Assembly: GCF_015500095.1 (NCBI RefSeq)
Contig: NZ_CP062983.1
Span: forward strand, 4,278,001-4,342,000
DNA length: 64,000 nt
Direction of reading: 5' to 3'
Source: Phototrophicus methaneseepsis
GTDB lineage: Bacteria; Chloroflexota; Anaerolineae; Aggregatilineales; Phototrophicaceae
The position numbers were made by a program, and so were the translations under genes. The notes under the pieces are model-generated. The model saw nothing but the letters and a program-made list of their open reading frames with translations. It had not been told where the DNA came from and searched no databases. Position 1 is the stretch's first letter; every line of letters starts with the position of its first letter. This document shows, piece after piece, positions 1 to 64,000 of the stretch.

Positions 1-141
1 TTCGTGTATTTACATGTCGAATACTGGACTTGGTATGGTATCGATCTATAAAGAAAAATAACAAACGCTATAATGAATAGAAATATTTATACAATGGGTC
101 TATAAATGGCCTTGATATTAGATTTAGTGGAATGGAACATC

Positions 142-1893
142 ATGAAATCCCGAATGTTATTTATCTCAGGCTTACTCCTGGTCCTGCTCGGCAGTTTGCT
201 GGCCTGGAACGCCAACACCGATGGCGGCACCATCGAAATCAAAGATGTGCGCTTTATGGGTACAAACGGCACCCAGATGAGCGCCCTACTCTACATTCCC
301 CCCAATGCCACCGCAGAGACACCTGCACCAGCCATCCTGGCAATCCATGGTTACATCAACTCCCGCGAGACACAGGCAGGTTATGCCATCGAATTCGCAC
401 GGCGTGGTTATGTCGTTCTCGCTTTAGATCAAACCGGCCACGGCTATTCTGATCCGCCTGCATTTGGCAACGGGTTCGGTGGGCCAGATGGGCTTGCCTA
501 TCTGCGCACACTCGATATTGTCGATACGGATAATATCGGCCTCGAAGGGCACTCTATGGGCGGTTGGGCCTCTGTCATCGCTGCCGGGGTCTACCCGGAT
601 GATTACAAGGCCATCATGCTACAAGGCTCATCAACGGGCACATTTGGCGCGCCAGATGGCACCGCTGAATTCCCCCGGAACCTTGGCGTTGTCTTCAGCA
701 CATGGGATGAATTCTCCGAATTGATGTGGAACTCCCCCACGGGCACAGGCGTCACCGAGACTGAAAAATTACAAACAGCCTTCGGCACGGATGAAGAAGT
801 CGTCGTTGGGCAGATGTACGGGTCCATTGAAGACGGCACAGCTCGTCAGCTTTATCAGCCGACCACAACCCATCCTGGCGATCATCTCAATAGCGAAGCC
901 ATTGGCGATGCGGTTGAATGGATGAGCATGACCCTGGAAGGCGGCAATGGCCTTGATCCAAGCAACCAGATCTGGCAAATGAACGAAATTGGTCGCCTCA
1001 TTGCCCTAGTCGGTATGGTATTGGCCATGCTTGGCTTTGGCCGGATGCTGCTCTCTACACCGTACTTCATCGACCTCGTTCGTCCGATCCCAGCCGCAAA
1101 AACCATGACAGGGCCCGCCAAATGGGTTGGCTATCTGCTGACTATCTTCATCCCCATTGTGACGTATTTCTGGCTGCAAAATCTACCGACACAGCTTGGG
1201 ATGAGCGCCAGCGCCTTCTTCCCGCAGAATATCACAACGGGTATTATGTTCTGGGCAGTCGGTAACGGCATTATCTCGCTCATCCTGTTCCTGCTCTGGC
1301 ACTTCACCTCAAACCGCAGCAGCAACGCCACGATTGAAAATTATGCTCTCGGTGGTGGGATTAGCGTGATCTTTAAATCGTTCGTACTCGCCCTTTCTAT
1401 CTTCGCCTTTGGGTACTTCCTGCTAGTACTGGCGGGGATGATCTTCACCGTTGACTTCCGCTTCTGGGTCGTCGCCATAAAGCAAATGAGCGGCTTGCAG
1501 TTCCGTATCTTCTTGCAGTACCTGCCCTTCTTCACCTTCTTCTTCCTGGTATTGGGGCTGGCATTGCATGGGCAACTGCGCCCGACGCGCAGCGACGGTA
1601 GCCCTGTCGGCCTGGGTTATGAAATGCTGGCCTATGTGGGTTTGCTGGTGCTGGGCTTCTTCGTCCTGCTGGCTGTACAGTACATCCCGCTGATGACTGG
1701 CAGCCCACTGCCATTCGGAGAATCCCTCCTGACCGTCGTCGCATTCCAGTTCATCCCACTGCTGACAATTGTCGGTGCGTTTATGGCATGGTTCTTCCGT
1801 AAGACAGGCACACTGTATACGGGGGCCTTCCTCAGTGCTATGTTCATTACGTGGGTCATCGTAGCAGGCCAGGCAACACACTTCGCCTTCTAA
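142..1893 (+). CDS. Alpha/beta hydrolase fused to a polytopic membrane domain
   Basis: Residues 1-25 form a hydrophobic anchor or signal segment. Residues of about 45-290 look like an alpha/beta hydrolase: an oxyanion-type AIHGY strand end, the nucleophile elbow GHSMGG near residue 136, and a candidate catalytic His in the HPGDH stretch. After about residue 290 there are roughly eight hydrophobic helices running to the C-terminus, so the hydrolase domain is fused to a membrane domain. An ATG at 106 is in frame, but the ATG at 142 places the hydrophobic anchor at the N-terminus, so I prefer it. Neither has a strong ribosome-binding site. The substrate cannot be told; esterase or peptidase activity is possible. 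The gene is intact and followed by a shared terminator with the convergent melA. Confidence 0.8.
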   Translation: MKSRMLFISGLLLVLLGSLLAWNANTDGGTIEIKDVRFMGTNGTQMSALLYIPPNATAETPAPAILAIHGYINSRETQAGYAIEFARRGYVVLALDQTGHGYSDPPAFGNGFGGPDGLAYLRTLDIVDTDNIGLEGHSMGGWASVIAAGVYPDDYKAIMLQGSSTGTFGAPDGTAEFPRNLGVVFSTWDEFSELMWNSPTGTGVTETEKLQTAFGTDEEVVVGQMYGSIEDGTARQLYQPTTTHPGDHLNSEAIGDAVEWMSMTLEGGNGLDPSNQIWQMNEIGRLIALVGMVLAMLGFGRMLLSTPYFIDLVRPIPAAKTMTGPAKWVGYLLTIFIPIVTYFWLQNLPTQLGMSASAFFPQNITTGIMFWAVGNGIISLILFLLWHFTSNRSSNATIENYALGGGISVIFKSFVLALSIFAFGYFLLVLAGMIFTVDFRFWVVAIKQMSGLQFRIFLQYLPFFTFFFLVLGLALHGQLRPTRSDGSPVGLGYEMLAYVGLLVLGFFVLLAVQYIPLMTGSPLPFGESLLTVVAFQFIPLLTIVGAFMAWFFRKTGTLYTGAFLSAMFITWVIVAGQATHFAF

Positions 1894-1913
1894 TATGCTC
1901 GTCGTATACTATC

Positions 1914-1949
1914 AAAAAGGCCCTATCCGATATGGATAGGGCCTTTTTT
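1914..1949. terminator. Bidirectional intrinsic terminator
   Basis: A 15-bp perfect stem (1914-1928 with 1934-1948) encloses a 5-nt loop. It has an A-run on the left and a T-run on the right, so it can terminate both the hydrolase gene (plus) and the alpha-galactosidase gene (minus), which converge here. Confidence 0.93.
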
Positions 1950-1972
1950 CATGTGAGATTGTATAGTAGCGA

Positions 1973-3304
1973 TTAGACGGCTTCCAGCTTAGCGGATTTA
2001 TCCTGGAATTCAGGCAAGTAATCGCCATGAGCTTCGATGAGGTCATCAACCAGCGCCCAGATCTGGTCTAGGGTCAGTTCAGCCGCGGTGTGCGGGTCCA
2101 GCATAGCAGCATGGTAGATATGTTCGCGCTTGCCAGTGATGGCTGCTTCAACAGTCAATGATTGCACGTTGATGTTCGTCTGCATCAAGGCCGCAAGCTG
2201 AGGCGGAATATCACCGATGAATGTCGGCTGAATGCCATTGCTATCCACGAGGCAGGGCACCTCAACACAGCAGCCTTCTGGCAAATTGGTGATGATGCCT
2301 GTATTGGGCACATTGCCATAAATGACGCGTTCAGTGCCGGTTTCCATACTGTGGATAATCAGCGAGCCATATTCAACACTGCGCTTGACTTCCAGCGTGG
2401 CATCCGGGTCTTCCAATTCCTGACGCAGAGAGTGCCATTTAGCCAGTTGATTTTCGCAGCGGCGGATGTATTCATCCAGCGGAATATTAAACTGGTCAAT
2501 GAGTTCTTCGCGGTCATGCTTGATGAACCACGGCACATACTCGCTGAAGTGCTCGCTGGATTCCGTCACGAAGTAGCCCAGGCGCTGGAACATCTCATAA
2601 CGGACGCGGTTGGTCTCCGGGACACGCCCTTCATCCACAACTTTCTGGATCAGCGGGTACAGGTCTTCACCGGTCTTCTTGTTCTCAAAATTGAGGTAGA
2701 AGGCCATATGGTTGATGCCAGCCACTTTGTAGTTAATATCTTCAAGCGGGACACCAATATCTTTCGCCAATTCGCCAGCGGTATGCGGCACACTGTGGCA
2801 CAAGCCCACTGTCTTGATCGTTGTCGCACGGCTGAGTGCCCATTGATTCATCACCATCGGGTTCACATAATTGATGAACAGCGCTTCCGGGCAAACTTCT
2901 TCCATATCTTTGCAGATGCTAACCAGCACGGGAATGGTGCGCAGCGCGCGCATGATACCGCCAATACCCAGTGTGTCGGCAATCGTCTGGCGTAAGCCGT
3001 ACTTCTTCGGAATTTCAAAGTCAATCCAGGTTGAAGGCTTGTACCCACCCACCTGAATCATGCAGATGACGTAATCCGCATCAGCGAGCGCTTCCCGCCG
3101 ATCTGTTGTCGCGGTGATCGTTGGTGAAGCCCCTACAGCCTGCGCCACTTTATGGGCCACAATTTCAGAGGTCTTCAGACGTTCCGGGTCGATATCCATC
3201 AACGCAAAGTGAGAATCCGCCAGTTCAGGATAGGACAGAATGTCCCCCATCAAGTTCTTAGCAAAAACAGTGCTGCCCGCACCGATAAACGTAATCTTAG
3301 CCAT
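1973..3304 (-). CDS. melA: Alpha-galactosidase, glycoside hydrolase family 4
   Basis: GH4 enzymes cleave alpha-galactosides by an NAD+ and Mn2+ dependent oxidation-elimination mechanism in the cytoplasm. The N-terminus MAKITFIGAGS is the Rossmann NAD-binding loop. CHSVPHTAGE near residue 170 and the GINHMAF stretch near residue 198 carry the Cys and His metal ligands of the family. The length of 443 residues is normal for MelA. The protein is intact. It lies divergent from a sugar isomerase-like protein and a dehydrogenase, which suggests a carbohydrate-use locus. A symmetric operator candidate lies 62 bp upstream of its start. Other GH4 members act on alpha-glucosides or glucuronides; the overall pattern fits MelA best. 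Confidence 0.88.
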   Translation of the reverse strand: MAKITFIGAGSTVFAKNLMGDILSYPELADSHFALMDIDPERLKTSEIVAHKVAQAVGASPTITATTDRREALADADYVICMIQVGGYKPSTWIDFEIPKKYGLRQTIADTLGIGGIMRALRTIPVLVSICKDMEEVCPEALFINYVNPMVMNQWALSRATTIKTVGLCHSVPHTAGELAKDIGVPLEDINYKVAGINHMAFYLNFENKKTGEDLYPLIQKVVDEGRVPETNRVRYEMFQRLGYFVTESSEHFSEYVPWFIKHDREELIDQFNIPLDEYIRRCENQLAKWHSLRQELEDPDATLEVKRSVEYGSLIIHSMETGTERVIYGNVPNTGIITNLPEGCCVEVPCLVDSNGIQPTFIGDIPPQLAALMQTNINVQSLTVEAAITGKREHIYHAAMLDPHTAAELTLDQIWALVDDLIEAHGDYLPEFQDKSAKLEAV

Positions 3305-3365
3305 AAGGGGCCCTTTCTACGAAAACGAGTTGTTTTTTAGTGTGCAGATGTCCGCTAAATGACGC

Positions 3366-3383
3366 TACTAAAGCGCATTAGTA
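3366..3383. promoter_or_regulatory. Near-palindromic operator candidate upstream of melA
   Basis: The 18-mer TACTAAAGCGCATTAGTA is symmetric at 16 of 18 positions around a central GCGC. Its size and symmetry resemble operators of LacI-type sugar regulators. No regulator gene is next to it, so binding is inferred only. The rest of 3305-3850 shows no convincing gene. Confidence 0.42.
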
Positions 3384-3574
3384 AATCTATTCATGATCAT
3401 AACAAGGTCGCCGCAAGTCGTCAAGTCATCCCTTTATGATCTTCATCACTAAAAAGCAAGTGGCATGGCCTGAGCCGGGACAGCAGACACATGATTGGTG
3501 TAAGATGGGCTTATTTACAGATGAAGGTCATTCGCCATAGCATGGGAAAGAAGATACACTTCAGGTATCATGAA

Positions 3575-3603
3575 TTGACCTGTCTATGATGTTTTGCATA
3601 AAT
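3575..3603 (+). promoter_or_regulatory. Possible sigma-70-type promoter
   Basis: TTGACC (3575-3580) and ATAAAT (3598-3603) are 17 nt apart and face the isomerase/dehydrogenase pair. The predicted leader would be about 240 nt, which is long, so this is only a candidate. Confidence 0.3.
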
Positions 3604-3850
3604 GTTTGACATATGATGTTTATTCTTTAGAAGCTCACGCTTTTTATGACGAATTTTTTCGTAAATACCCTTCAATCCCACATTCTACAGTTACCCTCCG
3701 CGGCACTTCGCAGCTGTTGGCAAGCATTTCATGCCGCTCATCCATCATTCAGGCAGGTTCCAACAAGTGCGTATCAGAGGCCAGGCTTGCCTATTGTCGC
3801 TGCTACGCTGACTTGAAAGATTTATTTGATTCATAGAAGGAGATAGGCTA

Positions 3851-4855
3851 ATGGCAAGACCCGTCACATTATTCACAGGCCAATGGGCCGACCTACCCCT
3901 GGAAACATTGGCAGAAAAAGCCGCCAGCTTCGGCTATGATGGGCTGGAATTGGCTTGCTGGGGCGATCATTTTGAAGTTGACAAAGCCCTCTCACAGGAT
4001 GGCTATATTCAGTCCCGGCACGACATTCTAGAAAAGAATGGCCTCAAGTGCTATGCCATCAGCAACCATCTCGTCGGCCAATGCGTGGCCGATGCCATCA
4101 TTGATGAACGCCATAAAGATCTGCTCTCAAAACGCCTCTGGGGCGATGGTGACCCAGAAGGGGTTCGTCAGCGGGCCGCGGAAGAAATTAAAAATACGGC
4201 ACGTGCCGCTAAAGAAATGGGCGTCGAAGTCGTCCCTGGCTTTACAGGCAGCCCGGTCTGGCACCTGCTCTATCGCTTCCCACCGACGACAGATGAAATG
4301 GTCGATGCAGGCTACCGCGAATTTGCAGACCGCTGGAATCCGATTCTAGATGTGTTTGATGAAGTCGGCGTCAAGTTCGCCCTGGAGGCACACCCGGCTG
4401 AAATCGCCTATGACATTTATACAGCCCAGAAGACGCTCGAAGCGCTCGATTATCGCCCTGCTTTTGGCTTTAACTTCGACCCTAGCCACTTTATCCACCA
4501 ACTGTTTGACCCAGTAGCATTCATCAATGAATTTGCAGATCGTATCTATCATGTGCATGTTAAGGACAGCAAAGTCCGGTTGAACGGACACAGCAGCATC
4601 TTAGGCTCTCACCTCAACTTCGGCGATTACCGCCGTGGCTGGGATTTCGTCTCGCCTGGGCATGGGGACCTGGATATGGATGCATTGGTACGTGCCCTGA
4701 ACCGGATCAATTACACTGGCCCGCTCTCCGTAGAATGGGAAGACAGCGGTATGGACCGTGAATTTGGCGCGACAGAAGCAGCAGCGTTCGTCAAGAAGAA
4801 CGACTTCACCGCATCAACGACGGCGTTCGACAGCGCCTTCGCTTCAGACGACTAG
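3851..4855 (+). CDS. Sugar phosphate isomerase/epimerase-like TIM barrel protein
   Basis: This protein has the xylose-isomerase-like TIM barrel pattern: [15 protein letters not shown] near residue 30, acidic metal ligands in ALEAHPAE (about residue 178), a NFDPSH stretch (about 210), the HVHVKDS strand (about 235) and SVEWEDSG (about 298). Its Glu/Asp/His set is what this fold uses to bind a divalent metal. A strong AAGGAGAT ribosome site lies just before the ATG. It is 24 bp upstream of a Gfo/Idh/MocA dehydrogenase, a common pairing in inositol and unusual-sugar breakdown. The exact substrate is unknown. Intact. Confidence 0.82.
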
Positions 4856-4879
4856 GACACGATAAATCAGGAGGAGAAA

Positions 4880-6079
4880 ATGGCTGAAGGTGGTGGTTTC
4901 ACGACACAAGCAGCAGGCGCTAGCGATCACGAGGCAGTGGAATTAGGCATTGGCATGTTGGGCTATGCCTTTATGGGTAAAGCACACTCCAACGCCTTCC
5001 TCACTATCCCACATATGATGTACCCGCCCGCTGCTATCCCTAAGCTGGTTGGCATTGCAGGGCGCAACGAAACATCCGTAAAAGAAGCAGCAAAACGCTT
5101 TGGCTATCAGAATGCTTACACGGATTGGCGCGATATGCTGGCGAATGATGCCGTGCAGGTCTTCGATAACGGTGGCCCTAATAATGTCCATGCAGAGCCG
5201 AGCATCGCCGCCGCGGAAGCAGGTAAGCACGTCTTTTGTGAAAAGCCCCTGGGGCGCACCGCAGAAGAATCCTTAAAAATGCTGGAAGCCGTCGAAAAAG
5301 CGGGCGTCAAGCATATGGTCGCTTTCAACTATCGCTTCGTCCCGGCGATTGTACAGGCACGCCGCCTCATCGAAACGGGCGCACTCGGGCGCATCTTCCA
5401 CTATCGTGCGATCTATCTGCAAGAATGGATTATCGACCCGAAATTCCCTATGATCTGGCGGCTGGATAAAGACCAGGCAGGCAGTGGCGCGCTCGGTGAT
5501 CTCGGCGCACACGTCATTGACCTGGCACGCTATCTTATTGGTGAGCCAACCCGTGTCATGGGTATGACCAAGACCTTCGTGCCGGAGCGCCCCACTGGCG
5601 ATGGCACAGGCACAGCCAAAGTGACAGTTGATGATGCGTTCATTTCCCTGATGGAATTTGAAAATGGGGCCATCGGGACGATCGAGGCCAGCCGCTTTGC
5701 TCAGGGCCGCAAGAACCACCAGGTCCTGGAGATTAACGGCGAAAAAGGCTCAATCAAGTTCAACCTGGAGCGCATGAATGAGCTGGAAGTCTTCTGGGTA
5801 GATGACAAACCCAACACCACGCAGGGCTTCCACAATGTATTAATCTCAGAGCCGTATCATCCCTATTGGGAGCACTGGTGGCCGCAAGGGCACATGATCG
5901 GATGGGAGCACACCTTTGTGCATGAGTTCGATCACTTCTTCCGCGCCATCGTCAATGACGAACCCGTTGATCCGTATGGCGCGACCTTCCTGGATGGCTA
6001 CCGCAACGCGGTCATTTGCGATGCAATCCTGGAATCCGCCAGCAGCGGCAAAGCCGTTGATATCAAATACGCGAAGTAA
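4880..6079 (+). CDS. Gfo/Idh/MocA family oxidoreductase
   Basis: NAD(P)-dependent sugar or inositol dehydrogenase of the Gfo/Idh/MocA family. The Rossmann part begins near residue 24 (GIGMLGYAFMGKAHS). The family Lys is in EKPLGR near residue 122, and the GDLGAHVIDLARY segment near residue 215 supplies the Asp and His used in catalysis. The 399-residue length is typical. An AGGAGG ribosome site precedes the ATG. With the upstream TIM barrel protein it probably converts one sugar derivative in two steps; the substrate is not evident. Intact. Confidence 0.85.
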   Translation: MAEGGGFTTQAAGASDHEAVELGIGMLGYAFMGKAHSNAFLTIPHMMYPPAAIPKLVGIAGRNETSVKEAAKRFGYQNAYTDWRDMLANDAVQVFDNGGPNNVHAEPSIAAAEAGKHVFCEKPLGRTAEESLKMLEAVEKAGVKHMVAFNYRFVPAIVQARRLIETGALGRIFHYRAIYLQEWIIDPKFPMIWRLDKDQAGSGALGDLGAHVIDLARYLIGEPTRVMGMTKTFVPERPTGDGTGTAKVTVDDAFISLMEFENGAIGTIEASRFAQGRKNHQVLEINGEKGSIKFNLERMNELEVFWVDDKPNTTQGFHNVLISEPYHPYWEHWWPQGHMIGWEHTFVHEFDHFFRAIVNDEPVDPYGATFLDGYRNAVICDAILESASSGKAVDIKYAK

Positions 6080-6090
6080 CATTGATCTCA

Positions 6091-6114
6091 GGGGCATAGC
6101 TCAGGCTGTGCCCC
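6091..6114. terminator. Hairpin between convergent genes
   Basis: A 10-bp stem (one G-U pair) with loop TCAG sits in the 49-bp gap between the dehydrogenase and the minus-strand aminotransferase. It lacks a T-run, so it may act as a weak bidirectional terminator or 3' end stabiliser. Confidence 0.5.
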
Positions 6115-6128
6115 ACACCAGCGATAAC

Positions 6129-7208
6129 CTAGGCGAGATTTTCCCGCACGACCTGCCCCAACCGTTCGATGCCTTCCTCAAGATCCGCTTCATTCAAAGA
6201 GCAGAACGGCACGCGCACGAAGTTCGTATTCGTCCGGTCATGAAAGAAGCCATCACCATTTACCAATGCAAGGCCATACGCCGGGGATATATCCCAGATG
6301 GGCTGCTTCGTCGGCGGGACCGTCACCCCGAAGAAGAACCCGCCTTCAGGCTCCGCCCAATGCGTGCCCAAGGGCTTTAGATATTGTTCCAGCGCTTGAT
6401 GCGCGACCTGCAGCCGCTGCCGATAGGTATCATGCAGGCGGGCTAATTGCTGCACATAAGCATCGGTGGTCACAGCTGCCATAACAGTCGCCTGCGCATA
6501 CTGATTGGGCGTGATATACATATTCTGTAAATGTGCCACAAAGCCATCAACGAGCTGCGGCGGCAGGATCATCCATCCGGTGCGCAAACCAGGGGCCAGC
6601 AGCTTACTAAATGACCCCGTACTCAGGACGTTATCCGGCGCATAATGCCGCAATTGTGGGATAGGCTCGCCAAGATAACGCAATTGATGATAAGCGCCGT
6701 CTTCAATGATGAGCACATCATGCCTCTGAGCAATCGTGGCAATCGCCTCTCGCTTGGCGGCACTGGTCGTCACCCCGGACGGATTATTGAAATCTGCAAT
6801 GAGATAAATCAATCGCGGCTTATGGCTGATAATCTGCGCTTCTAAGACAGCAGGATCAATCCCATCATCCAGCAGGGGCAACGCGATAATCTGCGCTCCG
6901 GCTTCCTGGAATAAGGTCAAGGCCCGGTCATAAGTCGGGCTTTCCACAATGACCGTATCCCCTGGGCTCAAGAAGCTGTGCGCCCAATGAGCGATCAAGT
7001 TGATTGAGCCATTGCCAACAATCACCTGTTCCACACGGCAATCATGGTGCTGGGCAAGCCATTCTCGTAACGGCAAAAATCCCATCGTGGCACCATAGGG
7101 CAGCGCCATTGCTGCATATTGCTGCATTGCAGCGTGGGAACTCTGAGCCAAAAGCTCAGCAGGCATCATATCGAGGGCGGGTACACCGCGGGTAAACTGT
7201 AAAGTCAT
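6129..7208 (-). CDS. PLP-dependent aminotransferase, class I/II
   Basis: Fold-type I aminotransferase of the kind related to MocR C-terminal domains and 2-aminoadipate transaminases. The PLP lysine is in STGSFSKLLAPGLRTGW, followed by the usual Arg. FNNPSGV near residue 140 matches the conserved NP substrate or cofactor region. No N-terminal GntR helix-turn-helix is present. The Met at 7208 (MTLQFTRG) is the likelier start; an in-frame ATG at 7223 would add five residues. It is divergent from a second, related aminotransferase that heads the aromatic amino acid operon. The substrate is not certain. Intact. Confidence 0.82.
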   Translation of the reverse strand: MTLQFTRGVPALDMMPAELLAQSSHAAMQQYAAMALPYGATMGFLPLREWLAQHHDCRVEQVIVGNGSINLIAHWAHSFLSPGDTVIVESPTYDRALTLFQEAGAQIIALPLLDDGIDPAVLEAQIISHKPRLIYLIADFNNPSGVTTSAAKREAIATIAQRHDVLIIEDGAYHQLRYLGEPIPQLRHYAPDNVLSTGSFSKLLAPGLRTGWMILPPQLVDGFVAHLQNMYITPNQYAQATVMAAVTTDAYVQQLARLHDTYRQRLQVAHQALEQYLKPLGTHWAEPEGGFFFGVTVPPTKQPIWDISPAYGLALVNGDGFFHDRTNTNFVRVPFCSLNEADLEEGIERLGQVVRENLA

Positions 7209-7456
7209 GGGTTTAAATCGCATCTACGAGCAAATAAAGGATGAACATCATAAAATGAAACATTAAAGGCCCTTATTTTAGTCTTAAGTCGATAACTTGT
7301 CTGTAGCTGTCTTGTTCAGAGTCGTTTTTTTAGAGTGGTCTTTACAGCAGTTGCGATGGCCTTTGCCTTGGTGGTATGCTTTGCCCTTGGTATCGTTCGT
7401 GATATCGCTTTCCCATCTACTTTGCCCATTTACTTTGACGTCACGCGGGACATCTT

Positions 7457-8581
7457 ATGGCACAGCAATATCCTTACGACTTAAGAACAGGCTTTCCAAA
7501 TACGAGCGTTCTCGTTCCGCATGAGCAGCTTGCAGCGATCACTCAGCAGCTCCTGCTCACCGATAGCGCCACCCAGTATACAGGTGAACGCCAGGGCCTC
7601 ACCCAGGCCCGGCAACAGATTGCCAGTTTTTTAAGTACGTATAGTACTCAGACGGCTCACCCTGATGAAATCGTCATCACATCCGGGGCCATTGCCGCAA
7701 CGGACCTGGTTTGTCGGGCTTCTACCCAACCAGGAGACATCGTCGTCGTGGAAGATCCCACATTTTACTATATGATTGACATCCTCAAAATGAGCCATAT
7801 TGAGGTCGTCCCTGTCCCTATGACGCCCGACGGGCTTGACCTGAACGCGCTGCAAGCTGTGGTTGATCAATATGGGGAACGCGTCAAGCTTGTCTATACG
7901 ATTGCCAGCTTCCATAATCCCACAGGCATTAACGCCACGCCAGAGAATCGCTCCAAACTCGTCAAGATGGCGCAGCAGCACAATTTTGTCATTATAGAAG
8001 ATACGACCTATCAGTGGCTTTACTTCGAAGAAGAGCCGCCGGCCCTTTGCCGCCATTACGATGACAAAGGCGGCTATGTCGTACCGATTGGTTCCTTTTC
8101 CAAGACGATCATGCCGGCCCTGCGCATGGGATGGATCTGGGCAGGATCGCCGGAGCAAGCCAAACACTTCACAGATTCCAAAGGCGATGGCGCTGCCGGG
8201 GCGTTGACATCAGCGATGATTGGCACGTTTATGGAGCAAGGGCTGTATGAAGCGCAGCTTGAGCGTGCTCGCAGCCACTATGCAGAGCGCTGCCATGTCC
8301 TTGTAGAAGCCTTGCAGGAGTGCATTCCGGCCAATGTCGAATGGGCAATCCCCAAAGGCGGTTACTTCGTCTGGATGAAGCTGCCAGACCATATTAAGGC
8401 CAGTGACGTCTTACTATGTGCGCAGGCACGCGGTGCGGATTTCATGCCCGGTCATAGGGCTTTTGCCAACGGTGATAATGACCAGTATATGCGGCTGTGC
8501 TTCACCATGTTGGACGATGAGCACCTGCAAAAGGCGGCTCAGATCATTGCAGAAAGTATCATCGAAGCAGCCGCACAATGA
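7457..8581 (+). CDS. PLP-dependent aminotransferase heading the aromatic/pantothenate operon
   Basis: Class I/II aminotransferase of 374 residues. FHNPTGI (about residue 155) is the conserved NPTG region, and the PLP lysine is in IGSFSKTIMPALRMGW (about residue 217). It lacks a DNA-binding domain. Its stop overlaps the tyrA start by 4 nt (ATGA), so the two are translationally coupled. Given tyrA and pheA downstream, a role as the phenylalanine/tyrosine transaminase is a reasonable inference, but related enzymes act on branched-chain or 2-aminoadipate substrates. Confidence 0.82.
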   Translation: MAQQYPYDLRTGFPNTSVLVPHEQLAAITQQLLLTDSATQYTGERQGLTQARQQIASFLSTYSTQTAHPDEIVITSGAIAATDLVCRASTQPGDIVVVEDPTFYYMIDILKMSHIEVVPVPMTPDGLDLNALQAVVDQYGERVKLVYTIASFHNPTGINATPENRSKLVKMAQQHNFVIIEDTTYQWLYFEEEPPALCRHYDDKGGYVVPIGSFSKTIMPALRMGWIWAGSPEQAKHFTDSKGDGAAGALTSAMIGTFMEQGLYEAQLERARSHYAERCHVLVEALQECIPANVEWAIPKGGYFVWMKLPDHIKASDVLLCAQARGADFMPGHRAFANGDNDQYMRLCFTMLDDEHLQKAAQIIAESIIEAAAQ

Positions 8582-9483
8582 GAATCTGTGTGATTGGCCT
8601 GGGGCTCATCGGCGCTTCGTTCGCTGGTGCACTCGCGCAAGCTGACGAAGCGCATCACATCATCGGCTATGATGCCCGTGCTGATGTGACGCAGGCCATG
8701 CGACGCGATGGATTCATCCATCAGATAGCTCCCAATATCGCAGAAGCCGTCCTGGATGCAGACCTCGTCATTCTGGCGATCTACATCCAGGGCATACTGG
8801 ACATGCTGCCACAGATCGCGCCACATCTTAAACAAGGGGCGCTCGTTATGGATGTTGGCAGCACCAAAGCGCAGATCGTTGAGGCTATGAATACCTTGCC
8901 CTCGCATGTTCAGGCTGTTGGTGGGCACCCGATGACAGGCCGTATGACCCAGCAAGTGGAGCACGCCTCCGCAGCGCTGTTCAAAGGCTGTACATTCGTC
9001 CTGACACCCACCGAACACACATCCCAGGCGACACAGGCCACAATCACACAATTGGTTGAGCAAATTGGCGCACGCCCTCTCTGGATGGATGCCCATATCC
9101 ACGATCATTATGTGGCTATGATTAGCCATCTCAGCCGCTTACTCCCAATTGCGGTTATGGCAGCCGTCCAGGCACAGGATAGCGATCTACTCTGGCAGTT
9201 GGCAGCGGGCAGCTTCCGCGAGACAACGCGCTTAGGGAACCAGCCACTCGGCTTCTGGCGTGATGTATTCGCAACCAACACAACTGGCATTCCGGCCAGC
9301 CTACGCGATGTCGCCCAACAACTGGAGCGCCTCGCACAGGCAATTGAAAATAGCGATCTTGCCCTGGTTGAAACGCTCAGCGAAGAAGCCGCCAGCCATT
9401 GGCAGCGCCTCTATGGGGACCAGGACCGCGAGCAAACGGGTAACCATGACAAAGACGTAAAAAATGGAGAGCGCAAACCATGA
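8578..9483 (+). CDS. tyrA: Prephenate dehydrogenase
   Basis: Converts prephenate to 4-hydroxyphenylpyruvate in tyrosine synthesis using NAD(P)+. The N-terminal GLGLIGASFAGAL is the dinucleotide-binding loop. GGHPMTGR near residue 120 and HDHYVAMISHLSRLLP near residue 180 are the prephenate-binding and catalytic His regions of TyrA. At 301 residues it is a stand-alone enzyme without a chorismate mutase domain or a clear ACT domain. It overlaps by 4 nt with both the upstream aminotransferase and the downstream pheA, which makes an operon nearly certain. Intact. Confidence 0.92.
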   Translation: MRICVIGLGLIGASFAGALAQADEAHHIIGYDARADVTQAMRRDGFIHQIAPNIAEAVLDADLVILAIYIQGILDMLPQIAPHLKQGALVMDVGSTKAQIVEAMNTLPSHVQAVGGHPMTGRMTQQVEHASAALFKGCTFVLTPTEHTSQATQATITQLVEQIGARPLWMDAHIHDHYVAMISHLSRLLPIAVMAAVQAQDSDLLWQLAAGSFRETTRLGNQPLGFWRDVFATNTTGIPASLRDVAQQLERLAQAIENSDLALVETLSEEAASHWQRLYGDQDREQTGNHDKDVKNGERKP

Positions 9484-10343
9484 GCGCACAGACCAGCCCC
9501 GATAGTCAGAAAAAAGTGGCCTATCTGGGCATCAAAGGGGCCTATTCAGAACGGGCCGCGGCCCAATACTTCGGCAGTGCGATGGAAGATGTGCAGTGCC
9601 CTAGCTTTGCTGTGATCCTTAACCTGGTGGAAAATGGTGATGTTGATCACGGCATTCTCCCTATTGAGAACAGCCTGGCAGGGACTGTCTCACAGTCCTA
9701 TGAGCTACTGACTGATCATCACGTCAAAATCCAGGGCGAGGTTATCCTCAAAATTGAACATGCCCTTCTCGCTTTACCGGGCACCCGCCTTGAAGACCTC
9801 AAGCAGGTGCGCTCACATCCGCAAGCGTTAGCCCAATGTGCCGCCTTTCTCAAAGCCCATAACCTGGAACCTGTTAGTTGGTATAACACGGCTGGCAGCG
9901 CTAAAGACCTGGCTGCGGAGCCTGTCTCCGGTGTCGGTGCTATTGCAGGCGCGGATGTCGCGGAGATGTATGGGCTGGATGTGCTGGCGACCAATATTCA
10001 GGACATCCCTGAAAACTACACACGTTTCTTCGTGCTGGGGCAGCAGGAAGTGCCCCCCGCCGAAAATAACAAAACATCGCTCATCTTCACCACCAAGCAT
10101 AAGCCTGGGGCGCTGGTGGCCTGTTTGCAATGCTTCGCAGGGCGCGGCATTAACCTGACGAAGATTGAATCTCGCCCATTGCGCGACCGCCCATGGGAAT
10201 ACATCTTTTATATGGATTTTGAAGGCCATACGGAAGATACCACATTCCAGGCTGCATTTGCTGATCTACAAGAACATACAGCCTTCGTGCGCGTACTAGG
10301 GTCTTATCCCGCCGCTGTGATGCCTGTCGCGGAAGAAAAATGA
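9480..10343 (+). CDS. pheA: Prephenate dehydratase with ACT domain
   Basis: Converts prephenate to phenylpyruvate. The N-terminus VAYLGIKGAYSERAA and the IENSLAGTV stretch (about residue 62) are typical of the catalytic domain. The NTAGSAKDLA stretch near residue 137 carries the catalytic Thr region. The C-terminal third is an ACT domain with GALVACLQCFAGRGINLT and the ESRP motif that binds phenylalanine, so feedback inhibition by phenylalanine is expected. No chorismate mutase domain is present. Overlaps its neighbours by 4 nt. Intact. Confidence 0.93.
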   Translation: MSAQTSPDSQKKVAYLGIKGAYSERAAAQYFGSAMEDVQCPSFAVILNLVENGDVDHGILPIENSLAGTVSQSYELLTDHHVKIQGEVILKIEHALLALPGTRLEDLKQVRSHPQALAQCAAFLKAHNLEPVSWYNTAGSAKDLAAEPVSGVGAIAGADVAEMYGLDVLATNIQDIPENYTRFFVLGQQEVPPAENNKTSLIFTTKHKPGALVACLQCFAGRGINLTKIESRPLRDRPWEYIFYMDFEGHTEDTTFQAAFADLQEHTAFVRVLGSYPAAVMPVAEEK

Positions 10344-11224
10344 GCCAGCAACGCCCCACGCTCGCTTTTATCGGAGCGGGCAAAGTCGCACAAACTGTCG
10401 CTCGCCTGTGGGCACAACAGGGCTATGCAATTAACGCCATCGCCAGCCGCACGCCAGCCCATGCTCAAGCCCTGGCAGAGCAAGTCCAGGCCCCGGTCAC
10501 CTCTATTGAAGAAGCTGCTTCATCAGCGGAACTTGTGTGTCTTGCTGTTGCAGATGATGCCATCCAGCCCGTTGCAGCATCTCTCGCTGAGCTTGACTGG
10601 CAGGGACGCGCCCTCATCCATTTTTCAGGGGCACACAGCATTGGTACGTTGCAGAACGTCGCCCAGGCAGGGGCCATGGTCGGCGGCCTGCACCCAGCAT
10701 TCCCTTTCGCAGATGTCGAGCAATCTATCGAAAATCTGCCAGGAGCAGCCTTCGCCATCGAAGCCCGTGACGAGACGCTCAGAGGCTGGCTATACAGCCT
10801 CGTCGCCAGCATAGAAGGCCACATCATTGATATACCGCCAGGGCAAAAAGCCATTTATCACGCGGCCCTCTGCATCGCCAGCAATTATACGGTCACGCTC
10901 TACAGCATCGCCCAGGACCTCCTGGCACAAATCGGCGCAGATACGCACACCAGTCAGGCCGCACTTCATCCGCTACTCATGGCGACGCTGCATAATATCG
11001 TGCAGACGGGCATCCCGGATGCGCTGACAGGGCCGCTTTCAAGAGCGGATACCCATACGATTGAAGCGCATCTAAAGGCCCTGGAAGAACAGCCTCAATT
11101 AGCAGATACTTATCGCAATCTAGCGCGCCTGTCATATCCTATGTTGGCAGCGCGTCACGTACCTTTTCATGAAATAGAGTCTTTATTGCAACGGACGGAG
11201 CAAAATGCGCCTGACGATACGTGA
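10340..11224 (+). CDS. Rossmann-fold and DUF2520 domain protein
   Basis: The first 130 residues form a Rossmann domain (AFIGAGKVAQTVARL) with the GLHPAFPFAD motif near residue 117. The second half is the helical DUF2520 domain, starting near the GQKAIYHAA motif. The architecture resembles pyrroline-5-carboxylate and ketopantoate reductases. It overlaps panB by 20 nt and pheA by 4 nt. The family is known to sit beside pan genes, and no panE-like gene is otherwise visible here, so a ketopantoate reductase role is plausible. That is inference only. Confidence 0.85.
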   Translation: MSQQRPTLAFIGAGKVAQTVARLWAQQGYAINAIASRTPAHAQALAEQVQAPVTSIEEAASSAELVCLAVADDAIQPVAASLAELDWQGRALIHFSGAHSIGTLQNVAQAGAMVGGLHPAFPFADVEQSIENLPGAAFAIEARDETLRGWLYSLVASIEGHIIDIPPGQKAIYHAALCIASNYTVTLYSIAQDLLAQIGADTHTSQAALHPLLMATLHNIVQTGIPDALTGPLSRADTHTIEAHLKALEEQPQLADTYRNLARLSYPMLAARHVPFHEIESLLQRTEQNAPDDT

Positions 11225-12080
11225 TATCCGCAAGATGAAAGACAGCCATGAACGGCTGGTCATGCTCACGGCTTACGACGCCACCAGCGCCCGCCTGGCA
11301 CAAGCCGCAGACATCCCGATTTTGCTCGTAGGAGATACACTTGGCATGGTCGTACAAGGCCATGAATCAACAATCCCGGTGACGATGGACCACATGATTT
11401 ATCATTGCCAGATTGTCGCCCGTGTGACGGAAAAACCGCTCATCGTGGGTGATTTACCTTTTATGTCCTATAGCATCAACACAGAGCAAGCTATGGCGAA
11501 TGCCGCTCGCCTGATGCAAGAAGGCGGCGCAAGCTGCGTCAAGCTGGAAGGCGGGACGGAAATGGCCCCGACGATTGCGCGTATCGTCGACGCAGGCATC
11601 CCTGTAATGGCCCACATCGGCCTGACACCCCAGAGCGTCAATCAGTTTGGCGGTTTTAGGGTCCAGGGCCGCGACCTGGAAACAGCCCGAAAACTCATTG
11701 AGGACGCCCGCGCTGTACAGGCTGCGGGAGCCTTCGCCGTCGTGCTGGAACTCGTACCGGAGCGTCTGGCACATCTCATCACGGATATGCTCGACATCCC
11801 CACAATTGGCATTGGCGCAGGCATCGGTTGTGATGGTCAGGTACAGGTCTTCCACGATATTCTAGGCCTCTTTGATGAATTCGTCCCGCGCCATACCACA
11901 CGCTTTGCTGAAATTGGCACAGCTATCCAGGCAGCTTTGAGCCAATATCGTAGTGATGTGCAGGCGGGGGCCTTCCCAACAGAAGCGAACAGTTTCAAAA
12001 TGGACGATACAATTATCGCCACGCTGCGCCGGGAAGTTTTTGGCGTTGCGCAGGAGCTAGATACCGATGCAAGTGATTGA
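11205..12080 (+). CDS. panB: 3-methyl-2-oxobutanoate hydroxymethyltransferase
   Basis: PanB adds a hydroxymethyl group from methylenetetrahydrofolate to ketoisovalerate to give ketopantoate. The TIM barrel shows LTAYDATSARLA, the metal-binding VGDTLGMVVQGH near residue 45, DLPFMSY (about residue 85), AHIGLTPQ (about 138), and the catalytic Glu in VVLELVP (about 183). Its 291-residue length is slightly longer than E. coli PanB. It overlaps the DUF2520 gene by 20 nt and panC by 14 nt. Intact. Confidence 0.95.
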   Translation: MRLTIRDIRKMKDSHERLVMLTAYDATSARLAQAADIPILLVGDTLGMVVQGHESTIPVTMDHMIYHCQIVARVTEKPLIVGDLPFMSYSINTEQAMANAARLMQEGGASCVKLEGGTEMAPTIARIVDAGIPVMAHIGLTPQSVNQFGGFRVQGRDLETARKLIEDARAVQAAGAFAVVLELVPERLAHLITDMLDIPTIGIGAGIGCDGQVQVFHDILGLFDEFVPRHTTRFAEIGTAIQAALSQYRSDVQAGAFPTEANSFKMDDTIIATLRREVFGVAQELDTDASD

Positions 12081-12951
12081 TAACATCGCCGAGCTGCGAT
12101 CTGTTCGCGGCGCGCTTCAGGGCCGAATCGGGCTCGTACCTACGATGGGCTACCTCCATGAAGGGCACCTCTCTTTGGTGCGCGCTGCCCGCGCGGAAAA
12201 TGATGCTGTTATCGCCACAATCTTCATCAATCCGACGCAGTTCAGCGCTCATGAGGACCTCTCTACTTATCCGCGCGATATGCCCCATGACCTCGCGATG
12301 CTGGAAGCAGAAGGCGTCAACGTCGTCTTTACCCCCACACCTGAGATGATGTATCCCCCCCGCTACCAGACCTATGTTAGCGTCGAACAGGTCACCCAGG
12401 GCCGCGAAGGTGCGACGCGACCAGAGCACTTCCGCGGCGTAACGACCATCGTCAGCAAACTCTTTAACCTGACGCAGCCCGACACAGCTTACTTCGGCCA
12501 GAAAGACGCACAGCAGGTCGTCGTCATCCGGCAGATGGTGCGTGATCTCAACTTCCCGCTGCAGATCTTCGTTTGCCCGATCACGCGAGAGCACGATGGC
12601 CTTGCGATGAGCTCGCGCAATGTCTATTTGAATGAGACTGAACGCCAAGCCGCAACAGCGCTCAGCCGCGCATGGCAAGCTGCCGGGGCACTCTATGAGC
12701 AAGGCACCCGAGACCCAGATGCGCTCCGTCAAGCCGCAGAAACCATCATCAAAGCAGAGCCCTTAGCACAACTTGATTATATTTCCTTAGCCCATGCCAA
12801 CACGCTGGAGGAAGCGACAGCGCCGAGCAATACTCCCTTACTGCTCTCTCTAGCGGCGCAAGTTGGCAAACCAAGGTTGCTGGATAATTGTCTGCTGCCC
12901 CTTTCACTCAATACACGTGAAGGCGCGACAAAAACACTCGGCATTGGCTAA
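12067..12951 (+). CDS. panC: Pantothenate synthetase
   Basis: PanC joins pantoate and beta-alanine with ATP hydrolysis to AMP. PTMGYLHEGHLSL holds the HxGH nucleotidyltransferase motif. NPTQF (about residue 58), FGQKDAQQ (about 145) and MSSRNVYLN (about 178, the KMSKS-like loop) are all present. Length 294 is normal. It overlaps panB by 14 nt. Intact. Confidence 0.95.
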   Translation: MQVIDNIAELRSVRGALQGRIGLVPTMGYLHEGHLSLVRAARAENDAVIATIFINPTQFSAHEDLSTYPRDMPHDLAMLEAEGVNVVFTPTPEMMYPPRYQTYVSVEQVTQGREGATRPEHFRGVTTIVSKLFNLTQPDTAYFGQKDAQQVVVIRQMVRDLNFPLQIFVCPITREHDGLAMSSRNVYLNETERQAATALSRAWQAAGALYEQGTRDPDALRQAAETIIKAEPLAQLDYISLAHANTLEEATAPSNTPLLLSLAAQVGKPRLLDNCLLPLSLNTREGATKTLGIG

Positions 12952-12996
12952 AAACAAAGCAGCAATGTAAAAACAGCGATACCGGAGAGGCAAACC

Positions 12997-13413
12997 ATGA
13001 ATATCGACGAAAAAGTCGCTCTCAGCTTTACGGAAATCAGCACACGGCTGCATACCATGGCTCTACCCGATGTTGATTGGGTCGTCGGGATTGCCACCGG
13101 GGGCACTGTCGCAGCGTGTATGCTCGCACACCAACTCAATAAACCCATGTCGCAGTTGTATATCAACTTTCGTGCGCCAGATAACAGTCCGCAACGCCCG
13201 CAACCTGAGTTGCTTTACCCGGCGGAATTGCCGCCTCAAGGAGCACGCGTCCTGCTCGTGGATGACGTCTGCGTTAGTGGGCGAACGATGGACGTCGCAA
13301 AAGAGATTCTGTCAGGCTACGACACAACCACATTTGTGCTCAAGGGCACCGCAGACTATGTTGCTTTTTCACAAATTCCGCAGTGCGTCCACTGGCCCTG
13401 GAAGCCCGAATAG
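12997..13413 (+). CDS. Phosphoribosyltransferase-fold protein
   Basis: A short type I PRTase. VLLVDDVCVSGRTM near residue 85 is the 13-residue PRPP-binding motif, and VGIATGG near residue 30 is the PPi loop. The base is not recognisable; short orphan PRTases like this often act as regulators or handle purines. A GGAGAGG ribosome site precedes the ATG. It lies 45 bp after panC and ends at a terminator, so it is the last gene of the operon and the last intact host gene before the element. Confidence 0.82.
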   Translation: MNIDEKVALSFTEISTRLHTMALPDVDWVVGIATGGTVAACMLAHQLNKPMSQLYINFRAPDNSPQRPQPELLYPAELPPQGARVLLVDDVCVSGRTMDVAKEILSGYDTTTFVLKGTADYVAFSQIPQCVHWPWKPE

Positions 13414-13439
13414 AAAAACCATTAGTGGTTGATGGGGAC

Positions 13440-13468
13440 AAAAAAAGCAGCCTTTAACGGCTGCTTTT
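13440..13468 (+). terminator. Intrinsic terminator closing the host operon
   Basis: A 10-bp perfect stem (13443-13452 with 13459-13468) has a 6-nt loop and a T-run. It marks the end of undisturbed chromosome; parA remnants begin about 115 bp later. Confidence 0.9.
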
Positions 13469-13583
13469 CAGTGTTCGGAGTATGTCTCCGTAGTAGACAA
13501 ACTCCAACATCAGAGTCCTCTGAAACCATCCCTCAAATTCCTCCAAGCAATCATATTTCCCAAAATTCTCGGCTCCAACACAT

Positions 13584-13907
13584 ACGGCTGGCTTGTTGAT
13601 AGGATTGGTAAGATCAACGACATTCGCGAAGGCTGGCGGCATTCGAGCCTGTACGTCAACGGCATCCTCGTCACCAAGATAGGATCGGCGTGTCCAAGGC
13701 CGCACGCAGCTGCTCGATGAGATGAAGTCACACAACGTGCTCGGACAACTGTTCTGCGGTGTGATCCCACAGAATGAAGCTGTCTCCTATTCGCACCACA
13801 ATCACATGAGCGTTTTCAACTATGACCCGAAGGCAAGTGCCAGCAATGCCTATGCTCAATTAGTCAGCAATCTTGTGCGTCAGATGGCACGTCGGAAGGC
13901 AGTGTAG
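13584..13907 (+). pseudogene. C-terminal remnant of a ParA partition ATPase
   Basis: Translation gives two frames that join at about 13,680. The first contains GKINDIREGW and LYVNGILVTK; the second contains DRRVQGRTQLLDEM, CGVIPQNEAVSY and NYDPKASASNAYAQL. Together they follow the C-terminal order of ParA proteins (a D-R-R loop, then the IP element, then the final YDP-AYxxL helix). The Walker A half of about 150 residues is missing, and a one-base frameshift splits what remains. An intact ParB-like gene follows after 3 bp. The N-terminal half was presumably lost when the element joined the chromosome or by later deletion. Confidence 0.72.
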
Positions 13908-13910
13908 GAT

Positions 13911-15101
13911 ATGACACGCAAGAAACGTGAAATTAACACCAGTTTATTGGATAGCGTCACTGCCGACATGCTCGGCGGTGACGACATTGACTTTTTTCAG
14001 GATGATACGCTGCGAGTAGAACGTATCCTGCTGGAGCTAGTACGTCCAGACCCTCTACAACCACGACGTGTATTGCCTGATCGTATCTATCAGGCATTTC
14101 ATGGAAATCGCATGACACCGACGCAGGCTTTACGCGACCTCATTCAAACAGCCCAGCTTGCGGCACGCCAACAGGGACGACCTTTTAATAATGTGCTGGA
14201 TTTGTTGGGCAATCCCGATGATGATGGTGAACAGGATTTGCCACCCCTATCTCCTGAAGAGCAGCTTGTTCATGATCTGGTCAATCTGGCAATTACGATC
14301 CGCGATGATGGACAAGTCAATCCCACGACTGTAGTAGATGTATCAGAAGGCGTGACACGCCAGTTCCGTATTGAAACTGGCGAAAGACGCTACTGGGCAA
14401 CGTGGTTATTGCGAGATTTCATCTCTGGTTATGAGAGCGATGGCATGATCCCATGCATTGTCATCCCACACGAATCTGCTTCCGCTTTCCGTCAGGCAAA
14501 AGAAAATACAGCCCGATCAGGTCTGTCCTCAATTGCTATGGCGCGACAAGTCGCTCTCTTGCTTCTTCAAATACATGGATATCCAATGCCTGATGGTGCA
14601 GTTGGCTATGATTTCTATCGTCAAGCATTGGATTTGGATTTAAGAGGCAAACGCGAGTTCACTACCCTTGTATTGTCATCTCTTGGTGGGCTACATAAAC
14701 GGCAACTTAGTCGGTATAAGTCGCTTCTGAAATTATGTGATGAGGCTCTTGAACTAGCAGATCGCCATAATCTTGACGAATCTCATTTGCGACTGATTCT
14801 TCATCTTGAACCAGCCGATCAAGTAGAGGTTCTTCGGCAATGTATAGCCTTCAATCTAACGCGCAAACAACTTCATGATCTACTTGAGAAGAATCATGAG
14901 GAAGATGATAAAGATGTTGAAAAACTCCCAAAGCATGTTATTCAATTGACCCGTATCATGAAAAATGGGAATATGCCTGACCCGTCAACAATTGCCCGTG
15001 CTTTGGTAAATCAAGAAGGTAATACAAATATCGCTCGCGCACGACTGCAAACATACGCCAGATTTTACAAGAAGCAGAGAATTATCTCGAAGATTAGGTA
15101 G
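13911..15101 (+). CDS. ParB/RepB-like partition protein
   Basis: ParB-type proteins bind centromere-like sites for plasmid segregation. VRPDPLQPRRVLPD near residue 47 is the start of the ParB nuclease-like domain. A conserved GERRYWATWLL (about residue 157) and an ENTARSGLS stretch (about 198) follow. A helical DNA-binding region with GLHKRQLSRYKSLL is near residue 260. The 396-residue protein carries an insertion of about 60 residues between the first two motifs. It directly follows the parA stub and is intact despite it. A terminator follows immediately. Confidence 0.82.
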   Translation: MTRKKREINTSLLDSVTADMLGGDDIDFFQDDTLRVERILLELVRPDPLQPRRVLPDRIYQAFHGNRMTPTQALRDLIQTAQLAARQQGRPFNNVLDLLGNPDDDGEQDLPPLSPEEQLVHDLVNLAITIRDDGQVNPTTVVDVSEGVTRQFRIETGERRYWATWLLRDFISGYESDGMIPCIVIPHESASAFRQAKENTARSGLSSIAMARQVALLLLQIHGYPMPDGAVGYDFYRQALDLDLRGKREFTTLVLSSLGGLHKRQLSRYKSLLKLCDEALELADRHNLDESHLRLILHLEPADQVEVLRQCIAFNLTRKQLHDLLEKNHEEDDKDVEKLPKHVIQLTRIMKNGNMPDPSTIARALVNQEGNTNIARARLQTYARFYKKQRIISKIR

Positions 15102-15128
15102 AAAAGGTCTCCCCAGGGAGACCTTTTT
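15102..15128 (+). terminator. Intrinsic terminator after parB
   Basis: An 11-bp stem beginning directly after the stop codon, a 4-nt loop and a run of five T. Confidence 0.9.
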
Positions 15129-15206
15129 CGGAGGTAACTATGTTTAGTAAAAATCGCTCCCCCCCTTAAAAATGGAAATGCCCACTCGAAATGTGCGGGT
15201 GGGCTG

Positions 15207-15257
15207 GGAGACTGTGATAATGTTTAACGTGAACAATTAAACATTATCACAGTCTCC
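15207..15257. repeat. Perfect 21-bp inverted repeat
   Basis: The arms 15207-15227 and 15237-15257 are exact reverse complements with a 9-nt spacer, and pairing continues 2 bp further past a bulge. A smaller CCCAC/GTGGG hairpin lies just upstream. It lies between parB and the DUF3987 gene. It could be a centromere-like site for the ParB protein, a replication control site or a strong RNA hairpin. It lacks a T-run on the plus strand, so it is not a standard terminator. Confidence 0.8.
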
Positions 15258-15337
15258 AGCCGTCTGCAACCGAATTACATCACTTCTTTGTCATGTTTTC
15301 GCATGGCTCTAGTTTGACTTTGCCTGGAGACAAAATT

Positions 15338-16971
15338 ATGAACACCAATTTATTGCAACTCACCCCGAACGATGCTTATGCCTTTCGGCGTGTCCTGTCC
15401 AAGATGGATGTCCCTGACGATCTGATTTTGAGTCCGCTCGCCAGCTTGCTGATTAAATCGCTTGATCCTCAAAACAACCCTGATGGCTGGCAAACTCTGC
15501 AAGATATTGCCACACAGAATCACGAGATTATGCAGCAGATTATGTACATTGACCCTAAAAGTCCTCCACCAAAAACTGAGACAAAGGACAATGGCGAACT
15601 CTATATTCCCCCCTTACCTGTAAAGGCTCAACTCAGCAATGATCTTATTGCGGATGCATCGAATGTAGGACGTTTTCACCGAGATTGCGCTGAGTGGTTG
15701 AAACAAAAATCGCCCATGACACCGAACATCTTTTTAGAGTCTGCACCCCTGTGGGCAGCGGGACTTGCAATTGCCCGTCGCTGTGTCCTTCGTCTGAGCT
15801 TTGATGATATTCATCCCAATCTCTATTTTCTGTGGGTTGCACCAACGACTTACTATCACAAAAGCACTGGACTGAAAGCAATTACGAAGCTGGTTCGTAG
15901 TACCCTGCAACACCTGCTTCTACCTGAAACAACAACCCCCGAAATGCTGATGGCGAAGCTTGCGGGACAGAAACCTGCAAATTATGAGCAACTTCTTCCT
16001 AATGAAAAGAAGCTGGAAGAAAGTGGCATTCGTTTTGCTGGTCAACGAGCTATGAGCATTGATGAGGCAAGCAAGATTCTCATTCCGAAAAAATATATGG
16101 AAGGTCATGCTGAGACACTCATGCAATTATTTGATGCGCCAGATCGGATGGAACGCGAATTGCGCGGCGATGGGAAGCTGATTATCTATAATCCTGCGTT
16201 GTCACTGATTGGTGCAACCACGCCTGCAATGCTGGCACGTTATCTGACCGATGCGGAATGGGAAAGCGGTCTTATGGCACGCATTTTGGCTCTAACTCCC
16301 GTTGAGAAAGATGTCCCCTATGTGATAAGCGATCCATCACCTGAACTTAACCAGAAAATGGAAGCTCTAAAATCTCGCTTATTACGTATTCATCATGCCT
16401 TCCCCGAACCACCTGATTTAGAAGCCCTCTATAGCGCAGATGAACCTGCTCAAAGACCTGTGATTGAGGCTTTGCTTGAACCAGAAGTGATGGGACGTTT
16501 CAATGCCTATTCTGAAGCAATGCACGAATTGACAGATCCACGTCGCGGTTTGGATGAGCGTTTGCGTGGCAATTACGGGCGCTTTCCTGTGATGACGATG
16601 AAGATCGCTCTGATACTCACTGTTATGGATTGGGTTGAGGATAGTGCAAAGGATTTACCTCGCATCTCACTAGCACACTGGACACGCGCACAGATGCTGA
16701 CTGAAGAATATCGCGCATCCGCACATCGACTACTGGCAGAACTCAATGTCAGTCAGGATGTGAAGAATGAGCAGAAAATCCTTGATTACATTGCCCGTGC
16801 CAAAAGGAACAAGCACCCACCAAGCGTGAAATACATCGTGGGACAGGTATCAAGAACCGCAAAGAGGCATACGCGGCAGTAGACGCTCTATTGGATTCAG
16901 GTGTCATTGAAGAATTGGAACGTAAGACAGGTGGACGTTCTGCTCGTGTTTATCAACTAAGCAATGAATAG
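15338..16971 (+). pseudogene. DUF3987-type replication protein, frameshifted near its C-terminus
   Basis: The main frame runs 15338-16882. DUF3987 proteins are primase-helicase-like plasmid and phage replication proteins. Here the diagnostic stretch includes AMSIDEASKIL, MQLFDAPD, SLIGATTPAMLARYL and GLMARILALTP (residues of about 250-345). At about 16,848 the frame is lost and gives the false ending VSRTAKRHTRQ. The neighbouring frame continues KNRKEAYAAVDALLDSGV and ends at 16971, a winged-helix-like tail normal for such proteins. The ATG at 15338 has a GGAGA site; an in-frame ATG at 15293 lacks one. The truncated product may still be made. Confidence 0.7.
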
Positions 16972-16981
16972 ATCAACTTCT

Positions 16982-17041
16982 GGCAGTGGATTTGTCGAAA
17001 GTTAAAACTTTTGACATCTGACATTTGGCATTTCCACTGCC
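16982..17041. repeat. Nested inverted repeats in the primase leader
   Basis: GGCAGTGGA (16982-16990) pairs with TCCACTGCC (17033-17041). Inside it, 16993-17003 pairs with 17006-17016 with one G-U. A tandem TGACAT-CTGACAT lies in the loop. It sits 28 bp before the primase start and may regulate primase expression or be an origin structure. Confidence 0.6.
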
Positions 17042-17068
17042 GAAAGTTTTTATGAAAGGCAAAAGAAC

Positions 17069-18081
17069 ATGATTGATGTTGAACGAATCAAACAGAATAT
17101 TGACTGCCGCGACCTGATTGAACGCGACTTGGGCAAGCCAAAGTATCGCTCTAACAAGTACAGCACTTATAAATGTCCGCTTCATAATGAAGAGAAGGGC
17201 TATTCCTTTGGTGTTTATGGCGACCCCTGGGTTTGTTTTGGCAAGTGTGGTCACGGTGGAGATGCCATTTCATGGTTGATCGAATGGCACAACCTATCAT
17301 TTCAAGAAGCATGTGAGCGATTGTCATCTGGTGATTTACCGAAACTTCAACAACCTATACACACAAGCAAAAATCGAGTTTCGGTGCTATCCGAACCACC
17401 AGACCTTGAATGGCGATCCAGAGCTGAAGAGATTGTGAAGCAGGCGGAAGTAAATCTTTGGGGTGAGCAGGGTACACGAGCTTTACATTACCTGAAAGAA
17501 CAACGTGGCTTAACTGAAGCCACCATTCTCGAACCAAGATTGGGATACATTCAGGGCGATTATCGAGAATGGAAAACCCTAAGCGGATTGATCGTTCCAT
17601 GTGGTGTCACGATTCCCTGGTATGCAGATCAGATGCTCTGGGGTGTCAAAGTGCGTCGCGCTGCTGGGCAACAACGGTATCAACAGGTGAGCGGTGGCAA
17701 CATAAAAGGATGCCCCTACCTTGCAGACACCATACAACCGGGTCTACCGCTCATGATCACAGAAGGTGATTTGATTCGCTGATTGTCAGACAAATAGCCA
17801 ACGATGTGATTAGCGTGGCCTCAATTGGTAGTGCTGCGAATAAACATATCAACTTTAGGTGGTTCTCACAGTTTATTTCAGCACCTAGCATTTTACTCCG
17901 TATGGATGAGGATCAGGCATGTCAAGGGGCTATCGCGCAGATTTATACACTTTCACGGGCAGTGCAACATATTCAAGTGCCACAAGGTAAGGATATTAAT
18001 GATTTCTATTTGATTGAGAGTCTTGGAATCGTCACGGAATGGATTCAAAATATTGCTCTAAAAAGCTTGCTACTACCCTAA
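17069..18081 (+). pseudogene. DnaG-type primase with CHC2 zinc finger, frameshifted in TOPRIM
   Basis: Residues 1-85 hold a CHC2 zinc finger: CPLHNE, then CFGKCGHGGDAISWL. The middle region follows, up to the TOPRIM start at MITEGD (about residue 233). At about 17,768 one base is missing: the frame ends falsely in DLIR at 17782, while the next frame reads FDSLIVRQIANDV, MDEDQACQGAI and VPQGKDINDFYL to 18081. The canonical TOPRIM start is EGEFDS, so restoring one base recreates it. All catalytic parts are therefore present but split, and the gene should not give active primase. Confidence 0.8.
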
Positions 18082-18201
18082 TGCTCAAGTTGTATTGAAA
18101 CAGTCGCATCATGTATCGAACACAATAGTATATGTTCGTACTTTTCTCGATGCCCTCATATACTTAAGCTAGTACCCTTATTTATTTTGAAAAGCTTCAA
18201 T

Positions 18202-18377
18202 ATGAAAACACGAGTAATAGAAAACAACACCATTCCTCCACTTGTAGTACTTTTCAACAAGCGACCTGACCGGAGATTATTGAGATTACTTACACAGTGG
18301 TTTTCTGAGATTCTTATAATAGTGGTTGGATTTTCCACATTTATTGTTACATTTGACAAAGCACCTCAATTAGCGTT
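18202..18377 (+). pseudogene. Possible N-terminal fragment of the interrupted GAF sensor gene
   Basis: An AT-rich open frame starts MKTRVIENN and contains one strong hydrophobic helix (ILIIVVGFSTFIVTF). It is cut by the IS110/IS3 block, on the far side of which a membrane/GAF protein continues. A 12-bp sequence present at both edges supports a single interrupted locus, but the two sides are not in the same frame, so joining them needs one more frameshift. Confidence 0.4.
18366..18377 (+). repeat. 12-bp direct repeat, left copy
   Basis: TCAATTAGCGTT occurs here and at 20702-20713, bracketing the IS110 and IS3 elements. It may be a target-site duplication or a recombination footprint. Confidence 0.6.
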
Positions 18378-18409
18378 GCTGTGGATTTGTCAAGATACCG
18401 TCTTGAAAG

Positions 18410-19389
18410 TCAAGCTGCGAATGCTAGCTTGTCAGCATAATTGGGATCAAAGGCGTTGCCGGACTTTAAGATGCCGTAGGCCAGGTGCAAGAGTTTGCGC
18501 ATTACCGCAACAATGATCTGTTTAGGGGCGAGCCCTCGTGCTTCTAAGCGGGCGGCGAAAGCTTTGAGAATCGGGTTGTGGATTTTAGCGACCACGGCTG
18601 GCATATAAAGAGCCGCGCGCACACTGGGGCGGCCCGTTTTAGAGATGCCACGAGAGGTGCGCTTTTTCCCCGACTGATGATGGCGCCGATTGAGCCCCAC
18701 ATAAGCGACAATTTCACGCACGTTATTAAAGCGGCGCATATCCCCCAACTCCGCGATCAAACGATAGGCGGTCATATCACCCAAACCAGGAATGGTCGTG
18801 AGTAAATCATGCTGGCGTTTGAGGTCGGGCGAACGTTTGACATGCTCGCGGATCAACTGCATTGTTTGCGCCATCTGGCCTTCGAAAAAGCGTTTTTGCT
18901 GCTTGAGTTGTTTCAGAACATGGGGTGAGCTTCTTTGGGCTTCGATGCGGTTCTTGACGCGCTGGTAGTCTTGCTTCAAATCATCCAAATGGCGGACGAG
19001 CGCCCGCAACGCCTGTTGTTCAGGGTCAGGCGGCGTCCAGATATCGGGGCCTGGGTTCGACAGAAATCAGCGATAAGGGCCGCGTCCAGCTTATCCGTTT
19101 TGTTCCGGCGCAACTGGCTCTGGGCGTAGGCTTTAATCCGGGCAGGATTAACGACACTGATCGGGTACTCACGCCGATGAAGCGTGTCAGCCAGCAAATC
19201 GCCATAGATGCCAGTCGCCTCGAGGCAAATATGCGCCCCGTTTGCCCCCTGCTTGTTTAACCAACGATCAAGCTTGTTGAGCCCCCGCTTATTATTGGGG
19301 ACTGTCTGGTATTGAAGGGGAGTATCGTCAATCAAGAGACAGACATCTACCTGATCCTTGGCACTATCAACACCCACGATTGCGGTCAT
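18410..19389 (-). pseudogene. IS110-family transposase, frameshifted
   Basis: The N-terminal DEDD RuvC-like half starts MTAIVGVDSAKDQVDV (first acidic residue D8) and has LEATGIYGD near residue 57 and NKTDKLDAALIADF near 95. The C-terminal half carries the Transposase_20 region (TIPGLGDMTAYRLIAELG, VAYVGLNRRHHQSGKK). The halves lie in different frames. The join is at about 19,035, where the upper frame ends falsely and the other frame reads PDIWTPPDPEQQALRALVR. One base change explains it, so this copy is probably immobile. Confidence 0.85.
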
Positions 19390-19560
19390 CAGATCCTCCG
19401 TTTCTTCTCGGTGATGTGCAACAACCTAACTTGTAGATGCAAGCTCACTGGCTTCGGATACCGTTCGGTTTGCACACATCAATAGGCTTCATGATGCGCT
19501 TCATCTTGACAACAAGCTCTCAGGCTTCAGTACCCTATAAGCTGCATCATGTCGTACACT
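19390..19560 (-). ncRNA. Candidate IS110 bridge RNA region
   Basis: About 170 nt upstream of the transposase start has no open frame and contains short self-complementary stretches, including ACCGAACGGT (minus strand). In the IS110 group a bridge RNA that pairs with target and donor DNA is encoded in this position. No homology search was possible, so the call rests on location and family knowledge only. Confidence 0.3.
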
Positions 19561-19571
19561 TTATCTTATTT

Positions 19572-20366
19572 CTAAGATACAAGTACCCAAAAGTGAAGAC
19601 CGCTGTCTGAGAAAGTTTGAGCAGCAAAAACAGCGGGTGGCATCTTGAGAGCGGTGTGGATTCGGAGGTGATTGTAGTAGTGGGTGTGCTGGTAGATGGC
19701 CTCGATCATTTCACCCGGCGATTCAAAACGATTGATGTCACCGAGTTCATGCTTGAAGCGTCCAAAGAAGGATTCGACATACCCATTTTGCCAGGGCGAG
19801 GCCACATCGCTAACGGAAACTTGAATACTTCGTTGCTCTAGATAATCAGTACAACGCTGAGCCATGAATTCATTGCCCTGATCCGCATGGAAGATCTGAG
19901 GTTGGAATCCAGTAGCGAATGCTTGGCGCAAGGTGGCTATGACCAGATGGCTGTTATGCCGTTTGCCAATGCGTTGGGCGATGATCTGGCGGGTCATCAG
20001 GTCTTCGATGCTCGCGATGTACCAGAGTGTGCCACGATACGCAATCTGAGACAGATCGCTGCACCAGACCTGATGAAGTGAGGTAATGGTCAAGTTTTTC
20101 AATAAGTTTTTGTAGGTGTGATGGGGTGTTGAGACGGTGCTGTAGTGTTTGACACGGCGTCTGGGTGGTCGCAGCCCGAATTTGGCCATAACCCGCTGAG
20201 TCCGTTTATGATTGATCTCCAGATGGATGGCAACTCGGCGATGACCGTAAGCTGGATGCTCACGATGCACCGCTTCAATCTGCTCTTTGAGGACAAGATC
20301 TTTGACAGGCTGCTTGAGTTGCCGATAGATGTTCTTGCGGTTGATGCCCAGTGCTTCGGCACACAC
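19572..20366 (-). CDS. IS3-family OrfB (DDE transposase)
   Basis: The rve integrase core is complete, with D in WCSDLSQIAY, D in FHADQGNEF and E in NGYVESFFGRF (35 residues after the second D). An N-terminal HTH_21-like region contains HREHPAYGHRRVA. OrfB is normally translated as an OrfAB fusion by -1 frameshifting at the A7 run. The stop lies about 10 bp beyond the inverted repeat, in flanking DNA. This looks like an intact transposase. Confidence 0.88.
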   Translation of the reverse strand: MCAEALGINRKNIYRQLKQPVKDLVLKEQIEAVHREHPAYGHRRVAIHLEINHKRTQRVMAKFGLRPPRRRVKHYSTVSTPHHTYKNLLKNLTITSLHQVWCSDLSQIAYRGTLWYIASIEDLMTRQIIAQRIGKRHNSHLVIATLRQAFATGFQPQIFHADQGNEFMAQRCTDYLEQRSIQVSVSDVASPWQNGYVESFFGRFKHELGDINRFESPGEMIEAIYQHTHYYNHLRIHTALKMPPAVFAAQTFSDSGLHFWVLVS

Positions 20367-20698
20367 CGACTTCAGTTTGCTTCGACGGACTATCTCGACT
20401 TTTTTTGCTGGTGCATGTTCAGCGTCAATTCGCCAATGAGCCGCTTCAGTTCTTCATTCTCGCGTTTGAGTTTGTTGTATTCGAGAACCGAAATGACAGT
20501 TTCGCCGCTGGCTTGACGCAACCAGCCGTAGATTGACTTGGCACTCACACCATACTGCTCAGCCAGGTCAGCCACGCGCTCGCCCGACTGCACCTTGCTC
20601 AGTATTTCCTCTTTGATCTCTTTGGAAATCCGTCGGCTCATTGATTGACCCCTCTGGCTGGCCTTTTTCTCAGACTCTTGTCTTACTATACGGGGTAC
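19583..20698 (-). mobile_element. IS3-family insertion sequence
   Basis: Imperfect terminal inverted repeats of about 33 bp start with GTACCC at 19583 and, on the other strand, GTACCCC at 20698; both contain GTCTGAGAAA. The element has two overlapping frames (orfA, orfB) joined by a probable programmed frameshift. No clear 3-4 bp target duplication is seen directly next to the repeats. Confidence 0.85.
20390..20641 (-). CDS. IS3-family OrfA (helix-turn-helix protein)
   Basis: An 83-residue protein with an N-terminal helix-turn-helix (VADLAEQYGVSAKSIYGWL) and a C-terminal leucine-zipper-like helix (YNKLKRENEELKRLIGEL). It binds the IS ends and provides the N-terminus of the OrfAB transposase. 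A run of seven A on the coding strand (20400-20406) just before its stop is a typical -1 slippery site. Confidence 0.88.
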   Translation of the reverse strand: MSRRISKEIKEEILSKVQSGERVADLAEQYGVSAKSIYGWLRQASGETVISVLEYNKLKRENEELKRLIGELTLNMHQQKKSR

Positions 20699-21771
20699 CG
20701 ATCAATTAGCGTTTCAGCATTTTACCTTTGTTTTAAACTGACAGTAACTCACTTCTACAACAAAAAGATATTTATTAGGCATTATCGTAGTGAAGTTAGA
20801 GCTATTTGGGAACATGAATGGACTACAGTCGTACGTTCAGTGATTCTCAGCATTTGCTGTGCTTGGTTTGTTACATCGTTTTATAGTCAAACTAATACAA
20901 GTTACGGTCAAATACCGGATACGCTTTGGTTATTATTTTGTCTGGCACCACTAATTGTAATTCGAGGGGGAGCGCGAACGATAGTAATATTACTTATACT
21001 GCTGGTCAATATTATCCTAATTTATATAACTTATTACCATGTAGAATCTAGCTTCGTACTATTAGCAAAGATGCTGTGGATTTCAGTATTGCATTTGTAG
21101 TTTTTTCAATCGTTCGATACCTGAGTGATTTATATGCTGATATTCGATTGTTACGTGACATTGAAGCAGAATTATATAAAACACAAACCGATTTAGATGA
21201 AAAACAACTTCAGCAGACATTCCTCTCATTGCTACGCGATAATTTTGGATACGAGACTGTCAATATGTTTTATATTCAAAGTAACGACAATGGCAAGGAG
21301 GTCCTTCAGTGTGTGGATGTTGCAAATCCTGATCATGAGTCACTAAAAGTTGAAGTCTTTGATTTGAATTTTGGAATTATTGGGCATGTTGCTCAAACTG
21401 GCGTACGTTATCTTGATAACGATGTCATACGCAATCGCAAACATTCGCCATATCGGTATCATCGTATCTTCGCCTCTACTAAAGCCGAATTGACAGTTCC
21501 TATTAAACTAGACGAGAATACCGTTGGTGTTCTCGATGTTCAGTCAGATAAATCAAATATATTCAGTATGGAAGATGCCGTCATTCTGGAGGATGTGGCA
21601 CGCCGCTTTAGCTCTGCTTTGTACTATACCCGTATCACTCACCATATAAGAGAACTATTTCGTGCTACCTATGATCAAGTGCGTCTTGAAGAGAGTTCAG
21701 AAACTGCATTTCAGAAATTAGCTCAACTCGCACATGAGCACCTTGAAGCTGATGGTAAGCTTCCCCAGAAT
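20699..21771 (+). pseudogene. Membrane-anchored GAF sensor protein, truncated at both ends
   Basis: After the IS block the frame encodes three or four hydrophobic helices (SVILSICCAWFVTSFY, LWLLFCLAPLIVI, IVILLILLVNIILIYI). A frameshift at about 21,080 joins SFVLLAKMLWIS to IAFVVFSIVRYLSDLY. A coiled segment and a GAF domain follow (FLSLLRDNFGYETVNMFYI, GIIGHVAQTG, ELTVPIKLDENTVGVLDVQS). It is cut by the left end of the ISL3 element at 21771. Membrane segments plus GAF suggest a sensor; an output domain would have followed. It lies upstream of a GHKL ATPase and STAS pair on the same strand, which suggests one former signalling locus. Confidence 0.65.
20702..20713 (+). repeat. 12-bp direct repeat, right copy
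   Basis: Exact copy of 18366-18377, 3 bp beyond the IS3 right end. Confidence 0.6.
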
Positions 21772-23429
21772 GGCTCTGGCTCGAATTTCGTGCTACTCAT
21801 GATTCGTAACAAACACGGATGCGCAGCAGATCCAAGTTAGCACGGCCATACATCTGTCGTTTGAGAAGTTTCAACCGATGCACTTGTCCTTCAGTTTGCC
21901 CATTGCTCCAATCAGTCGATAGCGCAGCCCGAACCGCGTCGTAGTCCTGCTGGAGGGATTGGGCAAAGAGCTGGCACGCTCGAATATCGCTTTTCGAACA
22001 GAACTTGAGCCAAGAATCGAATGGCTGAGCATCCCGTTGACGAATCATGCTAGCGAAATCCTGTATGAGCGTATAAAGCTGCTCCAACACGGGGATGTTC
22101 CGGAGAATACCCAACAGATATAAGTCATCATCGGTTAGTGATTCGGGCTATGCAACCAGCAAGCGCAAACATGTATCTCGTCCTGGCAGATGGGCTGTTG
22201 ATAGTGCGACTTCGACACGAGGCCGTTGTTTGTTGTAGCCTGTTACCCACTTGGAGACCTGACCATAGCTTCCAGGGTAACCCTGCTCAACAATCTCTTG
22301 CCACAGTTGCTTTGCTGTAACCTTACGAGTAGACATCTGCGTATTGAGATAATTCAGGTAGGGATCCAATTGGCTTGGGCGTGAAACGGTTTTGCGCTCT
22401 GGAAACTCATCTGTCTCGTAGAAACTGCGAACTTTTCCACGGCTGAAACCCAACAAACGGGCAATGCGTCTTTGACCATATCCCTTGTGTTTGAGATGTT
22501 GGATGATGCCATATTGTTTCAAGCGATGCTCACGACTGAGCTGCTTGGTTGTTTCATCGCCAAATGCACGCGGCAGCGGTGCTCTTTGAGCGCTTGGTAC
22601 GGTTTTTGCGGCGCGAACTTGTGTCCATTCGTCACGCAAAGCCCGTTGGGCCATTTCTGTCAGGTTTTTCAACAAGTGCCAACGATCTGCAACCTGAAGG
22701 GCTTGCGGTGCGCCCGCTGTAATGCCAATGGCATATTCTGTGGATCGATCACGGGTCACAATCGCCACTGTTGGATGTTGGTGAAGCCAATTGGCAAGAG
22801 TCTGTGCTTCGCGATCTGGCAGTAAATCAATGACACGATGATCTTCAAGATCCACCAGAATTGTCCCATAGGTCTGTCCACGTTTCTTTGCCCAGTCGTC
22901 GACACCCAAGATTCGCACCGGCTTCGTGACACTGGTATAGAGGTGACGAAGCATCCGAAGAATGCTATGACGGGACACCTGAATCCGCAGTTTGTGTGCG
23001 AACTGTGAGCCAGGACGCCCACCAACGACTTGTCCCACATGCCAGATAATCTCGGCTAACCGCTTGGTATATCGCGAATATCGCTCTGTTAGGTTTGGGA
23101 GTTTCTCAGCGAAGGTACGTCGTTCACATAATACGTCCATACAACGAAAACGTTTGACCTGAATCCGCAATCGAACAGCCAGTTCACCTAGCGGTAGGTC
23201 CAGCAACTGACGCTCGTAGTAGTTATGGATCCGCTGTGTTTTTGCACCACATGATGGACAGTACCCAAACCTTGATTGACTCTCGACACTTATGTGAACA
23301 CCATCGGGCGTGTGTTGCACCGATGTCACGGCACATCCTGGAATTCTCAGCTCATACTCCACTGCTCAACCTCCTGCCTTCAGCTAAAGCAGGATTGTGT
23401 CGTAACAGCACGAAATTCGCACCAGAGCC
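21772..23429 (-). mobile_element. ISL3-family insertion sequence
   Basis: Terminal inverted repeats of 23 bp at 21772-21794 and 23407-23429 match at 21 of 23 positions and begin GGCTCTGG. They enclose one ISL3-type transposase gene. ISL3 elements normally make 8-bp duplications; here the flanks are CCCAGAAT and AAGGGAGC, so none is present and one flank has been replaced. Confidence 0.9.
21797..23362 (-). pseudogene. ISL3-family transposase with an in-frame amber codon
   Basis: The N-terminal zinc-binding region (CPSCGAKTQRIHNYYER, then CMDVLCERRTF) precedes the DDE-type domain (GVDDWAKKRGQTYGTILVDL, VTRDRSTEYA, QVADRWHLLKNL). Translation stops at a TAG at 22148-22150, but the same frame continues with PESLTDDDLYLLGI and a normal C-terminus to 21797. 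The stop is therefore a single nonsense change in an otherwise complete gene of about 520 codons. Confidence 0.88.
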
Positions 23430-23437
23430 AAGGGAGC

Positions 23438-23607
23438 CTACCTCCTCTATGAAACATTCGGGGTGCAATTGGATAATCGTCTCGAAGTGCCAGTGCGCCC
23501 CAAATTCTCCTTTGGGTAAAGATGTGAACGATTTTTACTTGCTGGCAGGTCAAGAAATTGTACGAGATTGGATAAGTGCAATTATTGAGGGTGATATAAA
23601 ATCATAA
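23438..23607 (+). pseudogene. Second, diverged primase TOPRIM tail
   Basis: Just right of the ISL3 element the plus strand encodes LGKDVNDFYLLAGQEIVRDWI, which parallels the end of the primase at 17.1-18.1 kb (QGKDINDFYLIESLGIVTEWI). The two differ at many positions, so this is a related but separate gene tail and not a recent copy. The region before it reads LDNRLEVPVRP in another frame, consistent with one more frameshift. Everything upstream has been replaced by the ISL3 element. Confidence 0.6.
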
Positions 23608-23668
23608 AAGCACACCGTGCGGTAGATTACCCAAGAAAGCATCTTTAGACCAAAAGAAAAGATTTCTA

Positions 23669-24583
23669 TTGCTCCTTGAACCAGTTCTTCAAATAAGCTC
23701 TTTGCAGACCTATGATGATGCCGAATTGCTCTACACACAATTGGCATCTATGAAACCAGTTAATGCACCCCTGAATTTGGACTGCCAACAACTTGTGTTT
23801 CTCCATGCGAGTTGTACCTTGGCACTTCTCACCATATCTAGGCTCTGGTTTCGCTGGACTGGCAAACCAACAATTCTCCATAACCTTGCCCCATCTGTCG
23901 ACGATCACATCCATCGCCTTCGACTTTTTGATCTTATTGGAGAAACCCTTCAACCTTTCCAACCTAAAAACAATGTCTTGGATACTTATAATCCGATCAG
24001 TGATAAGCAAATAATCCCTCAGTTTATACCAGGTCATCACCTTTCTAACGATTTGATCGCTGGTAAAGTTTTAGATGCTATTGGAGATAGTATTCGTCAC
24101 TGGTTTAACGATGAGCATTTATACCGTAATGTCTGGCGTATTGTTTCCGAACTAAGCGAGAATGTGGCACATAGTCAGGATTATGGTTACATCACACTTC
24201 AACACTATCACTACAAGAGTCAGAAAGATCCTCATGAGGTTGTGATTGCGATCAGCGATCTTGGTCAAGGAATTCGCGGTACTTTAAGCACGCGCTACTC
24301 AACGGAAGATATAAGTGATAGTGCTTGCATTTTGATGGCATTAAATCCGGGTATCACCCATACGTCTGAGGTTAGAGGTGCTGGATTAAATGAGGTACGA
24401 CGTATGGCGCTTGTAGGAGCGAAGGATGCTGAACTGCGAATTCGATCTGGTATGGGTTCAGTTGTGTTACATTCTGATGGGACACAACACACTAAAGATG
24501 ATCTAGCGGATATACCTGGAGTGCATGTTAATCTTAAATTGCGAGGAGGGGCTAGACAAAATCTAGGGCGCTGGGTACAATAG
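23669..24583 (+). CDS. GHKL (histidine-kinase-like) ATPase, anti-sigma-factor type
   Basis: The C-terminal half is a GHKL ATP-binding domain: N-box ELSENVAHS near residue 162, G1 box SDLGQGIRG near 197, and G2-like GAGLNEVRRMA near 238. There is no phospho-acceptor His domain. The N-terminal 110 residues have a STAS/NTD-like hydrophobic strand pattern. GHKL ATPases of this type typically switch a partner protein by binding or phosphorylation. The next gene encodes a STAS-like protein, the classic partner. The start is uncertain: TTG at 23669 has no strong ribosome site and the frame is open upstream to 23600, so the N-terminus may have been trimmed by recombination. Confidence 0.75.
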   Translation: MLLEPVLQISSLQTYDDAELLYTQLASMKPVNAPLNLDCQQLVFLHASCTLALLTISRLWFRWTGKPTILHNLAPSVDDHIHRLRLFDLIGETLQPFQPKNNVLDTYNPISDKQIIPQFIPGHHLSNDLIAGKVLDAIGDSIRHWFNDEHLYRNVWRIVSELSENVAHSQDYGYITLQHYHYKSQKDPHEVVIAISDLGQGIRGTLSTRYSTEDISDSACILMALNPGITHTSEVRGAGLNEVRRMALVGAKDAELRIRSGMGSVVLHSDGTQHTKDDLADIPGVHVNLKLRGGARQNLGRWVQ

Positions 24584-24616
24584 CAATATCAGCAAATTTT
24601 GTTGAGGTTAAGTAGA

Positions 24617-25195
24617 TTGTCCACTTTCAACTTCAAAGACATCGCAAAGCAGATTGGTGAAGCTCTGCCCGAACGCCTTCGTGGGCGTAAGCTTGGGCAA
24701 CGCTATTCGGCTGCACTACAAGCATATGTACGTGAGCAAGCCACAGTAGATATCTTAGAGTTTGATTTACATGACGCTCCGATGATGGATGTATCTTTCA
24801 TGGATGAAGTTTTTGGAGGATTCGCAGAGACCCGTGGACGTGGTGATCTTGCTGGATCAGCACTTTTGCTCATTCAACTTAGTGATTATGATCGGGATGA
24901 TATTGAACGTGTATTATCTGGTAGACCCGGTTATGTTGTTGGATTGAGAAACTGTGTGTTGCCTTACCGCAGTTCGAGTGGAATCGGTTTGTTGGGTAAG
25001 ACGGAGGACTATGTGGCTCAGACATTCGCCTTACTGCAAAAAAATGGTACTCTGACCACTGCGGATCTTATGGAACAACTTGATCTTGCTAATAACACGG
25101 CGAGTACGCGGTTAAAAGTTCTGTATGATCTAGGTCTAGCGCGGCGACAAAACCATTTAGGAAGTCGTGGATATGTTTATCTTGCCTTAGAATAG
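24617..25195 (+). CDS. STAS-like (DUF4325) protein with C-terminal winged helix
   Basis: Residues of about 10-110 match the STAS-like DUF4325 pattern: an N-terminal GRKLGQRYSAAL segment, then ILEFDLHDAPMMDVSFMDEVFG, the usual D-S-F core. The last 60 residues form a winged-helix domain (TLTTADLMEQLDLANNTAST, LYDLGLARRQ). It follows the GHKL ATPase gene by 33 bp, as in switch pairs. I chose TTG at 24617 because GAGG lies 9 nt before it; TTG at 24599 is an alternative. The winged helix suggests that the switch output is DNA binding, perhaps at the palindrome 34 bp downstream of this gene. Confidence 0.75.
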   Translation: MSTFNFKDIAKQIGEALPERLRGRKLGQRYSAALQAYVREQATVDILEFDLHDAPMMDVSFMDEVFGGFAETRGRGDLAGSALLLIQLSDYDRDDIERVLSGRPGYVVGLRNCVLPYRSSSGIGLLGKTEDYVAQTFALLQKNGTLTTADLMEQLDLANNTASTRLKVLYDLGLARRQNHLGSRGYVYLALE

Positions 25196-25228
25196 TCTTT
25201 TTTTGTCATCTATATCAACAAAATCTGT

Positions 25229-25240
25229 TGACAATTGTCA
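25229..25240. promoter_or_regulatory. Perfect 12-bp palindrome before the pPIWI-RE operon
   Basis: TGACAATTGTCA is a perfect palindrome overlapping a TTGACA box (25228-25233), 21 bp before the first gene of the pPIWI-RE island and right after the winged-helix gene. It is a candidate operator. A matching -10 box is not obvious. Confidence 0.45.
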
Positions 25241-25261
25241 GTCTAGTGAGGAATTTTAGTC

Positions 25262-26350
25262 ATGACAGATAAGCTTGATCAGATTCACCTATTATCTAAT
25301 CTAGCACGAGGTCTGGTATCAATCTACGATGCAGGTCTCAGTGGAAGCCAGATAAGGAGTCCATATCCGGCTTCATTAGAACGAGGAATGCATCAGCTCG
25401 CCGCACATCAGATTTCGATTGGAGTACCACCAATAGCTGGCTTACAGGATGTTTTTAATCTAGCTCGGCAACCACTTGGTACATGGGGATTGGAATTCGA
25501 TGAAACACTGATTGGAACAGGATCAGATGCTCTCATTGTACGAGACAAACCAACAGACATTTGCCTGGAATGGGCGAGTGAAGAGGATGCCGAAGCACTA
25601 TTCCAGTCTGAAATCATGCGTGAAGTCTTTGATTTATGCATTGAGCAGAATATCCCAGAGAGCTATATCGCTTTTCGCAAGTTACTGATTCAACGGCAAG
25701 TTCTAACCGCACTGGAGCGACAGCGTTTGAAACGACAACCGGAGTTGAAACCTCTACGCGACATTCTGATGCGTGCCTATCAACCCGCTCCTCGAAGTGC
25801 TGTTGAAGATGGGAATTACTGGCTATGCGCCCACTGTGGTGGACTCCTACTACGAGACCGGGATGGTTTCGCATGTGAAAACATGCGCTGTGCAGGCTCT
25901 GGGCGTGGTGAAGCCTTATCCGCTGATAATGATGTTTTGTGGTTGGAAGGAGGACTTCGCCGCTATATTTCGCGACCAGGACTTCCAGAAATCACACTTC
26001 AGGAAGAACTGAAGTCCTTGGGTCTGAACGTCACTCTTTGGCCAGCATTCGATGCGTACGATCTTCACTTTGCCGTAAATGACAAGGTTTGGGCAGTTGA
26101 TGTCAAGGATTGGTCGAATCCTTATCTGTTAGGCTCGAAGCTGGCAAAAAAGGTAATTCCTGCTCCTCAAAATTGGGTCTGGGATCGTGCCTTTTACGTT
26201 TTTCCAGATGATCGCGCTAGCGAGCAACGAGATTACTTACGTGCTTTCAAGAGTCGATGGCAAGCTCCATCACGAACAATAGCGTTGATGATGTCCGATT
26301 TCATTGACTTGGTGAAACGTGAAATTAAGAAGGGGCGACAAAATGCGTAA
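25262..26350 (+). CDS. Restriction-type endonuclease of the pPIWI-RE island
   Basis: A 362-residue protein with a treble-clef-like zinc ribbon near residue 188 (CAHCGG, then CENMRC) and a C-terminal PD-(D/E)xK nuclease core: an acidic YDLHFAVND strand followed by WAVDVKDW near residue 278. It matches the nuclease that accompanies pPIWI-RE proteins by architecture and position. A GAGGA ribosome site sits 9 nt before the ATG. It overlaps the helicase gene by 8 nt. Intact. Cleavage of invading nucleic acid is the expected role, not shown here. Confidence 0.82.
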   Translation: MTDKLDQIHLLSNLARGLVSIYDAGLSGSQIRSPYPASLERGMHQLAAHQISIGVPPIAGLQDVFNLARQPLGTWGLEFDETLIGTGSDALIVRDKPTDICLEWASEEDAEALFQSEIMREVFDLCIEQNIPESYIAFRKLLIQRQVLTALERQRLKRQPELKPLRDILMRAYQPAPRSAVEDGNYWLCAHCGGLLLRDRDGFACENMRCAGSGRGEALSADNDVLWLEGGLRRYISRPGLPEITLQEELKSLGLNVTLWPAFDAYDLHFAVNDKVWAVDVKDWSNPYLLGSKLAKKVIPAPQNWVWDRAFYVFPDDRASEQRDYLRAFKSRWQAPSRTIALMMSDFIDLVKREIKKGRQNA

Positions 26351-29300
26351 CATCAAGAGCTGGCACAAAACGCTTGTAAAGGCTATTGAACCAGCATGGA
26401 ATGAGGCATCAAAGGGGATGGCAACCCGACTTTGTGAAATTGAGTTAGGGTTATATGTTGTAGAGACCCTTCTTCCAAATGAACCCCCTACTGCACTCTG
26501 GGGACTACTAACTGGTTATCAATTTAGCGCACATCATGATCATGGATGGACAGATGATGAATTGCGAATGCGTGCTATTGCACGGCATCTATTACCATAC
26601 TATCGTGGAGCCTACGCATGGGAAACAGCACTTGAACAGTACATGATGTTCCCCGAATTTGTGCGTGGTTACACCATAGAAGAGAGTGGCTTACAACGCA
26701 CAAGCGAGCTACATATTGCACCAGACCGCTTTGACCACTATGAAGCTACGCTGACAAATGCACCGGCTCTAAGTACGCGGACATTGCGTTGGGCTGATCC
26801 TGGAGACTACGTTTTTGAAGTTGGGAATCGTGTCTACGATGTGTCAATACCAAACGACTGGGTGAGAACACCCCCAAAAGGTCATGACCTAATACCGAAA
26901 CCAATGCGCTCCCCACTCCATGTTCAATGGAATGCATTACTTGATACAGCCCAATGGATGGATGAACAGATTCCCAATGGTGGCTACGTCAGTCGTATGG
27001 AAAAAGTCAAATTAGAACTGTGGAATGGCTATGAGATGCAGCTTGCTGATGCTCTGACAGTAAAGGGGATGCTTCATCTTGCTGGAATGGTTAGTGCAGG
27101 GAAGTCTACTTTGATGGAAGTGTTAACCGTGTGGGCAGTTCGTCAAGAAAAGCCATTACATGTGACGCTGGTGCTTGGAGATGTTATTAGCGTGTTGGAG
27201 TGGGCATCACGTTTCGAGTGTTTTGGACTGCGAGTTGCACCAGTTATTGGTGGATACAGCCGAGAAACACACCTTAATCGTCTTCATCGTCTTCAGGCTG
27301 ATCAACATCCAGAACAACCATTGGCATTGACTCACCCAGGTTTCCGATGGTTAGGAACAGCATGTGCCTTGAACGGTAGCAGGCATCCGACGGTCCGCTT
27401 ATCACCAAAGCAGTTACCCTGTAATCGCTTGCGTCGGGCTGAAGATCTTGATAAAGAGCACAGCACTTTCTATGCCTGTCCACTTTATGAACGGTGTGGG
27501 GTTCACACAGCGGCACGTGATCTTCAACAAGCACAGATCTGGATAGCAACACCTGCCAGCCTGGTCTACACACGTGTACCTTCTCAACTTAATGCAGTCT
27601 CGATGCGCATGGGGGAACTTGTATCACGCCACAGCGATCTTGTACTGGTGGATGAAGTGGATCGTGTTCAGACTCAACTCGATAACACCTTTAGTCCGAG
27701 TGAGGTGCTTGCTGGATCAGGTGGAGAGCCGTGGTTACATCAGTTAGATCAGGCAGTACAAATACAAATTCGCCAGCGCGGACGCAGTAGTCTTGGTTTA
27801 GTCGATGTCGAAGCTTGGCTTACAGTACAACGTAATGTGCAACTCGCCACTGACAAACTTTATGTGCTGTTCATGCAAAAGGATGCCAACTTGGGTGCAT
27901 CATCGGACTATTTTACCGGATGGACTCTTTGGGAGGGTCTCACAACCGATATTCTAGCATTAAACGGGTTATCCGTTACCCAGAAAAACAATAATCCTGA
28001 CTACAAGCGCGAGATACAAACATTCAACCTCTGGGTTCGTGATCCATTTGGATTGAACAGTTCTGAGCCTGATGTCAGTATTTTGCAGGAAAGAACTCGT
28101 GCTCTCTTGACTGAACAAAGAATGGAGACGGTTTATCCCAGTCTTGAAGCAGAACTTCGTCGCCGTTTCAATTATATATCGGCAGATGATGTCATGTGGA
28201 AAGCATGGTCACAACGACTGGCTTTCGCGCTGCTTGCAGGGATGTTAAGTTGGGGTGTTGATGAGTTAACGCAAAACTGGGATAACGTCAAAGAACCACT
28301 GGATCTGGGGGAAGGTAACCGGGCACTCTTCTTTAACCCACCTAGTGACTACGATGTTGGCATTCCTGCGGCACCAATGGGGAATGTACTCGCCTTTCAG
28401 TACAGTCCTGCATCGGATTCGAGTGAGGCGGGTGTACTGCGGTTCTTCCGCGTCGCTGGTGTTGGGAGAGCATGGCTTCTCAATCTCCATCAACTCTTCG
28501 CTGACGAAGGAAGTCCCGGACCGAATGTCATCTTGCTATCTGGCACATCGTGGGCAGGAGACTCTCCGTTATATCATGTCCAGTATCCCATTGAAGGTGT
28601 ACTCCATGCATCTGAGAAAACTGTTGCCGCAATTGCTGAAGGCAGTCGATTCCGCTATGAACCTGTCGTTGACGCGAAAACAGGTAAGGCTGTTTTTGTG
28701 AGTGGTACTCAGGGAGCACGCAGGGCAACGGCATTTGATCAGCTTGTTGCTCATTTTACACGACGCCGTGGTCCATCAGGCGATGCGCCCAGTCGATTTG
28801 AAGAGGAGCGGGACAGATTGGAGGCTGGTCGTCAACGCATTATGATCTTGGTTGGGAGCTATGCAGAAGCTGAAACGGTTCGACTGATCATTGTTCGCAA
28901 CCGTCCCGATTGGGATGGAGAGGTCATCAATCTAGTACGTGATGATGATGACCCTAGTGCTCATTGGACGGCGGGCAATGGTACGCTACAACGCGGTCAG
29001 GTCAGTCGATTTGCCAAAACAAACGGTTGGATATTGGTCGCCCCGTTACTTGCGGTTGAACGTGGTCATAACATTCTCAATGATGACAACCAGGCAGCGA
29101 TTGGTGCGGCGTACTTCTGGGTTCGCCCTCATCCACGACCTGATGATTTGACATTACCTGTAGCTGCGGTCAATTCTTGGGCGATTGACCATAATGGTGG
29201 CAATTTTGGTGAGACAGTCGAAGTTGCTTCTAGTGCCTTTCGTCAGCAGGCTTATGCTCACTGGCGTTCTTGGCTGAGATTACCCTGGATCTACAGTACC

Positions 29301-29615
29301 CTGCCCGAGGAAGAACGTAGTATGGTGACATGGACGCAATTGGTAACAATCTGGCAAGTTATTGGACGTTTGGTTCGTGGGGGTAGTCCCGCGCGTGTTT
29401 ACTTCGTAGATGCTGCCTTTGGAAGCCATTTCACACTTCCGGATGAAGAAACTGGCGAACGGCAGCAAGTTCAGGGTGGTTTACTTGCCGAGATGCATAA
29501 ACTGCTCTCTCCTTACTTTGAGAACGATAGCACCCTTGATTCACGTACACTCATACTGGTTCGCACACTTTATGGTCCATTTTATGAAGCCCTTAAGAAG
29601 ATAGGAGATGTCTAG
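26343..29615 (+). CDS. DinG/XPD-like helicase of the pPIWI-RE island
   Basis: A 1090-residue superfamily 2 helicase. Walker A is MVSAGKST near residue 252, the DEAH-type box is VLVDEVDRVQ near 434, and motif VI is IWQVIGRLVRGG near 1003. Between A and B, Cys residues in LPCNRL, FYACPLYERCGVH may hold an iron-sulfur cluster as in XPD/DinG enzymes. The N-terminal 230 residues match no common helicase domain I know and may be an island-specific module. I chose ATG 26343 because AAGGGG precedes it; the preceding gene overlaps. The next gene starts 2 bp after its stop. Intact. Confidence 0.85.
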   Translation: MRNIKSWHKTLVKAIEPAWNEASKGMATRLCEIELGLYVVETLLPNEPPTALWGLLTGYQFSAHHDHGWTDDELRMRAIARHLLPYYRGAYAWETALEQYMMFPEFVRGYTIEESGLQRTSELHIAPDRFDHYEATLTNAPALSTRTLRWADPGDYVFEVGNRVYDVSIPNDWVRTPPKGHDLIPKPMRSPLHVQWNALLDTAQWMDEQIPNGGYVSRMEKVKLELWNGYEMQLADALTVKGMLHLAGMVSAGKSTLMEVLTVWAVRQEKPLHVTLVLGDVISVLEWASRFECFGLRVAPVIGGYSRETHLNRLHRLQADQHPEQPLALTHPGFRWLGTACALNGSRHPTVRLSPKQLPCNRLRRAEDLDKEHSTFYACPLYERCGVHTAARDLQQAQIWIATPASLVYTRVPSQLNAVSMRMGELVSRHSDLVLVDEVDRVQTQLDNTFSPSEVLAGSGGEPWLHQLDQAVQIQIRQRGRSSLGLVDVEAWLTVQRNVQLATDKLYVLFMQKDANLGASSDYFTGWTLWEGLTTDILALNGLSVTQKNNNPDYKREIQTFNLWVRDPFGLNSSEPDVSILQERTRALLTEQRMETVYPSLEAELRRRFNYISADDVMWKAWSQRLAFALLAGMLSWGVDELTQNWDNVKEPLDLGEGNRALFFNPPSDYDVGIPAAPMGNVLAFQYSPASDSSEAGVLRFFRVAGVGRAWLLNLHQLFADEGSPGPNVILLSGTSWAGDSPLYHVQYPIEGVLHASEKTVAAIAEGSRFRYEPVVDAKTGKAVFVSGTQGARRATAFDQLVAHFTRRRGPSGDAPSRFEEERDRLEAGRQRIMILVGSYAEAETVRLIIVRNRPDWDGEVINLVRDDDDPSAHWTAGNGTLQRGQVSRFAKTNGWILVAPLLAVERGHNILNDDNQAAIGAAYFWVRPHPRPDDLTLPVAAVNSWAIDHNGGNFGETVEVASSAFRQQAYAHWRSWLRLPWIYSTLPEEERSMVTWTQLVTIWQVIGRLVRGGSPARVYFVDAAFGSHFTLPDEETGERQQVQGGLLAEMHKLLSPYFENDSTLDSRTLILVRTLYGPFYEALKKIGDV

Positions 29616-29617
29616 TT

Positions 29618-32290
29618 ATGGGAAATGCATACCTTTCCATTCAACCACTCGCTTTTACACTAAATGTGGATGCACCAGATTTAGTTATGCACCATTACTC
29701 GTTAAGTTTGCCGCTTGATTATAAACAGGCGCTTAAACGAGCCTACGCACGCAAACTGGGACGTAAACCAGAAGAAGTTAATCTACCTGTTGCTGATCTT
29801 AACCGACTAGTGCGACTACTTCTGCCTGATGTCTACAGTATTAGTAGTGGAGCAGGGAACACAAATCCTGATTGGGATTCTGTCTGGCTACGCGCAGCAC
29901 AAGAAATCGACCTAGAGTCTGTAAAGACGATTCTCGACGAATGGGCAAATGTGCATAATATGGGTAGCGTTGATGTGCCAGAAAACCTCACATGGAAAAA
30001 TGATACAGTCCAGCTTGGACATTGGGAAACATCAAAAAATGGCACTGCTAGAGCTGTAAATGGTGCGGTCTATGATTTACTACCTGCACTTCTAGCTAGA
30101 CGTGTTGAGGGACAAGAAATTCTTCTGGGTGAGACAATCCCGATTCGTTTCTATCGTGTACCACAGGATCCATTCCGTAAGGGTATTGAGTTGCTGAGTT
30201 GGCCTCCATTACCAATGCCGTATGGAAAGAATGGGCAAGTTGCTTACTACAGCTTTAGATTAGTAATCACCGTCGCTCTTGTTCCATTTGACGCACAACC
30301 GCGTGTATATGTGAGAGTCGGGCTAAGACGTTGGGTTTCCGGTAAGTTTAAGCGTCCAGGACGACAGCGAATAAGCTTATATCTTCGTGCTGAAATGCCT
30401 GGTCTAAAGGGACAATCAGGTGAGAGTGCCTTTCAAGTGGCATTTGCGCGGAATAAACGGGAACAAGATCCCAAGAATAATGAGGAATTGATCAACCACC
30501 TGTATTGGGATTATAAGGAGAACATCCCTGATTTATTGGAAAAGTTAGGAGTTGAGGATGGGATTATCCCATCTCCAGAGGATGTTGCGGAAACCCCAAT
30601 AAATTTTCTGATGGGAGATCAACCTCCCAATATTGCTATGTCCTACAGTACACGCATGGGGTCACATCCAGTCAACCCTGGGGTTACACCCAATGATCGG
30701 ATGCAATTGCTAAATCAATTGGGAACGCATTGGGATGACTTGTTGACGGTTGCACCGCGTTTTAAACGATCAAAAGGACTTGCAAATAATGACCTCTATT
30801 TCGCCAATCCCAAAAAAGGAGAAACACCTGCGTATCATGGGCGTTGGCTACGAATCGCACAGCAGTTCGATGGTCAGACCATACGAATTGAGATTCACTA
30901 CCGTACAGAACTCAGCCGAAATCAAATGTTATCTGCCCTTGCTAATTTGCTGGAGATTGATGCTCAGGAGGGCAACTATGAAAAGCATGGTGTCACATTG
31001 CAAGTTGTGGCTTATGAAACAGGTAACCTTAGTCGAGAACTCGCTATAACCAAACAGAAACAGGAAGCGGTTGACCAGCGACGTAATGAAGTTGTTAGCG
31101 TGCTTGGTGAAGTATCACTACCCACAGTGGCTTTAGTCGAGATTCTTGATAAACCGAACAATGGTAAAGCGGATGTGCCAGCGTATCCTTCTGGACGTGA
31201 CCCAAAGCAGGCCCTACGCGCAGGATTTGCTGATAGTGGTCGACTCACCCAGTTCTTTTTGTTTGAACCTGAGAAAACCTTTCCAGAAGGAAAGACAGAA
31301 AAAGAGCAGAAGAAAATTGCTAAACAAAAACAGAAAGCTGAAGATAGCCGACTGGCACGTTATCAAAATGCAGTGCTGGACGCATTACGCCAGATGGGTG
31401 TGCATGATGGTGGAACAAAGAGTCATAATGCATGGAATCTAACACCTTGGGGAGGCATGTCTGCGGCAGGTTTCTACGTCGCCTATCAGACTGGAAAGAC
31501 CAGTGTAAAACGGGCAAAACGTTGCCTTCCCGTGTTGACGTATATTGACGGGTTTAACGGGCAAGTATTGGCATGGGTACCTGGCATGGAAAGTATGTTG
31601 CCTTATCATCAGGTACTGGTGCAATTAGGGCAGGGGAAACTCACCGCGTTTGAAAAGCCCGATCAGGTCGCTCAACTCGTACATCCTGTGATTGAGGAAT
31701 ACCTGAGCAACCGCGATGTACTTCTTGCCGTTCACACATCCGAAGGACATATGCGAAATAGAGTATGGCCATGGCTCCAGGATGGCAGAATACAATTAGA
31801 TGAAATTCACTTTGCGGGTCATAGTCCTTGGCGTGTTGAAGATTCTGATATGCCAGGATTGCGTGTTGTGAGGGTTCGAGATTTGAAGGATCAGGGAGAA
31901 GTACCTGAATGGTATGCCCCTGATGGTAAGGGGGATGCGGGTCTAACAGATGGATTGTGGAAGGTCACCGAACGGGTTTTCGGTAGTATTGCCACCCGTG
32001 CCAGCTCACAACAGTATCCGTATAAAGGCAAGAGCAAGGCTTCTCCAGATTTTGCAGACAAGAACACACCCATGCCTGTGTTTCATGAATTGACAGTCGC
32101 CTACGCTCAACCAGAAGATCAAATAGCTGATCTTGCTGCGATTGTCCACAGTCTACGAGAAGCAAGCGTACAATCCAGAGATGAGACCTCACACACGCTA
32201 CCACTACATTTTGCACAGCGAGTAAAGGAGTATCTGCTATGGGAGGAGGAGGACGCGTTACCCGATGAGGAAAGTGAGGAGGACGAATAG
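29618..32290 (+). CDS. pPIWI-RE protein (Argonaute-related)
   Basis: An 890-residue protein with the features of the pPIWI-RE family, which are relatives of Argonaute/PIWI proteins. The N-terminal half is family-specific. A MID-like region near residues 405-460 (IRIEIHYRTELSRNQML) and an RNase H-like PIWI region from about residue 600 follow, with LTYIDGFNGQVLAWVPGM (about 641), VLLAVHTSEGHMRNRVW (about 702) and GLRVVRVRDLKD (about 747). Family members are predicted to bind guide nucleic acid and act with the helicase and nuclease encoded upstream. Whether the catalytic residues are retained cannot be judged by eye. It is intact and lies at the end of the three-gene operon. Confidence 0.85.
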   Translation: MGNAYLSIQPLAFTLNVDAPDLVMHHYSLSLPLDYKQALKRAYARKLGRKPEEVNLPVADLNRLVRLLLPDVYSISSGAGNTNPDWDSVWLRAAQEIDLESVKTILDEWANVHNMGSVDVPENLTWKNDTVQLGHWETSKNGTARAVNGAVYDLLPALLARRVEGQEILLGETIPIRFYRVPQDPFRKGIELLSWPPLPMPYGKNGQVAYYSFRLVITVALVPFDAQPRVYVRVGLRRWVSGKFKRPGRQRISLYLRAEMPGLKGQSGESAFQVAFARNKREQDPKNNEELINHLYWDYKENIPDLLEKLGVEDGIIPSPEDVAETPINFLMGDQPPNIAMSYSTRMGSHPVNPGVTPNDRMQLLNQLGTHWDDLLTVAPRFKRSKGLANNDLYFANPKKGETPAYHGRWLRIAQQFDGQTIRIEIHYRTELSRNQMLSALANLLEIDAQEGNYEKHGVTLQVVAYETGNLSRELAITKQKQEAVDQRRNEVVSVLGEVSLPTVALVEILDKPNNGKADVPAYPSGRDPKQALRAGFADSGRLTQFFLFEPEKTFPEGKTEKEQKKIAKQKQKAEDSRLARYQNAVLDALRQMGVHDGGTKSHNAWNLTPWGGMSAAGFYVAYQTGKTSVKRAKRCLPVLTYIDGFNGQVLAWVPGMESMLPYHQVLVQLGQGKLTAFEKPDQVAQLVHPVIEEYLSNRDVLLAVHTSEGHMRNRVWPWLQDGRIQLDEIHFAGHSPWRVEDSDMPGLRVVRVRDLKDQGEVPEWYAPDGKGDAGLTDGLWKVTERVFGSIATRASSQQYPYKGKSKASPDFADKNTPMPVFHELTVAYAQPEDQIADLAAIVHSLREASVQSRDETSHTLPLHFAQRVKEYLLWEEEDALPDEESEEDE

Positions 32291-32384
32291 TCCTGAGTCT
32301 AACCAGGGTTGTTCCTGTTTTGAGGCACTATCAAGGGTATTACTTGAGAAAAGCTTCGTTTTGTGCGCGTGCTGGTCAGTGGGT

Positions 32385-32960
32385 CATCATCCGATTCCCG
32401 CATGGTTGACCCTGATCATCCGTTTTCCCCTTTTCGTGTGACCTACTCTGGCTTCATATCATCTGGTTGATCCTATCTCTGGCATTCTGTGCCGACTTCC
32501 AACACATCAGACCACGCCAGCCCATCCTGTCAAAGCAGAGCTTCGAGGGGATTTTCTTCCTGGCTTGTGCCGCTAAAGCTCACCAGAAAATCCCCTCGCC
32601 CTACGGGTGACAGCCCAGACGTGGTAATCCTGATGTGTAAGTCGGCACTTTAACAAATGCAGAGCTGGATGTATCCGATCAGACGGATGAACCGTTAGCC
32701 AGGCCGCGTTAGCTCGAAAGGGCGCGTCGTAAGTTTTCCCGGAGCCATTGTGCCCCGACGGTCTCCTACAGGTGATCGCTCTGATCCGCACTGCCAACCC
32801 CGCCCCCAATAATCCGATTGGGTGGTGCTAGCCGTCGTGGATGCTGATGGGATGTGACTCCATCAGGCTGGAAAAGTCTACGTCTCGAGGTCTTCGTTCA
32901 TGCGAAGCCGGGGCGCATTCAGGCGCGTGAAACATGAATGGGCGTATGTCACAGATATGT
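32385..32960. other. Highly structured non-coding region after pPIWI-RE
   Basis: Almost 800 bp (32291-33086) lack a credible gene. It holds a dense set of stems. An outer stem pairs 32489-32498 with 32639-32648, and 32502-32510 with 32630-32638. Inside lie a perfect 14-bp hairpin and a CGTGGT/ACCACG pair. Farther on are CTGATGG/CCATCAG, CTTCG/CGAAG, ATCCG/CGGAT and CCAAT/ATTGG hairpins. This could be an oriT with single-strand initiation sites or a structured RNA. Confidence 0.6.
32544..32610 (+). other. oriT-like hairpin and nic motif, copy 1
   Basis: A perfect 14-bp stem (32544-32557 with 32585-32598) has a 27-nt loop containing CTGGCTTGTGCCG (32560-32572). CGCCCTACGGGTGA (32597-32610) follows at the stem's 3' foot. 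The loop motif and the CGCCCTNNGGGTGA motif recur at 51376-51425 beside the relaxase gene, while the stem sequence differs. A hairpin followed by GCGCCCT is the layout of RSF1010/R1162 (MOBQ) transfer origins. Confidence 0.55.
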
Positions 32961-33086
32961 CTATTTAGCACACATCGGGCGGTATGAAAAACAAATTACT
33001 GACATCTATCGCATTTCATAATCTACGGATTGTGAGATGCGTTTTTTTACGTTTAAACATTACATTTCGTATTTCGGAGGTGTGAT

Positions 33087-33979
33087 ATGAATGAAATCAC
33101 GATCTACACAGATGGTTCTTGGCAGACACAAACACGGATTGGTAGTTGGGCAGTTGTCTTACGCTGCGGAGAGCATCGCAAAGTGCTAAGTGACAGTGTC
33201 GCAGAACAACGGTCAATGCAATGGAATTGACGGCAGTGGTGAACGGGCTGAAAGCACTCAAAACAGTGAGCCAGACTGTCACTATTTACACAGACTCGAA
33301 GTATGTCGCACGCGGTGTCAATGAATGGCTTCCAGACTGGCTAGCGCGTGGGTGGCAGACTGCTTCCAAAAAGCCAGTCGCTAATCGCGATCTATGGGAA
33401 GCAGTTCAGGCTTTACTTCAAATCCATACAGTCACGGTGAAGTGGATTCCCCGTTACCAGAATGCGGAAGCAGATGGACTGGCGCAGGAAGCACGTCTCA
33501 ATCACGGCATGACACCAATGACCAAACCGACACAGCAAACGACACATCTCATGATCGCAGGTAGTCGGGATGCCACAGCACAAATGCTGGATTATGCCAG
33601 GCGAGCAGTACGTCGCGCTCATGAAAAAGGCTTCGCTATTCTGGTTGGAGACAATCCGAAGGGTGTGGACATGGTGGTTGTTCGTGAATGTCGTCGCTTG
33701 CAGATACCGGTGATCGTCGCAGGGGTCGGCAACTTTCCACGCAATGGGGAATGCAAACACGGCACATATGTCAAAGTGCATCGGGATACGTATCGTGCAT
33801 CGGGTGGACATCTGCTTCACCGCTACACAGTGAGGGATCGCTGGATGGTCGATCAGGCTCAGATGGGTCTCTTCGTGTGGAATGGCGATAGTCCTGGTAC
33901 AAAAGCTGGTTACAATTATGCAACCCAACGTGGCAAAGATGCTCATCTCATCAATTTCAGTGCGGAGGTCGGATCATGA
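33087..33979 (+). pseudogene. RNase HI fused to a SLOG-like domain, frameshifted
   Basis: The first frame (33087-33230) begins MNEITIYTDGSWQT. A missing base near 33,200 shifts the rest, which reads TTVNAMELTAVVNGLKAL, IYTDSKYVARGVNEWL and NAEADGLAQEA. All four RNase H acidic residues (YTDG, MELT, TDSK, EADG) are present across the two frames. From about codon 150 a Rossmann-like SLOG domain follows (HLMIAGSRDATAQML, VGDNPKGVDMVVVREC). RNase H removes RNA from RNA-DNA hybrids; the SLOG part may bind a nucleotide. A strong GGAGG precedes the ATG. An internal ATG (33221) could give a fragment without the first Asp. Confidence 0.78.
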
Positions 33980-34430
33980 GCGAAAATATCATCGCCATCG
34001 ACACATATGGTTCACAGCGTGTAAAAAATCCTCACACTGGACAGATGGTCAGTGCTTACAAAATGGGCTACAGCAGTGCCGCCAGTGCGGTGCTGCTGGC
34101 ATTGTATGGCACTCAAGCACGGGATGTTTCTTCCAAACATGCCTCATATCATTACATTCAGATTGATAGCGATGTCACTGTCAGACATGGACATATTCTG
34201 CTCAAAGTCACGGATGAAGAGCTAGCAAATGCGGAACGTATCACGCTCCAGTTCTCGCGTCCTGCGGTGTATCGCTGGCAGGATGGCGAATGGTTGGAGT
34301 TACCCGCTTCGCTCAGACGGAATACAAGAAACTTGTCGGACGTTCGGGCCCCCAACTCAACCCAACTGGAATGCGAATCGTAGCAGCTTCGACAGGTGAA
34401 GTCGAAGCCGCGATTAAAGGTATCGGTTGA
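33976..34430 (+). pseudogene. Hypothetical protein, frameshifted
   Basis: Overlaps the preceding stop by 4 nt. The first frame (MSENIIAIDTYGSQRV to ALYGTQARDVSS and GEWLEL) runs to a false stop at 34383. From about 34,305 another frame continues RFAQTEYKKLVGRSG, NPTGMRIVAAS and EAAIKGIG to a stop at 34428-34430, which looks like the true C-terminus. I do not recognise the family. It is a backbone gene of the element by context. Confidence 0.55.
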
Positions 34431-35833
34431 AAAAAGCCAGCGCAGTCCATCAGAAACGCCCTGGTGGTGGTTACGAGGCGATACCTATCCGCATCGAGAA
34501 TTGCTCAAACGCTGGGCTGCCGCTGGAGCAAACGTCAAAAAGCATGGTACTTGATCGGGCAGAGTTTACCCGAAGCAGTACAAAACCTCATCGAGCGTGA
34601 GTCCACAGCACCGGAAGTCGAAATTGTTTCAGATGAGGATGGTCACGATCCTTGCACCCTTGAAGAAGCGGCTAAGGTTCTCGGATTGCAGGTCAACGTA
34701 GAACAGTTCACAGCACCCCACTGCGTTTATTCGACCTGAACGATACTGTCTATGCGCGTCATGACCTGGAAACACCGGATGGCAAAGCTGTCCCGACGGG
34801 AACAAGTGGTGTCATCACCCGTCTGTACAATCGCAATCCCAAACATGGCTGGAGCTATGATGTGGACTTTACGGATATTGGCACGGGCTGGTATTTCGAG
34901 CGTGAACTGACTAGCTTAGAACCCATAACAGGCATTCGGATTACACACGGTAGTGTGGTTCCACCAGGTGCAGTATCCCCACTGTCTGACATGGAAATCA
35001 AGCGAAATTTACTCGAAAGCGGTCATCAGCCGGAAGCCCTTGAACCACTTGAAGACATCGAATTGCTGTCTGACAAAGCAGACGATATCGAAGAAGATGA
35101 ACCCAAAATCCGCGTTATCAAGCCTAATCTGGATGTATCCGACGGCGAAGAAGCGGATACGGTCATCACGGCGGTGCGTCAGACAAAGATTGAAGCGCTA
35201 CCTGTATTCCAGTCATCCAATAGCTCTTCAGCTAATAAACGTCAGTTGCACTGTATTCCGCAGTCCGCCTGTGGCGAATTGACCGGAAGCATCACAGGTA
35301 GTGTCTGGTGTTACGGGTACGGTATCTACGATGGTATCTGTGTCTACGTCAATATGGGTGGTCCACGCATGGCAATTGAGGTAATTCGGGCAAAATTGTC
35401 AAAGGGTGACATCGTTTCATGTGTGCCGTGGGATGCACCAAGCGTCGAACTGACCGCAGGTGAAGGCAATACAGGCATGTACAGTGCATTTTTGCAGAAT
35501 ATTCCTAAAGCCAAATTCACCTCTCTAATTCTATATCATGAACTGCTCACTCAACCGAACTATGGCGGAGCCAGCACCACCTTCATGATTCACGTATCGG
35601 ATGAGCAAGCAATGGCGCAACTGCGTCAGCACATCACTAAACTGGTCAAAGTACCTGTGTTCCCGGAATGGACAGCCTATCTATGGGATGCTGGACAACG
35701 GGCAATGTTACTGCGTCCGACACGCACGGGCAGTAATGTGAAGCTCTATATTGTTACGCTTGATTGTGACGCATGGACGCGATTGATTACATGTGGATTA
35801 GCGATGAGGCAGATAGCGCTACCCTGTTGTTGA
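34431..35833 (+). pseudogene. Hypothetical backbone protein with several frameshifts
   Basis: Reading frames must be changed at about 34,512 (GDTYPHRELLKR to GCRWSKRQKAWYLIG) and about 34,718 (VNVEQFTAP to LRLFDLNDTVYARHDL), and perhaps once more near 35,780. The long last part (34862-35833) contains an acidic linker (LEDIELLSDKADDIEEDEP) and a C-terminal region of unknown fold (CVYVNMGGPRMAIEVIRAKL, MYSAFLQNIPKAKF). No catalytic motif is recognised. It can only yield fragments now. Confidence 0.55.
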
Positions 35834-35912
35834 ATATACAATATTTACTGAGAGTGAAGTCATTTTAATGCTTCACTCTCAGCGGATTCAATCATCTCAA
35901 AAAGGTGAATTC

Positions 35913-36449
35913 ATGGATGAGGTATTGATCACATCAATTGTAACAGTGGGTTTGGCATTTTCCGGTTACTTGATAACTTATTTCATCAATATCAGAACGG
36001 ATCAACGGAAAGAAAAACTTGATCGAGTTAACCGTCAACTTAAAGAGTTATATGGCCCTATGTTCGCCCTTACACAAGCGTCAAACCGTGCTTGGAAGAC
36101 TTTTACCTATGCTCTAGAACAGCGATTTCCAAGTAATCAGCCAGCGATCTTTTCTAATGACGAAGACGTTGACCCAGAGAAAATGCGTTTGTGGATCCTA
36201 TGGGTAAGAACGGTTTTCATGCCAATAAATGAGGATTTGTATGCGACAATTATCAACTACTCCGATTTGCTAATTGAAGAAGCAATGCCAACTTGTATTT
36301 TAAATTTTTTGGCTCACGTTGCTGCATACAAGGTAGTCCTCAAAAAGTGGGATGAGGGAGATCTTAGTGACTACACGTCAATCATCAATTACCCTAGAGA
36401 GATTGAGGAATATAGCCAGAGTAGTTACGAGCAATTAAAAGCTGAGTAA
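35913..36449 (+). CDS. Single-pass membrane protein of unknown function
   Basis: 178 residues. One N-terminal transmembrane helix (VLITSIVTVGLAFSGYLITYF) is followed by a basic, coiled segment (RTDQRKEKLDRVNRQLKELYGPM) and a helical domain. The ATG at 35913 has an AAAGG site; an upstream in-frame start at 35868 lies in an inverted-repeat-like leader and is less likely. Such small N-anchored helical proteins are frequent cargo genes. Function unknown. Confidence 0.65.
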   Translation: MDEVLITSIVTVGLAFSGYLITYFINIRTDQRKEKLDRVNRQLKELYGPMFALTQASNRAWKTFTYALEQRFPSNQPAIFSNDEDVDPEKMRLWILWVRTVFMPINEDLYATIINYSDLLIEEAMPTCILNFLAHVAAYKVVLKKWDEGDLSDYTSIINYPREIEEYSQSSYEQLKAE

Positions 36450-36478
36450 CTAGAATTAATTGGCAATAAGCGACATCG

Positions 36479-37102
36479 CTAATCCGTATCTTGGGTATGT
36501 CGAACCATTGACCTGGATTCAACAAGGTCCCTCACCCAGTTGACTAGAAATTTTTCCAATGTCGAGGAGTCTTGAGGATTGCCCAGAAAATACGGAGATT
36601 TCATCAGAAAAGCTTCTTTTAATTTCTCTTCGATTACCGCCTCAAATGTAATCAGAATCCTTTGAGAAATTTTCCCCCAATTTGATTCATTCAGACTTTC
36701 ACATGCTTTAAGGAATTCATCAGATGTATCTCCCCTATTTAGCAAAATAATGATTGGTGGAAGTTTACCTCTTACGCTAATTTCAGTTATATGTTGATTC
36801 AATATATCAAAAGCCGACCCGAAGTTAGAGTTACGTCCCCCAGTATCGAAATTTAGCTCCTGTACTTTACTAAAAGGCAAAGGATCTTTGATCCTCCAAG
36901 TTGGTTTATCCGAATAAAGCAATATGGATACTTGAAATTCAACACCATATGGTTCATATCGTAAGCAGTTCTTAAAAAATTTCAGAAGTGCTTCCTCAGA
37001 CACTTTAAGTACCTTTGTTCTTTTCATCCGCACCGAATTTTCAACAACAACAAAAAAATTCAACAATCTCATAGCTGGTTTTTGATTCAAAAAGTCCATC
37101 AT
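36479..37102 (-). CDS. vWA-like protein with degenerate MIDAS
   Basis: 207 residues with a TerY-like von Willebrand A layout: an initial hydrophobic strand, about 40 residues to a second strand (FQVSILLYSD), a Gly-rich TGGRNSNFGSAFDIL loop, then PIIILLNRGDTSDEFLKAC. The first metal-site motif DxSxS is replaced by ENSVR, so metal binding may be lost or altered. The gene is AT-rich, on the opposite strand to its neighbours, and looks like inserted cargo. Confidence 0.6.
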   Translation of the reverse strand: MMDFLNQKPAMRLLNFFVVVENSVRMKRTKVLKVSEEALLKFFKNCLRYEPYGVEFQVSILLYSDKPTWRIKDPLPFSKVQELNFDTGGRNSNFGSAFDILNQHITEISVRGKLPPIIILLNRGDTSDEFLKACESLNESNWGKISQRILITFEAVIEEKLKEAFLMKSPYFLGNPQDSSTLEKFLVNWVRDLVESRSMVRHTQDTD

Positions 37103-37179
37103 CGCTGCTTCCCCTAAATACCTTTCTCTACGTATACATCACACGTTCACTTCAAAACCTATGATTAGGAGGAAATATT

Positions 37180-40100
37180 ATGGCACGTACAGCGTCAAAG
37201 TCTATTATGAGCTATCTGCCGATTTCTGAAAAGCACCACGCGGCCATTACGTCGCTGGTGGCTCCGGCGACGCCTGCTCACCGGCTGCTTGATCCATATG
37301 CCGGGAAGGGCGAATTTCTTGATGTAGCGGCGAAAGCATGGAACGTCACACCCTATGCCAATGAACTCGACGGTGAACGCGCCGGACAGTGCCTCCAGCG
37401 TTTTGGTCCCAAGCAAGCTGTTCGCTGTGATGTGGAACGCCTGATCGCCAGCAACAATGCCTTCAGCATCGGCTGGTACAATCCGCCGTATGACCATGAC
37501 GCAACTGCATCTGGCAACAAACGTGTAGAATTTCGTTATCTGCGTCATGCGTGGAAATGGATTCAGGATGGTGGTCTCGTCCTATGGGCAGTCTATATCC
37601 AGCATCTGACCGAAGATGCTGTTGCCTTCCTCTCAAAGAATAGCCTCCAGGTCGATGTCTGGGCACTGCCGGGCAAACATTTGAACGAATACAATCAGAT
37701 CGTGGTTGCCGCAGTCAAAGGTTTGAACCCGAATGCAGAAGCCCTGTATGACAAGATCATGGCAGAGAAATCTACCCCACAACTACTCACCATTCAGCCT
37801 GAACCCATCTACAAACTCCCTGCGCCAAAGCCTCTATCGCGCTTTGTGTTTGCGCCGGACGTGATTGATAAACAGCAAGGTCTACGCCTGATTGAAAAAC
37901 AGGGTGCATGGAAATCACATGGCTTTCAGGCACTTCTGGAAATTCCACCCGCACCGAAACAGATTGAACCTGTGGTTGCCCCACGCCCCGGTCATATGGC
38001 ATTGGTCTTGGCGGCTGGTGTAGCAGATGGTGCAGTCATAGACACCGAAAACTACGGCACAGTCGCCATTCGCGGTAAGACCCAGCATGTTGAACAGATT
38101 GCCCGCGTCGATGTCGAGAGTGATCCCAACGATCCAGAGCGACAGGTCAAGAAAACGACTATCCGCCTGAAACCATCCACCACGCTCACATTGCTTGCCG
38201 AAGATGGCACACTGGTCGAGATGGATGGCGATGATGCGCTATTGGAATTTATCACCAGCAACAAAAAGGCATTAGCGAGTTATCTCAACAACAAGTTCTC
38301 GCCGATGTATCAGTTTGATATGAACGGTATTCGCCGCTTCTTAGACCGCATTCGTTTGAAGGGCAAATATCCGCTCTATGCCGCCCAAAAACACGTCATC
38401 GCTGCGATCACGAAGGGCTTTGAAAAACGCGATAGTATTCTGCTGGTGAGCCAGATGGGAACGGGGAAAACGGCGATGGGAGGCACATCTGCAATTGCGA
38501 TTGCATCAAGTGCCGTCCAGAAGATCGCCGATGATATGCGGGCAGATCAGGTGATTTTAGTGGTTGCTCCGCCACACCTGATTGATAAGTGGAAACGCGA
38601 GTTACTCAGCATCTACCCCAACAGCATTATTGAAAGATTGGATCGACATGAAGATGTCAAACAATTCATGTCCAAAGCGGCGCGGATCGGTGCGGGTGTA
38701 CCCAAGATTGGGCTTATCAAACGGGACTTGACCAAGCTGGGTTGCAGTCGTGAGGTGGCAGTAATTTGGCGGAAAGAAGCTGTGGCTCTTTGGCGACATA
38801 ATCAACCCACACCGGAAGGTTATGAATCGAATCAACGAATCGTCAAACAACGTGTGCCGAAATGTCCACATTGTGGTTGTACCGTCATGCAAGAGCGCAA
38901 AGGGACGAGTGTTCCTGCCTCAGAAAGCTGGCTCAAGTCAGGTAAACGTGCTTGCACGGTCTGTCAGACACCACTCTGGCAGGAAGCACGAGATCGTGGT
39001 TCACGTCCAAAACCCGGACGCAAATACGCACCGAAGAACCCACGTTATCGCCTCGATGACTACATCAAACGGGTGTATCGAGATCGCGTTTATCTTCTGG
39101 TCTGGGATGAATGCCATGAAGCGGCGAACGGGGATACAGGGAATGGTGAGTCATTCGGAAGATTGGCAGGTATCTCCAGGAAAGTTCTGGCAATGACAGG
39201 CACACCTTTCAATGGAAAAGCCTCGTCACTCTTCAATATTGAATACCATCTCAACCCGCGTGTCAGACAACGCTACAACTGGGGCGGTGCAGATCGTTTC
39301 AGTCGCAAAGAACGCGGCTCAAGCCGTTTCCAGAGCGTGCTGGAGGGTGCAGGCAAACAGCGTGGACGGGCTGAATCAAGCTGGGTATCAGATATGGGGG
39401 TGCGTGAGCAGGTCGTCGAAGAACGTCCGACTTACGACAGCAACACAGGGGCATATACTGGCACATCCACGTATGAAAGACCTTATCAGGAAGCTCCCGG
39501 CATTTCACCCTTGCTGGTGGCAGAAGTTCTCGATCATGCGATTTTCTTCTCCTTGGCGGATTTGGGTAAGGCGTTACCGGACTATGAAGAGGTTGCGCTT
39601 CCGGTTGAGATGGATGCCGATACCTACGATGAATATGACCGAACCCGTTCGCTACTGAAAGATTACTTGATTCAGCGGCGCTGGGAGGGCGATACCACGT
39701 TTAGGGGGTCGTATCTCCAGTGGAGCATGGGCTGGATTAATGCCGCATTTCGTCCGACAGACGTAATCCACAACATCAAACATCCTATCACCGGTGAGAA
39801 AAAGCCTCACGTAGTTACCAAAATCCCGTCATATGGCGAAGATCGGATCTATGCCAAAGAACAGGCACTGATTGACTTGCTTAATCAGGAGCTGGCAGCG
39901 GGTCGTCCCTGTGTGGTTTATCTGCGTCAGACAGCTACCAAAGACATTCAACCACGCATAGAGTCACTCATTCGCAAGTATGTTCATGGTGCAGTGCCTT
40001 ACATCCTGAAGAACACCGTCACTGCCGAACGCCGTGAAAAAGTGATTGAAGCGGAACGTGCCAAAGGCATGAATGTTCTGATATGTAATCCTGAGCTGGT

Positions 40101-41175
40101 GAAGACCGGGCTTGATCTTTTGTTCAGTCCGACGCTTATCTTCCACGAGATCACCTTCAATTTGGGGACGATGATGCAAGCTGCCGCCCGTGCCTATCGC
40201 TTGAACCAGACCCATGAGCAATGTAAGACTTACTACATTTTTGCTGAGGGGACGATGGAACACATGGCAGTACAGCTCATGAGTCGCAAACAACGTGCTG
40301 CAAAACTACTAACGGGTGATGTGGGTTTAACAGGTTTGGATGCCCTAACGGAGCAGGAATCTGGATTTGAGGAAGCCTTACTGAATGCGATTGCCAAAGA
40401 AGAAGCCCTACTCGATCCCAGTGAAATGTTCAAGGTCAGCGCAGGACAGAGTGAGATTGATGCCGAAGATATGACATACTGGAATGCCGAAGTTGCCGAT
40501 GATGAACCTGAAATCACGGTGACTCAAGATGATCCACTGATGCAAGTTGCGATTGAGTTTGGCGGTATCCTGGTTGAGGAAGATACAGCTACTCAAGCTG
40601 TTACTGTTCAAAAAGCTCATGTGAAACCGCTCAGTGGTACAGCGCAGTTGCATCGTTATGTCGGACGGTATCTGGATACGGTACACCTGATTCACGATGA
40701 CAAGAAACGAACGAAGTTGCAGGCAAAACTGATGAGCATCCTGACCGACGGTGTGCAAAACGATGACGAGACCTACAAATTCATCGGGATGCAAGTCCCG
40801 GACTTCAACCAGTATCCCGTTCATGAAGAGAGTATGGTGCGTTATGTTCGGGGATGGCTCAAACAACATCGCTTTGTCTTCATGGGTTGTGAGGAAGAAA
40901 GTGCCACAACCATTGTCGATCTGGCAAAGCAGGCATTGGGACTGACACCCATTAAGCTTGATATCTTTGAAAAGTTGCAGGACATGCAGGATGAAGAGCT
41001 ACAGGCATCCGCAAAACACAAAACAGGGCTGTCAGACAAGAAGCGGAAGCGTGGCAAAATTGACCTGATGGCAGTGCCACAAGACACCTCAGATGAGGAA
41101 GGGACAACAAACCGCCCTTTAGTGCGGAAACAAAGCACGGAGGAAGCATTGCCTGTCCAACTGGCAATGTTCTAA
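37180..41175 (+). CDS. Methyltransferase-like (DUF6094) and SNF2-type helicase fusion
   Basis: A 1331-residue protein. The N-terminal 240 residues are a Rossmann methyltransferase-like domain with the SAM loop DPYAGKGEFLD near residue 40 and NPPYD near 101, an N6-adenine-type catalytic motif. A helicase follows: Walker A MGTGKT near 427, a DECH box near 642, a zinc-binding insert (CPHCGC near 561, then CTVCQ), and motif VI MMQAAARAYRLNQ near 1000. The acidic C-terminal 250 residues are unassigned. A GGAGG site precedes the ATG. It is the largest backbone gene and is intact. It may remodel or modify plasmid DNA. Confidence 0.8.
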   Translation: MARTASKSIMSYLPISEKHHAAITSLVAPATPAHRLLDPYAGKGEFLDVAAKAWNVTPYANELDGERAGQCLQRFGPKQAVRCDVERLIASNNAFSIGWYNPPYDHDATASGNKRVEFRYLRHAWKWIQDGGLVLWAVYIQHLTEDAVAFLSKNSLQVDVWALPGKHLNEYNQIVVAAVKGLNPNAEALYDKIMAEKSTPQLLTIQPEPIYKLPAPKPLSRFVFAPDVIDKQQGLRLIEKQGAWKSHGFQALLEIPPAPKQIEPVVAPRPGHMALVLAAGVADGAVIDTENYGTVAIRGKTQHVEQIARVDVESDPNDPERQVKKTTIRLKPSTTLTLLAEDGTLVEMDGDDALLEFITSNKKALASYLNNKFSPMYQFDMNGIRRFLDRIRLKGKYPLYAAQKHVIAAITKGFEKRDSILLVSQMGTGKTAMGGTSAIAIASSAVQKIADDMRADQVILVVAPPHLIDKWKRELLSIYPNSIIERLDRHEDVKQFMSKAARIGAGVPKIGLIKRDLTKLGCSREVAVIWRKEAVALWRHNQPTPEGYESNQRIVKQRVPKCPHCGCTVMQERKGTSVPASESWLKSGKRACTVCQTPLWQEARDRGSRPKPGRKYAPKNPRYRLDDYIKRVYRDRVYLLVWDECHEAANGDTGNGESFGRLAGISRKVLAMTGTPFNGKASSLFNIEYHLNPRVRQRYNWGGADRFSRKERGSSRFQSVLEGAGKQRGRAESSWVSDMGVREQVVEERPTYDSNTGAYTGTSTYERPYQEAPGISPLLVAEVLDHAIFFSLADLGKALPDYEEVALPVEMDADTYDEYDRTRSLLKDYLIQRRWEGDTTFRGSYLQWSMGWINAAFRPTDVIHNIKHPITGEKKPHVVTKIPSYGEDRIYAKEQALIDLLNQELAAGRPCVVYLRQTATKDIQPRIESLIRKYVHGAVPYILKNTVTAERREKVIEAERAKGMNVLICNPELVKTGLDLLFSPTLIFHEITFNLGTMMQAAARAYRLNQTHEQCKTYYIFAEGTMEHMAVQLMSRKQRAAKLLTGDVGLTGLDALTEQESGFEEALLNAIAKEEALLDPSEMFKVSAGQSEIDAEDMTYWNAEVADDEPEITVTQDDPLMQVAIEFGGILVEEDTATQAVTVQKAHVKPLSGTAQLHRYVGRYLDTVHLIHDDKKRTKLQAKLMSILTDGVQNDDETYKFIGMQVPDFNQYPVHEESMVRYVRGWLKQHRFVFMGCEEESATTIVDLAKQALGLTPIKLDIFEKLQDMQDEELQASAKHKTGLSDKKRKRGKIDLMAVPQDTSDEEGTTNRPLVRKQSTEEALPVQLAMF

Positions 41176-41252
41176 TCCCCAACGAAACCCGCCAATTCCT
41201 TGATGCTCTACTCGCACGCTCCGATACTTATGCTCAGCAAGCCTGTCTGACA

Positions 41253-42101
41253 TTGACTGCCATTCACCCGGACGGCAAACACCGAACCCCTTCACGTCAT
41301 ATCCCGCTGCATCAATCCAATATGCTGGAAGATGCACTAGCAAAGTTGCTGGAAACCAACCAGTTCGGTTGGGGTGCTTACTTCGCAGTTGGTTTACGAC
41401 GTATGGGCTTAGGACGGTATCAACGTGGGGCAGAGTCGGATATTCTGGCTCTGCCCGCTGTCTTTGTGGATGTGGATCGTTCAGATGAGGAAATACTACG
41501 CCGCTTACAGGCAATCCAGCCGCGGCCTTCTTGTATCACATTTTCGAGAGGTGGTTATCACACTTACTGGTGGCTGGACAAACCGCTGTCTGACATGACG
41601 CTGGCACGTAGCATCCTGCGTGGATTGCAACGAACTTCTGGTGGAGATGCCTTGAGCGTCGTCAATTCGCTACGCTTACCGGGCAGTCGGAACAGCAAAC
41701 CACAGCGACACAACACACTTTGCCATATCGTTGAACAACAGAACAGCTACTATCCCGCATCAGCGTTTGAACATCTGCTACCACGTCCGACGAAAAAGCC
41801 AGTCCCGCAACGCATAAAAAAGCCAAACCGTCAGCATCGAGCAGGGAATACACTCAATCCAGAACTGTTACACGTCGTTTCCGATCAACTGCTTCACATG
41901 GGTTACGTCGGACGCGGCGATTGGCTGAGTGGTCCCTGTTTGTACCCTCATCAGCATCAGCATGATGACCGCCATCCCAGCTTCGGCTTTAACACCAGTA
42001 CGGGTTATGGGAATTGTTTTCGCTGCGGCTCGATCTTGCTGAAAGACATCTGTCTCACTTTAGGAATTCAGCCCGCCGATTATGGTGGGCTTTACATTTA
42101 A
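41253..42101 (+). CDS. PrimPol/RepB-like primase with C-terminal zinc motif
   Basis: The archaeo-eukaryotic primase pattern is seen: the metal-binding pair FVDVDRSDEE near residue 72, SRGGYHTYWWLDKPL near 98 and LRLPGSRNSKP near 133. The C-terminus holds a CHC2-like zinc site (CLYPHQH, then GNCFRCGSILL). No good start is visible. The frame is open from inside the previous gene and reads PNETRQFLDALLARSD before TTG 41253, so the true start is probably upstream at a non-standard codon. With a CHC2 primase elsewhere, the element had at least two primase types. Confidence 0.68.
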   Translation: MTAIHPDGKHRTPSRHIPLHQSNMLEDALAKLLETNQFGWGAYFAVGLRRMGLGRYQRGAESDILALPAVFVDVDRSDEEILRRLQAIQPRPSCITFSRGGYHTYWWLDKPLSDMTLARSILRGLQRTSGGDALSVVNSLRLPGSRNSKPQRHNTLCHIVEQQNSYYPASAFEHLLPRPTKKPVPQRIKKPNRQHRAGNTLNPELLHVVSDQLLHMGYVGRGDWLSGPCLYPHQHQHDDRHPSFGFNTSTGYGNCFRCGSILLKDICLTLGIQPADYGGLYI

Positions 42102-42120
42102 TCGAAAGGATTAAAGCACG

Positions 42121-42753
42121 ATGGCAACATCAAAAGAAACAGCTCCAACCATCATTACCCTGACACTGCCGACACCTGAAGGCGGTGGCATTGCACCAGA
42201 ACGGGCAACCGCAACCCTGCGTGGTGATCTGGCGCATGTCCGACAGTTTCATTATGCCGGGATGCTCGATGATCTGTTCACAGCGATCAGTGAATCGAGT
42301 GAGGCATTGGGTTTGCTGGAAGATAACCCACCTGTCATTCCCGACTTACCCGCAGAAAAAGCAAAATCGCCAGCGAAACGCAAGACGAAATCAGCCCGGA
42401 AAGAAAAGACTGTAGCTGACGAAGAACCCACCATCGAGATTCCGCTCAAGAAAGGCACAAAAGCCGTCAAAATCAGCCACCTCAAGATTGTTGGTGGTGA
42501 AAGCGACGCGGCTGCTTATCGTCAGGCGACGATGCTGGCAGGGCGTTTGATTGATGGCAAGCTCTGGGATGGTGAAACCCCCATTCGCTTTGATGATGTG
42601 TATACAGTTGCGAAGAAGATGAAACACCTGACCGAGAAAGACCTTTCTCTTTTCACACTGGAAGATTTTGTGCAATCCGGCACCGATACCAGCGATGATG
42701 AGCCAGCTTCGACAGTGGAGATTAAAGACGAAGCTCAAGCAACCCAGATCTAA
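42121..42753 (+). CDS. Hypothetical protein with Lys/Ala-rich linker
   Basis: 210 residues with a strong GAAAGGA site. The N-terminal domain contains DLAHVRQFHYAGMLDDLF. A basic linker (AKSPAKRKTKSARKEK) follows, then a C-terminal domain and an acidic tail. It lies between the primase and the PRTRC C gene in the same direction. A PRTRC accessory protein is possible from position only. Confidence 0.6.
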   Translation: MATSKETAPTIITLTLPTPEGGGIAPERATATLRGDLAHVRQFHYAGMLDDLFTAISESSEALGLLEDNPPVIPDLPAEKAKSPAKRKTKSARKEKTVADEEPTIEIPLKKGTKAVKISHLKIVGGESDAAAYRQATMLAGRLIDGKLWDGETPIRFDDVYTVAKKMKHLTEKDLSLFTLEDFVQSGTDTSDDEPASTVEIKDEAQATQI

Positions 42754-42804
42754 CTGATCTATTCACCTATTCAACCCATTTCAATGAGAGGAAATTCAAA
42801 CATC

Positions 42805-43023
42805 ATGACCGAACAAACCAACAACACCCAACCCCGCGTCTTCAAGATCGGCACAACCACCATTGTCGAAGACGAAAGTATGTCAGGACTTGACCTCGAT
42901 GCTGTGAAACAAATTTTGCAACGGACTTATCCTGAAGTCGCTCATGCCACCGTCCGCGAACGTACATTGGAAGACGGCACGCACTGCTACGACTTCATTC
43001 CAGTCGCGGGTCGAAAAGGATAA
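42805..43023 (+). CDS. PRTRC protein C, ubiquitin-like
   Basis: A 72-residue protein with the PRTRC-C pattern: PRVFKIGTTTIVEDE, then VKQILQRTYPEVAHATV and a C-terminal VAGRKG ending in Gly. PRTRC C proteins are assigned to a prokaryotic ubiquitin-like (beta-grasp) family. The start at 42805 has GAGAGG upstream; 42784 is an alternative. E2-like and E1-like partners occur 3.7 kb downstream but are broken. This gene itself is intact. Confidence 0.75.
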   Translation: MTEQTNNTQPRVFKIGTTTIVEDESMSGLDLDAVKQILQRTYPEVAHATVRERTLEDGTHCYDFIPVAGRKG

Positions 43024-43026
43024 ATC

Positions 43027-43299
43027 ATGTTCAACACAGGCCTGTACCCTGACGGGGGCATTGAAATTTTGCGCGATTGCCTGGTTGCTGCTGCACCACT
43101 GGATTTGTTGGGGATGCGTCTCTTGCAGACCTGTCCCCAACCCGGTTTGTATCCCACAGATTTACCGCGTGAAACCCTCAAAGAAGCCGTTTCCGAAATT
43201 GTGGATTACACCGGACGCTGTACAGCAGTTGCCCGGCGATTGAGCCATCTCGCACCGATCTCTCTGATTACTGTTCCCGTATTGGGCTTCGGACTGTAG
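43027..43299 (+). CDS. Small hypothetical protein
   Basis: 90 residues starting 3 bp after PRTRC C, so it is probably co-translated. It has a helix with RDCLVAAAPLDLLGMRL and a C-terminal hydrophobic strand. No family is recognised. Coding is supported by spacing and codon pattern. Confidence 0.55.
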   Translation: MFNTGLYPDGGIEILRDCLVAAAPLDLLGMRLLQTCPQPGLYPTDLPRETLKEAVSEIVDYTGRCTAVARRLSHLAPISLITVPVLGFGL

Positions 43300-43310
43300 A
43301 CAAGAGATGC

Positions 43311-43967
43311 CTAATCTTTATCATCATTTTTGCCCTTGGCGATTGTATTGTATATGTAGTTGGTAATTGACAGGTTTTCATGCTGCAAATCTTTGAGTTT
43401 ATCTAAAGATTCAGAGTTATCATGAAGATGATTTATTACACCCTTGTATGTGTGGTAGGGACCTCCTTGAAGAGTCGCATTGATGCTGTTTATCCCAGCA
43501 GTCACGTCACTTATGCTCCGGAATAAAGATTCGATATCATTTTCATCAGCAAAATCTCGCAACAACTTCGCCGTGTCATGTGTTTCTTTCAATTGAGACC
43601 TTATTTCATCATAGATTTGCATAAACTCGCGTCTATATTGATTGATCTCATGGCGATGCTCACTCATGACAATTTCTATCATTCTACGATTTTGCTGAAT
43701 CTGTTCGTGTATATGTGACTCTGTCTGAGACTGATACCGAGATAACAATAAATTGTCGAATGTTTGAAAAACTATTTCCAGAACAATAAAAGTGATAACA
43801 CTACCTACCATCTCTATTTGGAGATTTCCTGCAAAATCAGCTTCACCATACCTCAGCACGAAAAGAGAGATAAAGATAGGAACACCGCTGATTAGTATTA
43901 GCAATGCAAATTTTGCTAACCGATAAATGAACAGAATACGTTTTTGTTCACTCAATTTCGCCTCCAA
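43311..43967 (-). CDS. Membrane protein with cytoplasmic coiled coil
   Basis: 218 residues. Two transmembrane helices (FALLILISGVPIFISLFVL, then VGSVITFIVLEIVFQTF) are followed by a long coiled coil (SQTESHIHEQIQQNRRM onward). AT-rich and opposite in strand to the flanking backbone genes, it looks like an inserted cargo gene. Function unknown. Confidence 0.65.
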   Translation of the reverse strand: MEAKLSEQKRILFIYRLAKFALLILISGVPIFISLFVLRYGEADFAGNLQIEMVGSVITFIVLEIVFQTFDNLLLSRYQSQTESHIHEQIQQNRRMIEIVMSEHRHEINQYRREFMQIYDEIRSQLKETHDTAKLLRDFADENDIESLFRSISDVTAGINSINATLQGGPYHTYKGVINHLHDNSESLDKLKDLQHENLSITNYIYNTIAKGKNDDKD

Positions 43968-44057
43968 ATATCTAAATCAGTTTCGATATTTTATTCAAAT
44001 CTATGCTTGATTCTTGCATTGAAAGGCTTTTATGCAAAGAGTCTGGAGACTTACAAT

Positions 44058-44885
44058 ATGAATAGTCTAATAAAAACCTATACCTTGCTTGCGGCAGGAT
44101 TGCGGGCAGACCCTCAATTTTGTCTGGCAAGTGCTGTTGTCTGGTTAGACCCCATGTGGCAGGATGCCGATGAAGATTGGGATGTCCCACATGACGAAGA
44201 TGGCACAATCGGTATCGCGCTGACGGTCACACGCAAAGCATTTCCCGACATCTACAGTCAGGCAGTTGAGGCAATCCGGCAAGGTGCGTCCTATACCGAT
44301 ATTGATCGTCTGATTTGTGATGGCATCACGGAACGGGGCATTCCACTGGAGAATCTGGAATGGATTGGCTTTGGTGTGCCGATGCCTGCCTATGGTGTCG
44401 AACTGAACGACCCCGATTTCTACACAACCCATCCCGAAGTCATTCCGATTCTGGCATGTTTTGGCATTTCTCCCGAACCAAATCCCTATCACATGACCAT
44501 TCCCGACAGCGTTTATACCGCAGGACGCACTATCGTGGCTGATCTGGAAAAACATCCTGATGAACGCTATCGGCAGATTTCATGGCTGATGCAATGGCTC
44601 TGGTCATCTTCGGGAAATTCCAGCATTGACCTCTCATACGATGAGATTTGCGAGTTCCAACCCCTGTCGTGGGAAAAAGATGAATTCGAGTTTGCTGTTG
44701 CCATCATCGAAGAAGCAAACGGCATCATGTCCGACGTGCTGGAAGGATTAGAATTCCTGAGCAATAACCCTGATCTTCTGACATCACTTCAGCGCAACAT
44801 CCAACGCATTTATAAAGCTCTTGAAAAACAAGGAGACGGCGAAAAGCTCAAGATAAGGTTGAAGTGGCCTGCTATTCCTCAATAG
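44058..44885 (+). CDS. Hypothetical protein, possible PRTRC accessory
   Basis: 275 residues starting MNSLIKTYTLLAAGLRADP. The region DEDWDVPHDEDGTIGIAL and a WLMQWLWSS segment are notable. The upstream start at 43944 would cross the promoter region of the divergent gene, so 44058 is preferred. It lies in backbone direction between PRTRC C and PRTRC B, separated by cargo genes, and so may belong to the cassette. No family was recognised. Confidence 0.6.
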   Translation: MNSLIKTYTLLAAGLRADPQFCLASAVVWLDPMWQDADEDWDVPHDEDGTIGIALTVTRKAFPDIYSQAVEAIRQGASYTDIDRLICDGITERGIPLENLEWIGFGVPMPAYGVELNDPDFYTTHPEVIPILACFGISPEPNPYHMTIPDSVYTAGRTIVADLEKHPDERYRQISWLMQWLWSSSGNSSIDLSYDEICEFQPLSWEKDEFEFAVAIIEEANGIMSDVLEGLEFLSNNPDLLTSLQRNIQRIYKALEKQGDGEKLKIRLKWPAIPQ

Positions 44886-46686
44886 GATTTACGCGCCAAA
44901 GGTGTACTTCACCGTTTGCGCCACTGTAACCATGTACTGAAAGAAGGCTGCGACCATCTTGACTGAAAATAACTGACACTACATTATCAACAGAGATATA
45001 TTCTATTTCTTGTAGCGTTCGCAAATCCCAAAGACGAATGCCTGTTGGCTCGGCAACAGCAAGCAAACTTCTATCGAGATTTAGTGCAGGGGAATAGAGC
45101 GACATAGCATTGGCATCGTCACCTAATTGTGTCTCGACACCTGTATCAAGATCAAACAACGACACCGTCGTCGCACATTCGTTAATAGGTCTTTCAACAA
45201 TTAACTTGTTGTTTGATACAAACGACATGTCAATTAATGCGAAATTTACCTCGTAGCGTGTTTCAATATAGTTACCAGAAACCAAATCAGCGACTCGCCA
45301 AATCTGGATTTCATAGTTGTTCATTGACCGATTCTGAGTGAAAACAGCCAGAGAACGGTCATCATTACTGAGAGTGATTGCCCCTATGCGCTGATCTACT
45401 TCTAGGTTGACGCTTACTTCTTGGTTTACCATATCGATCATCGAAATAATGCTTGGTGAGTCGCCACTGCCACTAGCCACCGCGAAGAGATAACGATTAT
45501 CCGACGAGAATAGGCGTGGAGAAATCACCGAGTAATTATTCTCAACCTCAAACGTAGCAGGACGACCACCTGATACTAAGTCCCATACATAAATCATGTT
45601 CTCAAAATTGCTTGTGCCGGATGCAAGAAATTGTCCATTTGGACTGTACAAGATATTGGTGTTTGAAATGATCGCATCTGCTTCAAGGACACCCCGAAGT
45701 TCTAAATTTTCGATATCCCATAAACGTATCTCATTGGCATACATCAAAAAAGCTAATTCATCACCATTTGGATGGAATGTTAGTGTGGAGAAGCTACCAG
45801 GATGTGCATCTAAAGCGGAGAGTTCTTTGTTTGTGTCTGTGTCATAAATTGTTAGACGGCTACCATCATACCTAGCTTGAAATTGCCCATCTGTGCTACG
45901 CCCGGTGTGAGTTATCCAGTCATCAGTAATAGACACAGCGACTTGCTCAAAGCGATTGTTTTCAACCGTCTCACGTGTAGAAAAGACAAAGTGATTTGCA
46001 TCTGACAAGAAGAGATCAATTTGGTTTCTTGTTGACCACGTTGATGGGAAGCTACCTCCGTAAACGGCAGTCGCAGCAAAATATTCACCGTCGGGGCTTA
46101 CTGCCAGAACAATGTCAGTACCAAAGCTGTGAGACGCTGCTTCAGGTATCAAATACTGACTATAGACGAGGCGTTCGCCTGTCCCCAAATCCCAAAGCTC
46201 TAATCCATTCTCTCGATTTACTGTGAGCAACAAATCATGATTCGGAACGAAAAGCATGTTCACTGTTGAAGTTCTTGATTCGACGACTGTCTCGGCTGTC
46301 TGTATATTCCAAACGGTTAGCAGATTTTCCCCGTATAAGCCGCCACATGTGGCTTGACTTGCACTTACCGTTCCTCCAGCAGCCAGATAATGACCATCAC
46401 TGCTATACAGCACTGTGCTGATGGGTCGCGTATCGAAATGCTCTGGCATTGTATCAAAGTTGAACGGAGTATATATCCAAAGGCCACTAGGACTTGCAAC
46501 AGCAATCTCTGCGTCATCATGTGACCATGCAAAACTACTCAATCGTCCTCGACTGACAATACCTGTCATTTGCAGATTGTCAATGTTATCGACAGTGATC
46601 GGCTCAAAATCATCGCTACTTTGAGCCATAAATGGATTAAGAATGGAAAGGAGAAACAAAAGCAAAACAAGCAATTTAGTCATCAA
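44872..46686 (-). CDS. Secreted WD40-type beta-propeller protein
   Basis: 604 residues with a cleavable signal peptide (LLVLLLFLLSILNPFMAQSS) and no further membrane helices. The remainder has about ten WD40-like blades, seen as repeated hydrophobic/S-P-D-G motifs followed by W or VWD/LWD (LTVWNIQTAE, LELWDLGTGE, IRLWDIENLE, IYVWDLVSG, IRLWDLRTLQ). Probably an extracytoplasmic binding protein. It is convergent with and overlaps the previous gene by 14 nt. It looks like cargo, not transfer machinery. Confidence 0.82.
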   Translation of the reverse strand: MMTKLLVLLLFLLSILNPFMAQSSDDFEPITVDNIDNLQMTGIVSRGRLSSFAWSHDDAEIAVASPSGLWIYTPFNFDTMPEHFDTRPISTVLYSSDGHYLAAGGTVSASQATCGGLYGENLLTVWNIQTAETVVESRTSTVNMLFVPNHDLLLTVNRENGLELWDLGTGERLVYSQYLIPEAASHSFGTDIVLAVSPDGEYFAATAVYGGSFPSTWSTRNQIDLFLSDANHFVFSTRETVENNRFEQVAVSITDDWITHTGRSTDGQFQARYDGSRLTIYDTDTNKELSALDAHPGSFSTLTFHPNGDELAFLMYANEIRLWDIENLELRGVLEADAIISNTNILYSPNGQFLASGTSNFENMIYVWDLVSGGRPATFEVENNYSVISPRLFSSDNRYLFAVASGSGDSPSIISMIDMVNQEVSVNLEVDQRIGAITLSNDDRSLAVFTQNRSMNNYEIQIWRVADLVSGNYIETRYEVNFALIDMSFVSNNKLIVERPINECATTVSLFDLDTGVETQLGDDANAMSLYSPALNLDRSLLAVAEPTGIRLWDLRTLQEIEYISVDNVVSVIFSQDGRSLLSVHGYSGANGEVHLWRVNPIEE

Positions 46687-46755
46687 AAAACCTCAGATAT
46701 CTCACTCCAAGTTTACATCTTTTTGAATGATCCCACACAAGTGAAAGGCATTAAA

Positions 46756-47459
46756 ATGAACCCCGCATACGACTGGCATGGCCGTGTCTTACAGACGGCA
46801 TTGAACGAAAAACCGAGCTTATCGCTTGATTTCTACAGTTATGGTGTGATGCTCCGCAAGCGCGAAGGCGACATGCTCACGGAATACGCCGTCGATCCGG
46901 CGCAGGTGGCAGTTGCACTCGCGTCCAAAGTCACTTCGATACAGGTTTGCTGTCCGGCGATACCCTGTTGATTCGCACGGAAGGGGTCAAGAAAACTGTC
47001 GTCGAATACCGTAAAGGACAGAAAACAGGTGTTTATCTGGAAGGTTCAAAAACCGCCTTACGAATTCCGTTGCCACCACTTTTGATGATTCGCACGACGA
47101 GTGAGGATCGCAATCCCAACTACGCTGTTTATGCTGTGAAGCGCAAACCCAAATCACTGGATGTTGCGCTCTTTCAAGCACCCTTACCGAATGTGTTTAA
47201 CTCTGGCTCGATCTGTTGGGGAACGGTGCAGCGTGTGTCAGACAACGCACTATCTGGTGCATCCCTGACAGAAGACTGGGCAATGCTCTTAGGCTCTCCC
47301 TTTGGCGATCACGCCTGTTCGGGCAAATCCAAAACGCATCGCAGTGACATTCGGCAAAAACTCATTGAACTGGAAACCAAAAGCGCACGCCGTTATCCAA
47401 CCTCCGATTTGATTCCAACTAACAAAACGCTGGCACAAATATTGGGGGATAAATCATGA
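46756..47459 (+). pseudogene. PRTRC protein B (E2-like), frameshifted
   Basis: The first frame (46756-46971) begins MNPAYDWHGRVLQ. At about 46,935 another frame takes over (FDTGLLSGDTLLIRTEG) and continues with IPLPPLLMIRT, APLPNVFNSGSICWGTVQ and EDWAMLLGSPFGDH. These match the order of PRTRC B proteins, placed in a prokaryotic E2-like family; the Cys in ICWG is the likely conserved one. One base change breaks it. Its stop overlaps the next gene start by 4 nt. Confidence 0.72.
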
Positions 47460-47695
47460 GTGGCGTATTCGATCCTAATCTGTACATCAAGTCGATCACG
47501 ATTGTCGAGATTGGTGGCACTGGTGCACAGGTCGCTCGTATTGTCGGACGCATTGTTTATGACATGCAACGTTCACGCAAACATGCACCACAAATTGTCC
47601 TGATTGATCCCGATACAGTTGAAGAGAAGAATGTCGGACGGCAGCTTTTCTCGCCGTCAATGTTGGGCAAGCGTTATGGGCAGCTATATTTATAA
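47456..47695 (+). pseudogene. PRTRC ThiF-like (E1-like) protein, truncated
   Basis: Only the first 70 or so residues remain: the Rossmann start ITIVEIGGTGAQVARIVG, and VLIDPDTVEEKNVGRQLFSP, which is the adenylation-domain signature of ThiF/E1 proteins. The frame then ends in unrelated sequence (RYGQLYL). The missing C-terminal 180 residues or more appear to have been displaced by the TetR/epimerase cassette that follows. Confidence 0.72.
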
Positions 47696-47813
47696 GCTTT
47701 TGCACAGGCAACCCATTACAAGTTTCCTAACTTTTCTTAACGCTGATGATTTTGTGGTTCAAAGCAAGCGTATCTGTCGGGAAGAACTGGAGCTGTATTT
47801 ATGAACCAGCTTT

Positions 47814-48395
47814 TTACACTGGGTATTCCTGTTTGTAAAACATATCTGCCAGATTTCGGGGTGAGAGATTGTTGTCGTTTTCTAACCACCAGGTGAGAAC
47901 TTGTAGCAACGCTCCAGCGAGATAATTTGCTTTGAAATCAATTGGAACTTCCTCTTGATACGGGGTTAGTCCTTTTTCGATATCTGCTTTGATAATGGTC
48001 GCAATATAACGTGTAAAACGACGTGTGAGCGTGATATGTCCACGATCACTTAGCATGACAGCTAATAATTCGCGTTCTTTCGCAGCATAGTCAAAAATCA
48101 ACCGCAATTTCTGCTGGTGTCGATTTAAGGTTTGTACGGGTAATTCTGCTTGCAAGATTTCATTTAATTGAGAAAAGTGATCCTGCAACAATGACCATAC
48201 AATGTCATCTTTATCATTAAAGTGGACATAAAAGGTCGCACGCGCAAGATCAAGCTGATCTGTGATGTCTTGAATCGTAAGACTTTCGTACCCTTTTCTC
48301 ATCAAAAGCTCCGCAGCAGCCTTTTTTAGCGCATTCCGCGTCCGTTGTTTTCTACGTTCATAACGAGTTTCATTCTGCGCTTTCATGAGTGACAT
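47814..48395 (-). CDS. TetR-family transcriptional regulator
   Basis: 193 residues with an N-terminal TetR helix-turn-helix (AAAELLMRKGYESLTIQDIT, then ARATFYVHFNDKDDIVW). The C-terminal ligand domain is diverged. It is divergent from an SDR/epimerase gene and a symmetric operator lies between them, so it likely represses itself and that gene. Confidence 0.88.
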   Translation of the reverse strand: MSLMKAQNETRYERRKQRTRNALKKAAAELLMRKGYESLTIQDITDQLDLARATFYVHFNDKDDIVWSLLQDHFSQLNEILQAELPVQTLNRHQQKLRLIFDYAAKERELLAVMLSDRGHITLTRRFTRYIATIIKADIEKGLTPYQEEVPIDFKANYLAGALLQVLTWWLENDNNLSPRNLADMFYKQEYPV

Positions 48396-48437
48396 ACGTC
48401 AGTGAGTGACGCCCTCCCTTAATCGCTTGTTGACAAT

Positions 48438-48454
48438 AATGACACAGTGTCATT
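48438..48454. promoter_or_regulatory. TetR-type operator
   Basis: AATGACACAGTGTCATT is a perfect 8+1+8 palindrome, just downstream of a TTGACA box (48430-48435) in the 93-bp space between the divergent tetR and epimerase genes. An extra half-site AATGTCATT follows. Confidence 0.68.
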
Positions 48455-48488
48455 CAATGTCATTATATCAATAAATTGAGGGCTAAGC

Positions 48489-49460
48489 ATGAGAATCTTT
48501 GTGACGGGTGGTTCAGGCTTTGTAGGCGGATATTTAATCCCTAAACTGATTGAGGAAGGACATGATGTTGTGGCACTGGCTCGTTCCAGTCATTCACTTA
48601 AAGAAGTTGAAGCTCGGGGCGCACGAGGTGTAGCTGGTGATTTGACCGATGTCACTAGCCTTCGTGCGGCACTCCAGGGATGCGAGATCGTCGTTCATGC
48701 TGGAGCTGCTTTTGAGATGTGGGGAGATGATGAGCATTTTTATACTGTTAATGTAGAGGGGACGGAAAATCTATTAGAAGCAGCACGAGGTGGCGGTGTA
48801 CGCAGGCTGATTTACATCAGTGCCGCTTCCGTCATAGCGGATGGTAGTCCTGCAAATATGGTAGATGAAAGCTACCAGCCACGCCGGACACCTCCCGATG
48901 GATACTCAAAATCTAAGTTAGCCGCTGAGCAAAGGGTGGTGGCAGCAAATAGCCCGGAAATGACAACACTAGCACTACGTCCGCCATTCATTTGGGGTAA
49001 AGGTCACTCTATGACAGAGACCATGCGCCAGGCGGTAGCAAATGGTCGCTGGATGTGGATTGACGGTGGAAACCACCGTTTGTCTACTGTGCATGTCGAA
49101 AACTTATGTGCCGCAGTGATCTCTAGTTTGTACCAGGGCAAAGGAGGTGAGATTTATTTCATCACGGATGGTGAATCACGAAGTATTCGACAATTCCTGA
49201 CAGCCTGGATGGAAGCAGAAGGCATCAAATTGGGGTCTCGTAGCGTACCACGCTGGATGGCAGCGGTATCAGCGTCAATACTGGCTCGAATTTGGCGTTT
49301 TCTGAATCTGAAAAGCATGCCTCCAATCACTCCTTCAATGGTCACGATGATGGGCACAGAATTATCGCTACGCGACGAAAAAGCGCGTGATAACTTACAG
49401 TATCGGCATGTTTTGACAATTGATGAAGGATTGAATGCCCTCCGTAATAAACTGACTTAG
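48489..49460 (+). CDS. NAD-dependent epimerase/dehydratase (extended SDR)
   Basis: 323 residues with the NAD loop GGSGFVGGYL at the N-terminus, VVHAGA near residue 73 and a YSKSK catalytic motif near 143 preceded by Ser residues (YISAASV). It resembles sterol/flavonol-type SDRs (3-beta-HSD-like). The substrate is unknown. Controlled probably by the divergent TetR gene. Intact, with a terminator following. Confidence 0.85.
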   Translation: MRIFVTGGSGFVGGYLIPKLIEEGHDVVALARSSHSLKEVEARGARGVAGDLTDVTSLRAALQGCEIVVHAGAAFEMWGDDEHFYTVNVEGTENLLEAARGGGVRRLIYISAASVIADGSPANMVDESYQPRRTPPDGYSKSKLAAEQRVVAANSPEMTTLALRPPFIWGKGHSMTETMRQAVANGRWMWIDGGNHRLSTVHVENLCAAVISSLYQGKGGEIYFITDGESRSIRQFLTAWMEAEGIKLGSRSVPRWMAAVSASILARIWRFLNLKSMPPITPSMVTMMGTELSLRDEKARDNLQYRHVLTIDEGLNALRNKLT

Positions 49461-49484
49461 TCCTTGATTATCCGTAACTGATTC

Positions 49485-49510
49485 AAAAGCTCTCAAAACG
49501 AGAGCTTTTT
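49485..49510 (+). terminator. Intrinsic terminator after the epimerase
   Basis: 10-bp perfect stem (49485-49494 with 49500-49509), loop AAAAC, T-run. Confidence 0.88.
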
Positions 49511-49666
49511 ACATTTCTGCTCCTTTAGGTCAGCAAAAATAAGCCAGTCGCACCGCAATGACTTAAATCCAGCATTGAACATGACTGATCTTGAATCGTC
49601 AGCAATCCTCCCTCAAGCTGAGGTTTTTTTGATTCCTAATATCTTCCAATGAAGGAGTTTACAGTA

Positions 49667-50035
49667 ATGTCTCATCAGCTCTCTCTGTTTCCGGTTTATA
49701 CCCCTAACCTACCGGAAGACGCATCGGATGCGCTGACCTTACTTCGTAATGGAGCGACACTCGTGCTATCCGTTTCAGGTGGTGAAGATTCCGATGCGAT
49801 GTCCCACCATCTGCTTGATTTACGCCAATCCGAAGGCTGGTCAGGTGATGTCTGCATGGTTCATGCCGATCTGGGTGCGCGTGTTGAGTGGCAACAAACG
49901 CCCATGTATATAGAGGAACTCGCTCAACGAAAAGGTGTACGCCTGCATGTTGTTCGGTGGACACATGGCGATCTCATTGACCGCATCTGGCAACGTTACT
50001 ACAAAGACCCATCCCGTCCATGTTGGCCGATATGA
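49667..50035 (+). pseudogene. PAPS-reductase-like PP-loop protein, truncated
   Basis: The PP-loop SGGEDSDAM near residue 40 and VHADLGARVEW near 67 mark the phosphoadenosine-phosphosulfate reductase/DndC-like family, which also occurs on phages and plasmids. ATG 49667 has a GGAG site. The frame ends at residue 122 (PSRPCWPI), before the second half of the domain, and a different gene frame follows, so it is truncated. Confidence 0.65.
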
Positions 50036-50318
50036 AGCGATGGATGTCCTACATGCTTCTGTTTCCTGTGCCAATGGCGTGCATGGCTGGCGTGGACGCA
50101 TGGCATATGATTTGCTGGCAGCATCCGACTATCTCACTCAGACAGCCGTTCAACTGCTGATACATGGCAATCTGTCCTACATCCGCGAGAAACTTCATCT
50201 AGGATTGAGACGTATCGTGGGCGCATTGCACGAGGGTATTCGCCATAGTGAGTGTCCAGAATTGTTCGATTCTCAGAAGATTGAATTCTCCGCCCAAAAT
50301 CATTCACATAATGACTAA
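50029..50318 (+). pseudogene. C-terminal fragment of an unidentified protein
   Basis: Without its own start, this frame reads RYEAMDVLHASVSCANGVHG, AASDYLTQTAVQLLIHG and LHLGLRRIVGALHEGIRH, a protein-like helical sequence. It meets the PP-loop gene in another frame at about 50,030. It is probably the tail of another backbone gene joined by deletion. Confidence 0.5.
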
Positions 50319-50785
50319 TGCTCATTAATGCCTTTAGGAAAAGCATCTGTTACAAGATTAAGTTCAATTCCAAATTCAAGAAACGCTTTAGCACCAGCAA
50401 GAAGCCATGTAAAACCTCCCTTTGAATTAAGAGCATCACTTATCACTTGTTCACTATCTCCTTGAAAACCTGATTCGGTTACACTCACAAATGTTGTATT
50501 GCCTTCATAGATAGTAAAAATCCATTCAACGGTGTTGCGTGATTCGTATCCATCCCATTCGATCAAAATCCGCTTATCTTTTTCAATTTCTTTAACCACA
50601 ACTTGACTAGAAACATTATACATTTCCCAAGTCCAAGTTACTTCCTTCTGTTCATCTAATCTTCCACTACTCTTTGTGAACCAGAATTTACTTGTGATTT
50701 CAGGGTTAATAAACGCCTCAAAAACTTCAGAAATAGGTTTTCTAATAAGCATTTCAACTTTGGAATAAATCAAGTTTGTATTCAT
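50315..50785 (-). CDS. SRPBCC/AHSA1-type protein
   Basis: 156 residues with the START-like AHSA1 pattern: ISEVFEAFINPEITSKFWF at the N-terminus, a TWTWEMY strand, and a C-terminal helix (SKGGFTWLLAGAKAFLEFG). These domains bind small hydrophobic ligands. AT-rich and opposite to the backbone, so likely cargo. Confidence 0.78.
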   Translation of the reverse strand: MNTNLIYSKVEMLIRKPISEVFEAFINPEITSKFWFTKSSGRLDEQKEVTWTWEMYNVSSQVVVKEIEKDKRILIEWDGYESRNTVEWIFTIYEGNTTFVSVTESGFQGDSEQVISDALNSKGGFTWLLAGAKAFLEFGIELNLVTDAFPKGINEH

Positions 50786-51364
50786 GAGCTAGTCCTTTTA
50801 GGTGTAGTAATAACACAATCTTGGCTCATTTGTTCTGATTGTCAATATCTATTGCTTCCTAATTGTGCACATCCATCAAGCTCGTCAGTGAGATTGCCCA
50901 TTCAGCCGTTTTTGTGATTACTGCAACATCTCGATTTTGATACCAGCGATTTGTTCTGGTATCTGCGGTACCTGCTTCTACAATGCTCCCCCGAATGGCT
51001 GTTTTCGCATTCACGACTTGCTAAGCTGTTACCACGCTAACCATAACAGAAGCGCATCGACTATCCACCTGAATATCCCCTGCAAATCTTTCGCGTCAGC
51101 TATAGTGTTTTTGCGATGTAACACGCTTTGGGCTTATTCTGTCCACCATCTTTTAGGATGCCACCAGATACCACATTTGAGCTGTGTCCGACACGACGAT
51201 TGTATTCTGCACACAAATTCTTGTCTGCTGTTGAACATAGCGTACTCCTGTTTACCTCACCTGCAACATCACTCATCTCTAGTTGACGCACCCCTATAGA
51301 TACCGATTTATGTTTTCCATGCTAGCAGGCGCGGCAGCCTTCAAAATCCGATGGATTTCCTTCA
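50786..51364. other. Non-coding stretch upstream of oriT copy 2
   Basis: About 580 bp without a credible gene; open frames here have a Cys/His/Leu-rich composition unlike proteins. It holds a perfect hairpin GATACCAG/CTGGTATC (50939-50963) and AAATCC/GGATTT just left of the oriT-like site. Likely part of the transfer origin region. Confidence 0.5.
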
Positions 51365-51425
51365 CCCATTTTTGTCTGGCTTGTGCCGTTTCTCTCAACA
51401 AAAACGGGTAGCGCCCTGTGGGTGA
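51365..51425 (+). other. oriT-like hairpin and nic motif, copy 2
   Basis: An 11-bp stem (51365-51375 with 51398-51408, one mismatch) has a 22-nt loop containing CTGGCTTGTGCCG. GGGTAGCGCCCT and then GTGGGTGA follow. RSF1010/R1162 has a hairpin followed by GGTAAGTGCGCCCT, and this is a close parallel. It lies directly before the relaxase gene, where an oriT is expected. Confidence 0.62.
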
Positions 51426-51966
51426 ATTCTGCCTGTTTCGCCCGCTTTACGAACGCTGGCAGGATCGCGGGATGGGATTACACTGGCGTGACATTTTCAA
51501 AAACAGTGATGAATTACAAAGTAAGCATGTACTGGCGTGGACATGGGTAGTCTCACCTGCACCTGATCTCATAGCACTCGTTCCCGAAAACCAGCGACGT
51601 GATTTTGTCTGCGACCTCACCGAGAAGGTTGTTGAGGACTACTACATTGAACGTGGTTTTACTGTGCCGGAATACAACTACATCCTGCATGATCGACAAA
51701 CAGATGAAGAAGGTATGCAACAACTTCATACACATATCGTTCTACCTGGAACAGCACCATCTGTTGCGGAGCGCCTGCCTGTCTACAACAACAAAGAGCG
51801 TGGACATGATGCCTTATTTCGAGATGTGGCTACCCGTCATTTTTCAGAGATGCTGGACGATATTGTTGGAACGGAATGGCGTATCCATCGCGAAGAAGAT
51901 CCTGAACTGGAACAATCTACGATTAAAAACCCCAACGATTTGGACGCATGGTTCGGACGAGATTAA
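51418..51966 (+). CDS. Relaxase-like protein (MobL/MOBQ-like)
   Basis: 182 residues. LQLHTHIVLPG-type metal motif HTHIVLPG near residue 106 and a preceding VEDYYIERGFTVPEYNYILHDR segment fit the HUH-type relaxase fold of mobilisation proteins. A nucleophile Tyr is not certain. At this length it is short for a relaxase and may have lost an N-terminal part. GTG 51418 lies inside the nic motif; ATG 51472 is an alternative start. The coupling protein gene starts 12 bp later. Confidence 0.6.
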   Translation: MGEFCLFRPLYERWQDRGMGLHWRDIFKNSDELQSKHVLAWTWVVSPAPDLIALVPENQRRDFVCDLTEKVVEDYYIERGFTVPEYNYILHDRQTDEEGMQQLHTHIVLPGTAPSVAERLPVYNNKERGHDALFRDVATRHFSEMLDDIVGTEWRIHREEDPELEQSTIKNPNDLDAWFGRD

Positions 51967-51978
51967 AGGAGAGAGTAC

Positions 51979-53982
51979 ATGCTGTATTGGTTATTCACAG
52001 ATGGACGCGGATTTCTCAGCAGCCTGATTACACCACTTCTATGCTTGAGTTTATTCATGCCACTCTTCGTCAGTGCAATAATAGGTGCAGGTATCCAGCG
52101 CAGCAGCCAAGTAACGGGCGATTCAGGTTGGAAGCACACAGCTAAGTGGGTGACAATCGCTACCGTGTTGTTAGCGGTGACAACCGTTTATCTCATGCTC
52201 GTGAGTGATATGGCAATCCAACCTATACGTGGAAAATCAACAGCGAACAGCTTTATTCGCCTGCTGGTCGGTGGACCCGAAAACATCCATCATATGCGGT
52301 TGTTCATGTTTGGCATGATGCTGGGTTTCCTCTGGATGATTGTCACAATCGGCTTGCAGAGTGGTCTGAAAAATGGTGGTTGGCTACGTGAACGGGTAGA
52401 TCGTCTAAGGACACCACGTGTGAAACGTGGCGCATTGGGTTCATCCCACTTTTGCAGCCAGTGCGAATACAAACGCTTTCGTCGAGAAGATCCCGAAGGT
52501 TTGATCCTGCTCGGTGCGTTCTGGGGTGAAAACAAACAGCGACTTGATCTGGGAACAGGACGTTTCTGCCTGGGTGGAGAGGATATTGCACGCGGTATCC
52601 TGACGTTAGGTGGTCCGGGCTCCGGTAAGACACAGGGAATTATCCTGCCTGCCATTGCTGATCGTATGTTGTCTGGGCATTCACTGGTGGTTGCCGATCC
52701 ACAGGGTGAAATTACCGCTCATGTTTTGAAATATGCGGCTGTTACCCGTCATCTAGTCGTCGTTCATGATCCCACATCAACCATTGGTCCGCGCTATAAC
52801 CTCGCTGAGGGAATTGATAACGTATCGGATGCCCGCGCCATTGCCGATGTGCTTGTACCATCCGCACAGGGTGATAACAAGTTCTGGACAGATAGTGCCG
52901 CCGCATTGCTAGCTGCCTGTCTGATTCGCTTTCCCAATCTTGGCGAAATCTACAATGCCATGAATGACCTCAAGGCACTGGCGCAGAAACTTGCTGAGAA
53001 AAAAGACGATGCTGCACTGCTGGCAAATAGCTTCATCGCTTCTGTGGGTTCAGATGGCAAAGTGGCATCCAATGTGGTGGCAACCTTAGCGACTGCTCTC
53101 ACCGGATGGGCTTCTACCGAAGTGCGTGACAACACGGCTGCTTCTGACTTCGATGCTGAGTTGATTGTCGAACAGCCAACAGTTGTTGTATTGACCTATC
53201 CGGGTAGGATGCGAGCGGTGTATGCCTCCTATCTTGGTGCAACTCTCCGTAAAGTGATGCTTGATCTGGATACCATTGGTGAACGCAACAAAGGCCCCCT
53301 CCCGATGCCTGTTGGTGTCATCCTCGATGAGTTCCCTACACTTGGCAAGCTGGATTCGCTGGTTGCCGATGTCAATCTTGTGCGTAAACGTCGCATTTCC
53401 ATTTTGATTGGCGCACAGACCAAAGGGCAGTTCCACATGATTTATGGCAGTGAAGGCACACAGGCATTGTTCACAGGTCTAGCGACGCAGGTGATTTATG
53501 GTGGTTGCGATGCCGATACCACCGAGTTTTATAGCAAGGCAAGTGGAACAGCAACTACCGATGCTAACGCCGATGATCCCAATAGCCATCTGCGTCAGCG
53601 CCCATTGCTAACTGTCGATGAAGTGATTACACCACAAGTCGGTAACTGCACCATCTTCGCACGGTACGTCGAGGCAGGATTTGCCACACAGGTTGTCTTG
53701 AATGCACGACTGACTCGTTTCTATGAACGGCAGGACTGGAAACAGCATCTCAAAGCAGGTGAGAGTACCACCCCATTGCTCTTGGAACGTGGAATATCTC
53801 TCAAGATTGAACCACTACCCTTACACCAAGAGGAAGTAAAGCGAGACAAACTACGTGAAGCTGCTCAATCTGCAATGGACAAAGCGGTTGAACACGCTGG
53901 CAATGTGCAGTTCACAGGCTTATCAACCATGCGCCGTAATTTTGAAGAACGGAAGGAACTGATGGAGGTCATAGAAACATGA
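51979..53982 (+). CDS. Type IV coupling protein (VirD4/TraG family)
   Basis: 667 residues. Three or four N-terminal membrane helices (to about residue 125) are followed by the ATPase. Walker A is LGGPGSGKTQG near residue 214, then VVADPQGE, and Walker B is VILDEFPTLGKLDSL near 450. QTKGQFHMIYG near 478 is also conserved. T4CPs recruit the relaxase-DNA complex to the secretion channel. Intact, preceded by GGAGAG, and overlaps the HU gene by 4 nt. Confidence 0.9.
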   Translation: MLYWLFTDGRGFLSSLITPLLCLSLFMPLFVSAIIGAGIQRSSQVTGDSGWKHTAKWVTIATVLLAVTTVYLMLVSDMAIQPIRGKSTANSFIRLLVGGPENIHHMRLFMFGMMLGFLWMIVTIGLQSGLKNGGWLRERVDRLRTPRVKRGALGSSHFCSQCEYKRFRREDPEGLILLGAFWGENKQRLDLGTGRFCLGGEDIARGILTLGGPGSGKTQGIILPAIADRMLSGHSLVVADPQGEITAHVLKYAAVTRHLVVVHDPTSTIGPRYNLAEGIDNVSDARAIADVLVPSAQGDNKFWTDSAAALLAACLIRFPNLGEIYNAMNDLKALAQKLAEKKDDAALLANSFIASVGSDGKVASNVVATLATALTGWASTEVRDNTAASDFDAELIVEQPTVVVLTYPGRMRAVYASYLGATLRKVMLDLDTIGERNKGPLPMPVGVILDEFPTLGKLDSLVADVNLVRKRRISILIGAQTKGQFHMIYGSEGTQALFTGLATQVIYGGCDADTTEFYSKASGTATTDANADDPNSHLRQRPLLTVDEVITPQVGNCTIFARYVEAGFATQVVLNARLTRFYERQDWKQHLKAGESTTPLLLERGISLKIEPLPLHQEEVKRDKLREAAQSAMDKAVEHAGNVQFTGLSTMRRNFEERKELMEVIET

Positions 53983-54275
53983 GTTTGAATAAAAACAAGA
54001 TGGTGCGTGAAATCGGACGACGTACCCGCCTGAAAAATCGGGATGTGCAATTGGTTTTAGAAGCACTCGTTGATGTATGGACAGAAGAACTGGTCGCTGG
54101 TGGTCGTATTGAGCTAGAAAACTTTCTCGTTCTTGAAGTAAAAGATTTGGATCGTGGAGAACATCCTGGCTATCTTCAATCTGGAGGTAATCAATATAAA
54201 GCACCTCGATATGCCAAAAGAGTTATAGTGAAAGCAAGCAAATCAATTCGTGCGAAGCTAAAAGGTGAGAAATAA
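53979..54275 (+). CDS. HU/IHF-family DNA-bending protein
   Basis: 98 residues with the HU pattern: MVREIGRRTRLKNRDVQLVLEAL, then GGRIELENFLVLEVKDL. The DNA arm region is altered (GGNQYKAPRYAKRVIVKAS). Coupled to the T4CP gene, it probably assists relaxosome assembly at oriT. Confidence 0.85.
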   Translation: MSLNKNKMVREIGRRTRLKNRDVQLVLEALVDVWTEELVAGGRIELENFLVLEVKDLDRGEHPGYLQSGGNQYKAPRYAKRVIVKASKSIRAKLKGEK

Positions 54276-54308
54276 CATGGGATTTTGAAAGTGTGAAATA
54301 GTCTATAG

Positions 54309-54551
54309 TTAATCTGGCAAGTGGAATCGGAAACTTTTTAATATTTCTTGGATTGCCATAACATGACTGCATGTACCTTGTCTACTAAAGAATTCACAGG
54401 TACATGACCATTTACCATTCTCGAATTGTATACATCTAATGTCATGAGTTGATTCCATTTCAACCTCAAGATTAAGAAACTTGAATCGTTCAGGTTGCTT
54501 ACTATAAGCTTCAGCTTTTTTTCGTTTTTTTGCTAATTCATCATTTGTCAT
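54309..54551 (-). CDS. SWIM zinc-finger protein
   Basis: 80 residues. CTCEFFSRQGTCSHVMAI is a complete SWIM motif (CxC, then CxH). The N-terminus is basic. SWIM domains bind DNA or proteins. It lies 22 bp after the NTPase gene on the same strand. Confidence 0.8.
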   Translation of the reverse strand: MTNDELAKKRKKAEAYSKQPERFKFLNLEVEMESTHDIRCIQFENGKWSCTCEFFSRQGTCSHVMAIQEILKSFRFHLPD

Positions 54552-54573
54552 GACAGCGCATTACCGTTCTAGG

Positions 54574-55122
54574 TCACTCGGAAAGGGTATTGGACATAAC
54601 CCATTTTACTACTGATTGCATTATATCTGAGCGATTTTGCTCTGTAAGTGTGACAAGCCTAACTTGAGGGTGAGCCTTTATCTTATCTGCAAAATTATGC
54701 TCTCGCTCAACTATGGTTCCCAAAATGTGAATGTTTTCGCGTTGAAGAATCCGAGTTATCATAGTTTGAAACTCCTTGCTAAACAACTCCATTGGGCCAA
54801 TTTCATCAATAATGATTAACTGACGATGCTCCACTGCTTCTTCTACTGAAGGAATTGCAAGGGAGTTTACTGTATCTATATTAACTTTATACGATCCAAA
54901 ACTGACCTGATTTTCAAAATTAACATTTGGTAGTTTTGTTGCCAAAAGACCTGTTTTACCATCAAGTGTCACAATCTCGAAGCCAACTCGAACCCCATTG
55001 TCTCGTATCTCACGCGTATAGAATCCACCCACGTCTGGAAATCTATCCAAAATTGTTTTAATGAGCGTTGTTTTTCCAACACCAGGTTTACCCGTAACTA
55101 AAATTACATTCTTCTCTGTCAT
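54574..55122 (-). CDS. THEP1-type nucleoside-triphosphatase
   Basis: 182 residues. Walker A is VTGKPGVGKTTLI at the N-terminus, Walker B is LIIIDEIGPMELFS near residue 107, and GGFYTREIRDNGVRVGFEIV near 32 is characteristic of the NTPase_1/THEP1 family. Members hydrolyse NTPs; their biological role is poorly defined. It is 13 bp from the upstream membrane protein gene, so the three minus-strand genes at 54309-55915 look like one operon. Confidence 0.85.
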   Translation of the reverse strand: MTEKNVILVTGKPGVGKTTLIKTILDRFPDVGGFYTREIRDNGVRVGFEIVTLDGKTGLLATKLPNVNFENQVSFGSYKVNIDTVNSLAIPSVEEAVEHRQLIIIDEIGPMELFSKEFQTMITRILQRENIHILGTIVEREHNFADKIKAHPQVRLVTLTEQNRSDIMQSVVKWVMSNTLSE

Positions 55123-55135
55123 AATCGCCTACAAA

Positions 55136-55906
55136 CTAATTGCTATTTTCCCACATATGCTTGAACTGATTAACAAAGTAAAGGTATGTTTCTGGTTCTT
55201 CAGTGAATGTAATGGGGAACTGTCTTTTCTCAGTGAACGGTGTTCTAAATCCGGCTAATCGAACCATGCCCTTACGTTTGGAAGTATCCATAGCTTCTGG
55301 ATCAGCCAATACAGATGTTAAGTCAAGTGGATAATTGATACGCCGAATTTCCAACCGACCAGATGCATTAATAATTTCACTCTTAAGCATCTCTATACGC
55401 ATGGCAGCGTCGTTCTGCCTAGATGACATTGCCGTATAGTTCTTGACATCCGGATTACGCAAGGCAAGCTCTTCAACGACATTCTTTTCCATGCTAACCA
55501 ATATAACTTTGACCACGCCACCACTTTTGATAAATTCTCTCAGTTTTCCGGGTTGTTCTAATAAAAGAGACCCTGTTTCTTGTATAAGCCAAATCTCTTC
55601 TGTTGCTAGGTAAAGAATTTGTCTATCAAACTCAACATTGCTTCTCTGAAAGAACGCATCTGCGTTAGGTTTACTTCCTAGCGCATTAAGTGTGGAATCA
55701 AGCTTTTGTATCTTAGATTGCAGAGTTTCACGGGCACTTCGATCTCGAATAATACTAGCTGCTAAAAGAGCCAAAGTTGTTGCAATAGCAGGTAGAAGTG
55801 CTTCGTTCATGACACCAAAAATACCAAAAATTGCTGCAACTATACTGAGGGAAATGGCAAGTATAGTGTCAATATTATTTAAAATAAAAACCCAGTATTT
55901 CTTCAT
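55136..55906 (-). CDS. Membrane-anchored protein of unknown function
   Basis: About 256 residues. Two N-terminal hydrophobic helices (VFILNNIDTILAISLSIV, then a second near residue 35) are followed by a short coiled segment and a cytoplasmic domain with EEIWLIQETGSLLLEQPG, VVKVILVSME and TYLYFVNQFKHMW. This domain order recalls PLD-like DUF5919-type tails, without a visible HKD motif. First gene of the three-gene minus-strand operon. Its ATG was chosen at 55906 rather than 55915. Confidence 0.6.
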   Translation of the reverse strand: MKKYWVFILNNIDTILAISLSIVAAIFGIFGVMNEALLPAIATTLALLAASIIRDRSARETLQSKIQKLDSTLNALGSKPNADAFFQRSNVEFDRQILYLATEEIWLIQETGSLLLEQPGKLREFIKSGGVVKVILVSMEKNVVEELALRNPDVKNYTAMSSRQNDAAMRIEMLKSEIINASGRLEIRRINYPLDLTSVLADPEAMDTSKRKGMVRLAGFRTPFTEKRQFPITFTEEPETYLYFVNQFKHMWENSN

Positions 55907-56023
55907 AATTTGCACCTGTTGTTTTTAGAGAAGAAATGTTTTTTCTCGCTTACTAAATAGTTTCATCGTTAAAAAACTCTACACCTTCACAACAAAAAGG
56001 AGTGTGAAGGTATAGCAAGTTTA

Positions 56024-58615
56024 TTATAGTTCAGGATCGGGAAATGAGGGATTGAATTGGCTCTCATCTTCATTATTGAAGATAGTAACATCATACATGG
56101 AATCGGTATAAATCCCCTCTGCCTCAATGCGAGCATCGCGTTCTGCATTTGGGTTATAGGGATGCCAGCCAGACAGATCATGAATGATGGTATATTGTCC
56201 ATCCTGATATGCTTTGAGATCATCGCCCTCAAGCGTTTTCCAGTTCACGGGCAGTTCTTCCAAACGGGCTACTTCTACAGCAAGTTCTGGTCCTTCTAGT
56301 AATCCGGGCATCAGATAGCCATTGAATTCCTTGCCAAACTTGTCCGCTGCTTCGGTGGTTTCAAAATGTGCCATCTCCAGCATACGGAATGGCTCATCCT
56401 CTGCCATTGGCGGTGTTCCCACACACTCAGGATCGTGTTCCACATTATCGTAAACAACCATATGTAGCGCGTGTCCAAGTGGCTCACCTTCTGGATCATT
56501 GACAGGGATGGTATCTAAACGCCAATAGGGATTTTGGGCAGATGGTTCAGGTTCGTCAATGACTTCACCCTCTGTGTTCCAGTAGGGATTGGTCTCATTC
56601 TCTAACCGCTGTGCCAGTGTTTCAAAACGGTCTTGCGGTCCATCGCGGAATAAACCCAAATTCGCCCGATGCGGGTCGAGATAGCCATTCTGCATCGCCT
56701 GTAACTCAGCTTTGTGCATCATCGCTTCCAAACCGCGTTCGTCATAGACTTCGAGCAAAGCATCACGCTCTGCTTCTGCTACCTCACGGTCTTCATCGGG
56801 GTCGTAAGTCTGTACGGTTTGCGACTCAAAGCCCACATAGCCATGCTCGCCTTTCCAGACTTTCTCCACTGCCAGTTCCAGTGTCCATGGATCACTGGCT
56901 TCTAAGGTAACGGCATAATTCACTGTTGAATCAAGGGGTTCGAGCAGCGCATCGTTATCGAATGTCGCCTCAAACCAATCTGTACTTTCCAGTGAGGCAT
57001 TTGTTTCGCGCTTCAAATTGGCTTCCTCAGCCCATTCCGCATAGATGGTCGGGTTATCCTGTGCTGATGATTCAAGTTCGTCCGTGTCGAAATCATCATT
57101 CACCGTGATATCTTGCTCCTGTAATTCTGCCTGTCGAATGGTCTGAAATGGGTCAGCTGGACCCTGTGTAAAGAGCCTGCCATCCTCGCGTTCGGGGTCA
57201 ATGCTTCCTGCTTCAATGCCCGCTACTTCAACTAAACGCATGGCATCCTGCAAGCGATCTTCGTCCAGGATCTCGTTAGCAAGCACCGCATTATCACGGG
57301 CAGCGTCCCAATCAGGTTGCGGCACAACCAGCCGTTCATAGTCGTCCACTCCCCATTCTTTGTAGACATTGAGGAAGGACTCACCATTGGCTGAAATCGC
57401 CCCAATCGAATAAGAAGGTTCTGCTAATTCCCGTTCGCGGTTGGTTGTAAAGGCATCGGGTGGTGCATCATCCTCAAAGAAGATACGCGAGTCATCGCGT
57501 TCAGGATCGAGGTAGCCACCTGCTACCGCCATAGTCTCAGCCAGATTGAGCGCGGCTTCCACGCCTTCTGTATCCATGAGCGTTTCCAGTTCACGCTCAT
57601 CAACTGCCGCTTCCTCATACATGCCGTATTCGCCAACCGTCAGCGTATCGAAACGACGTTCAGCACCTTGCATCCAAGTTTTAACCGCTTCCAGCGAGGG
57701 TTCGTTATTGTCGCTAACCCCATAACCGAAGTAGTATTCAGGACGTGGGTCAAGAGATGGTAAATCCATCGGTTCAGGAAATTCCTGACCATAAGCATTT
57801 GCTACATCATGGGCGAACTGCTGTGCCATAAAAACATCACCCTTCTGGAGATACATTTCCAAACCGGGCAATGCCCATGCAGATGAAGGGTCATCGTCGG
57901 GCAAGGGCATTACAGGATAAGAGTCCTGATGTTGTATACCATCTTCCATATTCAGTTCGCGGAAGTAGCGCAGTTCATAAGGATCACCCTCTGGCTCAGT
58001 CTGTTCGACAACAGCAAACCAGTGTGTCGTTCCACCACCATCGACGTGGCGTACTGCACCATCGTCGGGGTCAAATAGGGATGTGGTGGGTGTTCCATCT
58101 GCATTGATTTCGCTTTCTAACTGTGCGCCTTCCAGCATCGGATCAGTGCCTTCTTCAGCTTGAAGTAAGTCGAGTTGATCCACCATCCGTTCAACCGATT
58201 CACGATCACCGGTGACTAGCTTTGCACTACGGACACTATGTTCACCAATTGCCAGCAGGTGAGCGACAGCAGGTGAGTCACCTTCGCGGCTATCGGGTGG
58301 ATAGGTCACTGCCATATAGAAGATATCTTCTTCAAAGGGCTGTTCACGCAACCGTTCCGCGTTCTCACCCCAGGCAGCCAGACCGTTTTCTGCCAGACCA
58401 TCTTCGAGTTCATAGAGTTGTTCTTCAGCTTCCATCCACGAATTGTGTTGTCCGACGTTCAGACGCTGTTCATGTCCCAGTCCGTATTCATCAACAGAGG
58501 CACGGACTAAATCGACATGGTATTTCGCACCATGTTCGTCCCCTTCGGGTGGCACGATTTCCGCAGCATAGATCGAAGCATCGTCATCAATATATCGTAT
58601 CGGACTATCCGCCAT
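56024..58615 (-). CDS. Large, very acidic repeat protein
   Basis: About 863 residues, strongly rich in Asp and Glu, with no recognised catalytic domain. It has four or five tandem units of about 105-110 residues, each with a short helix (LEAMMHKAELQAMQNGYL; VEAALNLAETMAVAGGYL) followed by DPxR and a LF or FF element (DPERDDSRIFFEDD; DPEREDGRLFTQG; DPHRANLGLFRDG). ATG 58615 has GGAAAGGA before it and overlaps the CopG-like gene. The acidity would permit DNA mimicry or antirestriction, but that is speculation. Confidence 0.7.
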   Translation of the reverse strand: MADSPIRYIDDDASIYAAEIVPPEGDEHGAKYHVDLVRASVDEYGLGHEQRLNVGQHNSWMEAEEQLYELEDGLAENGLAAWGENAERLREQPFEEDIFYMAVTYPPDSREGDSPAVAHLLAIGEHSVRSAKLVTGDRESVERMVDQLDLLQAEEGTDPMLEGAQLESEINADGTPTTSLFDPDDGAVRHVDGGGTTHWFAVVEQTEPEGDPYELRYFRELNMEDGIQHQDSYPVMPLPDDDPSSAWALPGLEMYLQKGDVFMAQQFAHDVANAYGQEFPEPMDLPSLDPRPEYYFGYGVSDNNEPSLEAVKTWMQGAERRFDTLTVGEYGMYEEAAVDERELETLMDTEGVEAALNLAETMAVAGGYLDPERDDSRIFFEDDAPPDAFTTNRERELAEPSYSIGAISANGESFLNVYKEWGVDDYERLVVPQPDWDAARDNAVLANEILDEDRLQDAMRLVEVAGIEAGSIDPEREDGRLFTQGPADPFQTIRQAELQEQDITVNDDFDTDELESSAQDNPTIYAEWAEEANLKRETNASLESTDWFEATFDNDALLEPLDSTVNYAVTLEASDPWTLELAVEKVWKGEHGYVGFESQTVQTYDPDEDREVAEAERDALLEVYDERGLEAMMHKAELQAMQNGYLDPHRANLGLFRDGPQDRFETLAQRLENETNPYWNTEGEVIDEPEPSAQNPYWRLDTIPVNDPEGEPLGHALHMVVYDNVEHDPECVGTPPMAEDEPFRMLEMAHFETTEAADKFGKEFNGYLMPGLLEGPELAVEVARLEELPVNWKTLEGDDLKAYQDGQYTIIHDLSGWHPYNPNAERDARIEAEGIYTDSMYDVTIFNNEDESQFNPSFPDPEL

Positions 58616-58850
58616 CGGCATCCTTTCCACTCAAACGCACAGGGAATGCCAGTTCTTCCGCCCGAAGCGGCACAAAGAGTCCCGTTTCGCTCAGGGTGCT
58701 TTTGCTCGTAGCAAGGGTCAACTGCAAGGCACGACGCACCGTTGCTGATTTATCCAGCTTGAAACGGTCTGCCAGTTGTTCCAGTTCTGCCTTCTCTTCC
58801 GGTGACAGGCGTACCGTAAAGCTGTAATCGCGAGTTATGCTATCGCTCAT
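58605..58850 (-). CDS. Ribbon-helix-helix (CopG-like) regulator
   Basis: 81 residues with a RHH core: YSFTVRLSPEEKAELEQLA then FKLDKSATVRRALQLTL. Located between the two acidic repeat protein genes and overlapping both, it is likely a DNA-binding regulator of this operon. Confidence 0.78.
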   Translation of the reverse strand: MSDSITRDYSFTVRLSPEEKAELEQLADRFKLDKSATVRRALQLTLATSKSTLSETGLFVPLRAEELAFPVRLSGKDADGG

Positions 58851-60022
58851 AGTTCCACCTCCCATGTGTCCATTGTGTAATCTGCAATATCGCGTGCCGC
58901 ATTGGATTCGAGAGGCATTCCACGTTCAGTCTCCCAGAATTCGCGCTGATCGGTTGCCAATGCCATGCCTTCGGCAGTATCAAAAAGCTGTTCAATGCCA
59001 CCGCGATCCGCAACCTGAATGAGATATTCCGCCGCACTATATGCCTTGTCCCAATCACCGGGGACACAGGGTGCAAGCTGTGCTTCCATCTCACCTGTTT
59101 CGGGATTGCGTCCAAGCGACAGGATACTGGTCACGCAGTTGTCGCGGTCATCTTTATTGGGCTGAAAGACACCAATCCAATAAGCCATTCCAGTATCGGC
59201 ATCATAAAAAGGTGGCGGGTCAGCAGTCGGGTCGAAGTTCTCCGCCTGAATCCCAATGGCGTTTAATGCCTGAAATGCGGCTTCATCGACCTCCGGTTCA
59301 ACTTGAACTTCCTGCTCGACGACAACCCCACCGAGTTCAATCGCGGTTTGAATGAGCGGGTCGATCGCCTCAAGCGGTGGTTCGTCTGCTAACTCAGGTT
59401 CAAAAGCATCCAGATCACGGACATATTCATATGCCACATATTCAGAGGCTTCTGCACCACGCCAGTTCTGCGGTTCAGGATTCATCTCGAAGGACCTTTT
59501 CTCAGCAAAGTCAGGTACTTGCCAGGGAGCAAGTCCTTCCTCATAAAGCTGTTCCTACAAGTCATCGAAGACAGCTTCTGCCTCGTCCATGTCAGCAAAA
59601 CTGGCAATCGTTATATAACTCCCACCCAGATCACCTGTGCTGGCATCGGCATAGAGGTCAATTGCCCCGATTTCATAACGCGCTTCTGCCATCGCTTCAC
59701 CACGATCCACACCAATCAGACGTGCATCGTGCCATGACCAGCTTTCATCGGGTGGCTCTGGTTCTTCAAAACCCTGCAAACCGTCCTGTGACAGAGGTGG
59801 CAGGTCGGGTATGTCTCGCAGGTCATCCGGTGTGTAATCATCCGGAATCGGAAAGAGATCATAATCCGGTGGTGGCGGTGGAAAGGGATCGAAGTCCTGT
59901 CCTGGATCATAGGCATAATCCTCGTCCAATGGCATTCCTGCCCAGGGATCATCCATATAGAAATCGGGCGGTGGTTCCAGATTCTCGTAATCCATCGGTA
60001 GCGGTTCGTAGACATCACTCAT
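58847..60022 (-). pseudogene. Acidic repeat-type protein with in-frame TAG
   Basis: The first 155 codons encode a Pro/Asp/Glu-rich protein (DPFPPPPPDYDLFPIPDD). TAG at 59555-59557 then stops it, but the same frame continues EQLYEEGLAPWQVPDFAEKR and on to 58847, with the repeat-type helix GIEQLFDTAEGMALATDQ seen in the large acidic protein. One CAG to TAG change would explain this. An internal ATG at 59485 could restart a 212-residue product. Confidence 0.65.
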
Positions 60023-60025
60023 GGG

Positions 60026-61882
60026 CTAGTCCTCCACTGGATGCAAGACGAGCGGTTTGTGTTCGACATTGCGGGTATAACTACATTTGGGATAAGCCGA
60101 GCAGCCCACAAATGCCCCGTTAGAACCCTGCCGTTCGACCAGATCAGCACCACAGTCAGGGCAAGTTTCACCAATCGGCTTTGCCTGTGGTCGTGCCTTC
60201 ATCTGTGTGAGTGTGTATTCCGTCGCGGATTTCAACTGCGGCTGAAAACCACGCCAGAACGCCGTGAGCAAATCACTGCGGCTCAGGTCATCGTTTGCTA
60301 CGCGATCCAGTGCCGTTTCAAGGCGGGCAGTGTATGCCACATCAAAGACCTACGGGAAGCGTTCCACCACAAAATCATTGAGTTGCAAACCTGTGTCAGT
60401 CGGTTGTAGCCGTTTCTGCTTAAGCGCGACATATTTTTTATCCTTGATCACTTTCAGCATGGAAGCAAAGGTCGATGGACGACCTACGCCCACAGCTTCC
60501 AGTTTTTGCACCAGTGCCGCTTCACTGAAACGGGCAGGTGGACGGGTTTGTCCTTCATCAATCGGCAGTTCGACCAGATGGAGTGTTTGCCCGTCTTTGA
60601 GTGCAGGGACTGCACCACTATCTTCAGCTTCGCTCTCATCCACATCGTCGGGTTCTTCATAGACACGCAGGAAACCATCAAAGTCCAGTTCACGCCCCTG
60701 TGCCTTGAAGATCAAAGGAAAGGGTTTTTCCACTGTTTTGCCCGCATGGATCAACGCAGCAGTGACGGTGTAACGGGCAGGAGCCATCTGCGATGCGACA
60801 AAACGTTTCCAGATCAGGGCATAAAGTTTCGCGGCATCACCATCGTTATCTTCAGGCAACTGCGAAACATCCGTCGGACGAATTGCCTCATGTGCTTCCT
60901 GTGCATTGGCTGTTTTGGTTTTATAGACAGGTGGTGTTTCAGGCAGATACTCTGTGCCATATTCCTTCAAAATCAGCAAACCAGCTGCTTCTTGCGCCTC
61001 CAGCGCGACAGATACACCGTCAGTACGGTGATAGGTAATCCGACCCTGTTCATAGAGGGTCTGGGCAAGCTGCATGGTCTTTTCAGGTGAGAGTCCCAAT
61101 CCCTTTGCCGTCGCCTGTTGCAAAGACGAGGTAGTGAAAGGTGGCAGAGGATTCCGCAGTTTGAGCGTTTGTCCTGCCTTATTGACCCAGAAACTCGCAG
61201 ATTGAAGCAAACCAACGAGTTTCTCTGCCTGTTCACGCGCATTGAATTTGACATCTGCATCTTTGAGACGGTGCAACTTCGCTTCAAAACGACTGCCAGC
61301 CGCTTCCAGAACCGCTTTTAGCGTCCAGAAACTTTCTACCTTGAATGCGTTCACGCTCGACCACCAGACGCAGAGCAACACTCTGTACCCGTCCTGCCGA
61401 TAAACGCTCATTGAGTGCTTTACATGCGAGTGGCGAGACCAGATAACCGACCAGTCGATCCACAATACGACGCACAGACTGTGCTTCGACCAGTGACTGA
61501 TCCAGCGTGCGTGGTTCTGCAAGTGCTGTTTTGACCGCAGTTTCGGTGATGGCATTGAATGCTGAACGATAGACAGGTTTATCGTTGAGATTGCCTGCTA
61601 GTGCCAGCAAGTGCCAGGCAATGGCTTCACCCTCACGATCTGGATCGGTTGCCAGATAGACAGCATCTGCCTCCCGAATGGCTTTGACCAGTTTCTTGAC
61701 CAGATTCCCTTTGCCTGCCACATCTGATACTGTGGACGGAAATCCGCATCAATATCCACGCCCAGTTCACTTTCGGGTAAATCACGGATATGACCGCGAC
61801 AGGCTTCGACCTGCCAGCCTTCACCGAGAAAGTGGGCAATTTTCTTCGCTTTCGCGGGCGATTCTACGACTATGAGTTTCAT
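60026..61882 (-). pseudogene. topA: Type IA DNA topoisomerase I, three frameshifts
   Basis: All domains occur in order over three frame changes. TOPRIM: MKLIVVESPAKAKKIAHFLG, then LATDPDREGEAIAWH after a shift at about 61,735. VGYLVSPLACKALN and SAGRVQSVALRLV follow. A shift near 61,330 leads to ESFWTLKAVLEA. The active-site Tyr is in GRITYHRTDG, then AHEAIRPTD and VGRPSTFASML. A shift near 60,345 leads to a C-terminal zinc finger (CPDCGADLVERQG). Plasmid topoisomerases of this kind assist transfer or replication. It cannot be functional as it stands. Confidence 0.88.
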
Positions 61883-61906
61883 AGGTTTTGTTCCTCCATC
61901 CATTGG

Positions 61907-62095
61907 CTAATTGCCTTGCCGTTGTTGAGTTGATTTGTCAGTAGCCGCAACAGATGGCGTATCTGACTGCGATCCTGTACTTTGCAATACCAGTTCGCGT
62001 TCGCGCAAGACGAGCCACAGGGGCCACTCGCGAAAGGCGTGAAATGCCTGTTCTTCGATTTGTTGCCAGGGATGTTGTGTGTCTTTCTTTGCCAT
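61907..62095 (-). CDS. Small hypothetical protein between virB4-like and topA
   Basis: 62 residues (MAKKDTQHPWQQIEEQAFHA). It fills the gap between the VirB4-like gene and topA on the same strand. No domain is recognised; moderate support only. Confidence 0.45.
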   Translation of the reverse strand: MAKKDTQHPWQQIEEQAFHAFREWPLWLVLRERELVLQSTGSQSDTPSVAATDKSTQQRQGN

Positions 62096-62112
62096 TTCAT
62101 CTCACTCTCAAT

Positions 62113-63884
62113 TCATGTTGTGGAGAAGCGTGCCAGCTCGTTTGATGTGGCGCGATTGACGAGATAGAAAATGCCTTCATCTTGAATATCCAGCACAAAG
62201 TGGAAGCGTGGCAGAGCTGCGATAATGTCCCGATGCTGCTGATTGAGATGCTGGAATGCGGCATCTTCATGGAAGACATTCATGCCCTGACGTTGACTAA
62301 ACACCACGCGAATCGGACTATTCTCAAAGACCAATCGCGCTTTGCCCTCCAGAAAAATGGACATCTGTTGATCAATACAGATCAATTTTTTCCTTCTTGT
62401 GCGGAAGGTCTTTGCCGCTTCAATCAGGAAGTCCAGCAGGGACGGATGACGCATCAGGCGATATACCTCATCCACTGCGATGATGCGCGGCTGTTCGTCG
62501 ATCAGACTGTCACGGCGAATAGCACTCAAGACCTGCGTATATGCCAGTGCCTGTAAAATCGGGTCGCTTTCCAATTCGTGGAAACTAAAAACACGTGGAC
62601 GAATCCAGTCTCTGCCACCACGAGTCAGGTCAATATTGGTCATACCATTGAGAAAACTCGACCAGGGACCGGAACCCGTACACAGTCCTGCGATTTCATC
62701 TGCCAGATCGCGGGCGATATGTTGCGTCGCTTCCTTGTCCCCTAAACCAGACAGCACATCGCATATGTTGGCAAAGGTCTTGCCAAAACCGGAAGTCCCT
62801 ACCCAGATTTCATGAGTTGCCCTTTATCCCGCCACGAGTTATGAAAGACCGGATAGGAAGCACCCACCGCTTCCCCACGCAGAACGCCATCTGTACCAGA
62901 GAGTTTGCGATAGCCTAATGGCGAGAGCATCAATGCCAGTTCACGTGAGACGACAGGCCAGCTTGTATCGGGTAGAGCAATTTGTTTGGTACTTTTTGCC
63001 GCAAAGTAGCCCAGACTGCGTGCCAGCAGCTCGCCAACTTCATGTCTGAGACTGAACCATGCGTTCGTTTCGTGGATGACTGCCTGTACCCGCTCACGGA
63101 GGGTTTCTAAATCATCTGCCGCGATTGCGATACTGAGCTGCACCATATGCAGGGCATCTCCCGCATTGATCTCCTGCAATGCCTGACGACAATCTGCGAC
63201 ACGCTGTACTGAACGGCTATCTTCACCACTAAAGCCTGAAAGATGGACTTCATAGGCCTGAATGATGCCCTCCAGCGCATCAATAGCACTGTTGCGCTCA
63301 TAGGTTTTGGGAATATCCACTGACAATGCCAGTGGGAAATTCAGCCTGAGCAGTGGTGGCAGTGGGCGAAAGAAATTCCATGTCGATGGTGCAAACTCAA
63401 AGCTATTGAGTACAGTCCAGAGTGGACGACCACCAGGTCTACCCACGGGAGCTAGATACCAGAAAGGAGCATCCCGAATTTCGTATTTACCGTCGAAGAG
63501 CGCGGGCCATATCCCTTCAACCACAGAGGTATCGAATGATGAACTCATGCCACCTGCTAAAGCGCGTGGATTTTGCTCACTCCAGACCGCCATACCACAT
63601 AAGGCACGTTGGTATTCGGCACTATCGTCTAACTGCTCGTAGTGACGGCGATGTTCCATCAGGAGCTGCGCTCGCTGTGAGTCTTTTGTTTCACGCGCTG
63701 TGCGGGTCAGATGATTGATTTTCTCATCCAATGTGGCGGGCATCTGCCAGCACACAAAACGGGCTGGACTATTGAGTGTGCGTAGCCATGTGGCAAAACG
63801 CGCCTGTAGGGATTGCACACCGTCTTCCGTCGCGTGAAGCATGATGTCAAAAGGTTCGATCAGGAAGGTATGCACATTACTCAT
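62113..63884 (-). pseudogene. VirB4/TraC-like conjugation ATPase, broken
   Basis: The N-terminal domain runs 63884-62799 (MSNVHTFLIEPFDI to DKGQLMKSG). A frameshift near 62,810 leads to VGTSGFGKTFANI, the Walker A motif. The next residues are already a downstream region (KEATQHIARDLADEIAGLC), so about 100 residues between Walker A and the mid-domain seem deleted. The rest is normal: IAVDEVYRLM (Walker B) and ICIDQQMS. VirB4 ATPases power the secretion channel, so conjugation by this element should fail. Confidence 0.72.
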
Positions 63885-64000
63885 ACAGTCCCTCCTTCAT
63901 CGGTGCATCGACGAAGATCAAACCATCTTTTTCTGCCGCATGAGCGAAGGTAATCCACTCGCGCAGGTCAATGTCCATACTGCCAGTGGGTGGTGTAAAA
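63877..64000 (-). CDS. Partial gene at window edge
   Basis: Only the last 40 codons are visible (DIDLREWITFAHAAEKDGL and DAPMKEGLYE). The stop overlaps the VirB4-like start. Product not recognised; probably another transfer gene in this operon. The gene continues outside the window. Confidence 0.55.
   Translation of the reverse strand, partial: FTPPTGSMDIDLREWITFAHAAEKDGLIFVDAPMKEGLYE

Follow-up and report, generated by a model that had tools for sequence, protein, structure and literature searches.

A putative stress-inducible, five-gene version of pPIWI-RE carried on a decaying, probably conjugative chloroflexote element

The pPIWI-RE system, a relative of the Argonautes that act in RNA interference, was predicted in 2013 as a three-gene island by Burroughs, Iyer and Aravind (PMC3702460), and the only regulators named in the family section of that paper are HTH domains fused to the REase. 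Among the matches listed, the experimental work found on pPIWI-RE is a study of Pseudomonas stutzeri (PMC10991935). PsPIWI-RE uses RNA guides to cleave DNA and DNA guides to cleave RNA. Deletion of piwi-re rendered P. stutzeri sensitive to ciprofloxacin and filamentous under the drug, and the authors propose a role in replication and division. PMC7641849 was also considered as a PIWI-RE paper and was set aside; its passages speak of "Piwi-related" proteins only. CapK/CapS, described by Chambers et al. in 2026 (PMC13373217), is a kinase-repressor pair that induces immune operons upon exposure to single-stranded DNA (ssDNA). According to the main text of that paper, in 348 of 443 cases capKS stands ahead of an operon with a known or predicted immune function, a CapK/CapS reporter is induced by DNA damage, residue W68 of CapK stacks on ssDNA, and deletion of the N-terminal HTH of CapK has no effect; the CapS structures are PDB entries 9z72 and 9z71.

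The window analyzed here is a 64,000-nucleotide stretch of the Phototrophicus methaneseepsis genome. Positions 25262-32290 hold a pPIWI-RE island whose gene order is the published one (Y/zinc-ribbon/REase, then Z/DinG helicase, then X/MID/RNaseH), with three open, co-directional frames on the + strand (25262-26350, 26319-29615, and 29618-32290). The REase gene (25262..26350, +) encodes 362 aa, with the Y domain at aa 11-149, a zinc ribbon at Cys189-210, and a PD-(D/E)xK REase domain at aa 240-359. Pfam matched it to PF18156 pPIWI_RE_Y (2.5e-20) and PF18154 pPIWI_RE_REase (2.2e-29). The frame of the DinG/XPD-type helicase is open from a GTG at 26319 (1,098 aa); the Met common to homologues lies at 26343 and overlaps the REase stop, and the gene is placed at 26343..29615 (+), with a domain Z match to PF18155 pPIWI_RE_Z (6.1e-38). 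The pPIWI-RE protein itself (29618..32290, +; 890 aa) matched PF13111 X (8.7e-56), PF18157 MID (1.5e-18), and PF13032 RNaseH (4.7e-37). All of these matches are above curated cutoffs, and PADLOC identified the trio as PprRE (1.4e-55), PprDinG (3.6e-207), and PprPIWI (1.5e-115). A search with PF13032 found no second copy in the genome.

The helicase has G256, G261-K262-S263, D445-E-x-D448, Q1013, G1016-R1017, R1020, and Cys 349/368/387/393. In an alignment of 11 sequences, made up of the window protein with 10 homologues, every one of these residues is invariant apart from S263, which is almost invariant. The REase has Cys189/192/205/210 and D280-x-K282, invariant in 11 aligned sequences. These residues make up the functional motifs of such enzymes. 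Pfam, PADLOC, gene order, and motifs thus bear out the initial annotation, which had called a pPIWI-RE island of nuclease, helicase, and PIWI genes from the letters alone and proposed searches with pPIWI-RE, REase, and DinG profiles, all of which matched. Its naming of the system and the Argonaute-related defense role it predicted also agree with the family literature.

Two further genes precede the trio. The first (23669..24583, +; 304 aa) would encode a CapK-like protein with an N-terminal STAS-like region and a C-terminal GHKL ATPase/kinase, and there is no room for an HTH ahead of the STAS-like region. The protein keeps the N-box Asn165, D197-x-G199-x-G201, and G237-x-G239; Asn165 and the glycine boxes are invariant in 12 aligned sequences. 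Searched alone against Pfam, it scored below the cutoff for both STAS_2 (0.027) and HATPase_c (0.095), and homologues gave better HATPase_c scores (5.8e-4 in L044 and 3e-7 in L141). A nine-sequence kinase profile matched sensor kinases (2.8e-4), the anti-sigma factor antagonist TM1442 (0.0066), and an anti-sigma F factor (0.19) in the PDB; the scores that point to the STAS region (STAS_2 and TM1442) are weak. CapK was absent among the 24 PDB matches listed, and no counterpart of its W68 was placed. Trp occupies the column of window residue W60 in 3 of the 12 aligned sequences and that of W63 in 2. A structure model of the kinase, built from two sequences, was set aside (pLDDT 40).

The second gene (24599..25195, +; 198 aa) would encode a CapS-like protein with a DUF4325/STAS-like domain and a winged HTH (wHTH). 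By itself the protein matched HTH_24 above the Pfam cutoff (1.3e-5) and DUF4325 below it (0.003), and its match to CapS in the PDB was not significant (0.52, residues 120-191). A profile of four island-associated CapS-like proteins (the window, L044, L140, and L144) matched 9z72 (9.9e-16) and 9z71 (1.1e-12) across both domains, with the next PDB entry at 2.9e-4. Ser66 is invariant in 10 aligned sequences, and it aligns with the published CapS phospho-serine when residues are counted by hand and a two-residue tag is allowed. One alignment of second-gene proteins includes an ORF (L148) picked by position and not by phmmer. By their STAS-like/GHKL and STAS-like/wHTH matches, the upstream genes resemble a CapK/CapS kinase-repressor pair. 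The functional unit, which the initial annotation had confined to 25262-32290, very probably begins with this pair, 1.6 kb upstream of that interval. The 66-bp gap between the capS-like and REase genes contains a palindrome, TCAACA-N5-TGTTGA (25215..25231), with 1 match in the window against 0.22 expected; the word was chosen after it had been seen, which makes the excess weak. It is a candidate operator only, and together with a promoter scan it was judged unconvincing.

The five-gene block of pair and trio recurs in three other genomes and was reached by two routes: the helicase search found L044, and a search with just the kinase found L140 and L144, plus L142, which is cut by a contig end. 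In the recurring blocks the second gene lies no more than ~225 bp from the REase. The bearers fall in separate clades of the helicase tree, and the CapS-like protein of L144 is 54% identical to its counterparts at L141 and L146, where the pair stands before other defense-like genes, versus 24% identical to that of the window. These results suggest that the pair was probably recruited to pPIWI-RE more than once.

The trio could instead be an ordinary three-gene island, with the two upstream genes an unrelated regulator that abuts it by chance. The pair is indeed missing from most trio loci examined: it is present at 5 of 105, 3 of which entered through the pair itself, in a set where the REase was found at 98 loci and some loci have too little upstream sequence to judge. 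The trio occurs in 13 of 400 genomes of the phylum sample, and none of the 12 others was among the capS-profile matches, in a scan of what its genome labels indicate to be the same sample, which scored at most 8 candidates per genome and matched 18 foreign places, of which 7 were inspected. The pair also precedes genes other than pPIWI-RE; at L186 and L187 no recognized gene was found downstream among the few neighbors scanned. In the cyanobacterial sample, capS matches were weak or partial only (22 of 329 genomes; best, 4.3e-7). At L139 a DdmDE system was considered and rejected, since the match of the helicase to DdmD covers just ~82 residues and no meaningful match exists for the 777-aa protein. 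What argues against a chance neighbor is the recurrence of the close arrangement in three other genomes by two routes, and the class sample, in which the kinase is present in 10 of 396 genomes, the PIWI domain in 7, and both in 3; co-occurrence by chance would be 4e-4, or 0.007 without the window's own genome, in a post hoc test that ignores adjacency. We regard an unrelated regulator as unlikely.

A somewhat smaller probability attaches to the idea that the trio is damage induced through the pair but serves DNA repair or replication termination and not defense. The phenotype of the P. stutzeri knockout and the replication/division role proposed for it (PMC10991935) favor such a role, as does the response of CapK/CapS to DNA damage (PMC13373217). 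The distribution fits a mobile defense system better than a housekeeping one, since the trio is patchy in the phylum sample and absent from the one same-genus genome. Its location on a mobile element and its presence on plasmids (a helicase match in 25 of 72,556 records, covering at least 80% of the helicase in 12) point the same way. We infer both DNA-damage induction and a defense role for this locus.

In the PIWI protein, the two catalytic Asp positions are occupied by Val621 and His706, a placement that takes the Asp-Asp spacing of L125 as its reference and leans also on predicted strands. Asp644 was considered as the first catalytic Asp and dropped when the predicted strands and the L125 spacing of 85 residues shifted the site to column 621. 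L125, from Cupriavidus, is the sole member with both Asp among 94 aligned proteins, and its spacing is that of D525-D610 in PsPIWI-RE; the second Asp alone is present in 14, and both are absent in 79, including the window. The 94 comprise the window, 91 of 96 PIWI-hit loci (at least 650 aa), L140, and L144, with at least 4 loci counted twice (L015/L043, L016/L054, L019/L049, and L022/L050). Used as the sole query against genome contigs, the window PIWI recovered no relative. The Arg/Glu signature of the family, the loss of which had been named as contrary evidence by the initial annotation, is kept: Arg749 and Arg754, either of which could correspond to the published Arg, are each present in 93 of 94 members, and Glu824 is present in 92, with 2 gaps. 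The structure prediction that was also proposed there gave a model (pLDDT 85, pTM 0.89) with an Argonaute fold. The model matches Argonautes domain by domain and not as one rigid body, with a Z score of 14.5 for both TtAgo and MpAgo; among the 50 Foldseek matches listed, all are Argonaute or PIWI entries (TM 0.35 to 0.42 of the query). Because both catalytic Asp are replaced, the PIWI protein probably acts by binding guides or hybrids, and the REase is likely the nuclease of the system. The claim of full integrity therefore holds for the reading frames, all of which are open, but not for the PIWI nuclease site.

The initial annotation had also suggested active retention of the trio on a decaying mobile element. 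Decay is confirmed by comparison with a related element (G760:C234), which shares 17 backbone genes with the carrier; the window contains all or part of 12 of these, and the remainder are in the right flank. Seven are clearly broken here, or at most 9 if a gene with an in-frame deletion and another whose stop comes a few codons short of its end are counted too, versus 0 of 5 genes in the five-gene block. Active retention is weakly supported, and the significance of the difference is borderline. One-sided Fisher tests gave 0.114, 0.076, and 0.049 for 7, 8, and 9 broken of 17, and 0.058 for genes wholly in the window (6 of 11 broken); a Poisson estimate gave 0.003 to 0.02, taking an assumed 10 to 15 lesions and not an exact count. 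Genes of the carrier include a ParB-like gene (13911..15101, +; 59% identical to G760:C234; PF17762, 5.5e-5), an intact type IV secretion coupling protein gene of the TraG/TraD type (51979..53982, +; PF02534, 2.5e-33; 75% identical to G760:C234), and a broken backbone gene (60032..61882, -) whose frame is interrupted by TAG at 60352 and again at 61600. TAG accounts for 4 of 6 in-frame stops. Recoding of TAG was rejected because the HATPase, DUF4325, DinG, and PIWI genes end in TAG and because no tRNA gene was called by ARAGORN in the window, either 20-kb flank, or the related contig. The carrier is a decaying, probably conjugative element of a chloroflexote, with pPIWI-RE as its cargo. A search for an empty site in the same-genus genome G400 gave no clean site or border: genes of the left flank are found mainly on contig C23, and those of the right flank, which belong to the element backbone, mainly on C1. 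Least probable of all, and doubtful in our view, is a relic system leaving with this carrier, with a PIWI that has already lost its nuclease function and is diverging. In its favor are the lost Asp pair, the broken backbone, the count of PIWI deviations (9 among 78 strongly conserved columns, where the family median is 3), an insertion of two residues next to the second catalytic site that no other of the 94 has, and somewhat raised deviation in the helicase (16 versus a median of 5 of 193) and REase (5 versus 2 of 38). Against it, double Asp loss is the norm for this family, the five frames are all open with REase and helicase motifs intact, and in deviation the window ranks 15th of 94 (PIWI), 20th of 98 (helicase), and 20th of 95 (REase).

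The reading we favor, with moderate confidence, is a five-gene, stress-inducible version of pPIWI-RE carried as cargo on the element. In a quiet cell, the STAS-wHTH repressor would occupy a promoter between the capS-like and REase genes. ssDNA from phage, plasmid, or repair would switch on the putative STAS-GHKL kinase, which would phosphorylate Ser66; the repressor dimer would then dissociate, and REase, helicase, and PIWI would be produced. The PIWI protein, lacking the catalytic Asp, may bind a short guide or DNA-RNA hybrid and mark foreign DNA, which the DinG helicase would open or translocate and the REase would cut. We give about even weight to the broader proposal that pPIWI-RE is DNA-damage induced in several chloroflexote lineages, where CapK/CapS-type switches recruited more than once would release a nuclease-dead, guide-binding PIWI, a helicase, and a REase only in the presence of ssDNA. 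If true, it would tie ciprofloxacin sensitivity, the one knockout phenotype found for pPIWI-RE, to control of the system. A putative damage-sensing switch ahead of pPIWI-RE hints at when this poorly understood system turns on, and CapK/CapS-like pairs would be extended to an Argonaute-related system.

Compared with known systems, the locus is like the described pPIWI-RE island (PMC3702460) in its domains, its REase-DinG-PIWI order, its overlapping or tightly spaced genes, its conserved R and E, and its variable catalytic residues, and differs from that description by a separate kinase-repressor pair ahead of the trio. It is like CapK/CapS (PMC13373217) in having a kinase gene directly followed by a STAS-wHTH gene with predicted immune genes downstream, and in keeping the phospho-serine and kinase Asn. 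Unlike published CapK, the window kinase has no N-terminal HTH, and unlike the systems in the main text of PMC13373217, where "piwi" and "argonaute" have 0 occurrences, the window pair precedes pPIWI-RE. The putative STAS-GHKL layout without HTH would be shared with VapKSC, a toxin-antitoxin system of the same paper; VapS, however, carries only a short C-terminal stretch behind its STAS domain and acts as an inhibitor of a VapC toxin, whereas the CapS-like protein of the window bears a wHTH, with no PIN gene downstream. PsPIWI-RE belongs to the same family, with DinG and nuclease genes adjoining, but requires D525 and D610 (PMC10991935), where the window has Val621 and His706. The family is known, though little understood, and its regulatory variant is new.

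The pPIWI-RE REase gene (25262-26350), the DinG-type helicase gene (ORF 26319-29615, likely start 26343) and the PIWI gene (29618-32290) are all open frames on the + strand. Each family domain scored above its curated Pfam cut-off, and PADLOC named the genes PprRE, PprDinG and PprPIWI, bearing out the pPIWI-RE trio claimed in the initial annotation. The island was found once in the organism's own genome, a single contig of 5.63 Mb. The PIWI RNaseH domain was detected in 13/400 genomes of a phylum sample and 7/396 of a class sample. Among 41 near relatives, two had domain Z: the own genome and G402. The single same-genus genome lacked it. Of 72,556 plasmid records, 25 matched the helicase and 6 matched PIWI; a search of 50,697 phage records with the helicase gave no matches. 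In one contig classed as viral (L123; IMGVR_UViG_3300012932_000186), a pPIWI-RE REase and a helicase (29% identity) are encoded close to the contig end. A scan of genome contigs with the window PIWI alone found no relative, and a scan with a helicase alignment found 193; the best 80 of these include cyanobacteria, actinobacteria, Bacteroidota and Chloroflexota.

Upstream of the trio lie a putative CapK-like kinase gene (23669-24583) and, after a 15-bp gap, a second gene (24599-25195) separated by 66 bp from the REase gene. The single-sequence Pfam signals STAS_2 (0.027), HATPase_c (0.095) and DUF4325 (0.003) were weak and below cut-off, HTH_24 (1.3e-5) being the sole signal of the pair above it. 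As a single query against PDB CapS, the second protein reached just 0.52. A profile of nine second-gene homologues matched CapS from E. roggenkampii (9z71; 1.5e-15) and V. cholerae (9z72; 1.4e-14), with Escherichia VapS (9z7o; 3.8e-4) ranked behind two other HTH proteins (3.5e-6 and 3.7e-4). A profile from only the four island-associated proteins gave 9z72 at 9.9e-16, 9z71 at 1.1e-12 and the next PDB entry at 2.9e-4. CapK is described in PMC13373217 as an HTH-STAS-GHKL kinase that is switched on by single-stranded DNA and whose HTH can be deleted without effect, and CapS as a repressor of STAS-wHTH layout; phosphorylation of one Ser of CapS breaks the dimer and derepresses the operon. Ser66 of the window protein aligns with this phospho-site by a hand count that allows a two-residue tag in both chains.

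The pair was found by HMM in 5 of 105 loci bearing island parts (the window, L044, L140, L142 and L144), with the second gene at most about 225 bp from the REase gene in all five. L140, L142 and L144 joined the set solely via the kinase search; without them, the pair occurs in 2/102. L142 comes from the same genome as L140 and is cut by a contig end after the REase. Since at least four loci were counted twice and the REase was found in 98/105, the number truly tested for the pair is below 105. A kinase-only search of the class sample gave matches in 10/396 genomes, at 11 places. A CapS-like gene adjoins the kinase at 7 of the 10 foreign places (phmmer), and a pPIWI-RE REase is next at 3, with the whole trio, its PIWI confirmed by Pfam, at 2 of these 3. 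Kinase and PIWI domain co-occur in 3 class-sample genomes versus 0.18 expected (hand calculation); the probability of this overlap by chance is 4e-4, or 0.007 with the own genome left out. In the phylum sample, the capS profile matched 17 genomes but not one of the other 12 that carry the trio, so the association is limited to some lineages. Among the open-licence papers listed in literature searches, none was seen to report CapK/CapS together with pPIWI-RE.

In a tree built from 98 helicases, L144 falls in a five-tip clade (support 1.0), and the pair was found at none of the other four loci. L044 falls in a seven-tip clade (support 0.948), in which no pair was found at L043/L015 (one locus, counted twice), L045, L046 or L047, and L048, the seventh tip, is too short to judge. 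Support for the remaining groupings of the window, L140 and L044 is low (0.44-0.65). The CapS-like proteins of L144, L141 and L146 share 54% identity with one another versus 24-27% with that of the window. The distribution of the pair requires at least two recruitments, or else repeated losses.

Similar pairs stand before other genes. At L141 (1172-16001), a CapK-like domain is fused behind NACHT and EAD7, followed by a CapS-like gene and then by genes including a DruF match (1.7e-58). The pairs of L146 and the Nostoc plasmid L162 precede an MBL-like gene and an E1/E2/JAB protein. Those of L188 (2446-7555), L192 (2407-6472) and L139 (5403-12779) are followed, respectively, by a BilD-like protein (1.2e-30) about 1.9 kb further; by a helicase matching the ZorD and DpdE models (2.9e-48), both broad; and by a helicase in which a short stretch is DdmD-like, plus a 777-aa protein of no assigned kind. 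Nothing clear follows the pairs of L186 and L187 (three and one neighbours scanned). Operons of the MBL, Bil and Bub types are among those listed for CapK/CapS in PMC13373217, whose consulted sections name neither pPIWI-RE nor Druantia.

The position upstream of the REase is occupied differently elsewhere. In 28 actinobacterial loci (L059, L062, L067, L069, L070, L074, L076, L081-L085, L088-L090, L092, L093, L096, L097, L099, L101, L103-L105, L116, L118, L119 and L121), homologous genes encoding roughly 510-740 aa overlap or abut the REase start. Two members were scanned (L104 and L081), and both are PD-(D/E)XK nucleases (PF12705). The gene, which the 2013 paper's section on the family does not name (PMC3702460), is possibly a fourth island gene. 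A 537-aa gene abutting the REase start at a chloroflexote locus (L017:13773-15383) matched no Pfam family at 0.01 and was not linked to the actinobacterial cluster. Directly upstream of a broken trio, L166 encodes a WYL/WCX HTH regulator (2547-3506), another kind of separate regulator at this position.

The window and a related contig, G760:C234 (71,479 bases), have backbone genes in common, at up to 87% identity; these include a ParB-like gene (59%) and TraG (75%). The contig also bears the five-gene block, at lower identity (30-42%). From the presence of a coupling protein, we infer that the carrier element is conjugative. In the own genome, frame changes or in-frame stops clearly break seven of the 17 shared backbone genes (window plus right flank); the tally rises to 9/17 with an in-frame deletion in one gene and a stop close to the end of another. 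None of the five block genes is broken (one-sided Fisher test, 0.114, 0.076 and 0.049 for 7, 8 and 9 broken). The earlier proposal of a decaying mobile element held, and that of an intact trio held for the reading frames. General sequencing error is an unlikely cause of the breaks, since the genes at the left (106-13413) have long open frames. An ISL3-type transposase in two pieces (21797-23362, - strand; second piece, 21797-22114, assigned by eye) lies upstream of the block. At 33221-33979, an RNase H domain is joined to a weak DprA-like region; the product is 63% identical to a longer protein of the related element, and a frame change at 33206 removes the start. A 1331-aa element protein with DUF6094 methyltransferase and helicase domains (37180-41175) is possibly a further defence or anti-defence gene.

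The signature Arg/Glu residues are present in the window PIWI: in an alignment of 94 sequences, Arg534 is fully conserved, Arg749 and Arg754 are each kept in 93 and Glu824 is kept in 92. The AlphaFold2 model, built from 36 sequences, was good (pLDDT 85, pTM 0.89), and all 50 Foldseek matches listed were Argonaute or PIWI entries (TM 0.35-0.42, rmsd 11-17 across the whole length). VIA-align superposed Argonautes of T. thermophilus (5xow) and M. piezophila (5ux0), each with Z 14.5 and rmsd 4.4-4.5 across 466-494 residues. A search of PDB sequences with the family profile gave no match at E 1 or below.

Gene content, gene order, conserved residues and recurrence are what was seen by sequence. By analogy with the published CapK/CapS mechanism, DNA damage would derepress the trio via the pair; under the 2013 model, PIWI would bind a guide or hybrid, the DinG helicase would work on R-loops and the REase would do the cutting. 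The window trio has the gene order and tight spacing of the pPIWI-RE island published in 2013 (PMC3702460). P. stutzeri without piwi-re is reported to be sensitive to ciprofloxacin (PMC10991935), which is compatible with a damage-linked role while falling short of demonstrating defence. The same paper reports that P. stutzeri PIWI-RE requires D525 and D610. In L125, a Cupriavidus homologue, columns 621 and 706 both hold Asp, 85 residues apart as in the P. stutzeri protein; both Asp occur in 1 of the 94 PIWIs, the second only in 14 and neither in 79. Unlike the P. stutzeri protein, the window PIWI has Val621 and His706 at the equivalent columns, again 85 apart, and is probably not a nuclease.
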